A stretch of DNA of 64,000 nt, taken from Cymodocea nodosa. Its lineage: Eukaryota; Streptophyta; Magnoliopsida; Alismatales; Cymodoceaceae. Numbering within the stretch: the first letter of the stretch is position 1; every line of letters begins with the position of its first letter. Under the pieces are notes generated by a model. It had not been told where the DNA came from. It did no database searches and was given only the letters and a program-made list of their open reading frames with translations. Below are positions 1 to 64,000 of the stretch, piece after piece. The translations under genes were made by a program, and so were the position numbers. The stretch covers positions 5,552,501-5,616,500 of the forward strand of contig CM072344.1 in the NCBI GenBank assembly GCA_036874045.1. Reading direction: 5' to 3'.

Positions 1-1611
1 TTATGCTATATTAAATAACTAGTCGTTAAGTTATATTAACTTTTCATTTAACTAAATGTTAAGTTAACATGTGTTTTTATTGTAAAGCATGATATGTTTT
101 ATAGTTACATTTTCTATATCATATACAATGCACGTTATGACAACTTGTTGAGTTAGTACATTATTTGTATAAAGGTCACGTGAGAACTCCTTGAGTTATA
201 GGCTTAAAGGTTAAAATAGGTTACGTGAGAACTCATTAAGTTAGTGAACAAAAGGTTAAAATGAAGAGACGAACTCGTTAAGTTAGTATTATGCACGTGT
301 TGAAATTAAAGTTTACGAATGTTATATTGTATCACATGAGTTGCACATGTTTAACTCTTTAAGTTAACATAACTACACACGTTGAGTTACTATATTGAAC
401 ACTAAGGTAATGCATTAGGTTAGCGTTATAAACTTAAAGTTATTATTATTTCACGTGGTAAATACCTTATTGTAAAAACATTTATTTATTACTAGATCAA
501 TGAGTTATTAGGATTTTCAGAAACTTGCAACCGTAACTATCCGAAACTCAAACTGTTTTTGGTGAGTTAGCATCTAACCTTTCGAAAGATAACTTAAGTC
601 ATGTTTCCAGGTTACGACATGTGTCTCACTAGTTTTATGATAAAAAGATATTTTGGATACTTAGAAAACTTAACTATCTGATACTTAAACACTTTTCGAT
701 GAGTTAGCATTTAACCTTTTGAAAGACAAGTTAAGCAGGTTTGTTGAGTTAGTGTAACACTTTGGACTTAGTTCATTGAGTAAGCTATAGTACTTGTCAC
801 ATGATTTGGCACATGATGAACTCATTAAGTTAGATACGTTAAGTTATAAATCTACTTGTTTTACTCATTTAGTTAACATTAACACAACAACTTGTTATTA
901 CATTTGATGAAAAAAATTTTGACGAGAAAGTTTATTTTGTAGGAAATTTTTCAAAGATTCAAGATTAATGATTAAAGAAAATTCAAAAGGAAAATGTGGG
1001 TTAGAACGTGTGTATTTTGATGAAGGAAAAAAAGATGTGAAGAGTGGAAAACTAATTATGGTTAAACGTGAAGGAAATGCATGAAATAAATATACAGTAT
1101 AAAAGGCATAGAATTCTCGTTGATCAATTATCCCTACATACCAAACTAAATATATTTTTAGGGATCAAAACACCTCTCCAAGGAAAAGCTCTTAAATAGA
1201 AGAAAATTCAGTGAAGCAGAGAAAGTCAGATATATGTCACTGAAGATTTGAAAAATCAAAAGAAAGCAAATTTAGTGAAGAAGAAAAAGCCAGATATTTG
1301 TCACTAAAGAATTACAGAGGAAGAAGAAGAAGAAAAAGAAAAATCTCAAATAGGTAGAAATGTTTTAAATTCTGCAAATTAGTTTTCTCTATTTGTAGTT
1401 ATGAAATTGATTAGATGAACTATGGTATCGCTATATAATTGCATCTATAATTTTTGAGGAGAATTGAATTGTATATTATAATTGAAACCTTAAATAAAAT
1501 GATTTGATTAAAACAGTGTCTCAACTTGTTTTTAATTTTGAATTTTCAATTATAATTGAAAATGTTGAAAAACACAATTCACCCTCTCTTGTGTAACCAT
1601 TCAATCCTACA
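1..1611 (+). repeat. 5' LTR of E1, 5' end cut by window
   Basis: It aligns throughout with the LTR at 40936-42629 and, reversed, with 5767-7610. It ends in atcctaca two bases before the primer-binding site. By comparison with the other copies, about 160 bp of LTR start are missing. The left third carries many AACTCGTTAAGTTA-type motifs and CACGTG-like boxes; a TATA box lies at 1098. Confidence 0.9.
1098..1106 (+). promoter_or_regulatory. LTR TATA box (TATAAAAGG)
   Basis: TATAAAAGG is kept at the same place in the other LTRs of the family (42179-42187 on +; 6570-6578 and 29151 region on -; 15331 region as a one-base-shorter form). It is followed by the conserved block around gaattctcgttgatcaa, a likely start of R. 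Confidence 0.7.
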
Positions 1612-1613
1612 AG

Positions 1614-1625
1614 TGGTATCAAAGC
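1614..1625 (+). other. Primer-binding site, tRNA-iMet type
   Basis: TGGTATCAAAGC lies two bases after the LTR end and differs by one base from the canonical plant copia TGGTATCAGAGC, complementary to the 3' end of initiator tRNA-Met. It primes minus-strand cDNA synthesis. Confidence 0.9.
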
Positions 1626-1810
1626 TAGTTAATAATCTTTGATATAAAATCGATACCAACTTAATTAATATTAGAGCTTGTTCTACCTTCCTTTTTTAAA
1701 ACAAAAATTAATATGTGAGAATATGTTTAACTTTGTTGATTTTAGCCTCAAGTTGTTTCCGAAAGTTTTAAACAATTTAAAATCTTATAAGTTGAAAAAT
1801 CTAAGGTAAG

Positions 1811-3691
1811 ATGGCTATTGGAAATGGTAATTTTTCTTTGTATGAAGGCCAAAATCTTAACCGTCTTCCTTTATTTGACGAAATACATTTTGAATATTGG
1901 AAATATAGGATGACAGTCTTTCTTAAAAGTATAGATCACAAGTTGTGGTTCATGATTTCTAAACCATATAATCTATTAACTACTCCTTATAATACTTGGA
2001 CAATTACTGAAAAAGAAAATGAAACTCTAAATGCAAAAGGTTTAAATATCTTATTTTGTGCATTGAGTTATGAACAGTTTAGTAAAGTGTTGGCATATAT
2101 ATTTGCTTATGAGGTGTGGCATGCGCTAGAAGTTTCATATGAAGGTACTTCTCAAGTTAAAGAGACTAAGATTAATATGTTAATTCATAAGTATGAACTC
2201 TTTAAGATGCATGAAGATGAAAGTATTTCTAAGATGTTTTCTAGATTCCTAGTTATCATAAACTCTTTAAAATGCTTAGGAAAGAATTTTGAATAGAAGG
2301 ATTTGGTGAGAAAAATTCTCAGATCCCTAAGTTCTAAATGGTCTCAAAAAGTGACATCAATTGAGGAATCACGAAACTTAAATGTTTATACTATAAATGA
2401 ACTTATAGGAAATTTAACTACTTATGAAGTTCAATTAAATGATTCACTGAGTCACAACAAATTAAAAATGAAGAAAGAAATAGCCTTCAAAATTAATTCA
2501 GATTTTGAAATATCAACTGATTCTGATGAGGATTTGATTCTGCTGACTAGGAAATCCTCAACATCAAAGTCATTGAATGAAAAAAATTCTTCATCCAAAA
2601 AGTATGTATGTTACAACTACAAGAAACCTAGACATCTTTCTCTAAATTGTCCTATAAGGAAAAATAAAAAACAAAGTAGGACAAATCAGAAGAAGAATGC
2701 TCAAAAAACTCAAAAAAAGTTTTATAAGAAAAAGACTTTGAATGTCACTTGGGATGACACGTTAGAAGAGTCTGAATCTAAGGAATTATCATCAAAATCT
2801 TCACATTCAGAAGAAGAACAAGAGTCAGAAGACATTGTTTATGTGTGCTTCATGGTAGATGAGTCTGAGGCAATATCTGATCCAAAAAGTCATTCAGATT
2901 TTAACTTTGATGAATTATTATGTGCTTATCATGCATTATTACAAAAACTTAAAGTTTGTAAACTAGAAAATAAGAATATTAGAAACTCTTTGTCCATTAT
3001 GGAAGAAGAAAATCATTTCGTGTCTACTACTTTAGAAAAGTTTAAATGTGATAATGAAAATTATGCTATAGATTTGCATAAATTTAGATTTAATGAATGT
3101 GTCTTGCATGAACAAATATAGAATATAAATGATAAAAAATTGAAGATTGAATTTGAAAATGAAAAGTTGAGAAACAACATAAATGATCTTGAGTTAGAGA
3201 TTGATAAATTAAAGATGAGAGAGCTAGATTTAAATTCCACCATTGAGTAATGGAATTTAAGTCAAACTAAGTTAGACAAGCTAACTAGTACCCCTACAAT
3301 GTCATATAAATTTGGCTTAGGATTTGATTATCTTGAATTCCCTGAATCTCAAACCAACAAAGGATTTATTAGTTACAATTCAAGTAAATCTAAGACTAAA
3401 ATTCCTTTTATCATGAAACAAGGTAATAAATATGTAGAAGTAGGTACTTCAAGGGATGAATCATGCAGTTATAATATAAATAAATGTGATTTATCTAAAT
3501 GTACTTCTAACATGACTATCAATGTTTCTAAAAATCTTGTTTCTTATTTCGAAAATTCAGTTACTAATGTTTCTAAAATTTCAGACAATTGTAGTAAACT
3601 AGAAATTCAGAAACCTAAGCATGAAATTCAAAACATTGGTATTAGACCAATTACTAGTTATGCATGTTCTTTATCTAAAATTCATGTGTAG
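1811..3691 (+). pseudogene. gag: Copia gag polyprotein (capsid, zinc knuckle, coiled-coil tail), degenerate
   Basis: A start at 1811 opens a frame that continues to 3691, broken by stops at 2294-2296, 3119-3121 and 3248-3250. The N-terminal part begins with the copia gag pattern (Leu-Pro-x-Phe-Asp then Tyr-Trp-Lys-Tyr-Arg-Met). Next comes a CX2CX4HX4C zinc knuckle near 2607-2652 in which the second Cys is Tyr and the Gly before His is Arg. A Lys-rich, then Ser/Glu-rich stretch follows, then a heptad-like coiled coil (about 2940-3245). Coiled-coil-rich gag tails are typical of Sireviruses. The knuckle changes fit G-to-A transitions. It would form the virus-like particle in the cytoplasm; here it is surely non-functional. 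Confidence 0.85.
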
Positions 3692-4022
3692 AAAAAGATT
3701 TTATATGTACAAAAAATTTAAATACAAGTACAAAATCTTTGTACGAACTTACTGAAATGTATGAGCATGACCAAAATAAATTAACATCTGATAAAAATCA
3801 ATTTAGTCTTGGTTATACTACATCTAAAATAAAAAAAATATTAATAAGAGCAATAATTCTATAAGTGAGTACGAAGTTAATGATAAATCAATAGTACTTA
3901 CAAGTAATAAGAATATAAATTATAATGTTAGACTGTTTTTAAACAAAAAGAAGAAATATGCTTTCAATGAACTCAGTCCTCAAAGACATTAGGTACCAAG
4001 AAATAGTTCTTAATGTGTTTTG

Positions 4023-5766
4023 TAGGAGAAAACAACATCAAAATGGATTTTGGATAGTAGAGCATCAAGTCACATGACTAGACAGAAAAACCTACTGAAA
4101 AATTTTACAAATACTAAGAAAAGAAATGTAATATTTGGAAACAAAAGCAATGATAAAATCATAGGTATGGGTAATGTTCAAATAACTCCTACTTGTGTTA
4201 TTTTGAATGTACTATATGTAGAAAACCTAGGATTTAATTTGTTGAGTGTTATAAAATTAATTGATAATGGATACTATGTACTATTTGAAGATAATGTATG
4301 CAAAATTATTGATAAAATTGCAGATGAACTTAAGTTTATTACTATAAGAAAAGGTTCTATATGTATTTTATCTTTACCTTCTAGAGTAGTTGATTTAAAT
4401 TCATGTTTGCTAGTTGAAACTAGTGATGCATATCTTTGGCGTAAAAGGATCGAGCATATAAATATGAAACTATTACATAAATTATCTAGAAAAATTTAGT
4501 GAGAGGTTTACCAAAGATTAAGTACTCAAAAGATTTCATGTGTGATGCATGTGAGTTAGGTAAACTTCATAAAAACTCTTTTAAATCCAAAATTGATATA
4601 TTAAGCAAGAGAGTCTTAGAACTTATACATATGGATCTATTTGGACCAACAAGAACCATGAGTCTTGGTGGTAAACGATATGTATTTATTTTAGTAGATG
4701 ACTTCTCTAGATACACTTGGGTATATTTTCTAGCAACTAAGACAAAAGATTTTGAAACGTTTAAAATGTATTGCAATCTTGTTCAAAATAAATAAAGTGT
4801 TTCTATTCAAAAACTTAGGAGTGATCATGGTACTGAATTTGAAAATGATCAAATGGATAATTACTGTAAAGATCATGGCATTGATCACATATATTCTTTT
4901 CCAATAGCACCTTCTCAAAATGGTGTTGTTGAGAGAAAAAATCGATCACTTCAGGAAATGGTCAGAACTATGTTAAATAAATATAATTTACCTCAAAACC
5001 TTTAGGCTGAAGTAATGAATACAACTTGTTATATTATTAATAGAAGTCATTTAAGACCTCTTGTTAATAAAACTCCTTTTGAAATTATGTATGATAGGTT
5101 TCCAAAAATTTCCAATATGAAACCATTTGGCTGTAAGTGTTTTATTCTTAGCACTAAGGATAAAAGAGATAAATTTCAAGCTAAAGTCGATGAAGGAATT
5201 TTTGTAAGTTACTCTACTAGAAGTAAAGCCTATAGAGTTTATAATAAGACTTCTAGAACTATTGAAGAAACCCTTCATGTGAGCTTCAATGAAAATTCTT
5301 TTAGAGAATCAAAATCTAAAGCTCATAATGATGATATGATCAATTTCCTAAAAGAATTTGAGATTAATAAAGAGATCGAAGATTTATTTGAGAAAATTAA
5401 AAATATAAACTTAAATGATTAAACTAATGATCAAAATGATGTACTTTCAGATATTGATGGAATATTGAGGAAAATCATAGAAATTAGCATTATTCTTCAT
5501 CACATCCCATCACTCAAGTCATTGGTAACATTAATGAGGGAGTAAAAACTAGGGCTTCAGTAAATTTAAATAATATGTGTATGTTCGTTTCTATGGTGGA
5601 ACCAAAGAATATGGAAGAAGCATTATCTGATGAAAATTGGATAGTGGTAATGTAAGATGAACTAAATCAATTCATAAGAAATGATGTGTGGGAATTAGTT
5701 TCTCTACCAAAAAATCAATCCATAATAGGTATAAAATGGATCTTTAGAAATAAAACTAATGAGACT
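4023..5766 (+). pseudogene. pol: Copia pol, 5' half: protease, GAG-pre-integrase, integrase, start of RT
   Basis: The protease motif is visible from 4044 (Trp-Ile-Leu-Asp-Ser-x-Ala-Ser-Ser-His) but the catalytic-loop Gly of Asp-Ser-Gly is Arg. A GAG-pre-integrase zinc region (4430-4590) and the integrase core (4610-5200, with His-Met-Asp-Leu-Phe-Gly-Pro and Tyr-Ser... Val-Glu-Arg signatures) follow. The frame changes at about 4499, and stops occur at 4793-4795, 5003-5005 (TAG where the family has Trp), 5420-5422 and 5653-5655 (TAA where E2 has Gln). The RT start reaches 5766, where E2 interrupts; coding resumes at 16096. Confidence 0.85.
5762..5766 (+). other. Target-site duplication of E2, left copy (agact)
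   Basis: agact at 5762-5766 is repeated exactly at 16091-16095, flanking E2. Five bp is the normal size for LTR retrotransposon integrases. Removing E2 and one copy restores the RT frame. Confidence 0.95.
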
Positions 5767-7610
5767 TGTAGGATCGTATGGCTACATAAGAGGGGGGTGA
5801 ATTGTTTATTTTTAATATTTTCTGAAATATTATTGAAACTTTAAAACTCAAAAACAAGTCGAGACATTGTTTTCATAAAATCATTTTTATTCAATGTTTC
5901 AATTACAATATACAATTCAATTCTCCTCAGAAATTGTAGATGCAATTATATTTCGATACCATATATCATCTAAACAATTTCATAACTACAAACAGAGAAA
6001 ACTAATTTATGGAATTTAAAACTTTTCTCCTTGTTTGAGATCTTTCTTCTTCTTCAGCAATTCTTTAGTGACGAATATCTTGTCTTTTCATGCTTCACCG
6101 AATTTGCTTTCTTCTATACTTCAAATCTTCAGTGACGAAAATCTTACCTTTTTATGCTTCACTGAACTTTCTTCCTTCTGATACTTCAAATCTTCAGTGA
6201 CGAAAATCTTACCTTTTTATGCTTCATTAAACTTTCTTCCTTCTGATACTTCAAATCTTCAGTGACGAAAATCTTACCTTTTTATGCTTCACTGAACTTT
6301 CTTCCTTCTGAAGCTTCAAATCTTCAATGACGAAAATCTTACCTTTTTATGCTTCACTGAACTTTCTTCCTTTTGATACCTCAAATCTTCAGTGACGAAA
6401 ATCTTACCTTTTTATGCTTCACTGAACTTTCTTCCACGTGAGAGATTTTCCCCGAGAAGGTGTTTTTGATCCCTAAAAAGATTTTTCTTTTGGTGTGCAG
6501 GGATGGTTTGATCCTTGAAAAGATTTTCTTTTTGTGTGCAAGGATAAATTGATCAACGAGAATTCTATGCCTTTTATACCGTATCTTCATTTCATGTATA
6601 TCCTTCACGTTTAACCACCACCAGTTTTCCACTTCTCTATGTCTTTTCTTTTTCCTTCATCGAAACACACACGTTCTAACCCATGTTTATATTTCGAATT
6701 TTCTTTAATCATCAGTCCTAGATCTCTGAAAAATTTCCTGCAAAATAAACTTTCTCGTCCAAAAGTTTTTCATCAGTGTAATAAGAAGTCGTTACTTTAA
6801 TGTTAACTAAACGAGTAACACAAGTATATATATAACTTAACGAGTTCCTCATGTGCCATTTCACGTGACAAGTACTGTAGCTAACTCAACGAACTAAGTC
6901 TGTGGTATTATGCTAATTCAACGAACCATCTCCGTTGTGTTATGATAACTCAACGAACCATCTCCGTTGTTTTATGATAACTCAACGAACCAGTAATAAA
7001 CAAATGTTTTTATAATAAGAATTTTACCATGTGCAAAAATAACAACTTAAGTTTATAACGCTAACCTAACGTGTTGCCTTAGTGTTCAATATAGCAACTC
7101 AACGCGTTTAGTTATGTTAACTTAACGAGTTAAACATGTGCACCTCACATGATACAATACAACATTCGTAACTTATAATTTCACCACGTGTATAACACTA
7201 ACTTAACAAGTTCGTCTCTTCTTTTACTCACTAACTCAACGAGTTATCACGTGACCTATTTTAACCTTTAAGCATCTAACTTAACGAGTTCTCACGTGAC
7301 TTCTATACAAACAAAACTCTAACTTAACGAGTTGTCTAAACATGCACTGTTCATGATACAGAAGATATAACATTAAAACATATCATGCTTTTCAATAAAA
7401 ACACACGTTAACTTAACGTTTAGCTAAATGAGAAATTAATGCAACGAAACGACTAGTTATTAACTTCAGATCCAATACAGACAAGTATTTATATCAGTAA
7501 GCTTTTTCTGTATTAATTGATGATTTTAATTTCTTTTCATAAGCAATAGTAATTGAGCAAATATGATTATTTTCATTCAGCACACATCATTAAAACAAAA
7601 ATACTCAACA
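5767..7610 (-). repeat. 3' LTR of E2 (1844 bp)
   Basis: On the minus strand it starts TGTTGAGTATTTTTG and ends ATCCTACA, so TG...CA is present. It is preceded in element sense by the PPT at 7611-7625. It holds a TATA box (rc of 6570-6578), a five-unit 65-bp tandem array near 6121-6445 and, at 6800-7440, about a dozen AACTYAACGAGTT-like palindromic motifs, several followed by TCACGTGA. Confidence 0.95.
6121..6445 (-). repeat. 65-bp tandem repeat (about 5 units) inside E2 LTR
   Basis: The string tcaaatcttcagtgacg recurs at 6121, 6186, 6251, 6316 and 6381, an exact 65-bp period; one degenerate unit precedes it. Each unit holds TTCAGTGA and, about 25 nt on, TCACTGAA, an 8-bp inverted repeat able to form a hairpin. 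The other E2 LTR carries 4-5 units (14944-15195), while E1 LTRs and the solo LTR have only one or two degenerate units. Confidence 0.9.
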
Positions 7611-7625
7611 ATCTCCCCCTTTTTG
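7611..7625 (-). other. Polypurine tract of E2
   Basis: On the minus strand this reads AAAAAGGGGGAGAT directly against the LTR start TGTTGAG. It primes plus-strand cDNA. A second PPT-like run (minus-strand reading TAGGGGGAGA) lies at about 7918-7928; multiplied PPTs are reported for Sireviruses. Confidence 0.85.
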
Positions 7626-8112
7626 ATGATGACAAAACCATATTAAATCAATTATGAAATATGTATAACTCAACAAAGCACCCTTCATTGGGTTAACTTT
7701 TAATTCAACAAACTTGTTTGTTGACTTAAGTTCACTTAAGCTATTTCTATTATTTGTGTAAATTTTACCTCTCAGAACTAAAACTCTAAAATGTCAATAA
7801 TTATATAAGTATCAGTTTTCTAATTATCATCTGTCAAATTACAATAACCATTTAAATAGCATCTCCTTTTATAATATATATATGCAATTAAGATCATAAT
7901 CATCTTTTTATAATATTTCTCCCCCTATTTGTCATTAATAAAAAAGATAATTACAAAGAATATATATACATATATAAGAGAATTACAATTACAACAACTC
8001 TTTCTGTAAACAAGAATAATAATTGCAGATATTTACAGAAAAATGTATTGTTCAATGAATCAAACAAGTAATACAAACATTACATTTTGTATTCAGAAAC
8101 AAACAAAAATAG
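7626..8112 (-). other. E2 3' untranslated stretch between accessory ORF and PPT
   Basis: No ORF is seen. It contains a CGTTGAGTTA-like motif pair (about 7660-7740), long AT runs and the extra PPT-like sequence at 7918-7928. E1 keeps the matching stretch at about 40500-40921. Confidence 0.6.
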
Positions 8113-10398
8113 TTAGTGACCCCTCCTAAGTATATCACTTATAGCATTACATATTTTATCTCCTAGATGCCTAATATCATTTCTGATGTCATTAAGCACT
8201 GCATCTAAGTCAGGAAGTAGCTGGGTTTGCTATTCTGCTTGAATTGAATAACTTTGTTGTTGTTGTTGTTGTATATGGTCTGTATCAGGTTGTTGTTGTT
8301 GTTGTCGTTGAGGTTTATGCATGGCCTGGAATTTTTGCAAATCTTTGACACTAAATGCTCTCATGCCTTTAGGTTCAGAGGGCCAGTCGGATAAATTCAA
8401 TTGGCTTACAATGAGTCTACATACAGCATCACCATAAAATAACTTTGAACTCATATGCTGTAGTTGAGAAGTGAAAACATCAAACCAATTGATTTGAATT
8501 CTATTCAGCAAGCTATAAGTTGCATATAAACAACTTCTGCTGACTTCCATATTGTGTCCAACTCTCTGAAATAAATTTGCATGTAATATAATTGCAATAA
8601 ACCTTGCCTCTGCATTCAGATTTTCCATTAATCTCATTTCAGAATATACATCTGGAATTTTTGATAAAGACTGAATGTTCCATTCTAGTTGTCTTATCAT
8701 GTCAAATATGTTGGTAACAACAACACCTTCATTCTTTAATCCCAAAACTTCAAAAATTAACTCAGGAGACAATAGAAACTCCTATTCATTTATTTGAGTC
8801 TTCAGAAAATTTTCATTCTTGACTAGATTGCTATAAAAAGCTGCAATAAGCATTGTGTATTGCTTCCATTTCGTTCCTATTGGCAAGAATTTAATGAGGC
8901 CTTGAAACTCAAATAGATCTCTTATGTCCATCAAATTTTTGAATTTTATTGGACGAGCATGCAGAATCTGACATATAATCAGATTATTGTATTTCTGCAA
9001 TGCTTCTTTAGATCTAAAATGAATTGTATTACCTTGAATGTTTAACATTGTACACAAAGAAGGTGATACCTGAAGCCGTGATTCAGAGTTTAATTCATCT
9101 TCAGGAACCTCTTCTTCAAAATGAATGTCATGTTGTTCCTCTTCCAAAATATTATCTTGAAGTTGCTCAGGTAAGCTTGATTCTCCAGCTTCAATAGTGT
9201 TAGGAATATTGTCAATATGTTCAACATTCATTTGTTCAGTCTCTATAGAATGTTCAGAGTACAATTTTTCCACAAATTCTACAGCCGATGTATCTGTCTG
9301 TAATTGTTCATTTTGTTCAACAAATATTTCCATTGATTCATGCTGTGAATTCTCAGACTCTGCTTCTATAGAAGGCTGGTTAACTTTTAGCTCTTTTGGA
9401 GTCTTAACAATTTCAATATTTGCTACTTCAGACAATTCAGCCTCTGAACTAGTTACTGCCTCAACATTGTCAATTATATCTACAATAACTTGTTCAATGT
9501 CAGGTGCCTGATGCTCTGATTTGTCAATTTCTACATCATCAGGACTTGTATTAATAGAAAAACTTTAGCTCATATTTGACTTGTATTTCTTCTCAAGCTT
9601 TCTAGCAAGGGAAAATAAAGTCTCATTATCTTCATCAGTTTCAGTGTGTTCGGAACTGATGAGTTTATCAGATGCACAATAAGGTACAATGTCTAGACAT
9701 ACATTGTCCTTTGGAAATAAATTTTCATCTGATTGTCCTTTTCCAATAGACTTTGTTTCCTTAGAAATAATTTTTCTGATTTTTCTTCTTCTATAACATT
9801 TCTGTTTCTCCTCTTCAAGTATTGCTGTTTTCTTTTCAAATTGCTCCATAAAAGTTTTCTGCTTTAATTCTTCTAAGGCATTTTCTATTGCAACGGCCTT
9901 TCGAAGACTATCAACTTTTGTTTTGTCTACAACAATATCTGATTCTACTTGTTTTGAATATAAAGGAGTAGGGACAACTGATTCATGCTCTTCCTCAAAT
10001 GCATGTAGTCTTGTACCGTTTATAGGAGTTTGAGGAGTTCTATTTGATGAACCTACACCTTTTTCCAAATATTTTGCATACTGTTCCAAAAATGCAATCT
10101 CAGTACATTTCATTCTGTATTCTCTATTATATTTACTTCGAATACCCATGTATGTAATACTTGCATTAGTATGTTAAAGTTCTTGTCTAACTTCATCTAA
10201 TATATCTTGAGAAAAGAAGTAATCTCTATAAAGTTCTTCTAACCTTTTGTCCACTCGAAATATTTTCTTGAACCAAATACGTGGAACTTCATCATTCTCT
10301 ATTTCTTTTCCTTTTGCATCTCTTCTGCTTTTGCCTTTTCCTTTGCCACGACCTTTGTAGAACTTGGAGACCATCGTCATAGGTTGTAACAGCAACAA
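8113..10398 (-). pseudogene. Accessory ORF downstream of copia pol (about 760 codons), homologous to the gypsy accessory ORFs
   Basis: Four open pieces (10398-10174, 10149-9565, 9435-8782, 8772-8230) lie in one minus frame separated by single stops; a last TAG at 8230-8232 is followed by 38 more open codons to 8113. The N-terminus has a basic Gly-Lys-Arg tract resembling a nuclear signal, then a Lys/Glu-rich middle and a very acidic Glu/Gln region. From about 9030 to 8380 lies a globular domain: Phe-x-Ser-Lys-Glu-Ala...Lys-Tyr, Leu-Phe-Glu-Phe-Gln-Gly-Leu, Phe-Tyr-x-Asn-Leu, Gly-Leu-Lys-Asn-Glu-Gly and Lys-Leu-Phe-Tyr-Gly-Asp. The same blocks occur in order at 26157-28373, 51843-54104 and 62039-64000. 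A Gln-rich tail follows. The layout recalls the 'putative plant transposon protein' domain (PF20167); that match is a guess. Function unknown. Confidence 0.8.
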
Positions 10399-10454
10399 GC
10401 GGGAAAGATTTTCTTGACAAAGTTTACAAATAACCTAAGTCCCCGTGTTATAAG

Positions 10455-10490
10455 TGTTTAAATAGGGTTTTTAGGCGTATAACTCAACGT
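10455..10490 (-). promoter_or_regulatory. Putative promoter of the E2 accessory ORF
   Basis: On the minus strand a CGTTGAGTTA-type motif (rc of 10481-10490) is followed about 16 nt on by TATTTAAA (rc of 10457-10464), some 60-90 nt before the accessory ORF. The gypsy copy has the same order before its accessory ORF (25870-26060: motifs, then TTATTTAAAC). This is inference from position and conservation. Confidence 0.4.
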
Positions 10491-10498
10491 GAAGATAA

Positions 10499-11960
10499 GT
10501 CGGGTTTAGAAATGAAATAAATATTGAATAAAGTTTATTCAATCAAGGTACCCGAAATATTCAAGTATAACTCGTTAAGTTAACTAACCTAATGAGTAAA
10601 ATGCTGTCTAGAGGCAGTTTTACACGTTACCTTATCTAATATAACGTCTAGTTAGTACACTTAAACAAGTTTCAAATGCTTCCAACTAAAACCTTCCAAA
10701 AACAACACACATGCTAAACTTAACATTATCTTGAGAACATTGTAAACTATTTGAACATTTTGTCTTTTGAATCTAGAATAGTTTATTTGTCTTTTTAAAT
10801 AATTTCATCAAGATTTTAAGAGGACATTAATTCAGATTAAGTAAGATTTGTATTTTAAATTATATTAATCTGTTTTTGACATTGTTAATGCTCCCCTACA
10901 AATATACTTCAAATATATTCAATCAAAATACAAAATATACTTGTAGTGACAATAGATGTTAAGTATAACTATACTTTTACATTTTCTTTTCAAAGACTTC
11001 CGTTATCCTGACATCATCAAAAATGATTTCCAGAATCAATTTCTACTATATATGAATCAAAACACAACTTTGAACTCAATTCGATTAATTCAAGGAGAAT
11101 AAAAGAATGTATCTCAAATAAATGTTTTCAAAAGTACTAATGCTGATTCAATAAATCGGTAGTCATATTGGTATAAACTATATGCGATTCAAAGATATCT
11201 GTAATTAATGAAACAACTTTTTCTTTTCAAAACAGTAAATATTGATAATTTTCTTTAAAAGTTAGTTTGAAAAGCTTGAATCATACAAGAGCTTTCTAAT
11301 GTACCCGTGTAATGAGCTTTCAGTCTACAATCCCAGATCTGATCAGGACCTTAGGTTGCCAGATTTAAAGAATCCTTTTTCAGGACAACAATCCTTACAT
11401 ACCTATCTGCTCAAGTACAAAAGGCTTGTGATCAAACTAATCAATAAACTCTCAAAAATTTTCACTTTGTAAGCACTTTTCATTTTAAGCACAGTATATA
11501 TGTATTCCATTAATACAGATGCAATAAAACACAAATCTCATACAATTTTTACTTCTATGATTATACTGAGAATATGAATCAATTTCAATAAGCTTATACT
11601 TTTGATTAGTAGTTTAAGACGAGTTACATATAACTTATTCTACAAGTTTAATCAATTAAGTCAAATTTATGCATGATCATATGCATTTTCCTCGATTCAA
11701 AGAAAACATTTAATCAAAATTTCAGAATGTCAGAAGTATTTAATGTTTTTCATTTACACTTCCACTTAAAATCGTAAAAATCATTAAAATTGATAAACTA
11801 CTTAAAATCAATAAGATACTACTATGATTTTACAATAAATACATAGTATCTTAAGCAGCAGTTTAGATATTACTTTAGATATTTATAATAAGTATATAAT
11901 ATCTATGAGGTGAACAACATCATCAATAATATTTATCTTTTTATGTGGAGTTTAAGCATT
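10499..11960 (-). other. Post-pol non-coding block of the copia family, partly shared with gypsy E3
   Basis: No ORF is seen. In element sense it runs from the end of RNase H to the accessory ORF. About 10890-11760 matches 34440-35370 of gypsy E3; for example, both contain AAATCTGGCAACCTAAG followed by a CCTGATCAGAT block. E1 has the same block in pieces (17437-17760, 37625-37918, 39756-40262). Its downstream edge reads TATTTGTAGGGG in copia and TATTTGCAGG in E3, resembling a 3' splice site, so an intron or subgenomic-expression role is possible. Confidence 0.7.
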
Positions 11961-13885
11961 TTACACATCACATAGCCTACAAATACCTAAATTTAATCTA
12001 ATGTTGCAGAATGTACTTTCGTCTAGAGGTTTTGTAAATATATCAGCTAATTGATTTTTACTAGACACAAATTTTAATTTAATTTTTCCTTTAATTACGT
12101 TATCTCTTAGAAAATGATGTCTAACCTCTATATGCTTTGCTCTTGAATGTAATACAGGATTTTTGGAAAGATTTATTGCAGAACTACTGTCACAATAAAT
12201 CTCAGTTGTATCATAAGATAATCCAAAATCTTCTAAAGTTTGCCTTATCCACAGAATCTGAGTGCAACATAGTGCAGCAGCAACATATTCAGCTTCTGTA
12301 GTAGAAAGTGCTACACAGTTTTGCTTTTTACTAAACCATGACACCAAATTATTTCTCAATAATTGACATGTGCCACTAGTACTCTTTCTATCAGATTTAG
12401 ATCCTACATAATCAACATCAGTATATCCTATAAAATCTATTGAACTATCCTTAGAATAATACAGTCCGAAATTTTTAGTTCCTTGTATATATCTAAATAT
12501 TCTTTTAACTGCAATTAAGTGTGATTCCTTAGGATTAGATTGAAATCTAGCACAAACACACACAGCAAACATAATATCAGGTCTACTAGCAGTCAAATAA
12601 AGTAAAGAACCAATCATACTTTTGTATTTTCTTTGATCTATAGATTTTCCTATGTCATCAATATCTAACTTTAAAGTAGTACTCATAGGAGTTCCTCGAA
12701 TCCTTGTATCACTAAAATTAAATTTCTTAAGCATTTCATCTGCATATTTTTCCTGATTTAAAAATATACCTTTATCCATTTGCTTAATTTGAAGTCCTAG
12801 AAAATATGAAAGTTCTTCTATCATACTCATTTCAAATTGATTAGACATCTCTTCAGAGAATATTTCTATCAACTTATCAGAGGTTGCTCCAAAGATTATA
12901 TCATCCACGTATATTTGAACAACAATCTAATCTTTACCATCTCTCTTAATAAATAGAGTATGATCCACTTTTCCCATGATATAGCCTTTTTCTATTAAAA
13001 AAGTAGACAATCTTTCATACCATGATCTAGGTGCTTCCTTCAAACCATATAAGGCTTTCTTCAATTTATACACAAAGTCAGGATTTTTAATATCTTCAAA
13101 TACAGGTGGTTGTATTACATAGACTTCTTCATTAATTAAACCATTTAGAAATGCACTCTTTACATCCATTTGATATAATTTAAAATCCATATAACAAGCA
13201 TAGGTCAATAATATTTTAATACTTTCTAACCTAGCCACAGGAGCAAATGTTTCATCATAATCTAATCCTTCTTCCTGTGTATACCCTTGTGCAACTAATC
13301 TAGCTTTATTCCTTATAATTTGACCAGTTTCGTTAGTTTTGTTTCTAAAGATCCACTTTGTACCTATTATGGACTGATTTTCTGGTGGAGAGACTAATTC
13401 CCATACATCATTTCTGATGAATTGATTTAGTTCTTCTTGCATTACCACTATCCAATTTTCATCAGATAATGCTTCTTGTATATTCCTTGGTTCCACCATA
13501 GAAACAAACATACACATACTATTTAAATTTACTGGATCTCTAGTTTTAACTCCCTCATTAATATTACCAATGACTTGAGTAATGAGATGTGATGAAGAAT
13601 AACGCCAATTTCTCTGATTTTCCTCAATATTCTCATCAACATCTGAAAGTCCATCACTTTCATCATTAGTTTGATCATTTAAGTTCATATTTTTGATTTT
13701 CTCAGATAAATCATCAATCTCTCTATTGATCTCTAACTCATTTGGAAAATTGATCATATCAACATTATCAGCTTTAGATTGAGATTCTCTAAGAGAATTT
13801 TCATTGAAGCTTACATGGAGGGTTTCTTCAATAGTCCTAGAAGTCTTGTTATATACTCTATAGGCTTTACTTCTAGTAGGGTAAC
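11961..13885 (-). pseudogene. pol: E2 pol, 3' half: integrase tail, reverse transcriptase, RNase H
   Basis: One frame, broken by a single TAG at 12927-12929 (E1 has Gln there), carries the integrase C-terminal part (Val-Tyr-Asn-Lys... about 13885-13760), the RT beginning Trp-x2-Ala-x2-Glu-type linker and Thr-Lys-Trp-Ile-Phe (about 13360), the palm motif Tyr-Val-Asp-Asp (12900-12911) and the RNase H with Thr-Asp-x-Asp...Ser-Thr-x-Glu-Ala-Glu (about 12440-12290). It ends with Cys-Asp-Val and a TAA at 11961. RT and RNase H convert the element RNA to cDNA in the particle. Catalytic residues look intact, so E2 was active recently relative to E1. Confidence 0.9.
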
Positions 13886-14500
13886 CTACAAAAATTCCTT
13901 CATCCGATTTGGCTTGCTTGAAATATCAGTTTTGGATTTAAAAGAGTTTTTGTGAAGTTTACCTAACTCACATGCATCACACATAAAGTTCTTTGAGTAT
14001 TTAATCTTTAGTAAACCTCTCACTAAATGTTTTCTAGATAGTTTATGTAACAGTCTCATATTTATATGCCCAATCCTTCTATGCCATAGATATGCATCAG
14101 CTAGCAAACATGAATTTAAATCAACTGCACCAAAAGGTAAAGATAAAATACATACAGAACCTTTTCTTTTAGCAATAAACTTAATTTCATCTATATTTTT
14201 ATCAATTATTTTGCATACATTATCTTCAAACACTACAAAATATCTATTTTCAATTAGTTTTATGACACTCAGCAAATTAAATCCTAGGTTTTTTACATAT
14301 AGTACATTCGAAATAACACAAGTAGGAGTTATTTGAACATTGCTCATACCTATGATTTTATCTTTGCTTTTGTTTCCAAATGTTACACTTCCTTTCATGG
14401 TATTTGTAAAATTTTGTAATAGACTTTTTTGTCTGATCATGTGACTTGATGCTCCACTGTCCAATATCCATTTTGATGTTGTTTCCTCCTGCAACATAAA
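13886..14500 (-). pseudogene. pol: E2 pol, 5' part: protease and GAG-pre-integrase, integrase core deleted
   Basis: The protease motif Trp-Ile-Leu-Asp-Ser-Gly-Ala-Ser-Ser-His-Met is intact at the start, unlike E1. The GAG-pre-integrase segment follows, with His...His and Cys-x2-Cys (Met-Cys-Asp-Ala-Cys). At about 13905 sequence matching E1 4605 is joined directly to sequence matching E1 about 5190, so some 585 bp of integrase core is lost. The junction sits in an aagc-rich stretch and shifts the frame. Confidence 0.85.
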
Positions 14501-14691
14501 TTAAGAAAAACTTTTTCTTGGTACCCAATGTTGTTGAGGACCAAGTTCATTAAACGCATATTTCTTCTTTTTGTTTAAAAATAGTTTAACATTGTCATTT
14601 ATATTCTTATTAGTTGTAAGTACTATTGATTTATCATTAGCTTCATACTCACATATAGCATTATTGCTTTTGCAATCATTCCTTTTGTTTT
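14501..14691 (-). other. E2 remnant upstream of protease, ending at deletion junction
   Basis: The reverse strand matches E1 about 3837-4030 (gag-pol linker with the Gly-Pro-Gln-Gln-His-Trp-Val-Pro motif). At about 14692 it is fused to the LTR about 76 bp inside its end, so gag and PBS are deleted. Confidence 0.8.
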
Positions 14692-16090
14692 CATAAATAT
14701 AATTGAAACTTTAAAACTCAAAAACAAGTCGAGACATTGTTTTCATAAAATCATTTTTATTCAAGGTTTCAATTACAATATACAATTCAATTCTCCTCAT
14801 AAATTGTAAATGCAATTATATTTCGATACCATGTATCATCTAAACAATTTCATAACTACAAACAGAGAAAACTAATTTGCGGAATTTCAATGATGAAAAT
14901 CTTACCTTTTTATGCTTCACTAAACTTTCTTCCTTCTGATACTTCAAATCTTTAGTGACGAAAATCTTACCTGTTTATGCTTCACTGAACTTTCTTCCTT
15001 CTAATACTTCAAATCTTTAGTGACGAAAATCTTACCTTTTTATGCTTCACTAAACTTTCTTCCTTCTGAAACTTCAAATCTTCAGTGACGAAAATCTTAC
15101 ATTTTTATGCTTCACTGAACTTTCTTCCTTCTGATACTTCAAATCTTCAGTGATGAAAATCTTACCTTTTTTATGCTTTACTGAACTTTCTTCCACTTGA
15201 GAGATTTTCCCCGAGAAGGTGTTTTTGATCCCTGAAAAAGATTTTTCTTTTGGTGTGCAGGGATGGTTTGATCCTTGAAAAGATTTTTCTTTTTGTGTGC
15301 AAGGATAAATTGATCAACGAGAATTCTATGCCTTTATACCGTATCTTCATTTCTTGCATATCCTTCACGTTTAACCACCACCAGTTTTCCACTTCTCCAT
15401 GTCTTTTCTTTTTCCTTCATCGAAACACACATGTTTTAACCCACGTTTATATTTCAAATTTTCTTTAATCATCAGTCCTGGATCTCTGAAAAATTTCCTA
15501 CAAAATAAACTTTCTCGTCCAAAAGTTTTTCATCAGTGTAATAAGAAGTCGTTACTTTAATGTTAACTAAACGAGTAACACAAGTATATATATAACTTAA
15601 CATTTCTAACTTAACGAGTTCCTCATGTGCTATTTCACGTGACAAGTACTGTAGCTAACTCAACAAACTAAGTCTGTGGTGTTATGCTAATTCAACGAAC
15701 CATCTCCGTTGTGTTATGATAACTCAACGAACCATCTCCGTTGTTTTATGACAACTCAACTTAACGAGTTCTCACGTGACCTCTATATAAACAAAACTCT
15801 AACTTAATGAGTTGTCTAAACGTGCACTATTCATGGTACAGAAGATATAACATTAAAACATATCATGCTTTTCAATAAAAACACACGTTAACTTAACGTT
15901 TAGCTAAATGAGAAATTAATGCAACAAAACGACTAATTATTAACTTCAGATCCAATACAGACAAGTATTTATATCAGTAAGTTTTTTCTATATTAATTGA
16001 TGATTTTAATTTCTTTTCACAAGCAATAGTAATTGAGCAAATATGATTATTTTCATTAAGCACACATCATCAAAACAAAAATACTCAACA
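14692..16090 (-). repeat. 5' LTR of E2, truncated at its 3' end and internally deleted
   Basis: It matches 5767-7610 from about 76 bp in, ends at 16090 with ...ACTCAACA (rc TGTTGAGT), and lacks about 300 bp near 15755 relative to the partner LTR. It holds 4-5 copies of the 65-bp repeat (14944-15195). Confidence 0.9.
14944..15195 (-). repeat. 65-bp tandem repeats in E2 5' LTR
   Basis: tcaaatctt recurs at 14944, 15009, 15074 and 15139, again exactly 65 bp apart, with the TTCAGTGA / TCACTGAA inverted pair in most units. Confidence 0.85.
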
Positions 16091-16095
16091 AGACT
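16091..16095 (+). other. Target-site duplication of E2, right copy (agact)
   Basis: Identical to 5762-5766; E1 RT coding resumes at 16096. Confidence 0.95.
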
Positions 16096-17436
16096 GGTCA
16101 AGTTATAAGAAACAAAGCTAGATTAGTTGCACAAGTGTATACACAAGAAGGACTTGATTATAATGAAACATTTACTCCTATGGCTAGGTTAGAAAATATT
16201 AAAATATTATCGGTCTATGCTTGCTATATGAATTTTAAACTATATCAAATGGATGTAAAGAGTGCCTTTCTAAATGGTTTAATTAATGAAGAATTTTATG
16301 TAAAACAATCACCTGGATTTGAAGATATTAAAATCTTGACTATGTGTATAAATTGAAGAAAGCCAAGCACCTAGATCGAGGTATGAAAGATTATCTACTT
16401 TTCTAGTAGAGCAAGGATATATCATGGAAAAAGTAGACCATACTCTTTTTATCAGGAAAGATGATAAAGATCAAATTGTTGTTCAAATATGTGGATGATA
16501 TAATCTTTGGAGCAACTTCTGATAAACTAATAAAAATATTTTCTAAAGAGATGACTAGTCAGTTTGAAATGAGTATGATTAGAGAACTTTCATATTTTCT
16601 AGGACATCAAATTAAGCAAATGGATAAAGGTATATTTTTAAATCAGGAAAAATATGTAGTTGAATTGCTTAAGAGATTTAATTTTAATGATACAAGGATT
16701 TAAGGAACTCCTATGAGCACTTCTTTAAAGTTAGATATTAATGACATAGGAAAATCAATAGATCAAAGAAAATATAGAAGTATGATTGGTTCTTTACTTT
16801 ATTTGACAACTAGTAGACTTGATATTATGTTTGTTGTGTGTGCTTGTGCTAGATTTCAATCTAATCCTAAAGAATCACACTCAATTGTTGTTAAAAGAAT
16901 ATTTAGATATTTACAAGGAACTAAAAATTTCGGACTATATTATTCTAAGGATAGTTCAATAGATCTTATAGGATATACTCATGCTGATTATGTAGGATCT
17001 AAATCTGATAGAAAGAGTACCAGTGGCACATGTCAATTATTGGGAAATAATTTGGTATCATGGTTTAGTAAAAGCAAAACAGTGTAGCACTTTCAACCAC
17101 TAAAGTTGAATATGTTGTTGTTGCATTGTGTTGCACTCAGATTATGTGGATGAGGAAAACTTTAGAAGATTTTGAATTATCTTATGACACAATTGAGATT
17201 TATTGTGATAGTAGTTCTGCAATAAATCTTTCCAAAAATCCTATGTTACATCCTAGAGCAAAGCATATAGAGGTTAGACATCATTTTCTAAGAGATAACG
17301 TAATAAAGGAAAAATTAAATTAGGATTTGTGTCTAGTAAAAATCAATTAGCTGATATATTTACAAAACCTCTAGATGAAAATACATTCTGCAATATAAGA
17401 TTAAATTTAGGTATTTCTAGGCGATGTGATGTGTAA
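16096..17436 (+). pseudogene. pol: E1 pol, 3' half: reverse transcriptase and RNase H
   Basis: This continues the RT broken at 5766; the residues across the join match E2's uninterrupted RT. Palm block Leu-Tyr-Gln-Met-Asp-Val-Lys-Ser-Ala-Phe-Leu is at about 16240. A 2-bp deletion just before Tyr-Val-Asp-Asp (near 16490) and a stop at about 16701 disrupt it. The RNase H segment spans about 16960-17330, with a frameshift near 17070. It ends at TAA 17434-17436. Confidence 0.88.
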
Positions 17437-17765
17437 AATGCGTAAACTCCACAAAAGATAAACATCGTTGATGATGTTGTTTACCTCATAGATGTTATAT
17501 ACTTATCATAAATATCTAAGTAATATCTAAACTACTACATAAGATATTATGTATTTACGATAAAATTATAGTAGTATCTTATTGAATTTACTTATTTTTC
17601 TAAGTTTAATGGCTTTTTATAATTTTAAGTGGAAATGTCAATGAAAAACATTAAATTCCTCTAAAATCCTGAAATTTTGATTAAGTGTTTTCTTTGGATC
17701 AATGGAACTGCATATGATCAAGAATGAGTTTAACTTGATTGATTAAACTTGTAGAATAATATATG
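17437..17765 (+). other. E1 post-pol non-coding block, first piece, with left target duplication atatg
   Basis: It matches the reverse of 11960-11640 in E2. Bases 17761-17765 (atatg) are repeated at 37620-37624, bracketing E3. No ORF. Confidence 0.85.
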
Positions 17766-18631
17766 TGTTTAGAATGAAAAAGTGCATAATATTAACGGTT
17801 AAATGATGGTTAATTGCATAATATTTAGCTTATCATATTGATATAGATTTTTACATTTCACCTTTTGTCCATTTTCATGAACATCTCAAAACAAAAATAC
17901 CAAAAACAACAACTTATCTAATTTTATATTTAGTATTTAAGTGTTGTATTGTTTGTTTTGTATCGTGATTAAAGTTATCATTGTCAGTATTGTGAATGTT
18001 TTATGTTTGTTTGATTCAGAAAATAGAAAATAGTATTACAGTTTACTGAAATTAATTCGTTCCAGGTACTTCAAGATTTTAATGGTTACTATTTGAAATA
18101 TTTGAATGTTAGTATTGCTTAATGATAAATCTAATATTAACTAGCATTAAAGAGCTTAATTGATGTTATTTACAATCTGTGTAACTGCCCAATGGTTGGC
18201 CGAATTCCTTTGTAAATAGCAGTATTAAACTAGAAAGATAGGCTCGTGGAGTTAACTTAAGTCCACGAGATTAGTCCGTTAAGTTAGCCATAACTCCACA
18301 AACTTAGTCCGTTGTATTAACTGTAACTCAATGGAGTGATTACTAAACACATTAAGTATAATATAAAAAAACAGAACAATACACAATTCTTACTCAATTC
18401 TCTATGGGATCGACCTGTACTTGCACACAAATACAATATACACTGTGCACTTGCAATTAAAATACAAATTGGAATTAATATCTAATTTGTTTGAAAGGTT
18501 GTTTGTTTACTTCTAAAAGAAATTATTGATATAAGCATAAAGACAAATTAACCAAGTTAAAAATAGAAGTTAACAAATCCAAGTTTTATGGCGTTGTTGC
18601 TTGGGAACTAAAGAAGTTCTCTGGTGCCGCC
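17766..18631 (+). repeat. E3 LTR1, outer 5' LTR with large internal deletion
   Basis: It starts TGTTTAGAATGAAAAAGTGC. At about 17837 it jumps to sequence equal to LTR3 about 36815, a loss of about 1.1-1.2 kb that removed the TATA region. It stops at ggtgccgcc, 14 bp short of the LTR3 end, exactly where LTR2 begins. LTR1 and LTR3 share a terminal extension containing a PBS-like TGGCGTTGTTGC that LTR2 lacks. Confidence 0.85.
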
Positions 18632-20799
18632 TGTTTAGAATGAAAAAGTGCATATTATTAATAGTTAAATGATAGTTAATTGCATAATATTTAGCTTATC
18701 ATATAAGAATTAAGCCATTAAGTTATAATTGCACTATTATATGCTTTAATTGAAGAATTTGCTTAATTTGGGGGAACTAATGTTAATTTAGTACATTTAT
18801 GAACTATCAGTAAGTTGCAGGTTGTGAAATTCTTAAGTATCCAAATTTTCTGATATTTCGGATAGTTATGTTTAGCATACCGAACAAATTCGGACAGTTA
18901 TGCCTAGCAAATCGAATATGTATCAGATAGTTATGTTTAAATTGTCGAACAGTTATGTTTTGAGAGAATATTTTATTATTTCCTGAAGTACACGTGTCGA
19001 AACCATAATGAATGACTTAAGTGAACTTTCGGTGAGTTATCTATAACTATCTAAAATTGCAGCTAAGCATCGGATAGTTATCCCTGTAACTCTCCAAAAT
19101 CTCTTTTTATTTATAAAATAGCTGAGGACACGTGTCATGTTCTGGGAAAGTGACTTAAGTGGATTTTCGGTGAGTTAGTTGTAACTATCCGAAATGCATC
19201 TGAGCATCGGATAGTTAGACCTGTAACTCTCCGAAATGTTATTTTATGATTAAACTACTGCTGACACGTGTTGAGATCTAGTAGATTTACTTAAGTTATA
19301 TATCGGTGAGTTATTTATAACTATCTGAAATGCACCTGAGCATCGGATAGTTAAATTTATGCACGTGTTTTATAGTTAAATCAACGAAGAAAGTCCATTG
19401 AGTTATCTGTAACTCCACGGACTATATATTTTCTAATATGCCACTGTAGCGGTTGCAAGAACAAATAGTTGGAAGAGAAAAACCACATTTGCATGTATCA
19501 CGCAGGAATTCAATCACGCAGGGAGAAGAAAGCATTGTCATTGATATGAATGAAGGAAATCCAACTGACCATTCAAGTAGAAGTAGTTACTACTGAAGAA
19601 ATATAAAAGAAAAGAAGAAAAAAAGAAGAAAGTGTGTGTGATCGATGGGCAGACAGTGTGTGCAGAGAAGGATCGACGTTGCAATTCTCTAAAGTACCAC
19701 ACCAACCATCATCATCACCACCATCACCACACCATAATCACCAATCATCGGAGGTCTATGAGGATACTTGCCTGATGTTGGGTCGATTCCGAGCCAAACA
19801 TAGTGCTTGACAACCACTGTGAAGAGTGATCGTGTCGCAGGAAGGGAAGCCATTTTCACCAAGCACCGACTCATATTTTAGGAGATCGTAAAGCTTTTAG
19901 CCTTAGCTTCGGGTTGATGCCTGTATGCCGAAGAGGAGATCATCTTGCAATTCTGGACTCGCGATTCTATAGGGAGAGGAGACAGAATTGTAAGTGATTT
20001 AATTTTTAGTGGTGTAATCGCATTGCAAGTAGTGTCGGAAGTATTTACTGTCAAGTGAGATTACTTTACATTTCACCTTTCGCCCATTTCCATGTTCATA
20101 TTAAAACAAAAATACCAAAAACAATTTATCTATGTTTGTATGTTGTATTTGAGTATTGTATTGTTTGTGTTGTATCGTGATTAATGTTATCTTTGTCAGT
20201 GTTGTGATTGTTTTATGTTTATTTTAGTTTTACAGTTTACTGAAATTGGTTCGTTCAAAAGACTTAAAGATTTTAATGGTTACTATTTGAATTATTTGAA
20301 CGTTAGTATTGTTCAATGATAAATCCAATGTTAACTAACATTAAAGAGCTTAATTGATGTTATTTACAATCTGTGGAATCGCCCAATGGTTGTCCGAATT
20401 CCTCTATAAATAGTAGTATTAAAAAAAGAAAAGACAGGCTCGTGGAGTTAAGTCCACGAGGTTAGTCTGTTGAGTTATCCATAACTTAACGAACTTAGTC
20501 CGTTGAGTTAATTGTAAGTCAACGGAGAGCTTATTGAATATATAAATTTGATTTTTAACAAGCAAACAGTTCTCAAGTTCGTCAGCAATTCCCTGTGGGA
20601 TCGACCTATACTGGCACACTGATACAATAGACACTATGCACTTGTAGTTAAAGTACAAATTGGAATTAATATCTAAATTGTATTAAAGGTTGTTTGTTTA
20701 CTTCTAAAAGAAAGAATAGGCATAAAGATAAATTAACTAAGTAAAAACAGAAGTAACAAATCCAAGTTTTTCTAGTGTAGTGCTGGGAAAACCCAAACA
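18632..20799 (+). repeat. E3 LTR2 (2168 bp), adjacent to PBS
   Basis: It starts TGTTTAGAATG and ends CCCAAACA, followed by a 7-nt spacer and the PBS. TATAAAAG lies at 19602-19609. The 18840-19440 part holds repeated TCGGATAGTTA / TAACTATCCGA and TCGGTGAGTTA motifs; 20440-20530 holds CGTTGAGTTA-type motifs. A conserved antisense ORF lies at 19689-19874. Confidence 0.88.
19602..19609 (+). promoter_or_regulatory. Gypsy LTR TATA box
   Basis: TATAAAAG is kept in the other LTRs of the family: 36349-36356 (+), 39096-39103 (-) and 60751-60758 (-). A purine-rich leader follows. Confidence 0.65.
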
Positions 20800-20806
20800 A
20801 GTTTTA

Positions 20807-20823
20807 TGGCGCCGTTTCCAAGG
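20807..20823 (+). other. Primer-binding site of E3, tRNA-Asp-like
   Basis: TGGCGCCGTTTCCAAGG, 7 nt after LTR2, resembles the Athila-type TGGCGCCGTTGCCGGGG. E4 has the degenerate equivalent at 59551-59567. Confidence 0.8.
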
Positions 20824-20913
20824 AATTGAATTGAATTGAATTGATATAAGCAATTGTTAGAGCTATTTCGTTTTAATAGCTAGAGTTGTGTGTTTTTTTC
20901 TGTAATTGAGAAT

Positions 20914-22097
20914 ATAGCATATGCTTATACTCAAAGATTTCTGAAACCTGTAATTAGCATATGTGAATTCTGCAATTCTGAAGGACATGACATTTCTAAT
21001 TGTTTGAAATTGAAACATTTATAGATGGTTAGATCCCATGAACAACAAATGAATTATCCTCAATATAATAGAGCTGAGTATGAGAATCTTATAGTTTACC
21101 CAACTGATGGTCATTATAGAATGTGTAATATGATGAGAGACACTGAAGTTTGAGATAGCTATGACAGACTGGAGCATAGTATAGAGCAAAATCTAGACAA
21201 ACTAGAATACTTTATGTGTCAACAACAAGAAGTTAACCAATTAAACTATAAGGAAGCATATTCAAAACCTAAACAGGATATAATTTACGAAACTGAAAAA
21301 ACCATAATGAAAATTAATCAATAAGTGAATGCAATGAAATTAGATGATCTGGAAACAAAATTAAAAGCATTAGATGAAAATGCAATGAAAAATACAAGTT
21401 ATGCAACAGGACAATGAAAATTATAATGTTATAAACCTGCAGAATTTGCAAAATATACAGCAAACAGAAAATACTAATGCAAGAGAATTTAAAGAATGCA
21501 CTTTAAAACTAAAAACAATTGAAGATCATAATCACAAAAATGATATACAAAAACATCTTGAAAGTAACGAAAATCTAGAAGATGTATGTGTAACATTAAG
21601 ATTTGGAACTAATATACTACCAAGAACTCAAAATGAAAATGATATGAAGGTGGATAAGAGTAAAAATCAAAATGATAATGAAAATGTAATAGCTGAAAAT
21701 CTAGAAATCACTAAAGAACAATCTGAATCTGTGAATGAAGCTAAAAATGATCAAACAAATCAACTGAAAGAAAAAGAGTCTTTGAAATCAAAATCTTTAG
21801 CACCCTATCCTGAAAGATTACAACAAACAATTCTTGAAAAATAAGAAAAAATCAGAGAAATTTTTGAAAAAGTACAAGTTAACATTCCTTTGTTAGATCT
21901 ATTATAGAAAATGCCACCTTATGCTAAATTTCTGAAGGATTAGTGTACTAAGAAAAGAGAGCGAAAAGTTCTTAGAAATGTCTTTTTAGTTGAGTAAAGT
22001 AGTTCCCTATTTCTGCCACAAATTCCTAAAAAGTTATCTGATCCTGGAATCCCTGTTATATCATGCACCATAGGAAATACCATTCTAGAAAGAACCT
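20914..22097 (+). pseudogene. E3 5' ORF: zinc knuckle and gag-protease linker, no capsid domain
   Basis: E4 shows the start (Met-Ala-Tyr-Ala-Tyr-Ala-Gln); here that ATG is ATA at 20914. A good CX2CX4HX4C knuckle follows at 20962-21006. After a stop comes a Gln/Asn/Glu-rich, partly coiled-coil stretch (21401-21844). The linker ends with Pro-Tyr-Pro-Glu-Arg-Leu and Asn-Ile-Pro-Leu-Leu, normally found just before Athila protease. The Retrotrans_gag-like capsid region that should precede the knuckle is absent here; it lies at 31078-32427. Several stops and at least one frame change are present. Confidence 0.75.
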
Positions 22098-25000
22098 TAA
22101 TAGACTTAGGTGCAGGTATAAATGTTATGCCAAGTGATATATTTGCATCCTTAGGATTAGAAGGCTTAATTCCTACTAGTACGGTTATTCAATTAGATGA
22201 TAGAAGTATAAGATACCCTAGAGGAAAAATAGAGGATGTCTTAATTAAAATCAAAAATTTTATATATCCTATTGATATTGTAATTTTGGATTCCCAACAA
22301 ATTAAGCATAAAAATAGTGATACATCTTTAATTTTGAGAAGGCCATTTTTAGCAACATCAGGGGGTGTTATAAATTGTAAAACTGAAGTAATGAAATTAG
22401 CATATGGTAATGAGGATACTCAATTAAATATTTTCAAACCAGAGAGGTTTGAGGAGTTAGAAATGTCCTTACATACCATAGACTTTTTAGAGGATGAAGG
22501 AGATATGTTAGATGATATGATTCAAGAAGAATTAAATAGGCAAATCAATTCTGAAATTTTAAAAGAAAGTGAAAGCATAAATATAGAAGGAGATTGGGAA
22601 GAAATTAATTTAAAAAATGATGATGTTCAATTAGGAGCTCTAGCTTCTAATGGGCAGCATTCAGAATTAAAACCTTTACCTCCTGAATTAACCTATATAT
22701 TTCTAGAAGATAAACGAACCTATCCAATCATTATTGCTTCAGATTTAAAAGAGGATCAAATAGCTAAATTAAAAGATGTAGTAAAAAGTTATAAAGAAGC
22801 AATAGGATGGACTATGACTGATATAAAAGGGTTAAGTTCAACTTTATGCTGTCACCACATATATTTAGAAGAGAATGCTAAACCTATTAGAATTCCTATG
22901 AGGAGATTAAATCCAAACCTTAAAGAAGTAGTCAGGAAGGAAATAGTTAAATGGTTAGATAATGATATAATTTATCTGATTTCTGATAGCTCGTGGATTA
23001 GTCCAATCCATGTAGTTCCCAAGAAATCAGGATTAATAGTTATTAGGAATGAAAGTCAAGACTTGATACCTACTAGAATTCAATCAGGCTGGAGAGTATG
23101 TATAGATTATAGGAAGTTGAATGCTGTGACTAGGAAAGATCATTTTCCCTTACCTTTTATAGATCAAATGCTGGAAAGATTAGTAGGGCAAGAATATTTT
23201 TGTTTCTTAGATGGGTATTCAGGGTATAATCAAAATCCAGTAGCATTAGAGGATCAAGAGAAAACAACTTTCACCTATCCTAATGAAACTTATGCTTTTA
23301 AAAGAATGTCATTCGGATTATGCAATGCGCTAGCTACCTTTCAAAGGTGTGTGCAGGGCATATTTACTGGAATGACTGAATATTTTTTAGAAATATTTAT
23401 GGATGATTTTACTGTATATGGCAACTCATATGAAGTGCATTTAAGTAATTTAGACCAAATATTAAAACGCTGTGTGGAAAAAAATCTGGTTTTAAATTGG
23501 GAAAAATGTCACTTCATGGTTAAACAATGAATAGTCTTAGGGCATGTTGTTTCTAAAAAAGGGTTGGAAGTAGATAAAGCTAAAATAGAAGTAATTTCTA
23601 ATCTACCAAAACCTATATCAGTAAAAGATATTAGATCATTTCTAGCACATGCTGGTTTTTATAGAAGATTTATTAAAGACTTTAGCAAGATAGCTAGACC
23701 TTTAACTAATCTATTAAAAGATGTTCCATTTAACTTTGATAAAAATTGCAAGGAAGCATTTTTCAGACTTAAGACTAGCTTAATTTCAACCCCTATAATT
23801 CAAGCACCTGATTGGAACTATCCATTTGAATTAATGTGCGATGCTTTTGATTTTGCTATAGGAGCAATGTTAGGATAGAAGATAGAAAAATCTCTTAGAG
23901 TAATTCATTATGCAAGCAAAATCTTAAATGTTGCTCAAGTTAATTACACAACTACTGAAAAAGAATTATTAGCTGTTGTGTTTGCTTTAGAAAAGTTTAG
24001 ATCATATCTAATTGGAGCTAAAGTAATAGTATACATGGATCATTCAGCTCTAAAACATCTAATAAAGAAAAAAGAAACTAAACCTAGATTGATCTGATGG
24101 ATATTATTATTGCAAGAATTTGATCTAGAAATTAAAGATAAAAAAGGTTGTGAGAATGTAGTAGTAGATCATTTATCAAAATTACAAATAGAAAACTCAA
24201 ATATTGAAATTAAGGATAATTTTCCCGATGAACAATTAATGACCATCAACACAATGCATTGGTATACAGACATAGTTAATTACTTAGTTACTAGTTTAAC
24301 ACCTAAGGATTAGAATAGACAGGATAAGAAATTATTTTTCTCAAGAGTAAAATATTACTATTGGGAAGACCCATACTTATTTAAGAAATGTCCTGATCTG
24401 GTTTTAAGGAGGTGTACTCCAGAAACTGAATATTTGAGCATATTGTCTTTCTGTCATGACCAAGCTTGTGGAGGGCATTTTGGTTCAGGGAAAACTGCTG
24501 CAAAAATACAGCAATGTGGGTTTTATTGGCCAACACTATTCAAAGATGCTCATAAATATTGCTTAAGTTATTTAAGATGTCAACAAATAGGAAGAATATC
24601 AAAGAGGAATATGATGCCTCTTAATCCTATTGTTGAGGTTGAAATCTTTGATGTGTGAGGAATAGATTTTATGGGTCTATTTCCTATGTCTAATCAATTT
24701 AATTACATATTGTTGGGGGTGGATTATGTATCAAAATGGATAGAAGCTATTCCTACAAAAACTAATGATAACAAAGTGGTAATTCAATTTATATATTTGC
24801 CAGATTTGGAATACCTAAAGCTATTATCAGTGATAGAGGAACTCATTTCTGTAATAGAAGTTTTGAAGCCTTAATGAAGAAATATGGAGTAAACCACAAA
24901 ATTGCAACATCATATCATCCACAAACAAGTAGACAAGTAGAAAGTGCAAACAAACAAATTAAATTAATCTTAAAAAAAGTAGTAAATCCTACTAGAACAG

Positions 25001-25551
25001 ATTGGGATAATAGATTAATAGATGCACTTTGGGCTTATAGAACTGCTTATAAAATGAGCTTAGGTATGTTACCTTTTAGGCTAGTATATGGAAAAAGTTG
25101 TCATTTACGTGCTGAAATAGAACATAAAGCTTATTAGGCATTAAAAACTCTGAACACTAATTTAAATCAAGTTGCTGATAATAGGAAAATGCAACTAATT
25201 TAATTAGAATAATTTAGAAATGAAGCTTATTTGAAGACTGTAAGAGAAAAAGAAAAAATTAAATTTTGGCATGATAGAAAAATTATTCCAAAAAGCTTTG
25301 AAATAGGACAAGAAGTATATCTTTATATGGCTAGACTCCATAACCATCTAGGAAAATTGAAATCTAGATGGGTAGGTCCTTACATAGTTCGAAATGTTTA
25401 TCCTTATGGAGCTATTGAAATTGAAAATCCTAAAAATCAGAATATATTTAAAGTAAATGGACAAAAAATTAAACCTATTCTGAAAGCACCAAAAAGCTCT
25501 TTTGAAATTATAAAAGAAGTCAAAGTAGAGGACTACTCGAGCTTTACTTAG
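22098..25551 (+). pseudogene. pol: E3 pol: protease, RT, RNase H, integrase (Athila-like)
   Basis: One frame runs to about 24800. Protease: Asp-Leu-Gly-Ala at about 22107, then Gln-Leu-x-Asp-Arg-Ser...Arg-Pro-Phe-Leu-Ala-Thr. RT: Val-Cys-Ile-Asp-Tyr-Arg-Lys-Leu-Asn (about 23095) and palm Phe-Met-Asp-Asp (23396-23407). RNase H: Glu-Leu-Met-Cys-Asp-Ala and Thr-Thr-Glu-Lys-Glu-Leu-Leu. Integrase: His/Cys zinc finger (24455-24600), core from 24660, and a chromatin-facing tail to 25551. Stops at 23876-23878, 24095-24097, 24656-24658 and 25135-25137 replace Gln, Arg, Trp and Trp codons kept in homologous Athila sequence, mostly in E4. A roughly 20-bp deletion near 24795 shifts the frame. Confidence 0.9.
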
Positions 25552-26156
25552 TAAGAAATCAGTTTTTATGTTTATATATATATATAAAAAAAAACATTAA
25601 AAATATATATAAAACATAAAAATCGTTGCAGTTCAACCGACTAGATCCATCGATATGACCGGAACATAAAAAAAATGTATATTAATTTTCAAAAAAAAAT
25701 ATTGGTTTTACCGAAACATAGTATCAGTTCAACCGAAAGAAAAATAAATAAATAAATAAATAATAAAAAATATTTAGGTCTGACCGAAACATAGTATCGG
25801 TTAAACCGGTAAAAAAAACATAAAAACTATTCTTTGTAATATTTTTATTGTTATATTTGCTTTTATAGGGAGTCCGTTGAGTTACGCTTAACTCAACGAG
25901 CTTACTCCATTGAGTCTTGAGTTAGTCAACGAGCTTATTCCATTGAGTTAACTGTAACTCAACGGAATACTGTAGCTAAGACCTCGGATATAATAGTAAT
26001 AGTTGGTTCGGGAAATGACCCGATTACCCGCCTAAACTTAAGGCTTATTTAAACTAAAACCTAGGGTTTTGGGGGCATTATCTGGCAAATCATTTAGAAT
26101 CTAGAACAGTAGAAATCAGAGCAATTCTGTGTTGTGTGTAACTCCACGATGAGAAG
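25552..26156 (+). promoter_or_regulatory. E3 leader of accessory ORF: palindromes, hairpins and TATA-like box
   Basis: Right after pol there are A-rich tracts and repeated ACCGAAACATAGTATC units with CGGTTAAACCG palindromes (25621-25820). Then 25869-25970 carries several CGTTGAGTTA / TAACTCAACG motifs, including a stem of about 14 bp with a 4-nt loop at 25937-25968. TTATTTAAAC at about 26046 is a TATA candidate about 110 nt before the ATG at 26157. E4 54105-54826 keeps the same order. Confidence 0.5.
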
Positions 26157-28373
26157 ATGACACCTGAATTCTAGGAAGAGGTAGTTGACACTGCACAGTT
26201 TCTGAAGGAATCTGAAGAATGGCACACAAGGTAGAAGATCAGAAATACAACAAGAGAGAAAGAGCTACAAAAGGTAGAATCAGAACTCTTTAACTTGAGA
26301 AAAATTTTGGTTGAGTTAGAAATACAGATACCACAAATAATGGAGACACGAATTAGAGTGGCAACTGAAATTGCATTAAGTAAAGAAAGAAAGATACGGC
26401 CAAATAATGAAGTAGCCCTAGAATTAATCCAACGAAAGTCCCGGCTTTGGTTAAAGAGATGAATCTGTAGACGAGCTAAATGGGTGATCTAGGAGCAAGC
26501 AAGGAAAGAAAATGAAGAAGAGGCAACTGAAGAACAAGAGGAGCCGACTACTGAAAGACCTATTCCTGAGGAGCAGCAGCTTGGACCTTCAGTTCCACCA
26601 TTTAAGCCATTGGCACGAGTAGAAATGATGGGGCCTTCAACTGAAGAAGAGATAAGAGAATTTTCAGAATTGGTTCAAGTTGGGAAGAACCAAGGAGAAT
26701 CAGAAGATTTGGCAATGGCCAAAGCACACCTAGTGTTTGATGCACTTTACAAAAAGAGGGCTGCAAAAAAGTTGAAAGCCCAATATAAAATCAAATTGGA
26801 GCAGCATCACGAAGCTACTGCCAGAACTGCTGCGAAACCTGCTGCAAAAGGAGATGAAGTTGGTCCTTCGAGACCAGTAATTATAGGAAAAGTTAAACAG
26901 GAAGAGCCAGTACCTATGGCTCGAAGGCCTATAGAGCCTATTTTTGTAGATTTAATTTCAAAAGATGAAGAGAAAGAACAGGCACAACTAATCAGAAAAA
27001 AGAAAGGAAAAGAAAAAGTGCTTGAATATGAGGAAATTAAATCTGAAGTACCAATTTTTACAAGGCCTGTAGAGCAGATTTTTATTAACCTGTTATTCGA
27101 TTTTGAGGAGGAGCAGGAGGAGCAAAGAAAAGAAAAAAATCAGGTTGAAATTAGTCTACAGCCTATACAAGAAGAAACAGAAATTAGGGCAGAAATTGAA
27201 TTGCCCGTGACTCCATCCTAATCTGTTACAGAATTAGAAAGAACAGTAACAGAACAGATTGGTAGTCAGGTGGAAAAAGAAAGAGTAGAAAATGAAGAGG
27301 CTGAAAGAAGCCATTTGGACAAAAATAATTTCACAGATTCCACTAAAGAACAAGAAACTCTTCAACAATTTATGGAGAGAATTCAAGATAGAGTGGAGAG
27401 TTCTGCCAGCTCACCATCACAAACAAAAACAGAAATTCAGGAATCTGTAGAAAATATTCAAATGCAGCCTATAGAAGAGGAAGAGGAAGAGCAAACCCCT
27501 CTAGAGCAACAAAGTCACCTTCCTGACCCGACTAAAACAACAATTTTGAATGAAGTACATTTTTGTAGTCAGGAAGCTTATACCAAATATCAAGAAATAA
27601 GGGGTTACGACATTATTTACAGTAGACCAATAAATTGGGATGGAATGCAAGAAATCAAAGAATTATTTGAATTCCAAGGTCTACTGCAATTTATATCTCA
27701 AGAAAGAGGGCATGTAGTATATGAGAATTTAGTGCCCTGTTTTTATGCTAATTTGAGAGAAAGAGAAGGAGAATTAATTTCAAACGTGGAGGAAGCTGAT
27801 GTATAGATAACACCAGAGCTTCTCTACAACATTTTTGGTTTAAAGAATGAAGGAACAAAAATTTTGGAAGATACAACTGCAGTTGTATGGATTGAACAAC
27901 AAATTAAGGATTGTTTAGCTATCAATCCTGATGTACCATTATTAAATAGATTGAAGCATTTAAATGGTAAAGCACACATGGTAGCTAACATTCTGATTAA
28001 GAATGTCTATCAACAATAGGGCCATGACATAGAATTAAGTCAATTTGTCAAATGGGCCACATATGCAGTTGTAAATAAGATCCAAATAAATTGGTCTGTA
28101 GTTTTTATCTCCAAGCTGAAAATAGTGAAGAAGAAATTATTTTATGGAGATTTGATTCCACTATTGATGGTGGACTGTATCGATTTCACTAAATGGACAT
28201 CAAAAAGGATCAGATCAAGAACCATTTCAATGAAAGAATACAGAAATTTTGTAGTTGCAGAACTAGCTGTACCTTCTGGAGGAATTACAGGAGCATTAGA
28301 GAAGATTAATCAATTAGAGCTTCAATTAGAAAAACTCCAGAAGGAAGTAGATGAACTTAGGCATAGAGATTAA
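26157..28373 (+). pseudogene. E3 accessory ORF (739 codons, in-frame stops)
   Basis: One frame runs from the ATG at 26157 to the TAA at 28371-28373, with stops at 26172-26174, 27219-27221, 27804-27806, 28017-28019 and a few between 26230 and 26490. The N-terminal part is Lys/Glu-rich and probably helical; the middle has repeated acidic blocks with Ile/Phe-Val-Asp-Leu-Ile motifs. From about 27530 to 28280 lies the globular domain shared with copia E2: Phe-x-Ser-x-Glu-Ala...Lys-Tyr, Leu-Phe-Glu-Phe-Gln-Gly-Leu, Phe-Tyr-Ala-Asn-Leu, Gly-Leu-Lys-Asn-Glu-Gly, Ile-Gln-Ile-Asn-Trp and Lys-Leu-Phe-Tyr-Gly-Asp. A coiled coil ends it. It resembles the 'putative plant transposon protein' domain (PF20167, unverified). 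Role unknown. Confidence 0.8.
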
Positions 28374-28592
28374 ATTGTATTGTTCGTCTACTTATATAAA
28401 ATTGTATGAAATTGTATGATGTACTTGTAATGTAATTGATTCATATTAATGAATGTAAATTTTTTAGATGAAATTTTCATAAGTGTTTTGGATGTGAAAT
28501 GAATGGAATTTATTGAATATTATGTAATTTGTGAAACTTTGTAAATGAATATGTAACAGATTTACAATTTGCTAAATGACAGGATAACTGCT
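28374..28592 (+). other. E3 spacer after accessory ORF, ending in target duplication ctgct
   Basis: AT-rich, no ORF, similar in style to 61760-62038 of E5. Bases 28588-28592 (ctgct) are repeated at 30346-30350. Confidence 0.7.
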
Positions 28593-30345
28593 TGTAGGAT
28601 CGTATGGCTACACAAGAGCGGGGTGAATTGTGTATTTTTAATATTTTATGAAATATAATTGAAACTTTAAAACTCAAAAACAAGTCGAGATAGTGTTTTC
28701 ATAAAATTATTTTTATTCAAGGTTTCAATTACAATATACAATTCAATTCTCCTCAGAAATTGTAGATACAATTATATCTCGATACCATGTACCATCTAAA
28801 CAATTTCATAACTACAAACAGAGAAAACTAATTTGCAGAATTTAAAACATTTCTCCCTGTTTGAGATCTTTCTTCTTCTCCTTTTTCTTCTTCAGCAATT
28901 CTTCAGTGACGAATATCTTGTCTTTCTCTGCTTCACCGAATTTGCTTTCTTCTGATACTTCAAATCTTCAGCGACATAAATCTAACCTTTTCTGCTTCAT
29001 TGAATTTTCTTCCACTTGAGAGATTTTCCCCGAGAAGGTGTTCTTGATCCCTGAAAAAGATTTTTCTTTTGGTGTGCAGGGACGGTTTGATCCTCGAAAA
29101 GATTTTTCTTTTTGTGTGCAAGGATGGTTTGATCAACAAGAACTCTATGCCTTTTATACTGCATCTTCATTTCATGCATATCCTCCACGTTTAATCACTA
29201 CTAGTTTTCCACTTCTCAACGTCTTTTCTTTTTCCTTCATCGAAACACACACGTTCCAACCCACGTTTATATTTCGAATTTCCTTTAATCATCAGTCTTG
29301 GATCTCTAAAAAATTTCCTGCAAAATAAACATTCTCATCCAAAAATTTTTCATCAGTGTAATAAGAAGTCGTTACTTTAATGTTAACTAAACAAGTAACA
29401 CAAGTATATATATATAACTTAACGTTTCTAACATAACAAGTTCATCATGTGCCATTTCACGTGACAAGTACTATAGCTAACTCAATGAACTAAGTCTGTG
29501 GTGTTATGCTATCTCAACGAACCAGCTTAACCTTTCTTTCGGAAGGTTAAACGATAACTCACCGAAAATAGTTTAAGTTTCGGATAGTTACGGATGTAAG
29601 TCACTGAAAAACTCTTTATATTATAAAACTAGTGAGACACATGTCAAGACCTGAAAACATGACTTAAGTTACCTTTCGAATAGTTACGACTGTAAGTCTC
29701 TGAAAAAAACTTTAACTCACCGATTCAGTAATAAACAAATGTTTTTATAATAAGAATTTTACCACGTGCAAAAATAACAACTTAAGTTTATAACGCTAAC
29801 CTAACGCGTTGCCTTAGTGTTCAATATAGCAACTCAATGCGTTTAGTTATGTTAACTTAATGAGTTAAACATGTGCACCTCACATGATACAATACAACAT
29901 TCGTAACTTATAATTTCACCACGTGTATAACACTAACTTAACGAGTTCGTCTCTTCTTTTACTCACTAACTTAACGAGTTATCACATGACCTATTTTAAC
30001 CTTTAAGCCTCTAACTTAACGAGTTCTCACGTGACCTCTATACAAACAAAACTCTAACTTAACGAGTTGTCTAAACGTGCATTGTTCATGATACAGAAGA
30101 TATAACTTTGAAGCATATCATGCTATTCAATAAAAACACACATTAACTTAACATTTAGTTAAATGAGAAATTAATGCAACAAAACGACTAGTTATTAACT
30201 TCAGATCCAATATAAACAAGTATTTATATCAGTAAGCTTTTTCTATATTAATTGATGATTTTAATTTCTTTTCACAAGCAATAGTAATTAAGCAAATATG
30301 ATTATTTTCATTCAGCACACATCATCAAAACAAAAATACTCAACA
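28593..30345 (-). mobile_element. Solo LTR of the copia family, inserted in E3
   Basis: A complete LTR on the minus strand (TGTTGAG...ATCCTACA, 1753 bp) with perfect 5-bp duplications ctgct (28588-28592, 30346-30350). There is no internal sequence, so it formed by LTR-LTR recombination. It holds only degenerate 65-bp units and, at 29520-29715, TAACTCACCGA and TTCGGATAGTTACG motifs of the type also seen in the gypsy LTRs. Confidence 0.95.
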
Positions 30346-31077
30346 CTGCTTAAAAATTTCTGCATGTTATAAGGTAAAATGTAAATTATGTATAACATAA
30401 AATGACCTGCAAGTTAAATCTTTATATAATGCTCAGATTTAAACGTATTTTAATTAGAATGATGCATTAATGACATAGATTTAACTTTATTATAGTTAGT
30501 AGAATGAAAAAAAAAAAAGAACAGAGAGGAACTTACAAGAGTAAAACTTAGAAGTTGCCAAGTGTTAACTCAACGAAGAAAGTCCGTTGAGTTAACTGTA
30601 ACTCCACGAGGTCAGTAATATAATATAAAGTCACTCCGTTGAGTTATCTGTAACTCAATGAAGTTAGTCCGTGGAGTTAGCAATAGTAACCAACTGTATT
30701 CTGTTGAGTTTTCTGTAACTCAACGAGGTTAGTTTGTGGATTAAGCAGAACAGTTATTCTTTTAACCACGAACGAAACTTCGTCGGTTTAGCGGTTACCA
30801 AAATTTGAAATTAGTAGTGGTACACGTACCCATAAAAACAAGAACAACGATGCATGTTGCAAGCCACGTTCTTGCAACGAGATTTATTCACTTTATGGAT
30901 GCGTAGTATATATATAAAATAGAATGTTATTTACAAGTTACCAGCACTTTTAAAAGAAAGGAGAATGCATTGGAGGAACTGGAAGGAGAAGCAGCTAATT
31001 CAACTTCATCCGACAACAAATATTTATAGAATGGAAAGCTTCAGACTAGTATGCAATTAATCTTCTGCTATTTATTT
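30346..31077 (+). promoter_or_regulatory. E3 leader of the downstream gag ORF: hairpin motifs and TATA box
   Basis: No ORF. Bases 30560-30750 hold at least four CGTTGAGTTA-N4-TAACTCAACG-like inverted pairs. TATATATAAAATAG at about 30909 lies about 165 nt before the ATG at 31078; E4 has TATAAATA at the matching place in both copies of its leader (about 46850 and 47625, minus sense). I infer an internal promoter. Confidence 0.45.
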
Positions 31078-32427
31078 ATGAGCACATGGACTCGTTCTCT
31101 AAGCACTAAACGATTAGTAAGAACACCTACCCAGGAATTTTCATTGCAGAGGAGTACTGAAAAATTTTCTGAACTGAACTTTAACGAAATTCTTTAGGGT
31201 GTAGCTAACCTTTCTTTAAAAGAGAACGTAGAGATGACTGCTCTAGTAGAAAAGCCATTAGGAGAGATTTTGTATCCTGAATTAGTTGATGAACCTTCAT
31301 GTATTCGATTGCCAATCTTTGAGGAAGATAGGTTTGAACTGAAATCTAATTATATTAGTCAATTGCCACATTTTCATAAATTAGAAAGAGAGGATGCCTA
31401 TTATTTCCTTAGAGAATTTAATGAAGTTTGTCAAATGATGAAAATGCCGAACATGAGTATAGATGCTATTAAACTTAGATATATCCCTTTTTCTTTAAAA
31501 GACACAGCTAAGAGATGGTTATATACTTTGTCGCCTGATTCAATTTCTACATGGACTGAATTTTGCTCTATTTTTCTGGAAAAATATTATCCAACACATC
31601 AAACGATTAAAAAGAAGAAAGAAATATTAATGTGTAGCCAAAAATAGGGTGAATCATTCTGGAAATATTTTGAAAGATTTAAAGATTTATTGACTCAATG
31701 TCCACATCATGCAATAAATAGAGCACAACTAATAGCTATAATTTATGAAGGCATAGATGTTTCAACGAAATCTTTATTAGAATCTACTTGTCAAAATAGA
31801 TTTTTAAAATTATGTAGTGAAGAAGCATGGGCATATTTAGAAAATTTTGCAAAAAGAACTGCATAGTGGGAAAATTCGGCTGAAGCTATTGCAGATAAAA
31901 GAATATTACCAAGAGGAATGCATGAAATAGATTCTGATACTATGCTTGAGGTGAAATTAAATGAATTAACAAAGAAAATAGAAGAGTTATCATTAAATCA
32001 AAAGCTAGCAAAAAAGAATGCAAACATAAATGACTTAGATATTATTTATGCTAGAAACCAGAGAGATAACTTAGGAAATTCTTATCATCCTAATTGGAGA
32101 AATCACCCGAATTTATCTTGGAGAAACAACAATTTCCAGGGAGGAGAAAATATAAATGAGAAGAACATAAGTTATGAAGTATTAATTGAACAATGAGCTA
32201 GAATAGAGAAATTAGAAAAGATAATCCAACAAGTAAACAATCGTCTAGAATTTATATTTGAAAATGCTGCAATTCAAAATCAAAATATAAATAGAAATAT
32301 ACCCCCTAGACAGAAGGAATCAATAAAAGTTAGACCTATTGGAGGATTGCCAATGCAAGCAATACCTAATTCTATCAACAGAACTATTAATGAAATTGAT
32401 ACCTCCTTTGGGAGGGTAGCTGAATGA
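31078..32427 (+). pseudogene. gag: E3 gag capsid ORF placed downstream of pol (450 codons with stops)
   Basis: The frame runs from the ATG at 31078 to the TGA at 32425-32427 with stops at 31198-31200, 31645-31647, 31864-31866 and 32194-32196. The middle is a Retrotrans_gag-like capsid: Phe-Glu-Leu-Lys-Ser-Asn, Phe-His-x-Leu-Glu-Arg-Glu-Asp, Leu-Arg-Glu-Phe, Ala-Lys-Arg-Trp-Leu-Tyr, Phe-Leu-Glu-Lys-Tyr-Tyr-Pro and Cys-Pro-His-His. Then Asn-Trp-Arg-Asn-His-Pro-Asn-Leu-Ser-Trp-Arg, usual after the knuckle in Athila gag, but no knuckle is present. In normal Athila elements this region lies between the 5' LTR and protease. Confidence 0.85.
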
Positions 32428-32646
32428 AACAGCATAACTAAAGTAACTATGTATAATATAGTAAGCAGAAAAATATAAAAAAGAAAAAAAATGTAAGTTT
32501 AATTATAGTTAGTAGTATCGTAGAGTTATTACTTAACTCAACGAATTTAGTCTGTTGAGTTATGACCTAACTCCACGAGGGTGTGAAGTAGCTATGTTAA
32601 TTTTGTCTCTGTTAATTTTTGTTTATCTTATATAGAATCATAACAG
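32428..32646 (+). promoter_or_regulatory. Leader of the E3 F-box ORF
   Basis: Bases 32520-32582 hold two CGTTGAGTTA-type inverted pairs. The ORF is immediately preceded by a T-rich run and ATAACAG|ATG, which looks like a 3' splice site; CTTATATAGAA just before it is TATA-like. E4 45107-45330 is the counterpart. Confidence 0.4.
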
Positions 32647-33782
32647 ATGGAATTAATGAAATTACCACTAGATGCACTAAGGGAAGTATTGAGTAACCTA
32701 TCAGCTAAAGATCTGTGCAGATTGTGTTGTGTATCAAAAGAAATCAAAGACTGTGTCAAAGAAAAATATTTTCATGGACTACAATCTTCAAAGATGACTA
32801 AGATTAGAGATGGATTTTTATGGAAGTCATTTAATCGTAGTTTAATCTGCTATGAATATTTGAATATGGAAGAAACTATTGGAATTCCACCCAATACATT
32901 AAAAGGAATAGATCATATTATGGGGATGGATGAAGGATTAATTATATATAGAACCAAACCAAGGTATGCAATTCTGTTACCCGACATTTTGATTAAAAAT
33001 CCTATAAGAAGAGAAGAATGGAATATAGGAAGACCTAATAGATATGAAGTACCAACTGAAAATTGTGGGTTAGCTTTAATATTTTCTGATAAAAATTCGA
33101 CCATTCCTGAAAAATTATATTATTGGAGACCAACTGGAAATTGGGATGAAGATTTATGCTTAAGTGTGTATAATTTTCTGAATAGATCTTGGACTGAAAA
33201 TACTATGATATATCTAGGACAGAAATCATTAATTAACAGCATGCATGTCATACTTGACGGATATATATATCTAGTCACAGATATATCAGTTGCATTTAGA
33301 TCTAATTTATACATAGTGACATAGATAGTTATGATGATTTTAAAGAAATATTACCTATACTGAGTGATATAGCTAAACCACCAACTTCAGAATATGATCA
33401 AATTCAATTAGCAATGTGGTATAATGAATATGATGATCCTACTGTATGTCTAATAAGATGGTGGGATGAATTGAAGAAATTTCAAATATGTATTATGAAA
33501 GATCTAAATGAATGGAAGTGGGAAGAAGAATATATTGAAATAGATGTAGAAATAGAAACAGCTACATTATCTTGGAACACAAGAGGATCCCTTTCTGCAT
33601 TTCATTTCATTAATGGTAATACACTTATATTTAGTATTGATAACATACTGCAAGTTTACAAGCTGAAAAGGAAAGCAAATTACATTAAAACAGAATTAAT
33701 AGCAAGAAGAATTATGCCTAAAAAGTTTGCATGGACTGACACGTTTATTCCATTTGTTACTACTTTTCAATCATGTTTTTAA
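32647..33782 (+). pseudogene. F-box protein gene carried by the gypsy element (E3 copy)
   Basis: The first frame (32647-33324) begins with an F-box near residues 4-38: Leu-Pro-Leu-Asp-Ala-Leu-Arg-Glu-Val-Leu, Leu-Ser-Ala-Lys-Asp-Leu-Cys-Arg and Cys-Cys-Val-Ser-Lys-Glu. The rest has the Trp/Tyr-rich beta-strand pattern of F-box-associated or kelch-like propeller domains, e.g. Leu-Ser-Val-Tyr-Asn-Phe-Leu...Ser-Trp. A small deletion at about 33318 (compare E4) shifts the frame to a second piece, 33414-33782. About 375 residues in all, normal for plant F-box proteins. Such proteins dock substrates on SCF ubiquitin ligases through Skp1. It lies between gag and the 3' LTR, in the env position. The nearest plant family is not identified. 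Confidence 0.8.
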
Positions 33783-34439
33783 ACTATGATTCTGTGCTTT
33801 TAATGTTGGGTGTATTTTGCATTTTTTTTTGAAAAGAAAAATTTTAGTTTTAGTTTTATTCTATAAAAAAACAAAATATCAATTTTTGGATATTTTGGGA
33901 AACCAACTAGCTTGCTTGTGAGCCACTAAAGGCATAGGAGTCTGGGTTCCACACAAGACATTGATTTAACAAGTTAAGTTGTTATTTTGTTATATACTTT
34001 GCTTTTATGTGTGAATGAAAAGCTTTTCAAAATAAAAAATCGAAAGATATTGAAGGAGATACAAAAGGACAATGTATGTAATTGATTACTTATCTTGAAT
34101 TTACATTTCAACTAAGTTCGTTGAGTTAGGTGCTAAGTCAACGAAACAATATTCATGTCTGCTACAATTACTGTATTTATTGTAAAATCTTTTACATAGA
34201 GGACAATGCAAAAGGTAGGTATGGGAGGAGGTGATTAAAGTAACAACCATGTAATTTTGTTAATTAGAGGAATTAGAATGGTACTGCAAAAGTTCTGTCT
34301 ATGGAAATTGAAAATTTTTTGAACAAGAATTTGCTGTAACTATTCGATAATTGAAGCTATAAAATTTTTAAGAACTGTAACTGCTTGAATGTTATATTTA
34401 CAATCTTATATAAGATGCTACAAATTTTATTATTCATAC
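33783..34439 (+). other. E3 sequence after the F-box ORF
   Basis: No ORF. It is matched by E4 43181-43918 reversed, including a poly-T region, the aagcaagc / gtgagccaccaaaggcataggag block (33905-33955) and a CGTTGAGTTA-type pair at 34115-34145. Confidence 0.75.
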
Positions 34440-35380
34440 AAATCTAGATATAGTATCTTATCTTGTTGCTGAATTTTATGAGTTTAACAATTTCACGATT
34501 TTAAAATGAAATCAGAATGCTTAACTGAAACTTAGTAAATTATTTTAAATCCTGGAAGAGCTAAAATGTTGATTTTTAGATTAAATGAAATACATATGAT
34601 CAAGGATACATTTAATTTGATTGATTAAACTTGTAGAATGATTTATGTGTAGAGCTTATTAAACTACAGAAAAAGTATGAGCTTATTAATATGGATTCAT
34701 ATTTTCAGTAAATAATAGAAGTAGGACTATTTGAGATTTGTGTTTTATTGCATTTGTATTAATGAAATACATACATATACTGTATTGTGAAAAAAAAAAA
34801 AAGAGAAAAACTTTGAGAGTTTATTGACTTGTTTGATCACGAGCATTTTGTACATAAGCAGATAAGTATGTAAGGATTGTTGACCTGAAAAGGACTCTTT
34901 AAATCTGGCAACCTAAGATCCTGATCAGATATGGGATTGTTGATTGAAAGCTCGATACATGGGTACACTAGAAAGCTCTTGTATAATTCAAGCTTGTCAA
35001 ATTAACTTTTAAAGTACAAATATGCATATACTGTTTTAAAAAGATACAAGTGTTTTGTGAAATACAGAAATCTTTTGAATCGAGTATATGTTCTGTTATC
35101 TAAAATTACTAAAATATGAATCTAGAATAGACTTTTGAAGTTGTTTATTTGAGATATAATTCTTTATTCTACTTGTCTTAATCATATTGAATTGGATTGT
35201 GTTTTGATTCGTATATACTTGAAATTTATTTTGGAAATCATATTTGAAAATTCAAGATGACAGATGCTGAAAAGAAGAACAAATTATAATATAATTAACA
35301 CCTATGTGATGCTGATATCTTTTGTATGTAATTTACATATATTCTAAGTATATTTGCAGGTTGAAGAGGAGAAAACAAAG
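34440..35380 (+). other. Copia-type non-coding block inside gypsy E3
   Basis: It matches the copia post-pol block (reverse of about 11760-10890) over roughly 900 bp, including AAATCTGGCAACCTAAG and AGAAAGCTCTTGTAT strings. E4 diverges from E3 at exactly this edge (34458 versus 43181). The downstream edge TATATTTGCAGG looks like a splice acceptor. Confidence 0.75.
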
Positions 35381-35526
35381 TTAAAACAGATTACTGAAAC
35401 ATACAGAAAATCTATATAGTAATCTAAATTATTATTCTAAAGAAGAACTAGGTGAAGAATTAATTCTACCACTTTAGAAAGACCAACTAATTAGATCTTA
35501 GTTTGCTAAGGGACTAGCAAAATTTA
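35381..35526 (+). other. E3 3' untranslated end
   Basis: Short AT-rich stretch with no clear ORF between the copia-type block and the PPT. Confidence 0.6.
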
Positions 35527-35539
35527 AGTATGGGGGAAG
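35527..35539 (+). other. Polypurine tract of E3
   Basis: AGTATGGGGGAAG directly precedes the LTR3 start, as usual for Athila-type elements. Confidence 0.85.
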
Positions 35540-37619
35540 TGTTTAAAATGAAAAAGTGCATAATATTAACGGTTAAATGATGGTTAATTGCATAATATTT
35601 AGCTTATCATATGAGAATTAAGTCATTATGTTATAATTGCACTATTATATGCTTTAATGAAAGAATCTGCATAATTTCAGAGAATTAATGTTAATTTAGT
35701 ACATTTCTAAACTGTTGATAAATTGTAGGCTGTGAAATTCTTAAGTATCTAAATTTTTTGTTATTTCGAAGAGTTATGTTTAATGTATCGGACAGTTATG
35801 TTTTAAAGAATATTTTATTATTTCCTAAAGTACACATGTTGAAACCATAATATATGACTTAAGTGGATTTTCGGTAAGTTATCTGTTAACTATCTGAAAT
35901 GCATCTGGGCATCGGATAATTAGGTTCGTAAGTGTCCAAAATATTTGAACTTGTTAAGTTAGAATTATGCACGTGTTGAATTTAAATGCTTTAGTATATC
36001 ACGTGAGATGCACATGTTTAACTCGTTAAGTTAACATAACTATACGTGTTGAGTTACATGAATACACACTAAGGTAACGCATTATGTTAGCAGCTTATTT
36101 CTTTATTGCACGTGTTTTATAGTTAAATTAATGATGTGAGTCCGTTGAGTTATCTGTAACTTCATGGACTATTTATTTTCTAATATGCCACTGTAGCGGT
36201 TACAGAAACAAGATATTCGAAGGAAAACCACAATTGCACGTATCACATAGGAATTCACTCATGGAAGGGGGAAGAAATCATCATCGTTGATCTAAATGAA
36301 GGAAATCCAACAGATCATCTAAAGCAGAAGCAGTTACTACTAAAGAAATATAAAAGAAGAGGAGAAAAAATGAAGAAAGTGTGGTTGACGGTGTGTGTAA
36401 AGGTGGAGGACCGCGCTAATTGCAGACAGCGTTGGAAGTTCATAGAAGCATCCACACCATCACCAACAATTCACCAACATCACCAACATTACCATAATCA
36501 CCAACCATCGGAGGTCTACGAGGATACTTTCCAAATGTCGGGTCGATTCCGAGCCAAACACGGTGCTTGACAACCATTGTGAGGAGTGATCGCGTCGTGG
36601 GAAGGGAAGCCATTTTCACCAAGCACCGACTCATATCTCAAGATATCGTAAAGCTTCTAGCCCTTGTTTCAGGTTGATGCTCGTATGCTGAAGTAGAGAT
36701 CATCTTGCAATTTTGGACTCACGATTCCATAGGGAGAGGAGGCAGAATTGTAAGTGATTAAGTTTTCAATGGTGTAATCACGTAGCATGTAGTGATGGAA
36801 GTATTTACTATCGATATAGATTTTTACATTTCACCTTTCGCCCATTTTCATGAACATCTTAAAACAAAAATACCAAAAACAACAACTTATCTGTTTTTAT
36901 ATTTAGTGTTTAAGTGTTGTATTGTTTATTTTGTATCATGATTAAAGTTATCATTGTCAGTATTATGAATGTTTTATGTTTGTTTGATTCAAAAAATAGA
37001 AAATAGTATTACAATTTACAGAAATTGATTCATTCTAGGTACTTCAAGGTTTTAATGGTTACTGTTTGAAATATTTGAATGTTAGTATTGCTTAATGATA
37101 AATCTAATATTAACTAGCATTAAATAGCTTAATTGATGTTATTTACAATCTGTGGAACCACCCAATGGTTGGTCGAATTCCTCTGTAAATAGCAGTATTA
37201 AATTGGAAAGATAAGCTCGTGGAGTTAACTTAAGTCCACGAGATTAGTCCATTGAGTTAGCCATAACTCCATGAACTTAGTCCGTTGTGTTAACTGTAAC
37301 TCAACAGAGTGATTACTAAACACATTAAGTATAATATAAAAAAAACAGAACAGTACACAATTCTTACTCAATTCTCTATGGGATCAACCTGTACTTGCAC
37401 ACAAATACAATATACACTATGCACTTGCAGTTAAAATACAAATTGGAATTAATATCTAATTTGTGTGAAAGGTTGTTTGTTTACTTCTAAAAGAAATTAT
37501 TTATATAAGCATAAAGACAAACTAACCAAGTTAAAAATAGAAGTTAACAAATCCAAGTTTTATGGCATTGTTGCCTAGGAACTAAACAAGTTCTCTAGTG
37601 TCGCCTAAAACACCATACA
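35540..37619 (+). repeat. E3 LTR3 (3' LTR, 2080 bp)
   Basis: It runs from TGTTTAAAATG to ...CACCATACA, then the target duplication atatg. TATAAAAG at 36349-36356. Bases near 37558-37575 read TTTTATGGCATTGTTGCC, a PBS-like sequence inside the LTR, followed by about 45 bp of extra LTR end shared with LTR1. An antisense ORF lies at 36440-36634. Confidence 0.9.
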
Positions 37620-37923
37620 ATATGTAAATCATATTAAGCTACTAATTAAAAGTATGAGCTTATTGAAATTGATTCATATTTTCAGTAAAATCATAGAAGT
37701 AAAATTGTATGAGATTTGTGCTTTATTACATCTATATTAATGAAATACATATATACTATGCTTAAAATAAAAAGTATTTACAAAGTGAAAATCTTTGAGA
37801 ATTTATTGATCAGTTTGATCACGAGCCTCTTGTACTTGAGTAGATATATATGTAAGGATTGTTGTCCTGAAAAAGGATTCTTTAAATCTAGCAACCTAAG
37901 GTCCTGATTAGACCTAGGATTAT
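37620..37923 (+). other. E1 post-pol non-coding block, second piece
   Basis: It starts with the right copy of the E3 duplication (atatg, 37620-37624) and matches E2's post-pol block. It ends with attat (37919-37923), a one-mismatch partner of attgt at 39756-39760 around the next insertion. Confidence 0.8.
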
Positions 37924-39755
37924 TGTATTGGATTTGTGAACTTCTATTTGTTAAGCAGCACTAGAAAATTTTTAATTTGTTTTTATGCTTATATAAATAA
38001 TTACTTTTAGAAGTAAACAAACAACCTTTCACACAAATTAGATATTAATTTCAATTTGTATTTTAACTGCAAGTGCACAGTGTATATTGTATTTGTGTGC
38101 AAGTACAGGTCGATCCCATAGAGATTAAGAATTGTGTACTATTTCGATTTTTATATTGGAGTTTATATGTGTTCAGTTAAGCACTCCGTTGAGTTATAGT
38201 TAACACAATGGACTTAGTTCGTGGAGTTATGGCTAACTCAACGGACTAACCTTGTGGACTTAAGTTAACTCCACGAGTCTACCTTTCCAGTTAAATACTA
38301 CTATTTACAAAGGAATTCGGCTAACCATTGGGCGGTTCCACAGAATGTAAATAACATTAATTAAGCTCTTTAATGTTAGTTAATATTAGATTTATCATTA
38401 AGCAACACTAACATTCAGATATTTCAAACAATAACCATTAAAATCTTTAAGTATCTAGAATGAATCAATTTCAGTAAACAATAAAACTATTTTCTATTTT
38501 CTGAATCAAACAAACATAAAACATTCACAATACTGACAATGATAACATTAATCATGATACAAAACAAACAATACAACACTTTAACACTAAATGTAAACAC
38601 AAATAATTTGTTGTTTTTGGTATTTTTGTTTTGATATGTTCCTGAAGATGAATGAAATGTGAAATGTAAAAATCTCTATCAACAGTAAAAACTTCTGTCA
38701 CTACATGCGATGCGATTACACCACTGAAAACTTAATCACTTACAATCTTGCCTCCTCTCCCTATAGAATCATGAATCCAAAATTGTAAGATGATCTCCTC
38801 TTCAACATATTGGCATCAACCCAAAACCAAGGCTAGAAGCTTTACGATCTCCTAAGATATGAGTCGGTGTTTAGTGAAAATGGCTTCCCTTCCTGCAACG
38901 CAATCACTCCTCACAATGGTTGTTAGTCACCGTGTTTGGCTCGAAATCGACCTGACATCAGGAAAGTATCCTCACAAACCTTTGATGGTTGGTGATTTTG
39001 GAGGTGGTGTGGAGCTTCAGGGAACTTCCGATGCTTCCTGCAGTTAGCGCGGTTCTCCACCTCTACACACACATTCTCTTCATCTTTCTCCTCTTCTTTT
39101 ATATTTCTTTCTATAGTAACTACTTCTGCTTAGATGATCAGTTGGATTTCCTTCCTTCATATCAACGATGGTGATTTCTTTTTCATTCCACAAGTGAATT
39201 CCTGTGTGATACGTGTAATCATGGTTTTCCTTCGAATGTCCTATTTCTACAACTACTATAGTGGCATATTAGAAAATAAATGGTCTATGGAGTTATAGAT
39301 AACTCAACGGACTTACTTCGTTGATTTAACTATAAAACACATGCAATAAAGAAATAACAAGTTCAAATGTTTCAAATACTTACAAACCTTAACTATTTGA
39401 TGCTTAGATGTATTTCAGATAGTTACCAGATAACTTACCAAAAATTCACTTAAGTCATGTATTATGGTTTCAACACGTGTATTAAGTATTTAAAACATAC
39501 CTATCCGGCACATGCAATATAACTCTCTAAAGTAATAGAAAATTTGGATGCTTAGGAATTTCAAAGCTGCAACTTACCGATAGTTCAAAAATATACTTAA
39601 TTAACATTAATTCCTTGAAATTATGTAGATTTCTTCATTAAAGCATATAACAATGCAATTATAACATAATGGCTTAATTCTCATATGATAAGCTAAATAT
39701 TATGCAATTAACCATCATTTAACCCTTAATATTATGCACTTTTTCATTCTAAACA
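37924..39755 (-). mobile_element. Solo gypsy LTR inserted in E1
   Basis: A complete LTR on the minus strand: its start (rc of 39735-39755) is TGTTTAGAATG and its end (rc of 37924 on) is ATCCAATACA; 1832 bp. The flanks attat / attgt differ by one base. TATA box rc at 39096-39103. No PBS, PPT or internal sequence. Confidence 0.85.
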
Positions 39756-40262
39756 ATTGTTGACTGAAAGCTCATTACACTAGTACATTAGAAAGCTCTT
39801 GTATGATTCAAGCTTTTCAAACTAACTTTTAAAGAAAATTATCTATATTTACTGTTTTGAAAAGATAAAAGTTGTTTCATTATATACAAATATCTTTAAA
39901 TCGAATATAGTTTCTACAAATATGACTATTGATTTGTTGAATCTAAACTAGTACTTTTGAAAATGTTTATTTGAGATACATATCTTTATTTTCCTTGGGT
40001 TAATCATATTAAGTTTAAAGTTATGTTTTGATTTATATACAGTTGGAGTTGATTCTAGAAATCATTCTTGATGAATTCAAGATAACAAAAATTTTCTGAA
40101 AAGAAAAATTTAAAGTTTAGTTACAATTAACACCTATTTTATACAAGTATATTTTGTATGTTATTAAATATATTTGAAGTATATTTGTAGGGGGAGGATT
40201 TACAATGTCCAAAATAGATTAATATCATTTAGAAGATAAATCTTAGTTAATCTAAGTTTAGT
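39756..40262 (+). other. E1 post-pol non-coding block, third piece
   Basis: It resumes E1 after the solo LTR and matches the reverse of about 11320-10860 in E2. No ORF. Confidence 0.8.
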
Positions 40263-40500
40263 TCTCTTAAGTATAAAAGATTTGCAAAAATACCAGCAAA
40301 CACAACAACAGCAACAACAACCTGACCTTCCACATCAACAATGATAGCAAACCTATTTAGATCAAGTACAATAGCAACTAGAGCTACCTCTTGACTTAGA
40401 TGCAGTACTAATGAAATCAGAAATGATATTAGGCATCTAGGAGATAAAATTTGTAATGTTATTAGTGATATTATTAGGAAGAATAGATAAATGTACTATC
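40263..40500 (+). pseudogene. E1 accessory ORF remnant, mostly deleted
   Basis: aaagatttgcaaaaata then a CAA-rich stretch match the Gln-rich tail of the E2 accessory ORF (8340-8113 reversed), including the closing Asp-Leu-Asp-Ala and Arg-His-Leu-Gly-Asp-Lys residues. About 2.5 kb of the ORF and its leader is missing between the block and this tail. Confidence 0.75.
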
Positions 40501-40921
40501 ATTTGTCTATTTACTTGATTTCTAAATACAAAATGTAATGTTTGTATTTATTGATTGACTATTTGAACAATACATTTTACTTTAAATGTATTTTAATTCT
40601 TGTTAAAGTTTACAAATTTTAGTTGTACATACTTGTCCCTCGTTTTCATACTTTGTAATCATCTTTATGATTAATGACAAAAAAGGGGAGATGATTATAA
40701 GTTTAAATGTATATGTTAAAAAGGGGAGATGATTATGTAATCGTTGAAATTTTTTTGAAAGTTTTACTTCTGAGAGATGTTTTTCACACAAACAACAAAA
40801 ATAAGCTTAAGTGAACTTAACTAAACAAACTTGGATGTTGAATTAAAACTTAACCCAACGAAGGTGCTTCGTTGAGTTAAACATATTTCATAATTGATTT
40901 AATATGGTTTTTCTCATCAGT
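40501..40921 (+). other. E1 3' untranslated stretch
   Basis: It matches E2 7626-8112. It has PPT-like AAAAAGGGGAGATGATTAT repeated at about 40681 and 40719 and a TTCGTTGAGTTAAA motif at 40868. No ORF. Confidence 0.7.
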
Positions 40922-40935
40922 AAAAAGGGGGAGAT
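40922..40935 (+). other. Polypurine tract of E1
   Basis: AAAAAGGGGGAGAT immediately before the 3' LTR, identical to the E2 tract. Confidence 0.9.
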
Positions 40936-42629
40936 TATTGAGTATTTTTGTTTTAATGATGTGTGCTAAATGAATGTAATCATATTTACTTAATTACTAT
41001 TGTTTGTGAAAGTAAATTAAGAACATCAATTAATATAGAAAAAGTTTACTAATATAAATACTTGTTTGTAATGGATCTGAAATTATGTTATGTTAAATAA
41101 CTAGTCGTTAAGTTATACTAACTTTTCATTTAACTAAACGTTAAGTTAACATATGTTTTTATTGTAAAGTATGATATGTTTTATAGTTACATTTTCTATA
41201 TCATGTACAGTACACGTTATGACAACTTGTTGAGTTAGTACGTTATTTGTATAAAGGTCATGGGAAAACTCGTTGAGTTATAGGCTTAAAGGTTAAAATA
41301 GATAACATGAGAACTCGTTAAGTTAGTGAATAAAAGGTTAAAATGAAGAGACAAACTCATTTAGTATTATGCATGTATTGAAATTAAAGTTTATGAATGT
41401 TATATTGTATCACATGAGTTGCACATGTTTAACTTGTTATGTTAACATAACTACACGTATTGAGTTACTATATTGAACACTAAGGCAACATGTTAGGTTA
41501 GTGTTATAAACTTAAAGTTATTATTACTGTACGTGGTCAATACCTTATTGTAAAAATATTTATTTATTATTGGATTGGTGAGTTATCAAGATTTTTGAAA
41601 ACTTACAACTGTAATTATCCAAAACTCAAACTGTTTTCAGTGAGTTAGCGTCTAACTTTCCAAAAGATAACTTAAGTCACATTTCTAGGTCATGACACAT
41701 GTCTTACTAGTTCTATGATAAAAAGATATTTTAGATACTTAGAAAACTTAACTATCTAATACTTAAACACTTTTTTGTGAGTTAGCATTTAACCTACTAA
41801 AAGACAAGTTAAGCTAGTTCGTTGAGTTAGCGTAATACCATGGACTTAGTTCGTTGAGTTAGCTATAGTACTTGTCACATGATTTGGCATATGATGAACT
41901 CATTATGTTAGATACGTTAAGTTATAAATCTACTTGTTTTACCCACTTAGTTAACATTAACACAACAACTTGTTATTACACTTGATGGAAAATTTTTGGA
42001 CGAGAAAGTTTATTTTATATGAAATTTTTCAGAGATCTAGGATTAATGATTAAAGAAAATTCGAAAGGAAAACGTGGGTTAGAACATGTGTATTTCGATG
42101 AAGGAAAAAGAGAAGACGTGAAGAGTGGAAAATTGATTATGGTTAAACGTGGAGGAAATGAATGAAATGAATATACAGTATAAAAGGCATAGAATTCTCG
42201 TTGATCAATTATCCTTACACACCAAATGAAATATATTTTCAAGGATCAAAACACCTCTCCAAGGAAAAGCTCTTAGATAGAAGAAAATTCAGTGAAGTAG
42301 AGAAAGTCAAATATTTGTCATTGAAGAATTGCAGAAGAAGAAGAAGAAAAAGAAGAAAAATCTCAAACAAGGAGAAATGTTTTAAATTCCGTAAATTAGT
42401 TTTCTTTATTTGTAGTTATGAAATTGATTAGATGAAACATGGTATCATTATATAATTGCATCTACAATTTCTAAGGAGAATTGAATTGTATATTGTAATT
42501 GAAGCCTTGAATAAAATGATTTGATTAAAATAGTGTCTCGACTTGTTTTTAATTTTGAAGTTTCAATTATAATTGAAAATGTTGAAAAACACAATTCACC
42601 CCCCTCTTGTGTAACCATTCGATCCTAGA
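40936..42629 (+). repeat. 3' LTR of E1
   Basis: It starts TATTGAGTATTTTTG (TG changed to TA) and ends ATCCTAGA (CA changed to GA), so both termini have decayed. It matches the 5' LTR at 1-1611. TATAAAAGG at 42179-42187. The left partner of the target duplication is outside the window. Confidence 0.9.
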
Positions 42630-43180
42630 GTTGCAAAAAATCTAGAAGAGAAAGAGCGTGTTGCAAGATCATGTGCAAACAATTATATTTTCTCAATGAA
42701 ATATAAATTGAGTAAAATCAATGTTTGTAAGTGAGTTCCCTTTTGGCAAAAATTCTGAGAAGACTTGAAGATACATGAAGAAGAAAAGCTGAAAGTTATT
42801 AGAAGGAACTTTGAGGCAACAAAGCAATTACTTGAAGATTTAAGAGTTGTCATATCTACAAGAGGAAAGTTGTATTATGTTTATACTTTCATGATTAATT
42901 CCTCTTTGCATTAAATTGTTTAATTGAAAAAGAGAACTTATCCACAAGGGATGTTGTGGAAGACCCTCTGAAAGGTGTTCTTTCAAAAGAGTTTCGAAGG
43001 AACTTTACGGGAGCATGTAAAGTTGTGTAGATAACTATACATAGGTTGGTATAGTTAGCATGGTAATTGTATGAAGGTTCATACAGTTAAAAGGAGAACT
43101 TGATGAAGGATCGATGCCTTGTTAAAGTTGATTAAGCTTTGAGTAAAGCTGGAGACATCGGGTTTTGAGTGAACCAAACA
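42630..43180. other. Unassigned 0.55-kb sequence, possibly a short LTR
   Basis: It matches nothing else in the window. On the minus strand 43180-42632 starts TGTTTGGTTC and ends TTTTTTGCA, so TG...CA termini exist, but the flanks I checked do not form a target duplication. No convincing ORF. Confidence 0.35.
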
Positions 43181-43918
43181 TAAGATACTATATCTAGATT
43201 TGTAGTAATAGTGAAATTATGTAGCATCTTATATAAGATTTTAAAATATAACATTCAAGTAGTTATAGTTCTTAAAAATCTTATAGTCTCAATTATCAGA
43301 TAGTTACAACAAATTCATAAAAAAAATTTTCAATTTCCACAAAACTTTGCAGCACCATTCTAATTCCTCTAATTAACAAAATTACTTAGATTTTAATCTA
43401 ATAACTCCCCCCCATACCTACATTTTGCATTGTCCTCAATGTAAAAGATTTTACAGTAAACATAGTAATTGTTAGCAGGCACGAATACTGTTTCGTTGAC
43501 TTAGCACCTAACTCAAAACTTAATTTGTTGAGTTAATGAATAACTTCACAAATTGAGTTTAAATCTAAATTCAGGATAAGTAATCAAATACATACTTTGT
43601 TCTTTTGTATCTCTTTCCATATCTTTTGATTTTTGATTCTGAGAAACTTTTCATTCACAAATAAAAGCAGAATATATAACAAAATAACAAAACATAAATT
43701 GTTAATTCAGTGTCTTGTGTGAAACCCAGGCTCCTATGCCTTTGGTGGCTCACAAGCAAGCCAGTTGGTTTCCCAAAATAAATACCAACAAACTAGATTG
43801 ATATTTTGTTTTTCTTTTTCTTTTTATAAAAGAAAACTAAAACTAAAATTTTCCTTTCTTCTTTTTTTCTAAAAATAAATGCAGAATACACACAACATTA
43901 AAAGCACAAAATCACAGT
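43181..43918 (-). other. E4 sequence after the F-box ORF
   Basis: Reverse match of E3 33783-34458, ending at taagatactatatctag exactly where E3 turns into the copia-type block. It includes a CGTTGAGTTA-type pair near 43490-43560. No ORF. Confidence 0.75.
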
Positions 43919-45106
43919 TTAAGAACATGATTGAAAAGTAGTAATGAATGGAATAAACGTGTCAATCCAAGCAAACTTTTTAGGCAAAATTCTTCTTGCT
44001 ATTAATTCTATTTTAATGCAGTCTGCTTTCTTTTTTAACTTATAAACTTGCAATATGTTATCAATACTAAATATGAGTATATTACCATTAATGAATTGAA
44101 ATGCAGAAAGGGATCCTCTTCTGTTCCAAGATAATGTAGTTGTTTCTATTTCTACATATATTTCAATATATTCCTCTTCCCAATTCCATTCATTTAGGTC
44201 TTTCATAATCCATATTTGAAATTTCATCAATTCGTCCCACCATCTTATTAGACATAAAGTGGGATCATCATATTCATTATACCACATTTCTAATTGAATT
44301 TTATCATAAAGTGGGATCATCATATTCATTATACCACATTTCTAATTGAATTTTATCATATTCTATAGACGGTGGTTTAGCTATATCACTCGGTATATGT
44401 AATATTTCTATAAAATCATCATCATAACTCTCTATGCTTACTATGTATAAATCAGTAAATGTAACTGATATATCTGACACTAAATATATATATCCATAAG
44501 TATGACATGCATGCTATTAATTAATGCTTTCTGTCTTAGATATATCATAGTATTTTCAGTCCAAGATCTATTCAGAAAATCATACACACTTAAGCATAAA
44601 TCTTCATCTCAATTTCCAGTTGATCTCTAGTAATACAATTTTTCAAGAATGGTTGAATTTTTATCAGAAAATGTTAAAGCTGACCTATAATTTTTAGTTA
44701 GTACTTCAAATCTATTAGGTCTTCCTATATTCCATTCTTCTCTAGTGATAGGATTTCTAATCAAAATATCGAGTAATAGAATTGCATACCTTGGTTTGGT
44801 TCTGTAAATAATTAATCTTTCGTCTATCCTTATAATATAATCTATTCCTTCTAATGTATTGGGTGGAATTTCAGCATTTTCTTCTATATTCAGATATTCA
44901 TAGCTGATTGAACTATAATTAAATGACTTCCATAAAAATTCATCTCTAATCTTAGTCATTTTTGCAGCTTGTAGTTCATGAAAATATTTTTCTCTGACAT
45001 AGTTTTTGATTTCCTTTGATACACAACACAATCTATACAGATCTTTAGCTAACAGGTTACTTAGTACTTCCCTTAATGCATCTAGTGGTAATTTCATCAA
45101 TTTCAT
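43919..45106 (-). pseudogene. F-box protein gene (E4 copy)
   Basis: The ATG at 45106 opens the same F-box as the E3 copy (Leu-Pro-Leu-Asp-Ala-Leu-Arg-Glu-Val-Leu...Val-Ser-Lys-Glu). The frame is open to about 44627, where TGG is TAG. The C-terminal piece (44329-43919) keeps the Trp-Tyr-Asn-Glu-Tyr-Asp-Asp-Pro and Ile-Arg-Trp-Trp-Asp-Glu motifs. A 52-bp tandem duplication at 44253-44356 shifts the frame. The substitutions relative to E3 are scattered, and the two copies are broken at different places, so the ancestral family member probably had an intact gene. Confidence 0.8.
44253..44356 (-). repeat. 52-bp tandem duplication in E4 F-box ORF
   Basis: cataaagtgggatcatcata starts at 44253 and again at 44305; the two 52-bp units look identical, so the duplication is recent. 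It is absent from E3. Confidence 0.9.
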
Positions 45107-45330
45107 TTGTTGTGACTCTATATAACATAAAAAAAAAAATTAATAGAGATAAAATTAACATAGCTACTTACATACCTTCGTGGAGTTAGGTCATAACTCA
45201 ACAGACTAAGTTCGTTGAGTTAAGTAATAACTCTACAATATTAATAACTACAATTAAACTTACTTTTTTTTTGTTTTTATATTTTTTTACTTACTATGTT
45301 ATACATAGTTACTTTAGTTATACTGCTTCA
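45107..45330 (-). promoter_or_regulatory. E4 F-box leader
   Basis: Counterpart of E3 32428-32646. CGTTGAGTTA / TAACTCAAC motifs at 45176-45235 and an A-rich run before the ATG. Confidence 0.4.
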
Positions 45331-46672
45331 TTAAGCTTCCCTCCCATAGGAGGTATCAATTTCATTAATAGTTCTATTGATAGGGTTAGATACTACTTGC
45401 ATTGGCAATCCTCCCGTAGGTCTAACTTCTATTGATTCCTTCTATCTAGGAGGTATATTTTTATTCATATTTTGATTTTGAATAGCAGCATTTCCAAATA
45501 CAAGATCTAGACGATTGTTTAATTGTTGAATTATCTTTTCTAATTTCTCTATTCTAGATCCTTATTCAATTAATGCTTCATAACTTCTTCTTTTTTATAT
45601 ATTTTCTCCTCCCTGGAAATTATTGTTTCTCCAAGATAGATTCAGGTGATTTCTCCAATTAAGGTTATAAGAATTTCCAAAGTTATCTTTCTAGTTTCTA
45701 GCATAAATAATATCTAAATCATTAATGTTTGCATTCTTTTCTACTAGTTTTTGATTTAATGATAACTCTTCTATTTTCTTTGTTAATTTAGTTAATTTAA
45801 CTTCAAGCATAGTGCTTGAATCTATTTCATGCATTCCCCTTGGAATTATTCTTTTATCTATAATAGCGTCAACCGAGTTTTCCCATTGTGTAGTTCTTTT
45901 TGCAAAGTTTTCTAAATATGCCCATGCTTCTTCACTACATAGTTTTAAAAATCCATTCTGACAAGTAGATTCTAACAAAGATTCCATTGAAATATCTATG
46001 CCTTCATAAATTATACCTATTAATTGTGCTTTACTCATTGCATGATGTGGACATTAAGTCAGTAAATCTTTAAATCTTTCAAAATATTTCTAGAATGATT
46101 CTCTCTATTTCTGGCTACACATTAATATTTCCTTTTTCATTTTAATCGTTTGATGTGTTAGATAATATTTTTCCAGAAAAATAGGGTAAAATTCAGTCTA
46201 TGTAGAAATTGAATCAAGCGATAGAGTATATAACCATCTCTTAGCTATCTTTTAAAGCAAAAGAGATATATCTAAGTTTAATAGCATCAATACTCATGTT
46301 TGGCATTTTCATCATTTGACAAACTTCGTTAAATTCTCTAAGGAAATAATAGGCATCCTCTCTTTCTAATCCATGAAAGTATGGCAATTGACTAATATAA
46401 TTAGATTTTAATTCAAACCTATCTCCCTCAAAGTTTAGCAATCGAATACATGAAGGTTCATCAACTAATTTAGGATACAGAATTTCCCCTAATGGTTTTT
46501 CTAGTGGAGTAGCCATATCTTCGCTCTCTTTTAAAGAAAGGTTAGCTACACCCTTAAGGATTTCGTTAAAGTCCAATTCAAAAAATATTTCAATACGCCT
46601 CTATGTTGAATAATCCTATGTAGGTGTTCTTACTAATCATTTAGTACTAGGAGAATGAATCCATGTGCTCAT
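45331..46672 (-). pseudogene. gag: E4 gag capsid ORF, main copy
   Basis: ATG at 46672, TAA at 45331-45333. The capsid motifs match E3: Phe-Glu-Leu-Lys-Ser-Asn, Phe-His-Gly-Leu-Glu-Arg-Glu-Asp and Leu-Arg-Glu-Phe-Asn-Glu-Val-Cys (46576-46241), then 46038-45691 with Glu-Ala-Trp-Ala-Tyr-Leu-Glu-Asn. The frame is lost in between and by several stops. There is no zinc knuckle before Asn-Trp-Arg-Asn-His, as in E3. Confidence 0.82.
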
Positions 46673-47846
46673 AAACTCTTAACATAAAGTAAAATAGTAG
46701 AAGATTAATTACGTACTAGTCTGAAGCTTTGTTTTCAGTAAATAGTTGTTGACAGATGAAGTTGAATCAGCTGCTTCTCCTTCCAGTTCTCCAACGAATT
46801 TTCTTTTCTTTCAAAAGTGCTGGTAACTCGTAAATAACATTCTATTCTATATTTATAATGCACGTCCATAAAGCAAATGAATCTCGTTACAAGAACATGT
46901 CTTGTAATGTGTAGTGTAGTTCCTATTTTTATGGATATGTGTTCCACTTCTAATTTCAAATTTCAATAACCACTATACCTACGAAGTTTCATTTGTGGCA
47001 AAAAGAATAACCATTCAACGTAATCCACAAACTAACCTCGTTGAGTTCTAGTTAACTCAATAGACTAACTTCGATTACTTATTTTCATCATTTAACAAAC
47101 TTCATTAAATTCTCTAAGAAATAATAGGTATCTTCTCTTTCTAATCCATGAAAGTATGGCAATTGACTAATATAATTAGATTTCAGTTCAAAACTATCTC
47201 CCTCAAAGTTTGGCAATGGAATACATGAAGGTTCATCAACTAATTCAGGATGTAGAATTTCCCCTAATGGTTTTTCTACTAGAGCAGTCATATCTTCGTT
47301 CTCTTTTAAAGAAAGGTTAGCTACACCTCTAAGTATTTTGTTAAAGTCCAATTTAGAAAATATTTCAGTACGCCTCTGTGTTAAATAATCCGGTGTAGGT
47401 GTTCTTACTAATCGTTTAGTGCTAGGAGAATGAATCCATGTGCTCATAAACTCTTAACATAAAGTAGTAGAAGATTAATTACATACCAGTCTAAAGCTTT
47501 GTTTTCAGTAAATAGTTATTGACAGATGAAGTTGAGTCAATTGCTTCTCCTTCCAATTCCCTTACGAATTTTCTTTTCTTTCAAAAGTGCTGGTAACTCG
47601 TAAATAACATACTATTCTCTATTTATAATGCACGTCCATAAAGCAAATGAATCTCATTGCAAGAACGTGTCTTGTAATGTCCAGTGTGGTTCCTATTTTT
47701 ATGGATACGTGTTCCACTTCTAATTTCAAATTTCAGTAACCGCTAAACCCATGAAGTTTCGTTCGTGGCTAAAAGAATAACTATTTAGCTTAAACTAACC
47801 TCGTTGAGCTACAGTTAACTCAACGGACTAGCTTCGGTTACTTATT
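46304..47846 (-). repeat. About 775-bp tandem duplication of gag leader and gag start in E4
   Basis: The gag ATG occurs at 46672 and 47447, 775 bp apart. Both units contain the hairpin-motif leader, TATAAATA box, aggagaagcagctgattc-like stretch and about 120 gag codons. The units have diverged by scattered substitutions, so the duplication is not very recent. Confidence 0.85.
47088..47447 (-). pseudogene. gag: E4 gag N-terminal duplicate
   Basis: 119 open codons from the ATG at 47447: the first part of gag to Glu-Arg-Glu-Asp-Thr-Tyr-Tyr-Phe, then the duplication junction cuts it off. It shows the intact N-terminus missing from E3 (a stop at 31198). Confidence 0.85.
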
Positions 47847-48374
47847 TGCTAACTCCACAGACTAACTTCATTGAGTTACAGATAACTCAATGGACTGACC
47901 TTATATTTTATTATTGACCTCGTGGAGTTAAGGTTAACTCAATAGACTTACTTCGTTAAGTTAACACTTAGCAAATTTCTAAAACTTACTCTCCTTGTAT
48001 TAACTTCTATATTTTTTTTTTCTCTCCTGCATTTTGTCAACTTAAATAAAGTTAAATACATGTCATTAATGTAGTGTTCTAATTTAAGTCATTAAATCTG
48101 AACATTTTATGCATATTTAACTTATAGTTCATTTCCTATTGTGCAGAATCTACATTTTACTTTTCAGCATGTAGATATATTCAAGCATTAACCAATTATC
48201 ATGCATTTAATCATGTCATTCAGAAAATTTGTAACTCTTTTAAAAAGCCTTGCACATTGTTCAAATAGTTATATAATATTCAATATAGTTCATCAATTCT
48301 ATTAATCATTCTCAAACACAAATTCAAAAACATTTAAAATTCATTCATTTATATATATATATTGAATTACAGTA
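47448..48374 (-). promoter_or_regulatory. E4 gag leader and spacer after accessory ORF
   Basis: Bases 47770-47960 hold many CGTTGAGTTA / TAACTCAACG motifs; 47625 region carries TATAAATA (minus sense). Bases 47937-48374 match E5 61553-61975. No ORF. Confidence 0.55.
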
Positions 48375-48540
48375 CAATCAATCAGATATTTTTCAATACA
48401 AATATAAGTAGACGAACAATACAATTAGTCATTTCTCCTAAGTTCATCTACTTACTTCTGGAGTTTTTCTAATTGTTGCTCTAATTGATTTATCCTCTCT
48501 ACAGCTCCAATAATGTCTCTAGAAGTTTTTCTAATTGTTT
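48375..48540 (-). pseudogene. Duplicated 3' end of the E4 accessory ORF, left of the insert
   Basis: About 160 bp (from tcaatcagatatttttcaat to gtctctagaag) are nearly identical to 51785-51945 on the other side of the insert, so the insert lies between two copies of the ORF's last ~35 codons and 3' trailer. Confidence 0.8.
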
Positions 48541-51500
48541 GGATTTCTTAGAAGTTTTAAATTTGTAAACTGCAAGTGCACGGCGTCCAATGAAGTATGT
48601 CGGCAGGTATGGGTAGAACCACAAGGAAATGGGGATAATGTAGGATTCTAATTACAAGAATATGGCAAGTAAATACTTTCCAAATATAGATTAGACTACA
48701 AAAAAAGGTAAGTCCACAGATTTTTAATTTATCGACCAATCAATAGATTAGACTGAAAATTTAATCTCAATCAAATATGTTAGTGTGGACTTTAGATAAA
48801 AAATTTCACACTTAAAAACGCACGAATGTTATGACTGAAAATTCGGACATTGAAAATTATGCATAAAATTGGAAACTTTTGTGCGTTAACAATAGTATCT
48901 TAAAAACCTTATAAATCTCGAATTACTCAACCCAAAATTCCAAAATAAAATGCATTGCAAAATAGACAGAATCTAGATATTAATTGAAATATTTATTCGA
49001 ATTTTTAAGTGAGTAGTTGTGAGAAAAACATGTTACAATCACGACAAAAGAGTCTTAGACCGAATTTTGTGCTTGATACAGTTATAGTTCAAAATGGCAT
49101 CAAATCTTTTTGGATTGCTATGAAATTTTATAGAATCATAGAAGACTTATAATATCACGATTATGAATTTTTTCAGAATTTTTAGTTAAACAGAAATGCT
49201 CCGAAACACATATGAATTGTCGAAATAAAAATAGATCAACAAAACTACAAATCTGCAAACAACATGCACAACCTTCAACGAATTCTATTTTGTTTCATGC
49301 ATAATAGAATGTAATATCCGGATTTCAGCATCAACAAACAACAATATATGAATATATATCAATAACAACACTTGTTTTTATGATTTTTAGATGAAAATAA
49401 CAAAGATTCACAGATTCAAAAAGGAACATACAAATAAAAACAAATCTGTTTTCTACTTTTACCCTATTACAATGAAAACTAAGAACATAAATAACTACCT
49501 ACATGAAACAAAATAAAATGTGATACATCTGAAGCCAAAGAAAAGGGGAAAGTGGAGAAACGATTTGTGGAATCTCACAAATGAAGAAGAGAACCCTTGT
49601 AGAGGTAAGCATCCCTCCTCCAAGATGTGGAATGAAGGCTTTCACGTTGGAGATGACTTGTGGGATGAAGATGATGAGATCCGAGTTTAAGAGAGGTGGT
49701 GGAATGATCGGTGTTCTCCTTCCTTGCTTCAAGACGTGGAGCTCCAAGAGGGGGTGACGGTTGGTGGTGTTGGAGGTGAAAAACAAAAAGAGCCCAAGAG
49801 AGCCCTAGACATGCATCACTCTCTTTTATATAGAGAGTTTCCAAGTTTGGAGATTTGTTCAGATTTTTTAGAAGTTTTAAAATTTATAAACCACAAGTGC
49901 ATGGCGTCTAATGAAGTATGTCAGGAAGTACGGGTCGAACCACTAGGAAATGGGGATAATGTAGGATTCTAATTACAAGAATATGGCAAGCAAATACTTT
50001 CCAAATATAGATTAGACTACAAAAACAGTAAGTCCATGGATTTTTAATTTATCGACCAATCCATAGATTAGAATGAAAATTTAATCTCGATCAGATCTGT
50101 TAATGTGAACTTCAGATAAAAAATTTCACACTTAAAAATGCACGAATGTTATGACCAAAAATTCGGATATTGAAAATGATGCATAAAATTGGAAACTTCT
50201 ACGCGTTAACAATAGTATCTTAAAAACCTTATAAATCCGAATTACTCAACCAAAAAGTCCAAAATTAAATGCATTGCAAAATATACAGGATGTAGATATT
50301 AATGAAATATTTATTCGAATTTTTATGCAATCTGAGTTGTGAGAAAAACGCGTTACAATCACGACAAAAGAGTCTCAGGCCGAATTCTGTGCTCGATACA
50401 GTTATAGCTTCAAAATGGCATCAAATCTTTTCAGATTGCTATGAAATTTTATAGAATCATAGAAGACTTATAATAGCACGATTATGAATTTTTTTAGAAT
50501 TTTCAGTTAAACAAAAATGCTCCAGAACACATATGAATTCTCGGAATGAAAACAGATCAACAAAACTGCAAATCTGCAAACAACATGCACAACCTTCAAC
50601 GAATTCTATGTTTTTCATGCATAACAGAATGTAATATCCGGATTTCAGCATCAACAAACAACAATATATGAATATATATCAATAACAGCACCTTTTTTGA
50701 TGATTTTCAGATGAAAATAACAAAGATTCATGGATTCACAAAGGAACATACAAATAAAAACGAATCTGTTTTCTACTTTTACCCTATTACAATGAAAACT
50801 AAGAACATAAATAACTACCTACGTGAAACATGATAAAATGTGATACATCTGAAGCTAAAGAAGAGGGGAAAGTGGAGAAACGATTTGTGGAATCTCACAA
50901 ATGAAGAAGATAACCCTTGTAGAGGTAGACGTCCCTCCTCCAAGATGTGGAATGAAGGCTTTCACGTTGGAGATGACTTGTGGAATAAAGATGATGAGAT
51001 CCAAGTTGAAGAGAGGTGGTGGAATGACCGGTGTTCTCCTTCCTTGCTTCAAGATGTGGAGCTCCAAGAAGGGGTGACGGCTGGTAGTGTTGGAGGTAGA
51101 AAACAAAAACTCCAAGAGAGAGAGTCCTAGACGTGCACCACTCTCTTTTATATAGAGAGTTTCCAAGTTTGGAGATCCATCTTTGATTCAACGATTGGGA
51201 TTAAATCCACTTGATTTTCTTTCTCCAATCTTCAATTTTCATGACCTTCTATTAAATTATAAACTTTTCATAACAATAAATACATCAAAGTATCAAGTCA
51301 TCTATAAAATTCATAAATGATCCATGTTTGAAATAATTTCCTACTTTTAACTGTATAAATTGGGGATTGGTTCTTATTGGTTAAATAATGAAATAAATGT
51401 ATAATATGACTTTAATAAATCTCATGTAAATCTATTTAACCAATAAGATCCTATAAAAATATGCAACATTTTAATCCAAACAAGATCCATCTTTGATTCA

Positions 51501-51790
51501 AGGATTGGTATTAAATCCCACTTGATTTTCTTCCTCCAATCTTCAATCTCCATGATCTTCTATTGAATTATAAACTTTTCATAACAATAAATACATCAAA
51601 GTATCAAGTCATCCATAAAATTCATAAATGATGCATGTTTGAAATAATTTCCTACTTTTAACTATATAAATTGGGGATTGGTTCTTTTTGGTTAAATAAT
51701 GAAATAAATGTATAATATGACTTTAATAAATCTCATGTAAATCTATTTAACCAATAATATGCTATAAAAATATGCAACATTTTAATCCAA
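48541..51790 (-). mobile_element. Unclassified insert built of two 1.32-kb LTR-like units plus a 309-bp tandem pair
   Basis: Units start at 48548 and 49868 (ttagaagttttaaa), period 1320 bp, highly similar. Each, read on the minus strand, has CTCTATATAAAAGAGAG (TATA box; near 49816 and 51140) and ends with TGCACTTGC before ...AAACTTCTAA, as in many plant gypsy LTRs. Bases 51172-51483 and 51484-51790 are a second, about 309-bp tandem pair. No pol is present. It may be two LTRs fused after loss of the internal region, or a TRIM-like element. Confidence 0.6.
51172..51790. repeat. 309-bp tandem duplication
   Basis: gatccatctttgattcaa starts at about 51174 and again at 51485; both units end in tatgcaacattttaatccaa. 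No ORF. Confidence 0.85.
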
Positions 51791-51842
51791 ACAAATCAAT
51801 CAGATATTTTTCAATACAAATAAAAGTAGACGAACAATACAA

Positions 51843-54104
51843 TTAGTCATTTCTCCTAAGTTCATCTACTTCCTTCTGGAGTTTTTCTAATTGTTGCTCT
51901 AATTGATTTATCTTCTCTATAGCTCCAATAATGTCTCTAGAAGGTACAGATACTTCAGCAGCTACAGCATTGTAGTTTTTGTATTCTTTTACTAAAATGG
52001 TTCTTAATCTTATCCTTTTAGATGCCCATTTCGTGAAATCAATACTGTCCACCATCAATAGTGGAATCAGATCTCCATAAAATAGTTTCTTCTTTGTAGA
52101 TTTTATCTTAGACAGAAAAACTTGACACTAGTTAATTTGGATTCTATTCACAACTGCATATGTGGCCTATTTGACAAATTGACTTAGTTCAATATCTTGG
52201 CCTTATCGTTGGTAGACATTTTTAGTCAAAATGTTAGCTACCATGTGTACTTTACCATTTAAGTACTTTAGTCTGTTTAATAATGGCACACTAAGATTGA
52301 TAGTTAAACTGTTCTTGATTTCTTGTTCTATCCACTCAATAGTAGTTGTGCTTTCCAAAATTTCTTTCCTTTCATTTTTCAATCCTAAAATGTTGTGGAG
52401 AAGCTCTAGTGTTATCTGTACATCAGCTTGCTCCATGTTGGAAATTAATTGTCCTTCTTCTTCTCTCAAATTTGCATAGAAATAGGGCACTAGATTTTCG
52501 TATACTGCATGCCCTTTCTGTTGAGAAATACATTGTAGTAGACCCTGAAACTCAAATAATTCTTTGATTTCTTGCATACCATCCCAGTTTACTGGTCTAC
52601 TATAAATAATATCATAACCCCTTATCTCTTCATATTTATTATATGCTTCCTAACTCCAAAAGTGTACTTCATTCAAAACTATTGCTTTAGTTGGGTTAGG
52701 AATTTGAATTTGTTACTCTAGAAGGGTTTGTTTTTGAATTTCTTCTTCCTCATGCTGAACTTGACTTGGCTGGAAATGCTCAGCAGATTCCTGCATTTTT
52801 TCTTCTACTTCTGTCTGTGGTGGTGAGCTGGCAGAACTCTTCACTCTTCTTTCTTAAATCCTCTCTAAAATTTGCTGAAGAGTCTCTTGCTCTTTAGTGG
52901 AATCTATCAAGATATTTCCTTTATATTCCATATGCTCTTATTCAGCTTTTTGTTCAATTTCTTCTCTTTCTTCCTCCTCTTGACTACCAATCTACATCGT
53001 CATTGTTCTTTTTGATTCTGTGGCAGATTGGGATGGAGTCACGGGCAAATCAGCTTCTATCCTAATTTCTGTTTCTTCTGTTTGTACAAGCTGCAGATTA
53101 GTTTCAACCTATTTTTCTTCTTCTCTTTGCTCTTGCTGCTATTGCTCATACTCCTCAAATTTAGATAGTAGGTTTACAAAAATTGGCTCTATAGGCTCTA
53201 CTGATATTTGCATATTAAATTTAATCTCTTCTTTATGTTTAGGCATTATCTCTTTTCCTTTCCTTCTTCTAATTAACTGTGTCTGATCTTCCTCTTCTTT
53301 TTCTAAGATTAAATCTACTAAAATGGGCTCTGCAGGCCATCGAGCCATAGGTACAAGCTTTTCATATTTTACTCCTTCTATAGTTACTGGTCTCAGAGGA
53401 CCAGCTTCATCTTCTCTTGTAGTAGGTATGGCAGTGGCTTCTTAATGCTACTCTACTTTAACTTTGTATTAGGCCTTCAACTTTTCTGCAGCCATCCTTT
53501 TGTACAGTGCATCAAACACCAGATGTGTTTTAGCTACTACCAAATCTTCTAGTTCTCTTTGGTTTTTTTCAACTCGAACCAGTTCTTCAAATTCTCTTAA
53601 TTCTTCTTCAATAGAAGGCCCCAAAAATGCTGCTCTTCCTAATAGCCTTGGCGATGGAATGGATGGTCCTAGCTGTTGTTCCTCAGATACAGGTCTTTCA
53701 ACAGTCAGTTTCTCTTGTTCTTGAGTTGCATGTTCTTCATTTCATTTCCTCTATTGTTCCCAAATTGCCCACTGTGCATGTCCACCAATGCATCTTTTGA
53801 ACCATAGTCAGGACTTATGTTGGATCAATTCTAGGGCAAATTCATTATTTGGTCTGATTTTTCTCTCTCTATTTAATGCAACTTCTATAGCTACTTTGAT
53901 TCTTGTTTCCATAATCTGAGGTATTTTTATGCCTAAATCTACTAAAACTTTCCTCTAGTAGAAAATGTCAGATTCTACCTTTTATAGTTCTTTTTCCCGT
54001 GTTGTATTTCTGATCTTCTGCCTTGTATGCCATTCTTTAGATTTCTTGAGAAATCTTGTCGTGTCAACTACTTCCTCCCAAAACTCTAGCATCATCTTTG
54101 GCAT
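51843..54104 (-). pseudogene. E4 accessory ORF (about 754 codons, in-frame stops)
   Basis: All open pieces share one frame from the ATG at 54104 to the stop at 51843-51845. The N-terminus (Met-Pro-Lys-Met-Met-Leu-Glu-Phe-Trp-Glu-Glu-Val-Val-Asp) keeps Trp where E3 has a stop. The acidic middle (53350-52800) and the conserved C-terminal domain (about 52690-51950) match E3 and E5. Stops are scattered and mostly differ from those in E3. Function unknown, as for the E2 and E3 copies. Confidence 0.82.
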
Positions 54105-54826
54105 CGTAGAGTAATGGAACAGAATAGAATCGCTCTAATCTCTACTGTTCTATGTTCTAACTAAGTCTACGTATAATGCCCCCAAATCCTAAGATTTAGT
54201 ATAAATAAACCTTAAGTTTTAGGCAAGTAATCGGGTCATTTTCCCATGCAAACTCTCGCTCTCTTATTTACCTCTCTGTGGAGTTATGGTTAACTCCACG
54301 GACTAAGTCCGTGGACTTAACTACAATATTCCGTTGAGTTAACTATAACTCAACGGGGTAAGTTCGTTAACTTATCCTAGACTCAACGGAGTAAGTTCGT
54401 TGAGTTAAGTGTAATTCAACAGACTTCCCATAAAGTTATAACTAATAAAAATACTTATAATAATAATTTTTACTTCGATCAAGATCGAAGAATTTCCGGT
54501 CTAACCAACTCTTAATTTTTCAACATTTTAGCATTTCGGTCAAACTATTATATTCCTTGATTGAACTAAAATTAAATACTCTCTTTTTTTTCTTTTATCA
54601 GTTGAACTGATACTATGCTTCGGTAAAACCGACATTTTACTTAACATAATATATAGATTTTTTATGTTTTTAATGTTTCAGTCACACCGATGGATCCTAT
54701 CGGTTGAACCACAATGATTTTTTTTTTTTAATATATGTTTCAGTAAAATCGATAATTTCTTTTGGTTGAACTGTGACTATGTTTAAATAAGTTTTTTTTT
54801 TTTACAAACACATAGATAATTTCTTA
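54105..54826 (-). promoter_or_regulatory. E4 leader of accessory ORF
   Basis: Counterpart of E3 25552-26156. TTTATTTATAC (minus sense, about 54203-54213) is TATA-like about 100 nt before the ATG. Bases 54284-54425 hold CCGTTGAGTTA, a 4-nt loop and TAACTCAACGG as a near-perfect hairpin (about 54325-54355), plus related pairs. Bases 54480-54780 hold the CGGTT / AACCG motifs that follow pol. Confidence 0.5.
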
Positions 54827-55969
54827 CTAAGTAAAGCTCAAGTAGTCCTCTACTCTAACTTCTTCTATAATTTCAAAGGAATTTGTTGGTATTTTCAGAA
54901 GAAATCTAAGTCTTTGTCCATTTACTTTAAATATATTCTGATTTTTAAGATTTTCAATTTCAATAGCTCCATAGGAATAACTATTTCGAATTATATAAGG
55001 TCTTGCCCATCTAGATCTTAATTTTCCTAGATGGTTATGGAGTCTAGTCATATAAAGATATACTTCTTATACTATTTCAAAGGTTTTTAGAATAATTTTC
55101 TTGTCATGCTAGAACTTCATTTTCTCTTTTTCTCTCACAGTTTTCGAATAAGCTTCATTCTTAAATTCTTCTAATTCAATCAATTACATTTTCCTATTTT
55201 TAGCAGCTTGATTTAAATTAGTGTTCAGAGTTTTTAATGCCCAATAAGCTTTATGTTTAATTTCAGTTGGTAAATAACAACTTTTTCCATATACTAGCCT
55301 AAAAGGTGCCATACCTAAGCTTGTCTTATAAGCAGTTCTATAAGCCCAAAGTGCATCTATTAATCTATTAGCACAATCTTTTTTAGTAGGATTTACTACT
55401 TTTTCTAAGATTAACTTAATTTGTTTGTTTACACTTTCTACTTGTCCACTTGTTTGCGGATGATATGATGTTGCAATTTTGTGTTTTACTCCATATTTTT
55501 TCATTAAGGCTTCAAAACTTCTATTACAGAAATGAGTTCCTTTATCACTGATAATAGCTTTAGGTATTCCAAATCTGGCAATTATATTAGCTCTTATAAA
55601 ATGTATTACCACTTTGTTGTCATTAGTTTTTGTACGAATAGCTTCTATCCATTTAGATACATAATCCACCCCCAACAATATATAATTAAATTGATTAGAC
55701 ATAGGAAATGGACCCATAAAATCTATTCCCCATACATCAAAGATTTCAACCTCAATAATAGGATTCAGAGGCATCATATTCCTCTTTGATATTCTTCCTA
55801 TTTGTTGACATCTTAAACAACTTAAGCAGTATTTATGAGCATCTTTGAATAGTGTTGGCCAATAAAATCTACATTGCAGAATTTTAGCAATAGTTTTCCC
55901 TGAACTAAAATCCACATGCTTTGTCATGGTAGAAAAACAATATGTTATGATATTCAGTTTCTGGAGCAC
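54827..55969 (-). pseudogene. pol: E4 integrase
   Basis: 55969-55184 is a long open stretch: zinc-finger His/Cys (Cys-Leu-Ser-Cys-Leu-Arg-Cys), then the core with Trp-Gly-Ile-Asp-Phe-Met-Gly-Pro, Ile-Ser-Asp-Lys-Gly-Thr-His-Phe and Gln-Thr-Ser-Gly-Gln-Val-Glu (the D,D,E set). The C-terminal tail follows at 55051-54827 after stops. It is better kept than in E3. Joins target DNA in the nucleus. Confidence 0.88.
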
Positions 55970-56294
55970 ACCTCCTTAAAACCAGATTAGGAAATTTCCT
56001 AAATAAGTATGGGTCTTCCCAATAGTAATATTTTACTCTTGAAAAGAACAATTTCTTATCCTATCTATTCCAATCCTTAGGTGTTAAACTAGTAACTAAG
56101 TAATTAACTATGTCTGCATACTAAGGCATTGTGTTGATGGTCATTAATTGTTCATCAAGAAAATTATCCTTAATTTCAATATTTGCTTTTTCTATTTGTA
56201 ATCTTAATAAATGATCTGCTACTACATTCTCACAACCTTTTTTATCTTTAATTTCTAGATCAAATTCTTGTAACAATAATATCCATCGAATCAA
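55970..56294 (-). pseudogene. pol: E4 RNase H to integrase connection, degenerate
   Basis: It matches E3 24075-24435 (Gln-Glu-Phe-Asp-Leu-Glu-Ile, Val-Val-Ala-Asp-His-Leu) but holds stops and a frame change, so RT and integrase are in different frames here. Confidence 0.75.
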
Positions 56295-58260
56295 TCAAGG
56301 TTTAGTCTCTTTCTTTGCTATTAGGTGTTTTAAAGCTAAATGATCCATGTATACTATCACTTTAGCTCCAATCAGATATGATCTAAACCTTTCTAAGGCA
56401 AACACAACAGCTAACAGCTCTTTTTTAGTAGTTGTATAATTAACTTGAGCATCATTTAAAGTTTTGCTTGCATAATGAATCACTCTAGGAGATTTTTCTA
56501 TCCTCTGTCCCAACACTGCTCCTATTGCAAAATCAGATGCATCGCACATTAATTCGAATGGATGGCTCCAATTAGGTGCTTGTATTATAGGAGTTGAAAT
56601 TAAGCTAGTCTTAAGCTTGAAAAATGCTTCTTTGCAATTTTTATCAAAGTTAAATGGGACATCTTTTAATAGATTAGTTAAAGGTCTAACTATTTTGCTA
56701 AAATCTTTAATAAATCTTTTATAAAATCTAGCATGTCCTAGAAATGATCTAATATCTTTTACTGATTTAGGTTTTGGTAGATTAGAAATTACTTCTATTT
56801 TAGCTTTATCTACTTCCAACCCTTTCTTTGAAACATGTCCCAAGACTATTCCTTGTTTAACCATGAAGTGACATTTTTCCCAATTTAGAACTAGACTTTT
56901 TTCCACATAGCATTTTAATAGTTGGTCTAAATTGTTTAAACACACTTCATGTGAAGTTCCATAAACAGTAAAATCATCCATAAATATTTTAAAAAAATCT
57001 TCAATCATTCTAGTGAATATACCCTACATACACCTTTGAAAGGTGGTTGGTGCATTGCATAATCCAAATAACATTCTCTTACAAGCATAAGTTCCATTAG
57101 GACTGGTGAAAGTTGTTTTCTCTTGATCCTCTAATGCTACTAGCACTTGGTTATATCCTGAATACCCATCTAGGAAACAAAAATATTATTGCCCTGCTAA
57201 TTTCTCTAGCATTTGATCCATGAAAAGTAAGGGAAAATGATCTTTCCTAGTCACAGCATTTAGCTTTCTATAGTCTATACACACTCTCCAGCTTGATTGA
57301 ATTCTAGTAGGTATCAAGTCCCAATTTTCATTCCTAATAACTATTAATCCTGATTTCTTGGGAACTACATGGATTGGACTAACCCATGAGCTATCAGAAA
57401 TCGGATAAATTATGCCGTTATCTAACCATTTCACTATTTCTTTCCTGACTACTTCTTTAAGGTTTGGATTTAATCTCCTCTCAAGAATTCTAATTGGTTC
57501 AGCATTCTCTTCTAAATATATGTGATGACAGCATAAAGTTGCACTTAACCCTTTTATATCAGTCATAGTCCATCCTATTGCTTCTTTATAAGTTTGTACT
57601 ACATCTTTTAATTTAGCAATTTGATCCTCTTTTAAATCTGAAGCAATAATGATTGGACATGTTCGTTTTTCTTCCAAAAATATATAGGTTAATTCAGGAG
57701 GTAAATGTTTTAAATCTAAATGTTGGCCATCGAAAGCTAGAGCTCCTAATTGAACATTTTCGTTTTCTATATTAATTTCTTCTTGATCTCCTTCTACATT
57801 TATGCTTTCACTTACTTCTAAATTTTCAGAATTTAGTTGCCTATTTACTTCTTCTTGAATCACATCATCTAGCATATCTCCTTCATCCTCTAAAAAGTCT
57901 ATAGTATGTAAAGACATTTCTAACTCATCCAACTTCTCTAGTTTGAAAATGTTTAATTGAGTATCCTCATTACCATATGCTGACTTCATTACTCCTGTTT
58001 TACAATTTATAGCCACCCCTGATGTTGCTAAGAATGGCCTTCCTAAAATTAAAGATATATCACGATTTTGATACTTAATTTGTTGGGAATCCAAAATTAC
58101 AATATCAATATGATATATGAAGTTTTTGATTTTAATTAAGACATCCTCTATTTTTCCTCTAGGGTATCTTATACTTCTATCAGCTAATTGAATAACAGTC
58201 CTAGTAGGGATTAAGCCTTCTAATCCTAAGGATGCAAATATATCACTCGGCATAACATTT
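56295..58260 (-). pseudogene. pol: E4 protease, RT and RNase H
   Basis: 58253-57186 covers the protease tail (Gln-Leu-Ala-Asp-Arg-Ser, Leu-Gly-Arg-Pro-Phe-Leu-Ala-Thr) and the RT fingers and palm start. 57008-56295, same frame, carries Phe-Met-Asp-Asp and RNase H (Glu-Leu-Met-Cys-Asp-Ala-Ser-Asp, Thr-Thr-Lys-Lys-Glu-Leu-Leu). Stops near 57183 and 57030 split them, and Arg is TGA at the left end. It keeps Gln in Leu-Gly-Gln-Arg where E3 has TAG. Confidence 0.9.
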
Positions 58261-59559
58261 ATACCTACACCTAAGTCTATTAAGGTTTTTTCTAGAATAG
58301 TATTTTCTATGGTGCATGATATAACGGGGATTATAGGATCAGATAACTTTTTAGAAATTTGTGCCAGAAATAGGGAATTACTTTGCTTAGCTGAAAATAC
58401 TTTCCTTAAAACTTTTCACTCTATTTTCTTAATACACCAATCCTTAAGAAATTTAGCACAAGGTAGCATTTTCTGGAATAAGTCTAATAAAGGAATGTTA
58501 ACTTGTACTTTTTCAAAAATTTCTCTAATTTTTTCTTATTTTTTAGGAAATGTTTGTTGTAATCTTTCAAGATAGGGTGCTAATGATTGTGATTTACAAG
58601 TTTCTTTGTCTTTCATTTCATTTGGTTGATCATTTTTAGTCTCATTTTTAGATTCAAATTTTTCTTCAGTGATTTCTATGTTTCAGATATTACACTTTCA
58701 TTATCATTTTGATTTTTGTTCTTATCCACCTTCATGTTACTTCCTTTTTGAATTCTTGGTGGTATATTAGTTCCAGATCTTAATGTTATACATGCATCTT
58801 CTAGATTTTCGTTACTTTCATGATGTTCTTGTATTTCATTTTCGTGATTATGATCTTCAACTGTTTTTAGTTTTAAATTGCATTCTTTAAATTCTATTGC
58901 ATTGGTATTTTCTTTTGTCTATATGTCTTGCAAATTATGCAAATATGTAACATTAAAGTTTTCATTTGTGTTTTCTTGTTGCATAACTTGTAATTTCATT
59001 GTAAATTTGTCCAATGCTTTTAATTTTCTTTCCAAATCATCTAATTTCATTGCATTCAATTTTTGATCAATTTTCATTATGGTTTTTTCAGTTTCGTAAA
59101 TGATATCAATTTTAGGTTCTGTATATTCTTCCTTATAGTTTAATTGGTTGACTTCTTGTTGCTGACACATGTATTGTTCCAGTTTGTCCACGTTTTGCTC
59201 TAAGCTATGCTCTAGTCTGTCATACCTATCTCAAACTTCCTTGTCTCTCAACATATTACACATTCTAAATTGACCATCGTTAGGTAAACTATAAGATTCT
59301 CATATTCAGCTCTATTATATTGAATATAATTCATTTGTTGTTCATGGGATCTAATCATCTGCTATCGTCTTAGTTTCAAACAATCAGAGATATTGTGACC
59401 TTCCAAATTGCAGAATTCACATATGCTAACTACAGGTTTCTGAAATCTTTGAGCATAAGCATATGCCATATTCTCAATTATAAAATAAAACACACAAGAC
59501 TCCTCTTCTATTAAAGCAAAACAACACTCACAATTGCTTAGCTTCTCAATCCCTAGCAA
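58261..59559 (-). pseudogene. E4 5' ORF: zinc knuckle and linker
   Basis: 59559-59362 encodes an N-terminus with Met-Ala-Tyr-Ala-Tyr-Ala-Gln-Arg-Phe and a clean CX2CX4HX4C knuckle (Cys-Glu-Phe-Cys...His...Cys). 59191-58919 is a Gln/Glu/Lys-rich coiled-coil stretch. Protease begins at about 58290. As in E3 there is no capsid domain between PBS and protease. Confidence 0.78.
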
Positions 59560-59567
59560 CGGTGTTA
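59551..59567 (-). other. Primer-binding site of E4, degenerate
   Basis: Minus-strand reading TAACACCGTTGCTAGGG corresponds to TGGCGCCGTTGCCAGGG with G-to-A or C-to-T changes; it lies 7 nt from the LTR end. Confidence 0.75.
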
Positions 59568-59574
59568 GAAAACT

Positions 59575-61552
59575 TGTTTTGATTTGTTAACTTCTATATG
59601 TTAAACGGTTCCAAAAGACTTGTTTAATTTGCTTTTAAGCTTATATCAATAATTACTTTTAGAAGTAAACAAACAACCTTTCACACAAATTAGAGATTAA
59701 TTCCAATTTGTATTTTAACTACAAGTGCCCAGTGTATATTGTATTTGTGTGCAAGTACAAGTCGATCCCATAGAGATTGAGTAAGAATTGTGTACTATTC
59801 TGATTTTTATATTGGAGTTTATATGTATTCAATTAAGCACTCTATTGAGTTAAGGTTAACACAACAGACTTAATTTGTGGAGTTATGGCTAACTTAACGG
59901 ACTAAGCTCATGAACTTAAGTTAACTCCACGAACCTATCTTTCTAGTTGGCTACTACTATTTACAAAGGAATTCAGCCAACCATTAGGTGATTCCACAAA
60001 ATGTAAATAACATCAATTAAACTCTTTAATGTTAGTTAATATTAGATTTATCATTAAGCAACACTAACATTCAAATATTTCAAACAATAACCATTAAAAT
60101 CTTTAAGTATTTGGAACTAATTAATTTCAGTAAACAATAAAACTATTTTCTATTTTCTGAATCAAATAAACATAAAACATTCACAATACTAACAATGATA
60201 ACATTAATCACGATACAAAATAAACAATACAACACTCTAATACTAAATGTAAATATAGATAATTTGTTGTTTTTGGTATTTTTGTTTTGATATGTTCCTA
60301 AAGATGAGTGAAAGGTGAAATGTAAAAATCTCTATCAATAGTAAAAACTTCTGTCACTACATGTGATGCGATTACACCACTGAAAACTTAATCACTTACA
60401 ATCTTGCCTGCTCTCCCTATAGAATTGTGAATCCAAAATTGTAAGATGATCTCCTCTTTAGCATACTGGCATCAACCTGAAACCAAGGCTAGAAGCTTTA
60501 CGATCTCTTGAGATATGAGTCGGTGCTTGGTGAAAATGGTCTTCCCTTCCTACGACGCGATCACTCTTCACAGTGGTTGTCAGTCACTGTATTTGGCTCA
60601 GAATCGACCCGACATCAGCAAAGTATCCTCACAGACCTCCAATGGTTGGTGATTTTGGTGGTAGTGTGGAGCTTCAGGAAACTTTCGATGCTTCCTATTG
60701 TTAGCGTGGTTCTCCACCTCTACACACACTTTCTTCATCTTTATCCTCTTCTTTTATATTTTTTTCTATAGTAACTGCTTCTGCTTAGATGATCGATTGG
60801 ATTTCCTTCATTCATATCAACGATGGTGATTTCTTCTTCATTTCACGAGTGAATTCCTACGTGATATGTGTAATCATGGTTTTCCTTCGAATGTCCTATT
60901 TCTACAACTGCTACAGTGGCATATTAGAAAATAAATGGTTCATGGAGTTACAAATAACTCAACAGACTTACTTCATTGATTTAACTATAAAACACGTGTA
61001 ATAAAGAAATAACTTATAAGCTACTAACACAACGCGTTACCTTAGTTTATATTCAAGTAACTCAATGCGTATAGTTATGCTTATTTAACGAGTTAAACAT
61101 GTGCATCTCACGTGATATACTAAAGCATTTAAATTCAACATGTGCATAATTCTAACTTAACGAGTTTAGATATACAACTTAAGGTTTTTACTCACTAACT
61201 CAACGAGTTGTTACTTGTACTTTTTACATCTTTAAGCCTTTAACTTAATGAGTTGTTATTGTGTACCTGAATATTCTTTTAGCGTTTAAAACATAATTGT
61301 CTGATACTTTAAATATAACTCTCCGAAATAACAGAAAATTTGGATACTTAAGAATTTCATAGCTTGCAATTCACTGACAGTTCAGAAATGTATTTAATTC
61401 ACATTAATTCCCTAAAATTATGCAGATTCCTTCATTAAAGCATATAGTAGTGTAATTATAACATAATGGCTTAATTCTCATATGATAAGCTAAATATTAT
61501 GCAATTAACCATCATTTAACCCTTAATATTATGCACTTTTTCATTCTAAACA
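59575..61552 (-). repeat. 5' LTR of E4 (1978 bp)
   Basis: Minus-strand reading starts TGTTTAGAATG (61552) and ends ATCAAAACA (59575). TATA box rc at 60751-60758. It is followed on the right by tggag at 61553-61557, the expected position of a target duplication. Confidence 0.9.
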
Positions 61553-62038
61553 TGGAGTTAAGGTTAACTCAATAGACTTACTCCATTGAGTTAATACTTA
61601 GCAAATTTCTAAAACTTACTCCTCGTATTAACTTCTATATTTTTTTCTCCTACATTTTGTCAACTTAAATAAAGTTAAATACATGTAATTAATATAGTTT
61701 CTAATCTAACTCATTTAAATCTGAACATTATATGCATATTTAAACTTATAATTCATTTCCTGTTGTGTAGAATTTACATTTTACTTTTCAACATGTAAAT
61801 ATTTTCCAACATTAACTAATTATCATGCATTAACCATGTCATTCATAAAATTTATAAATCTTTTAAACAGTCTTGCACATTGTTCAAACAGTTATATAAT
61901 ATTCAATATAGTTCATCAATTATATCATTCATTCTCAAACATGAATGTAAAAACATCTCAAAAACATTCATTTATATATATATTGTTTACAACACAATCA
62001 ATCAGATATTTTTAATACAAGTAGATGAACAATACATT
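61553..62038 (-). other. E5 spacer after accessory ORF
   Basis: AT-rich, no ORF; matches 47937-48400 of E4. A CGTTGAGTTA-type pair is cut by the E4 insertion point. Confidence 0.7.
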
Positions 62039-64000
62039 TTAATCTTTCTTCCTAAGTTCATCTACTTCCTTCTGGAGCTTTTCTAATTGTTGCTCTAATT
62101 GATTTATCCTCTCTATAGCTCCTGTAATGCCTCTAGAAGGTACAGTCATCTTAGCAGCAGTATAATTTCTATATTCTTTCACTAAAATGGTTCTTGATCT
62201 TATCCTTTTGGATGCCCATTTCGTGAAATCAATACTATCCACCATCAGTAGTGGAATCAGATCTCCATAAAATAGTTTCTTCTTTGCTGCTCTTAACTTG
62301 GAGATAAAAACTAAAGACCAATTTATTTGAATTCTGTTCACAACTACATATGTGGCCCACTTAACAAACTGACTTAGTTCAATATCATGGCCTTGTCGTT
62401 GGTAGATATTTTTAATCAAAATGTTAGCTACCATGTGTTCTTTACCATTTAAGTGTTTTAGTTTGTTTAATAATGGCACACTAGGATTGATAGCTAAACA
62501 ATCCTTTATTATCTATTCTGTCCACTCGATTGTAGTTGTGCTTTCCAGCATTTCCATTCCTTCATTCTTTAGTCTAAAAATATTATGGAGAAGCTCTAGT
62601 ATTATCTATACATCAGCTTGCTCCATGTTGGAAATTAATCCACTTTCTACTTCTCTCAAATTAGCATAGAAGTAGGGCACTAGATTCTCATATACTACAT
62701 GCCCTCTCTATTGAGAAATAAATTGCAGTAGACCCTATAACTCAAATAAGTCCTTAATTTCTTGCATACCGTCCTAGTTTACTGGCCTACTATAAATAAC
62801 ATCATACCCCTTTATTTCTTGATATTTATTATAAGCTTCCTGACTCCAAAAATGTACTTCATTTACAATGGTAGCTTTAATCGAATCAGGAACTTGCATT
62901 TGTTGCTCTAAAGGGGTTTGTTCTTGAATTTCTTCTTCCTCATGCTGAACTTGAATTTGCTGAAAATGCTCGGTAGATTCCTGCATTTTTGCTTCTGCTT
63001 CTGTTTGTGGTGGAGAGCTGGCAGAACTCTCCACTCTTCTTTCTTGAATCCTCTCTAAAATTTGCTAAAGAGTCTCTCCCTCTTCAGTGGAATCTATTGA
63101 GATATTTCCTACTTGTTCAATTTGTACTTGTTCAGTTTCTATTCTTTCTTCTTCCTCCTGACTATCAATCTGCATTGTCACTGCTCTTTCTGATTCTATG
63201 GCAGATTGGGATAGAGTCACAAGCAAATCAGCTTCTGCCCTCTCTTCTGTTTCTTCTGTTTCTTCTGTTTGTACAGGCTGTAGACTAATTTCAGCCTATT
63301 TTTCTTCTTCTCTTTGCTTTTGCTGTTGCTACTCTTGCTCATCCTCAATATCAAATAGTAGGTCTACAAAAATCGACTCTACAAGCCCTTTTGATATTAT
63401 CATCTCAGATTTAATCTCTTCTTGACGTTCAGACACTATCTTTTTTCCTTTCCTTCTAATTAATTGTGTCTAGTCTTCCTCTTCCTCTTCTGAGATTAAA
63501 TCTACAAAAATAGGCTCTGTAGGCCTTCGAGCCACAAGTATTGGCTCTTCCTGTTTAATTTTTTCTATAATTACTGGTCTCGAAGGACTAGCTTCAACTT
63601 CTCTAGCAGCCCTTGATCTAGCTGCCTCCCGATGTTGTTCTATTTCAATTTTGTATTGGGCCTTCAACTTTTCTTCAACCCTTTTCTTGCAAAGTGCATT
63701 ATATAGCAAATGTGATTTTGCCATAGCCATATCCTTAGAATTTCCTTGACTCTTGGCAACTTTAACAAGCTATGCAAATTCTCTCCATTCCTTTGGTGTC
63801 AATGGCCCCAAAAATGCTGCTCTTTCTATCGGCCCTAGTAGTGGAATGGGTGATCCTAACTGCTGTTCCTCTGTAACAGGTCTTTCAATAGCTAGCTCTG
63901 CAACTACAAGTTCTTCAACTGCCTTCCTCTGTTGCTCCCAGATTGCCCACCTAGCATGTCCACCAATATGTCATACGAACCATAATCTGGACTTGCATCG
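62039..64000 (-). pseudogene. E5 accessory ORF, 5' end outside window
   Basis: Pieces 63730-63470, 63034-62774 and 62479-62039 share one minus frame. Same Lys-rich N-terminal part, acidic middle and C-terminal domain (Phe-Trp-Ser-Gln-Glu-Ala, Ile-Gln-Ile-Asn-Trp-Ser, Lys-Leu-Phe-Tyr-Gly-Asp-Leu-Ile-Pro) and closing coiled coil as E3 and E4. In-frame stops are present. Confidence 0.8.

Follow-up and report, generated by a model that had tools for sequence, protein, structure and literature searches.

Described systems and the present locus

Where the 'envelope-like' genes of plant Sireviruses and Athila elements come from, and what they do, is called unknown, speculative or controversial in the cited sections of three papers (PMC3414828, PMC6317226, PMC7264820). 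For the Sireviruses, the sections of Bousios et al. used here (PMC2829016) give as a signature a polypurine tract (PPT) octamer that lies 10 bp upstream of the 3' LTR and is repeated. They also describe boxes, with a CGG-CCG core in most members, that concentrate in the LTRs and upstream of ENV, and they list stress-related binding factors for these boxes. We compared with these descriptions a Sirevirus-type element, E2, found in the window (the whole 64-kb stretch of DNA that was analysed). As in the cited account of the ENV-like/eORF-3'F ORFs (PMC2829016), E2 has a sense ORF placed after pol and before the 3' LTR, a long linker, and the octamer AGGGGGAG repeated after the ORF. Its boxes also lie in the 3' LTR (10 boxes) and upstream of the ORF (2 boxes). 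However, the ORF of E2 differs in containing a domain homologous to that of gypsy ORFs and in having no transmembrane segment by hydropathy, while the boxes differ in lacking the CGG-CCG core and in having a motif that is shared with a gypsy element.

In the cited part of Neumann et al. (PMC6317226), sense extra ORFs are reported in 74% of SIRE elements and fall into 19 groups with little similarity between groups, and Athila ORF-1 is reported in 16% of Athila elements. A sunflower Athila ORF is described, in the cited passage, as partly matching PF20167 (PMC11728184). The gypsy elements of the window (E3, E4 and E5) share with the Athila ORFs (Athila ORF-1, PF03078; Transposase_32, PF20167) the post-pol position and a weak similarity to PF20167, but their scores (23.1, 21 and 19.7 bits for E3, E4 and E5) lie under the curated cut-off of 45, and the E2 ORF had no PF20167 match in the Pfam search. 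PF20167 had been the first guess of the first-pass annotation; the guess holds as a weak match for the gypsy copies and fails for E2, and the family is at best a distant relative of the E3-E5 domain. A list of unusual domains in plant LTR elements, as cited here, contains 15, all from gypsy elements, with the well-described ones left out (PMC9289625).

In the VANDAL transposons, according to the cited part of PMC5735166, the binding site of VANC21 is a 9-bp motif found in non-coding regions of its own transposons, VANC removes silencing, and the action of VANC6 extends to an unrelated family that bears its motif. The likeness to the present locus lies in the short non-coding motif repeats, partly tandem, and in the encoded accessory protein (PMC5735166, PMC10398659, cited parts). 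However, VANDALs are DNA transposons, whereas we are dealing with LTR retrotransposons without a VANC domain (the Pfam search gave no match to DUF1985/DUF287 in E2-E5), for which binding of the motif is a prediction. By analogy, VANC may be considered the nearest working precedent for the protein-box system proposed below. Accessory ORF3 types were also apparently exchanged between distant retroelements in the LTR elements of bdelloid rotifers, although these encode DEDDy and GDSL enzymes and the cited part describes no shared cis motif (PMC5408684). Among the open-licence PMC papers listed, no title or abstract opening described an ORF domain, or a box, common to the copia and gypsy superfamilies.

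The accessory ORF domain in copia and gypsy elements

The material was one 64-kb window from one plant, with four broken ORFs. The features of E2, and of the E1 element into which it is inserted, were as follows.

5767..16090, (-): E2, Sirevirus-type Ty1/copia element (TSDs and TG...CA LTR ends)
14688..16090, (-): E2 5' LTR (blastn self-comparison, which stops at 14688; sequence)
11961..14500, (-): E2 PR-INT-RT-RH remnants, RVT_2 (ORFs; PF07727 at 2.5e-14 for 11961-12926)
8113..10374, (-): E2 accessory ORF: 753 codons and a terminal stop, with four stops in frame and no frameshift
8314..9075, (-): C-terminal shared domain of the E2 ORF (four-row alignment, BLASTP, shuffles)
7613..7620, (-): PPT octamer AGGGGGAG of E2, its start 10 bp before the 3' LTR (pattern scan)
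5767..7610, (-): E2 3' LTR; identity to the 5' LTR 96.2% (1386 aligned bases)
40280..40490 (about), (+): E1 remnant of the accessory ORF tail, frameshifted, with the remaining ORF gone (blastn; tail residues)

E2 was inserted in the pol of E1, itself a Sirevirus-type copia element, and is flanked by the 5-bp TSD AGACT (5762-5766 and 16091-16095). From the divergence of its LTRs we take the insertion to be about 1.5 million years old, at an assumed rate of 1.3e-8 per site per year. In its own orientation the order is 5' LTR, PR-INT-RT-RNase H remnants, a 1.5-kb linker, the ORF, PPT and 3' LTR. The 5' side has no LTR inner end, PBS or gag, and a single internal deletion probably removed all three. 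The RT motifs are, in our assessment, SIRE-like. The octamer AGGGGGAG occurs again in E2 at 7919, and twice in E1 (40926 and 40189), so that both elements show the Sirevirus arrangement, in which one octamer starts 10 bp before the 3' LTR and further copies lie in the linker. The E2 ORF begins with a Met at 10374 and ends with a stop at 8113-8115. It is interrupted by the stops TAA, TAA, TAG and TAG, while the other two minus frames of the region contain 49 and 93 stops.

As nested insertions are abundant in the window, the ORF might have belonged to a gypsy fragment nested in E2. We examined this reading and consider it ruled out by E1, its probability being negligible. The E2 ORF region gave no blastn match to the gypsy ORFs (E 1e-10, 150 bp), and E1 has the same order of pol, linker, ORF tail, PPT and 3' LTR as E2. 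The blastn matches of E1 to 6975-8355 and to 10816-11331 both stop at about 40270. Since E1 is a separate Sirevirus insertion with the same order, the ORF is a component of the Sirevirus and not a nested gypsy piece. The TSDs, the PPT and the order in E1 thus bear out the placement of the ORF between the E2 pol and its LTR.

The corresponding features of the gypsy elements were the following.

20807..20819, (+): E3 primer binding site TGGCGCCGTTTCC, directly after the 5' LTR
26157..28373, (+): E3 (Ty3/gypsy) accessory ORF, about 738 codons, 7 internal stops; domain 27522-28265
51843..54095, (-): E4 (Ty3/gypsy) accessory ORF, about 750 codons, stop-broken; domain 51957-52700
62039..64000, (-): E5 (Ty3/gypsy) accessory ORF, stop-broken; domain 62147-62890

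The internal stops of the E4 ORF outnumber the 7 of E3, and the E5 ORF runs into the end of the window, with about 653 codons visible. A gypsy-type RT was confirmed for the gypsy elements (PF00078, 5.8e-25). We regard these elements provisionally as Athila-like, and TGGCGCCGTTTCC of E3 may be a PBS of the tRNA-Asp type.

The first-pass annotation had claimed that the same accessory ORF sits after pol in the copia element E2 and in the gypsy elements E3-E5. We compared the whole ORFs by BLASTP, with stop codons entered as X, and the claim was confirmed at E values of 3e-45 to 2e-36. E2 and E3 were 36% identical over 246 aligned positions (E 2.7e-45, 158-162 bits), E2 and E5 31% over 255 (E 3.1e-37), and E2 and E4 32% over 234 (E 2.0e-36). 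The similarity resides in a domain of about 250 aa. Local scores of the E2 domain against those of E3-E5 were 352-407 (52-68 SD above shuffles), whereas the 500 shuffles made for each pair never exceeded 79, and the similarity among the four ORFs that had been predicted is therefore significant, far over the shuffles. Q or W took the place of stops in the four-row alignment of the domain; of its 254 columns, 67 were invariant, including FE.QGL, FY.NL, LKNE and KLFYGD. The motifs that had been listed are colinear in all four ORFs. FYxNL and KLFYGD are exact in every copy; FEFQGL is exact in three, with one difference and a stop inside the motif in E5, and E4 and E5 each depart at one position from GLKNEG, which E2 and E3 match fully. 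The length range of about 740-760 codons is corrected to about 738 for E3 and 750 for E4. These results establish that the domain of the E2 ORF is homologous to that of the post-pol ORFs of E3-E5.

The proposal of a common layout of the whole ORFs survived for the domain alone. The N-terminal parts of E2 versus E3, E4 and E5 scored -0.1, 3.9 and 4.6 SD relative to shuffles, and the tails 0.0, 1.2 and 1.6 SD. From these low scores we concluded that the common layout is mainly a matter of composition, and that only the domain is clearly shared.

We also estimated dN/dS in the three pairs among the gypsy copies. The ratios were 0.20, 0.18 and 0.26 for the domain plus tail, and 0.32, 0.44 and 0.58 for the N-terminal part. 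The gypsy ORF has thus evolved under purifying selection, as tested on the gypsy copies alone.

When relatives of the domain were searched for, none was found at E<=0.01 for the E2 domain among proteins of about 141-450 aa (194 candidates), nor for residues 475-734 of E3 among proteins of about 404-1284 aa (1562 candidates). As a control, a gypsy pol query of the same protein database gave 7988 related proteins, and the named ones among the best 120 were from plants. Viral contigs contained no match to E3, to the four-row domain alignment or to the box-pair pattern, and the single match among solved structures (E=1) was regarded as chance. Two AlphaFold models of the domain, made from four-row alignments, had a mean pLDDT of 37-38 and were unusable, yielding no DNA-binding fold.

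The reverse transcriptases gave a different picture. E2 RT-RH versus E3 PR-RT scored 45, where 300 shuffles gave a mean of 42.6 and an SD of 5.7 (0.4 SD), while the ORF domain, though less conserved than RT, scored 352-407. By pairwise score the RTs are therefore far more diverged than the ORF, which does not imply that the RTs are unrelated. As the domain is strongly similar and the RTs are without pairwise similarity, descent of the ORF together with pol is very unlikely. A common copia-gypsy ancestor, with the ORF inherited alongside pol, was rejected on this comparison (RT at 0.4 SD against 31-36% identity in the domain). The earlier argument, that pols unrelated at this level leave only exchange or a double capture as the origin of the ORF, is supported by the same contrast (0.4 SD for RT, 52-68 SD for the domain).

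LTR DNA and 11-bp boxes in both superfamilies

Two segments of the E1 LTR matched gypsy LTRs.

185..457, (+): E1 LTR segment 1, corresponding to gypsy 61254-60993 (-) at 72.6%; its part 271-424 corresponds to 35947-36091 (+) at 80.5%
534..687, (+): E1 LTR segment 2, inverted match to the gypsy LTR at about 19064-19217, 72%

Segment 1 matched the gypsy LTR 61552-59550 over 277 positions at 72.6% (152 bits), and its part 271-424 matched the gypsy LTR 35540-37606 over 154 positions at 80.5% in the same orientation (147 bits). Segment 2 matched the gypsy LTR region 17836-20806 over 157 positions at 72%, inverted (64 bits). The best match in 50 sets of shuffled gypsy LTRs reached 34.6 bits, as against 152, 147 and 64. 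With the boxes masked, the LTRs still matched in parts (best E 4e-8 for segment 1 and 1e-9 for segment 2). On the solo Sirevirus LTR, segment 1 aligned LTR positions 322-551 with 299-529 of the gypsy LTR. Segment 1 was present in all three Sirevirus LTRs and in two of the four gypsy LTR stretches tested, and segment 2 in two of the three Sirevirus LTRs tested. LTR DNA is thus shared between the Sirevirus and gypsy elements of the window.

The 11-bp motif TCGTTGAGTTA, with at most one mismatch, occurred in 90 copies where 1.17 would be expected, and none of 100 shuffles gave more than 4; the motif was both discovered and tested in this one window. The copies lay in Sirevirus LTRs (36), Sirevirus internal DNA (5), gypsy LTRs (20) and gypsy internal DNA (29), and in the two element types together 89 of the 90 were outside coding DNA that could be recognised. 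No box was present in four stretches of pol or gag-pol (gag-pol of E1; pol of E2, E3 and E4; about 14.8 kb), nor in the second gag stretch and the F-box stretch that were scanned. In the accessory ORFs of E2, E3 and E4 there was a single box in total, at 26308. We observed the following groups of boxes near the ORFs and in the E2 LTR.

10480..10582, no strand: two inverted TCGTTGAGTTA-type boxes just upstream of the E2 ORF (starts 10480 and 10572)
6804..7330, (-): ten-box array within the E2 3' LTR (motif scan)
25874..26149, no strand: pol-ORF interval of E3, four boxes, the first two an inverted pair
30566..30726, no strand: six-box cluster downstream of the E3 ORF (motif scan)
54331..54407, no strand: pol-ORF interval of E4, three boxes (motif scan)

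Box clusters also surround an F-box gene in gypsy DNA, and no box was found in the E5 post-ORF stretch or in the E3 leader. A non-coding distribution of the boxes is thus common to both superfamilies. As the two element types fill much of the window, it offers no good negative control for a link between the ORF and the boxes.

The arrangement of the boxes was distinct in the two element types. Gypsy boxes often form inverted pairs with a spacing of 15-16 bp (8 pairs), and those of Sirevirus LTRs are mostly same-strand repeats spaced at 32 or 43-45 bp. The boxes of the E2 LTR are TCGTTGAGTTA, TCGTTAAGTTA and near variants. The 60-bp flanks, with boxes masked, fell into 14 context clusters, of which only one was a mixture of the superfamilies, indicating that the boxes are more than copies of one segment. 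The 9-mer CGTTGAGTT ranked first in the gypsy DNA flanking the ORF and the F-box gene (9 copies vs 0.014 expected), in stretches that had been chosen after boxes were noticed in them. It also occurred in the 3' LTRs of E2 (5 vs 0.023) and E1 (3 vs 0.012), and once in each of their 5' LTRs. The solo Sirevirus LTR, where CGTTAAGTT is used, contained no exact copy of CGTTGAGTT, and CGTTAAGTT had no copy in the gypsy ORF- and F-box-flanking DNA.

Conservation of the boxes was estimated with a test that starts from boxes intact in one copy and is therefore biased towards conservation. In the ORF-flanking DNA of E3 versus E4, boxes were 91-97% conserved as against 54-78% for their surroundings, and the shift test of the pol-ORF and post-ORF stretches gave p values of 0.0000-0.026 in all four comparisons. 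In the remaining 12 of the 16 comparisons (4 F-box flanks and 8 Sirevirus LTRs) conservation was not significantly higher, and in one of these the boxes were less conserved (0.50 vs 0.81).

Readings of the shared ORF and boxes

We suggest that a regulatory module may have been exchanged between two lineages of this plant, a Ty1/copia Sirevirus and an Athila-like one of the Ty3/gypsy superfamily. Its trans part would be the accessory ORF, which lies in sense orientation after pol and before the 3' LTR and the product of which would have a charged and probably disordered N-terminal half, the domain of about 250 aa and a short amphipathic tail (disorder and tail being judged by eye). The cis part would consist of the TCGTTGAGTTA boxes arrayed within the LTRs and in the DNA surrounding the ORF. 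The protein would be nuclear and would bind the boxes as an oligomer; once bound, it would relieve silencing of the box-bearing elements, or activate them, in the manner of VANC. With shared boxes, the protein of one element could act on the LTR of the other, and the spread of the module by recombination would be favoured. Taken as a whole (an exchanged module of a non-envelope protein and its boxes, with VANC-like anti-silencing), we consider this explanation quite possible, while stopping short of calling it probable. That the accessory protein binds the boxes is a tentative suggestion made by analogy. That Ty1/copia Sireviruses and Athila-like Ty3/gypsy elements have passed between them a portable anti-silencing or activation module, made up of a DNA-binding protein and its repeated target boxes, is possible, but a claim we make with some doubt.

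The domain in both superfamilies, together with the shared LTR DNA and the shared motif, offers a concrete and testable answer on the 'envelope-like' genes, and indicates that jumping genes of unrelated kinds may pass a gene and its switch to one another as a module. Unrelated retrotransposons of one genome may then share a control system, so that their activity and silencing would be coupled. If this is true, what is called an 'envelope' gene in these plant elements would regulate box-bearing LTRs in trans and be shared across superfamilies.

As to the route of the ORF, the Sirevirus and gypsy lineages of the same plant probably exchanged it. The evidence leans this way since LTR DNA is shared as well, and since the E2-E3 match is far above any Pfam match (the best for E3 being 23 bits). 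Two independent captures from a larger plant or transposon family (the PF20167/Athila ORF-1 pool), with no direct exchange, would account for the weak PF20167 match of E3-E5, and the 19 groups of SIRE extra ORFs, as cited from PMC6317226, would fit multiple sources or very fast evolution. We consider two captures unlikely, however, as the E2-E3 match is much stronger than that of either to Pfam, the LTR DNA is also shared, and neither domain had a database relative at E<=0.01 where related gypsy pol was plentiful. The main rival accepts that the exchange was real and takes the ORF and the boxes to be unlinked, the boxes being host transcription-factor sites that serve both elements as promoters and were moved with LTR segments by recombination. 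The boxes presumably resemble MYB-like transcription-factor sites; they lie in LTRs and at the position expected for an internal promoter of the ORF, and the LTR DNA is common to both superfamilies. Nuclear factors are also what Bousios et al., in the part cited, propose for the Sirevirus boxes (PMC2829016). This reading is possible but rather doubtful in our view, as clusters are also found 3' of the ORF and near the F-box gene, in contexts that cannot be aligned between the superfamilies, and as the ORF itself is common to both.

The product of the ORF is very probably not an envelope protein. An envelope-like membrane protein would agree with the sense position between pol and the 3' LTR, with a tail that looks coiled-coil-like by eye, and with the usual name of Sirevirus and Athila post-pol ORFs in the literature (PMC3414828, PMC7264820, cited parts). 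However, the maximum 19-residue hydropathy in the four ORFs (E5 being incomplete) was 1.04-1.52, with no convincing transmembrane helix, which makes an envelope role unlikely; the N-terminus of E2 is Lys/Arg/Gly-rich, with no signal peptide evident by eye. Together, these features leave the membrane-protein reading very improbable. The boxes might instead be RNA hairpins (packaging or small-RNA substrates) bound by the protein as RNA. All three gypsy box clusters tested folded strongly (z -5.2, -6.3 and -7.5), as did the pair of boxes before the E2 ORF (z -3.9), but three Sirevirus LTR box stretches, where same-strand repeats predominate, showed no unusual folding (z -1.7, -1.0 and -0.25), and we regard the hairpin reading as improbable. 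Since the Sirevirus LTR stretches show no unusual folding as RNA, the common denominator of the boxes in the two superfamilies would be a half-site in duplex DNA.

Gag order and LTR arrangement in the gypsy elements

In the gypsy elements E3 and E4, the gag N-terminal region comes after the accessory ORF region rather than before pol, and the two regions are not separated by an LTR. This order marks an element that is either rearranged or tandem, and which seems to have multiplied.

30347-32196, gag N-terminal region, E3
45598-48187, gag N-terminal region, E4
17766-20806 and 59550-61552, gypsy LTRs touching, or common to neighbouring copies

This contact or sharing of LTRs suggests tandem elements. 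We observed that one arrangement consists of a truncated LTR with a PBS-like stub followed by a full LTR, and that E5 (also gypsy) and E4 are placed around a single LTR.

An F-box gene and Sirevirus-like DNA

32616-33839, +, F-box gene copy 1 (PF00646, 3e-11)
43862-45137, -, F-box gene copy 2 (~90% identical to copy 1)
34588-35393, piece 77% identical to the linker between pol and accessory ORF in the Sirevirus E2, adjoining a gypsy LTR at 35540
28593-30345, insertion of a solo Sirevirus LTR, downstream of the E3 accessory ORF

The F-box gene is apparently a host gene taken up by the gypsy lineage. Both copies adjoin a gypsy gag stretch and are flanked on both sides by boxes (the 11-bp motif). 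The linker-like piece may be Sirevirus DNA that lies within the gypsy element, or else a nested fragment of older date. The solo LTR is flanked on each side by a 5-bp duplication, CTGCT.

Other repeats

25630-25810, symmetric repeats of a second family, arranged around CGGTT...AACCG (by eye)
48535-51176, 1.3-kb direct duplication in E4 (91.5%)

The E4 duplication contains no boxes. The symmetric repeats sit in the interval that separates E3 pol from the box cluster.
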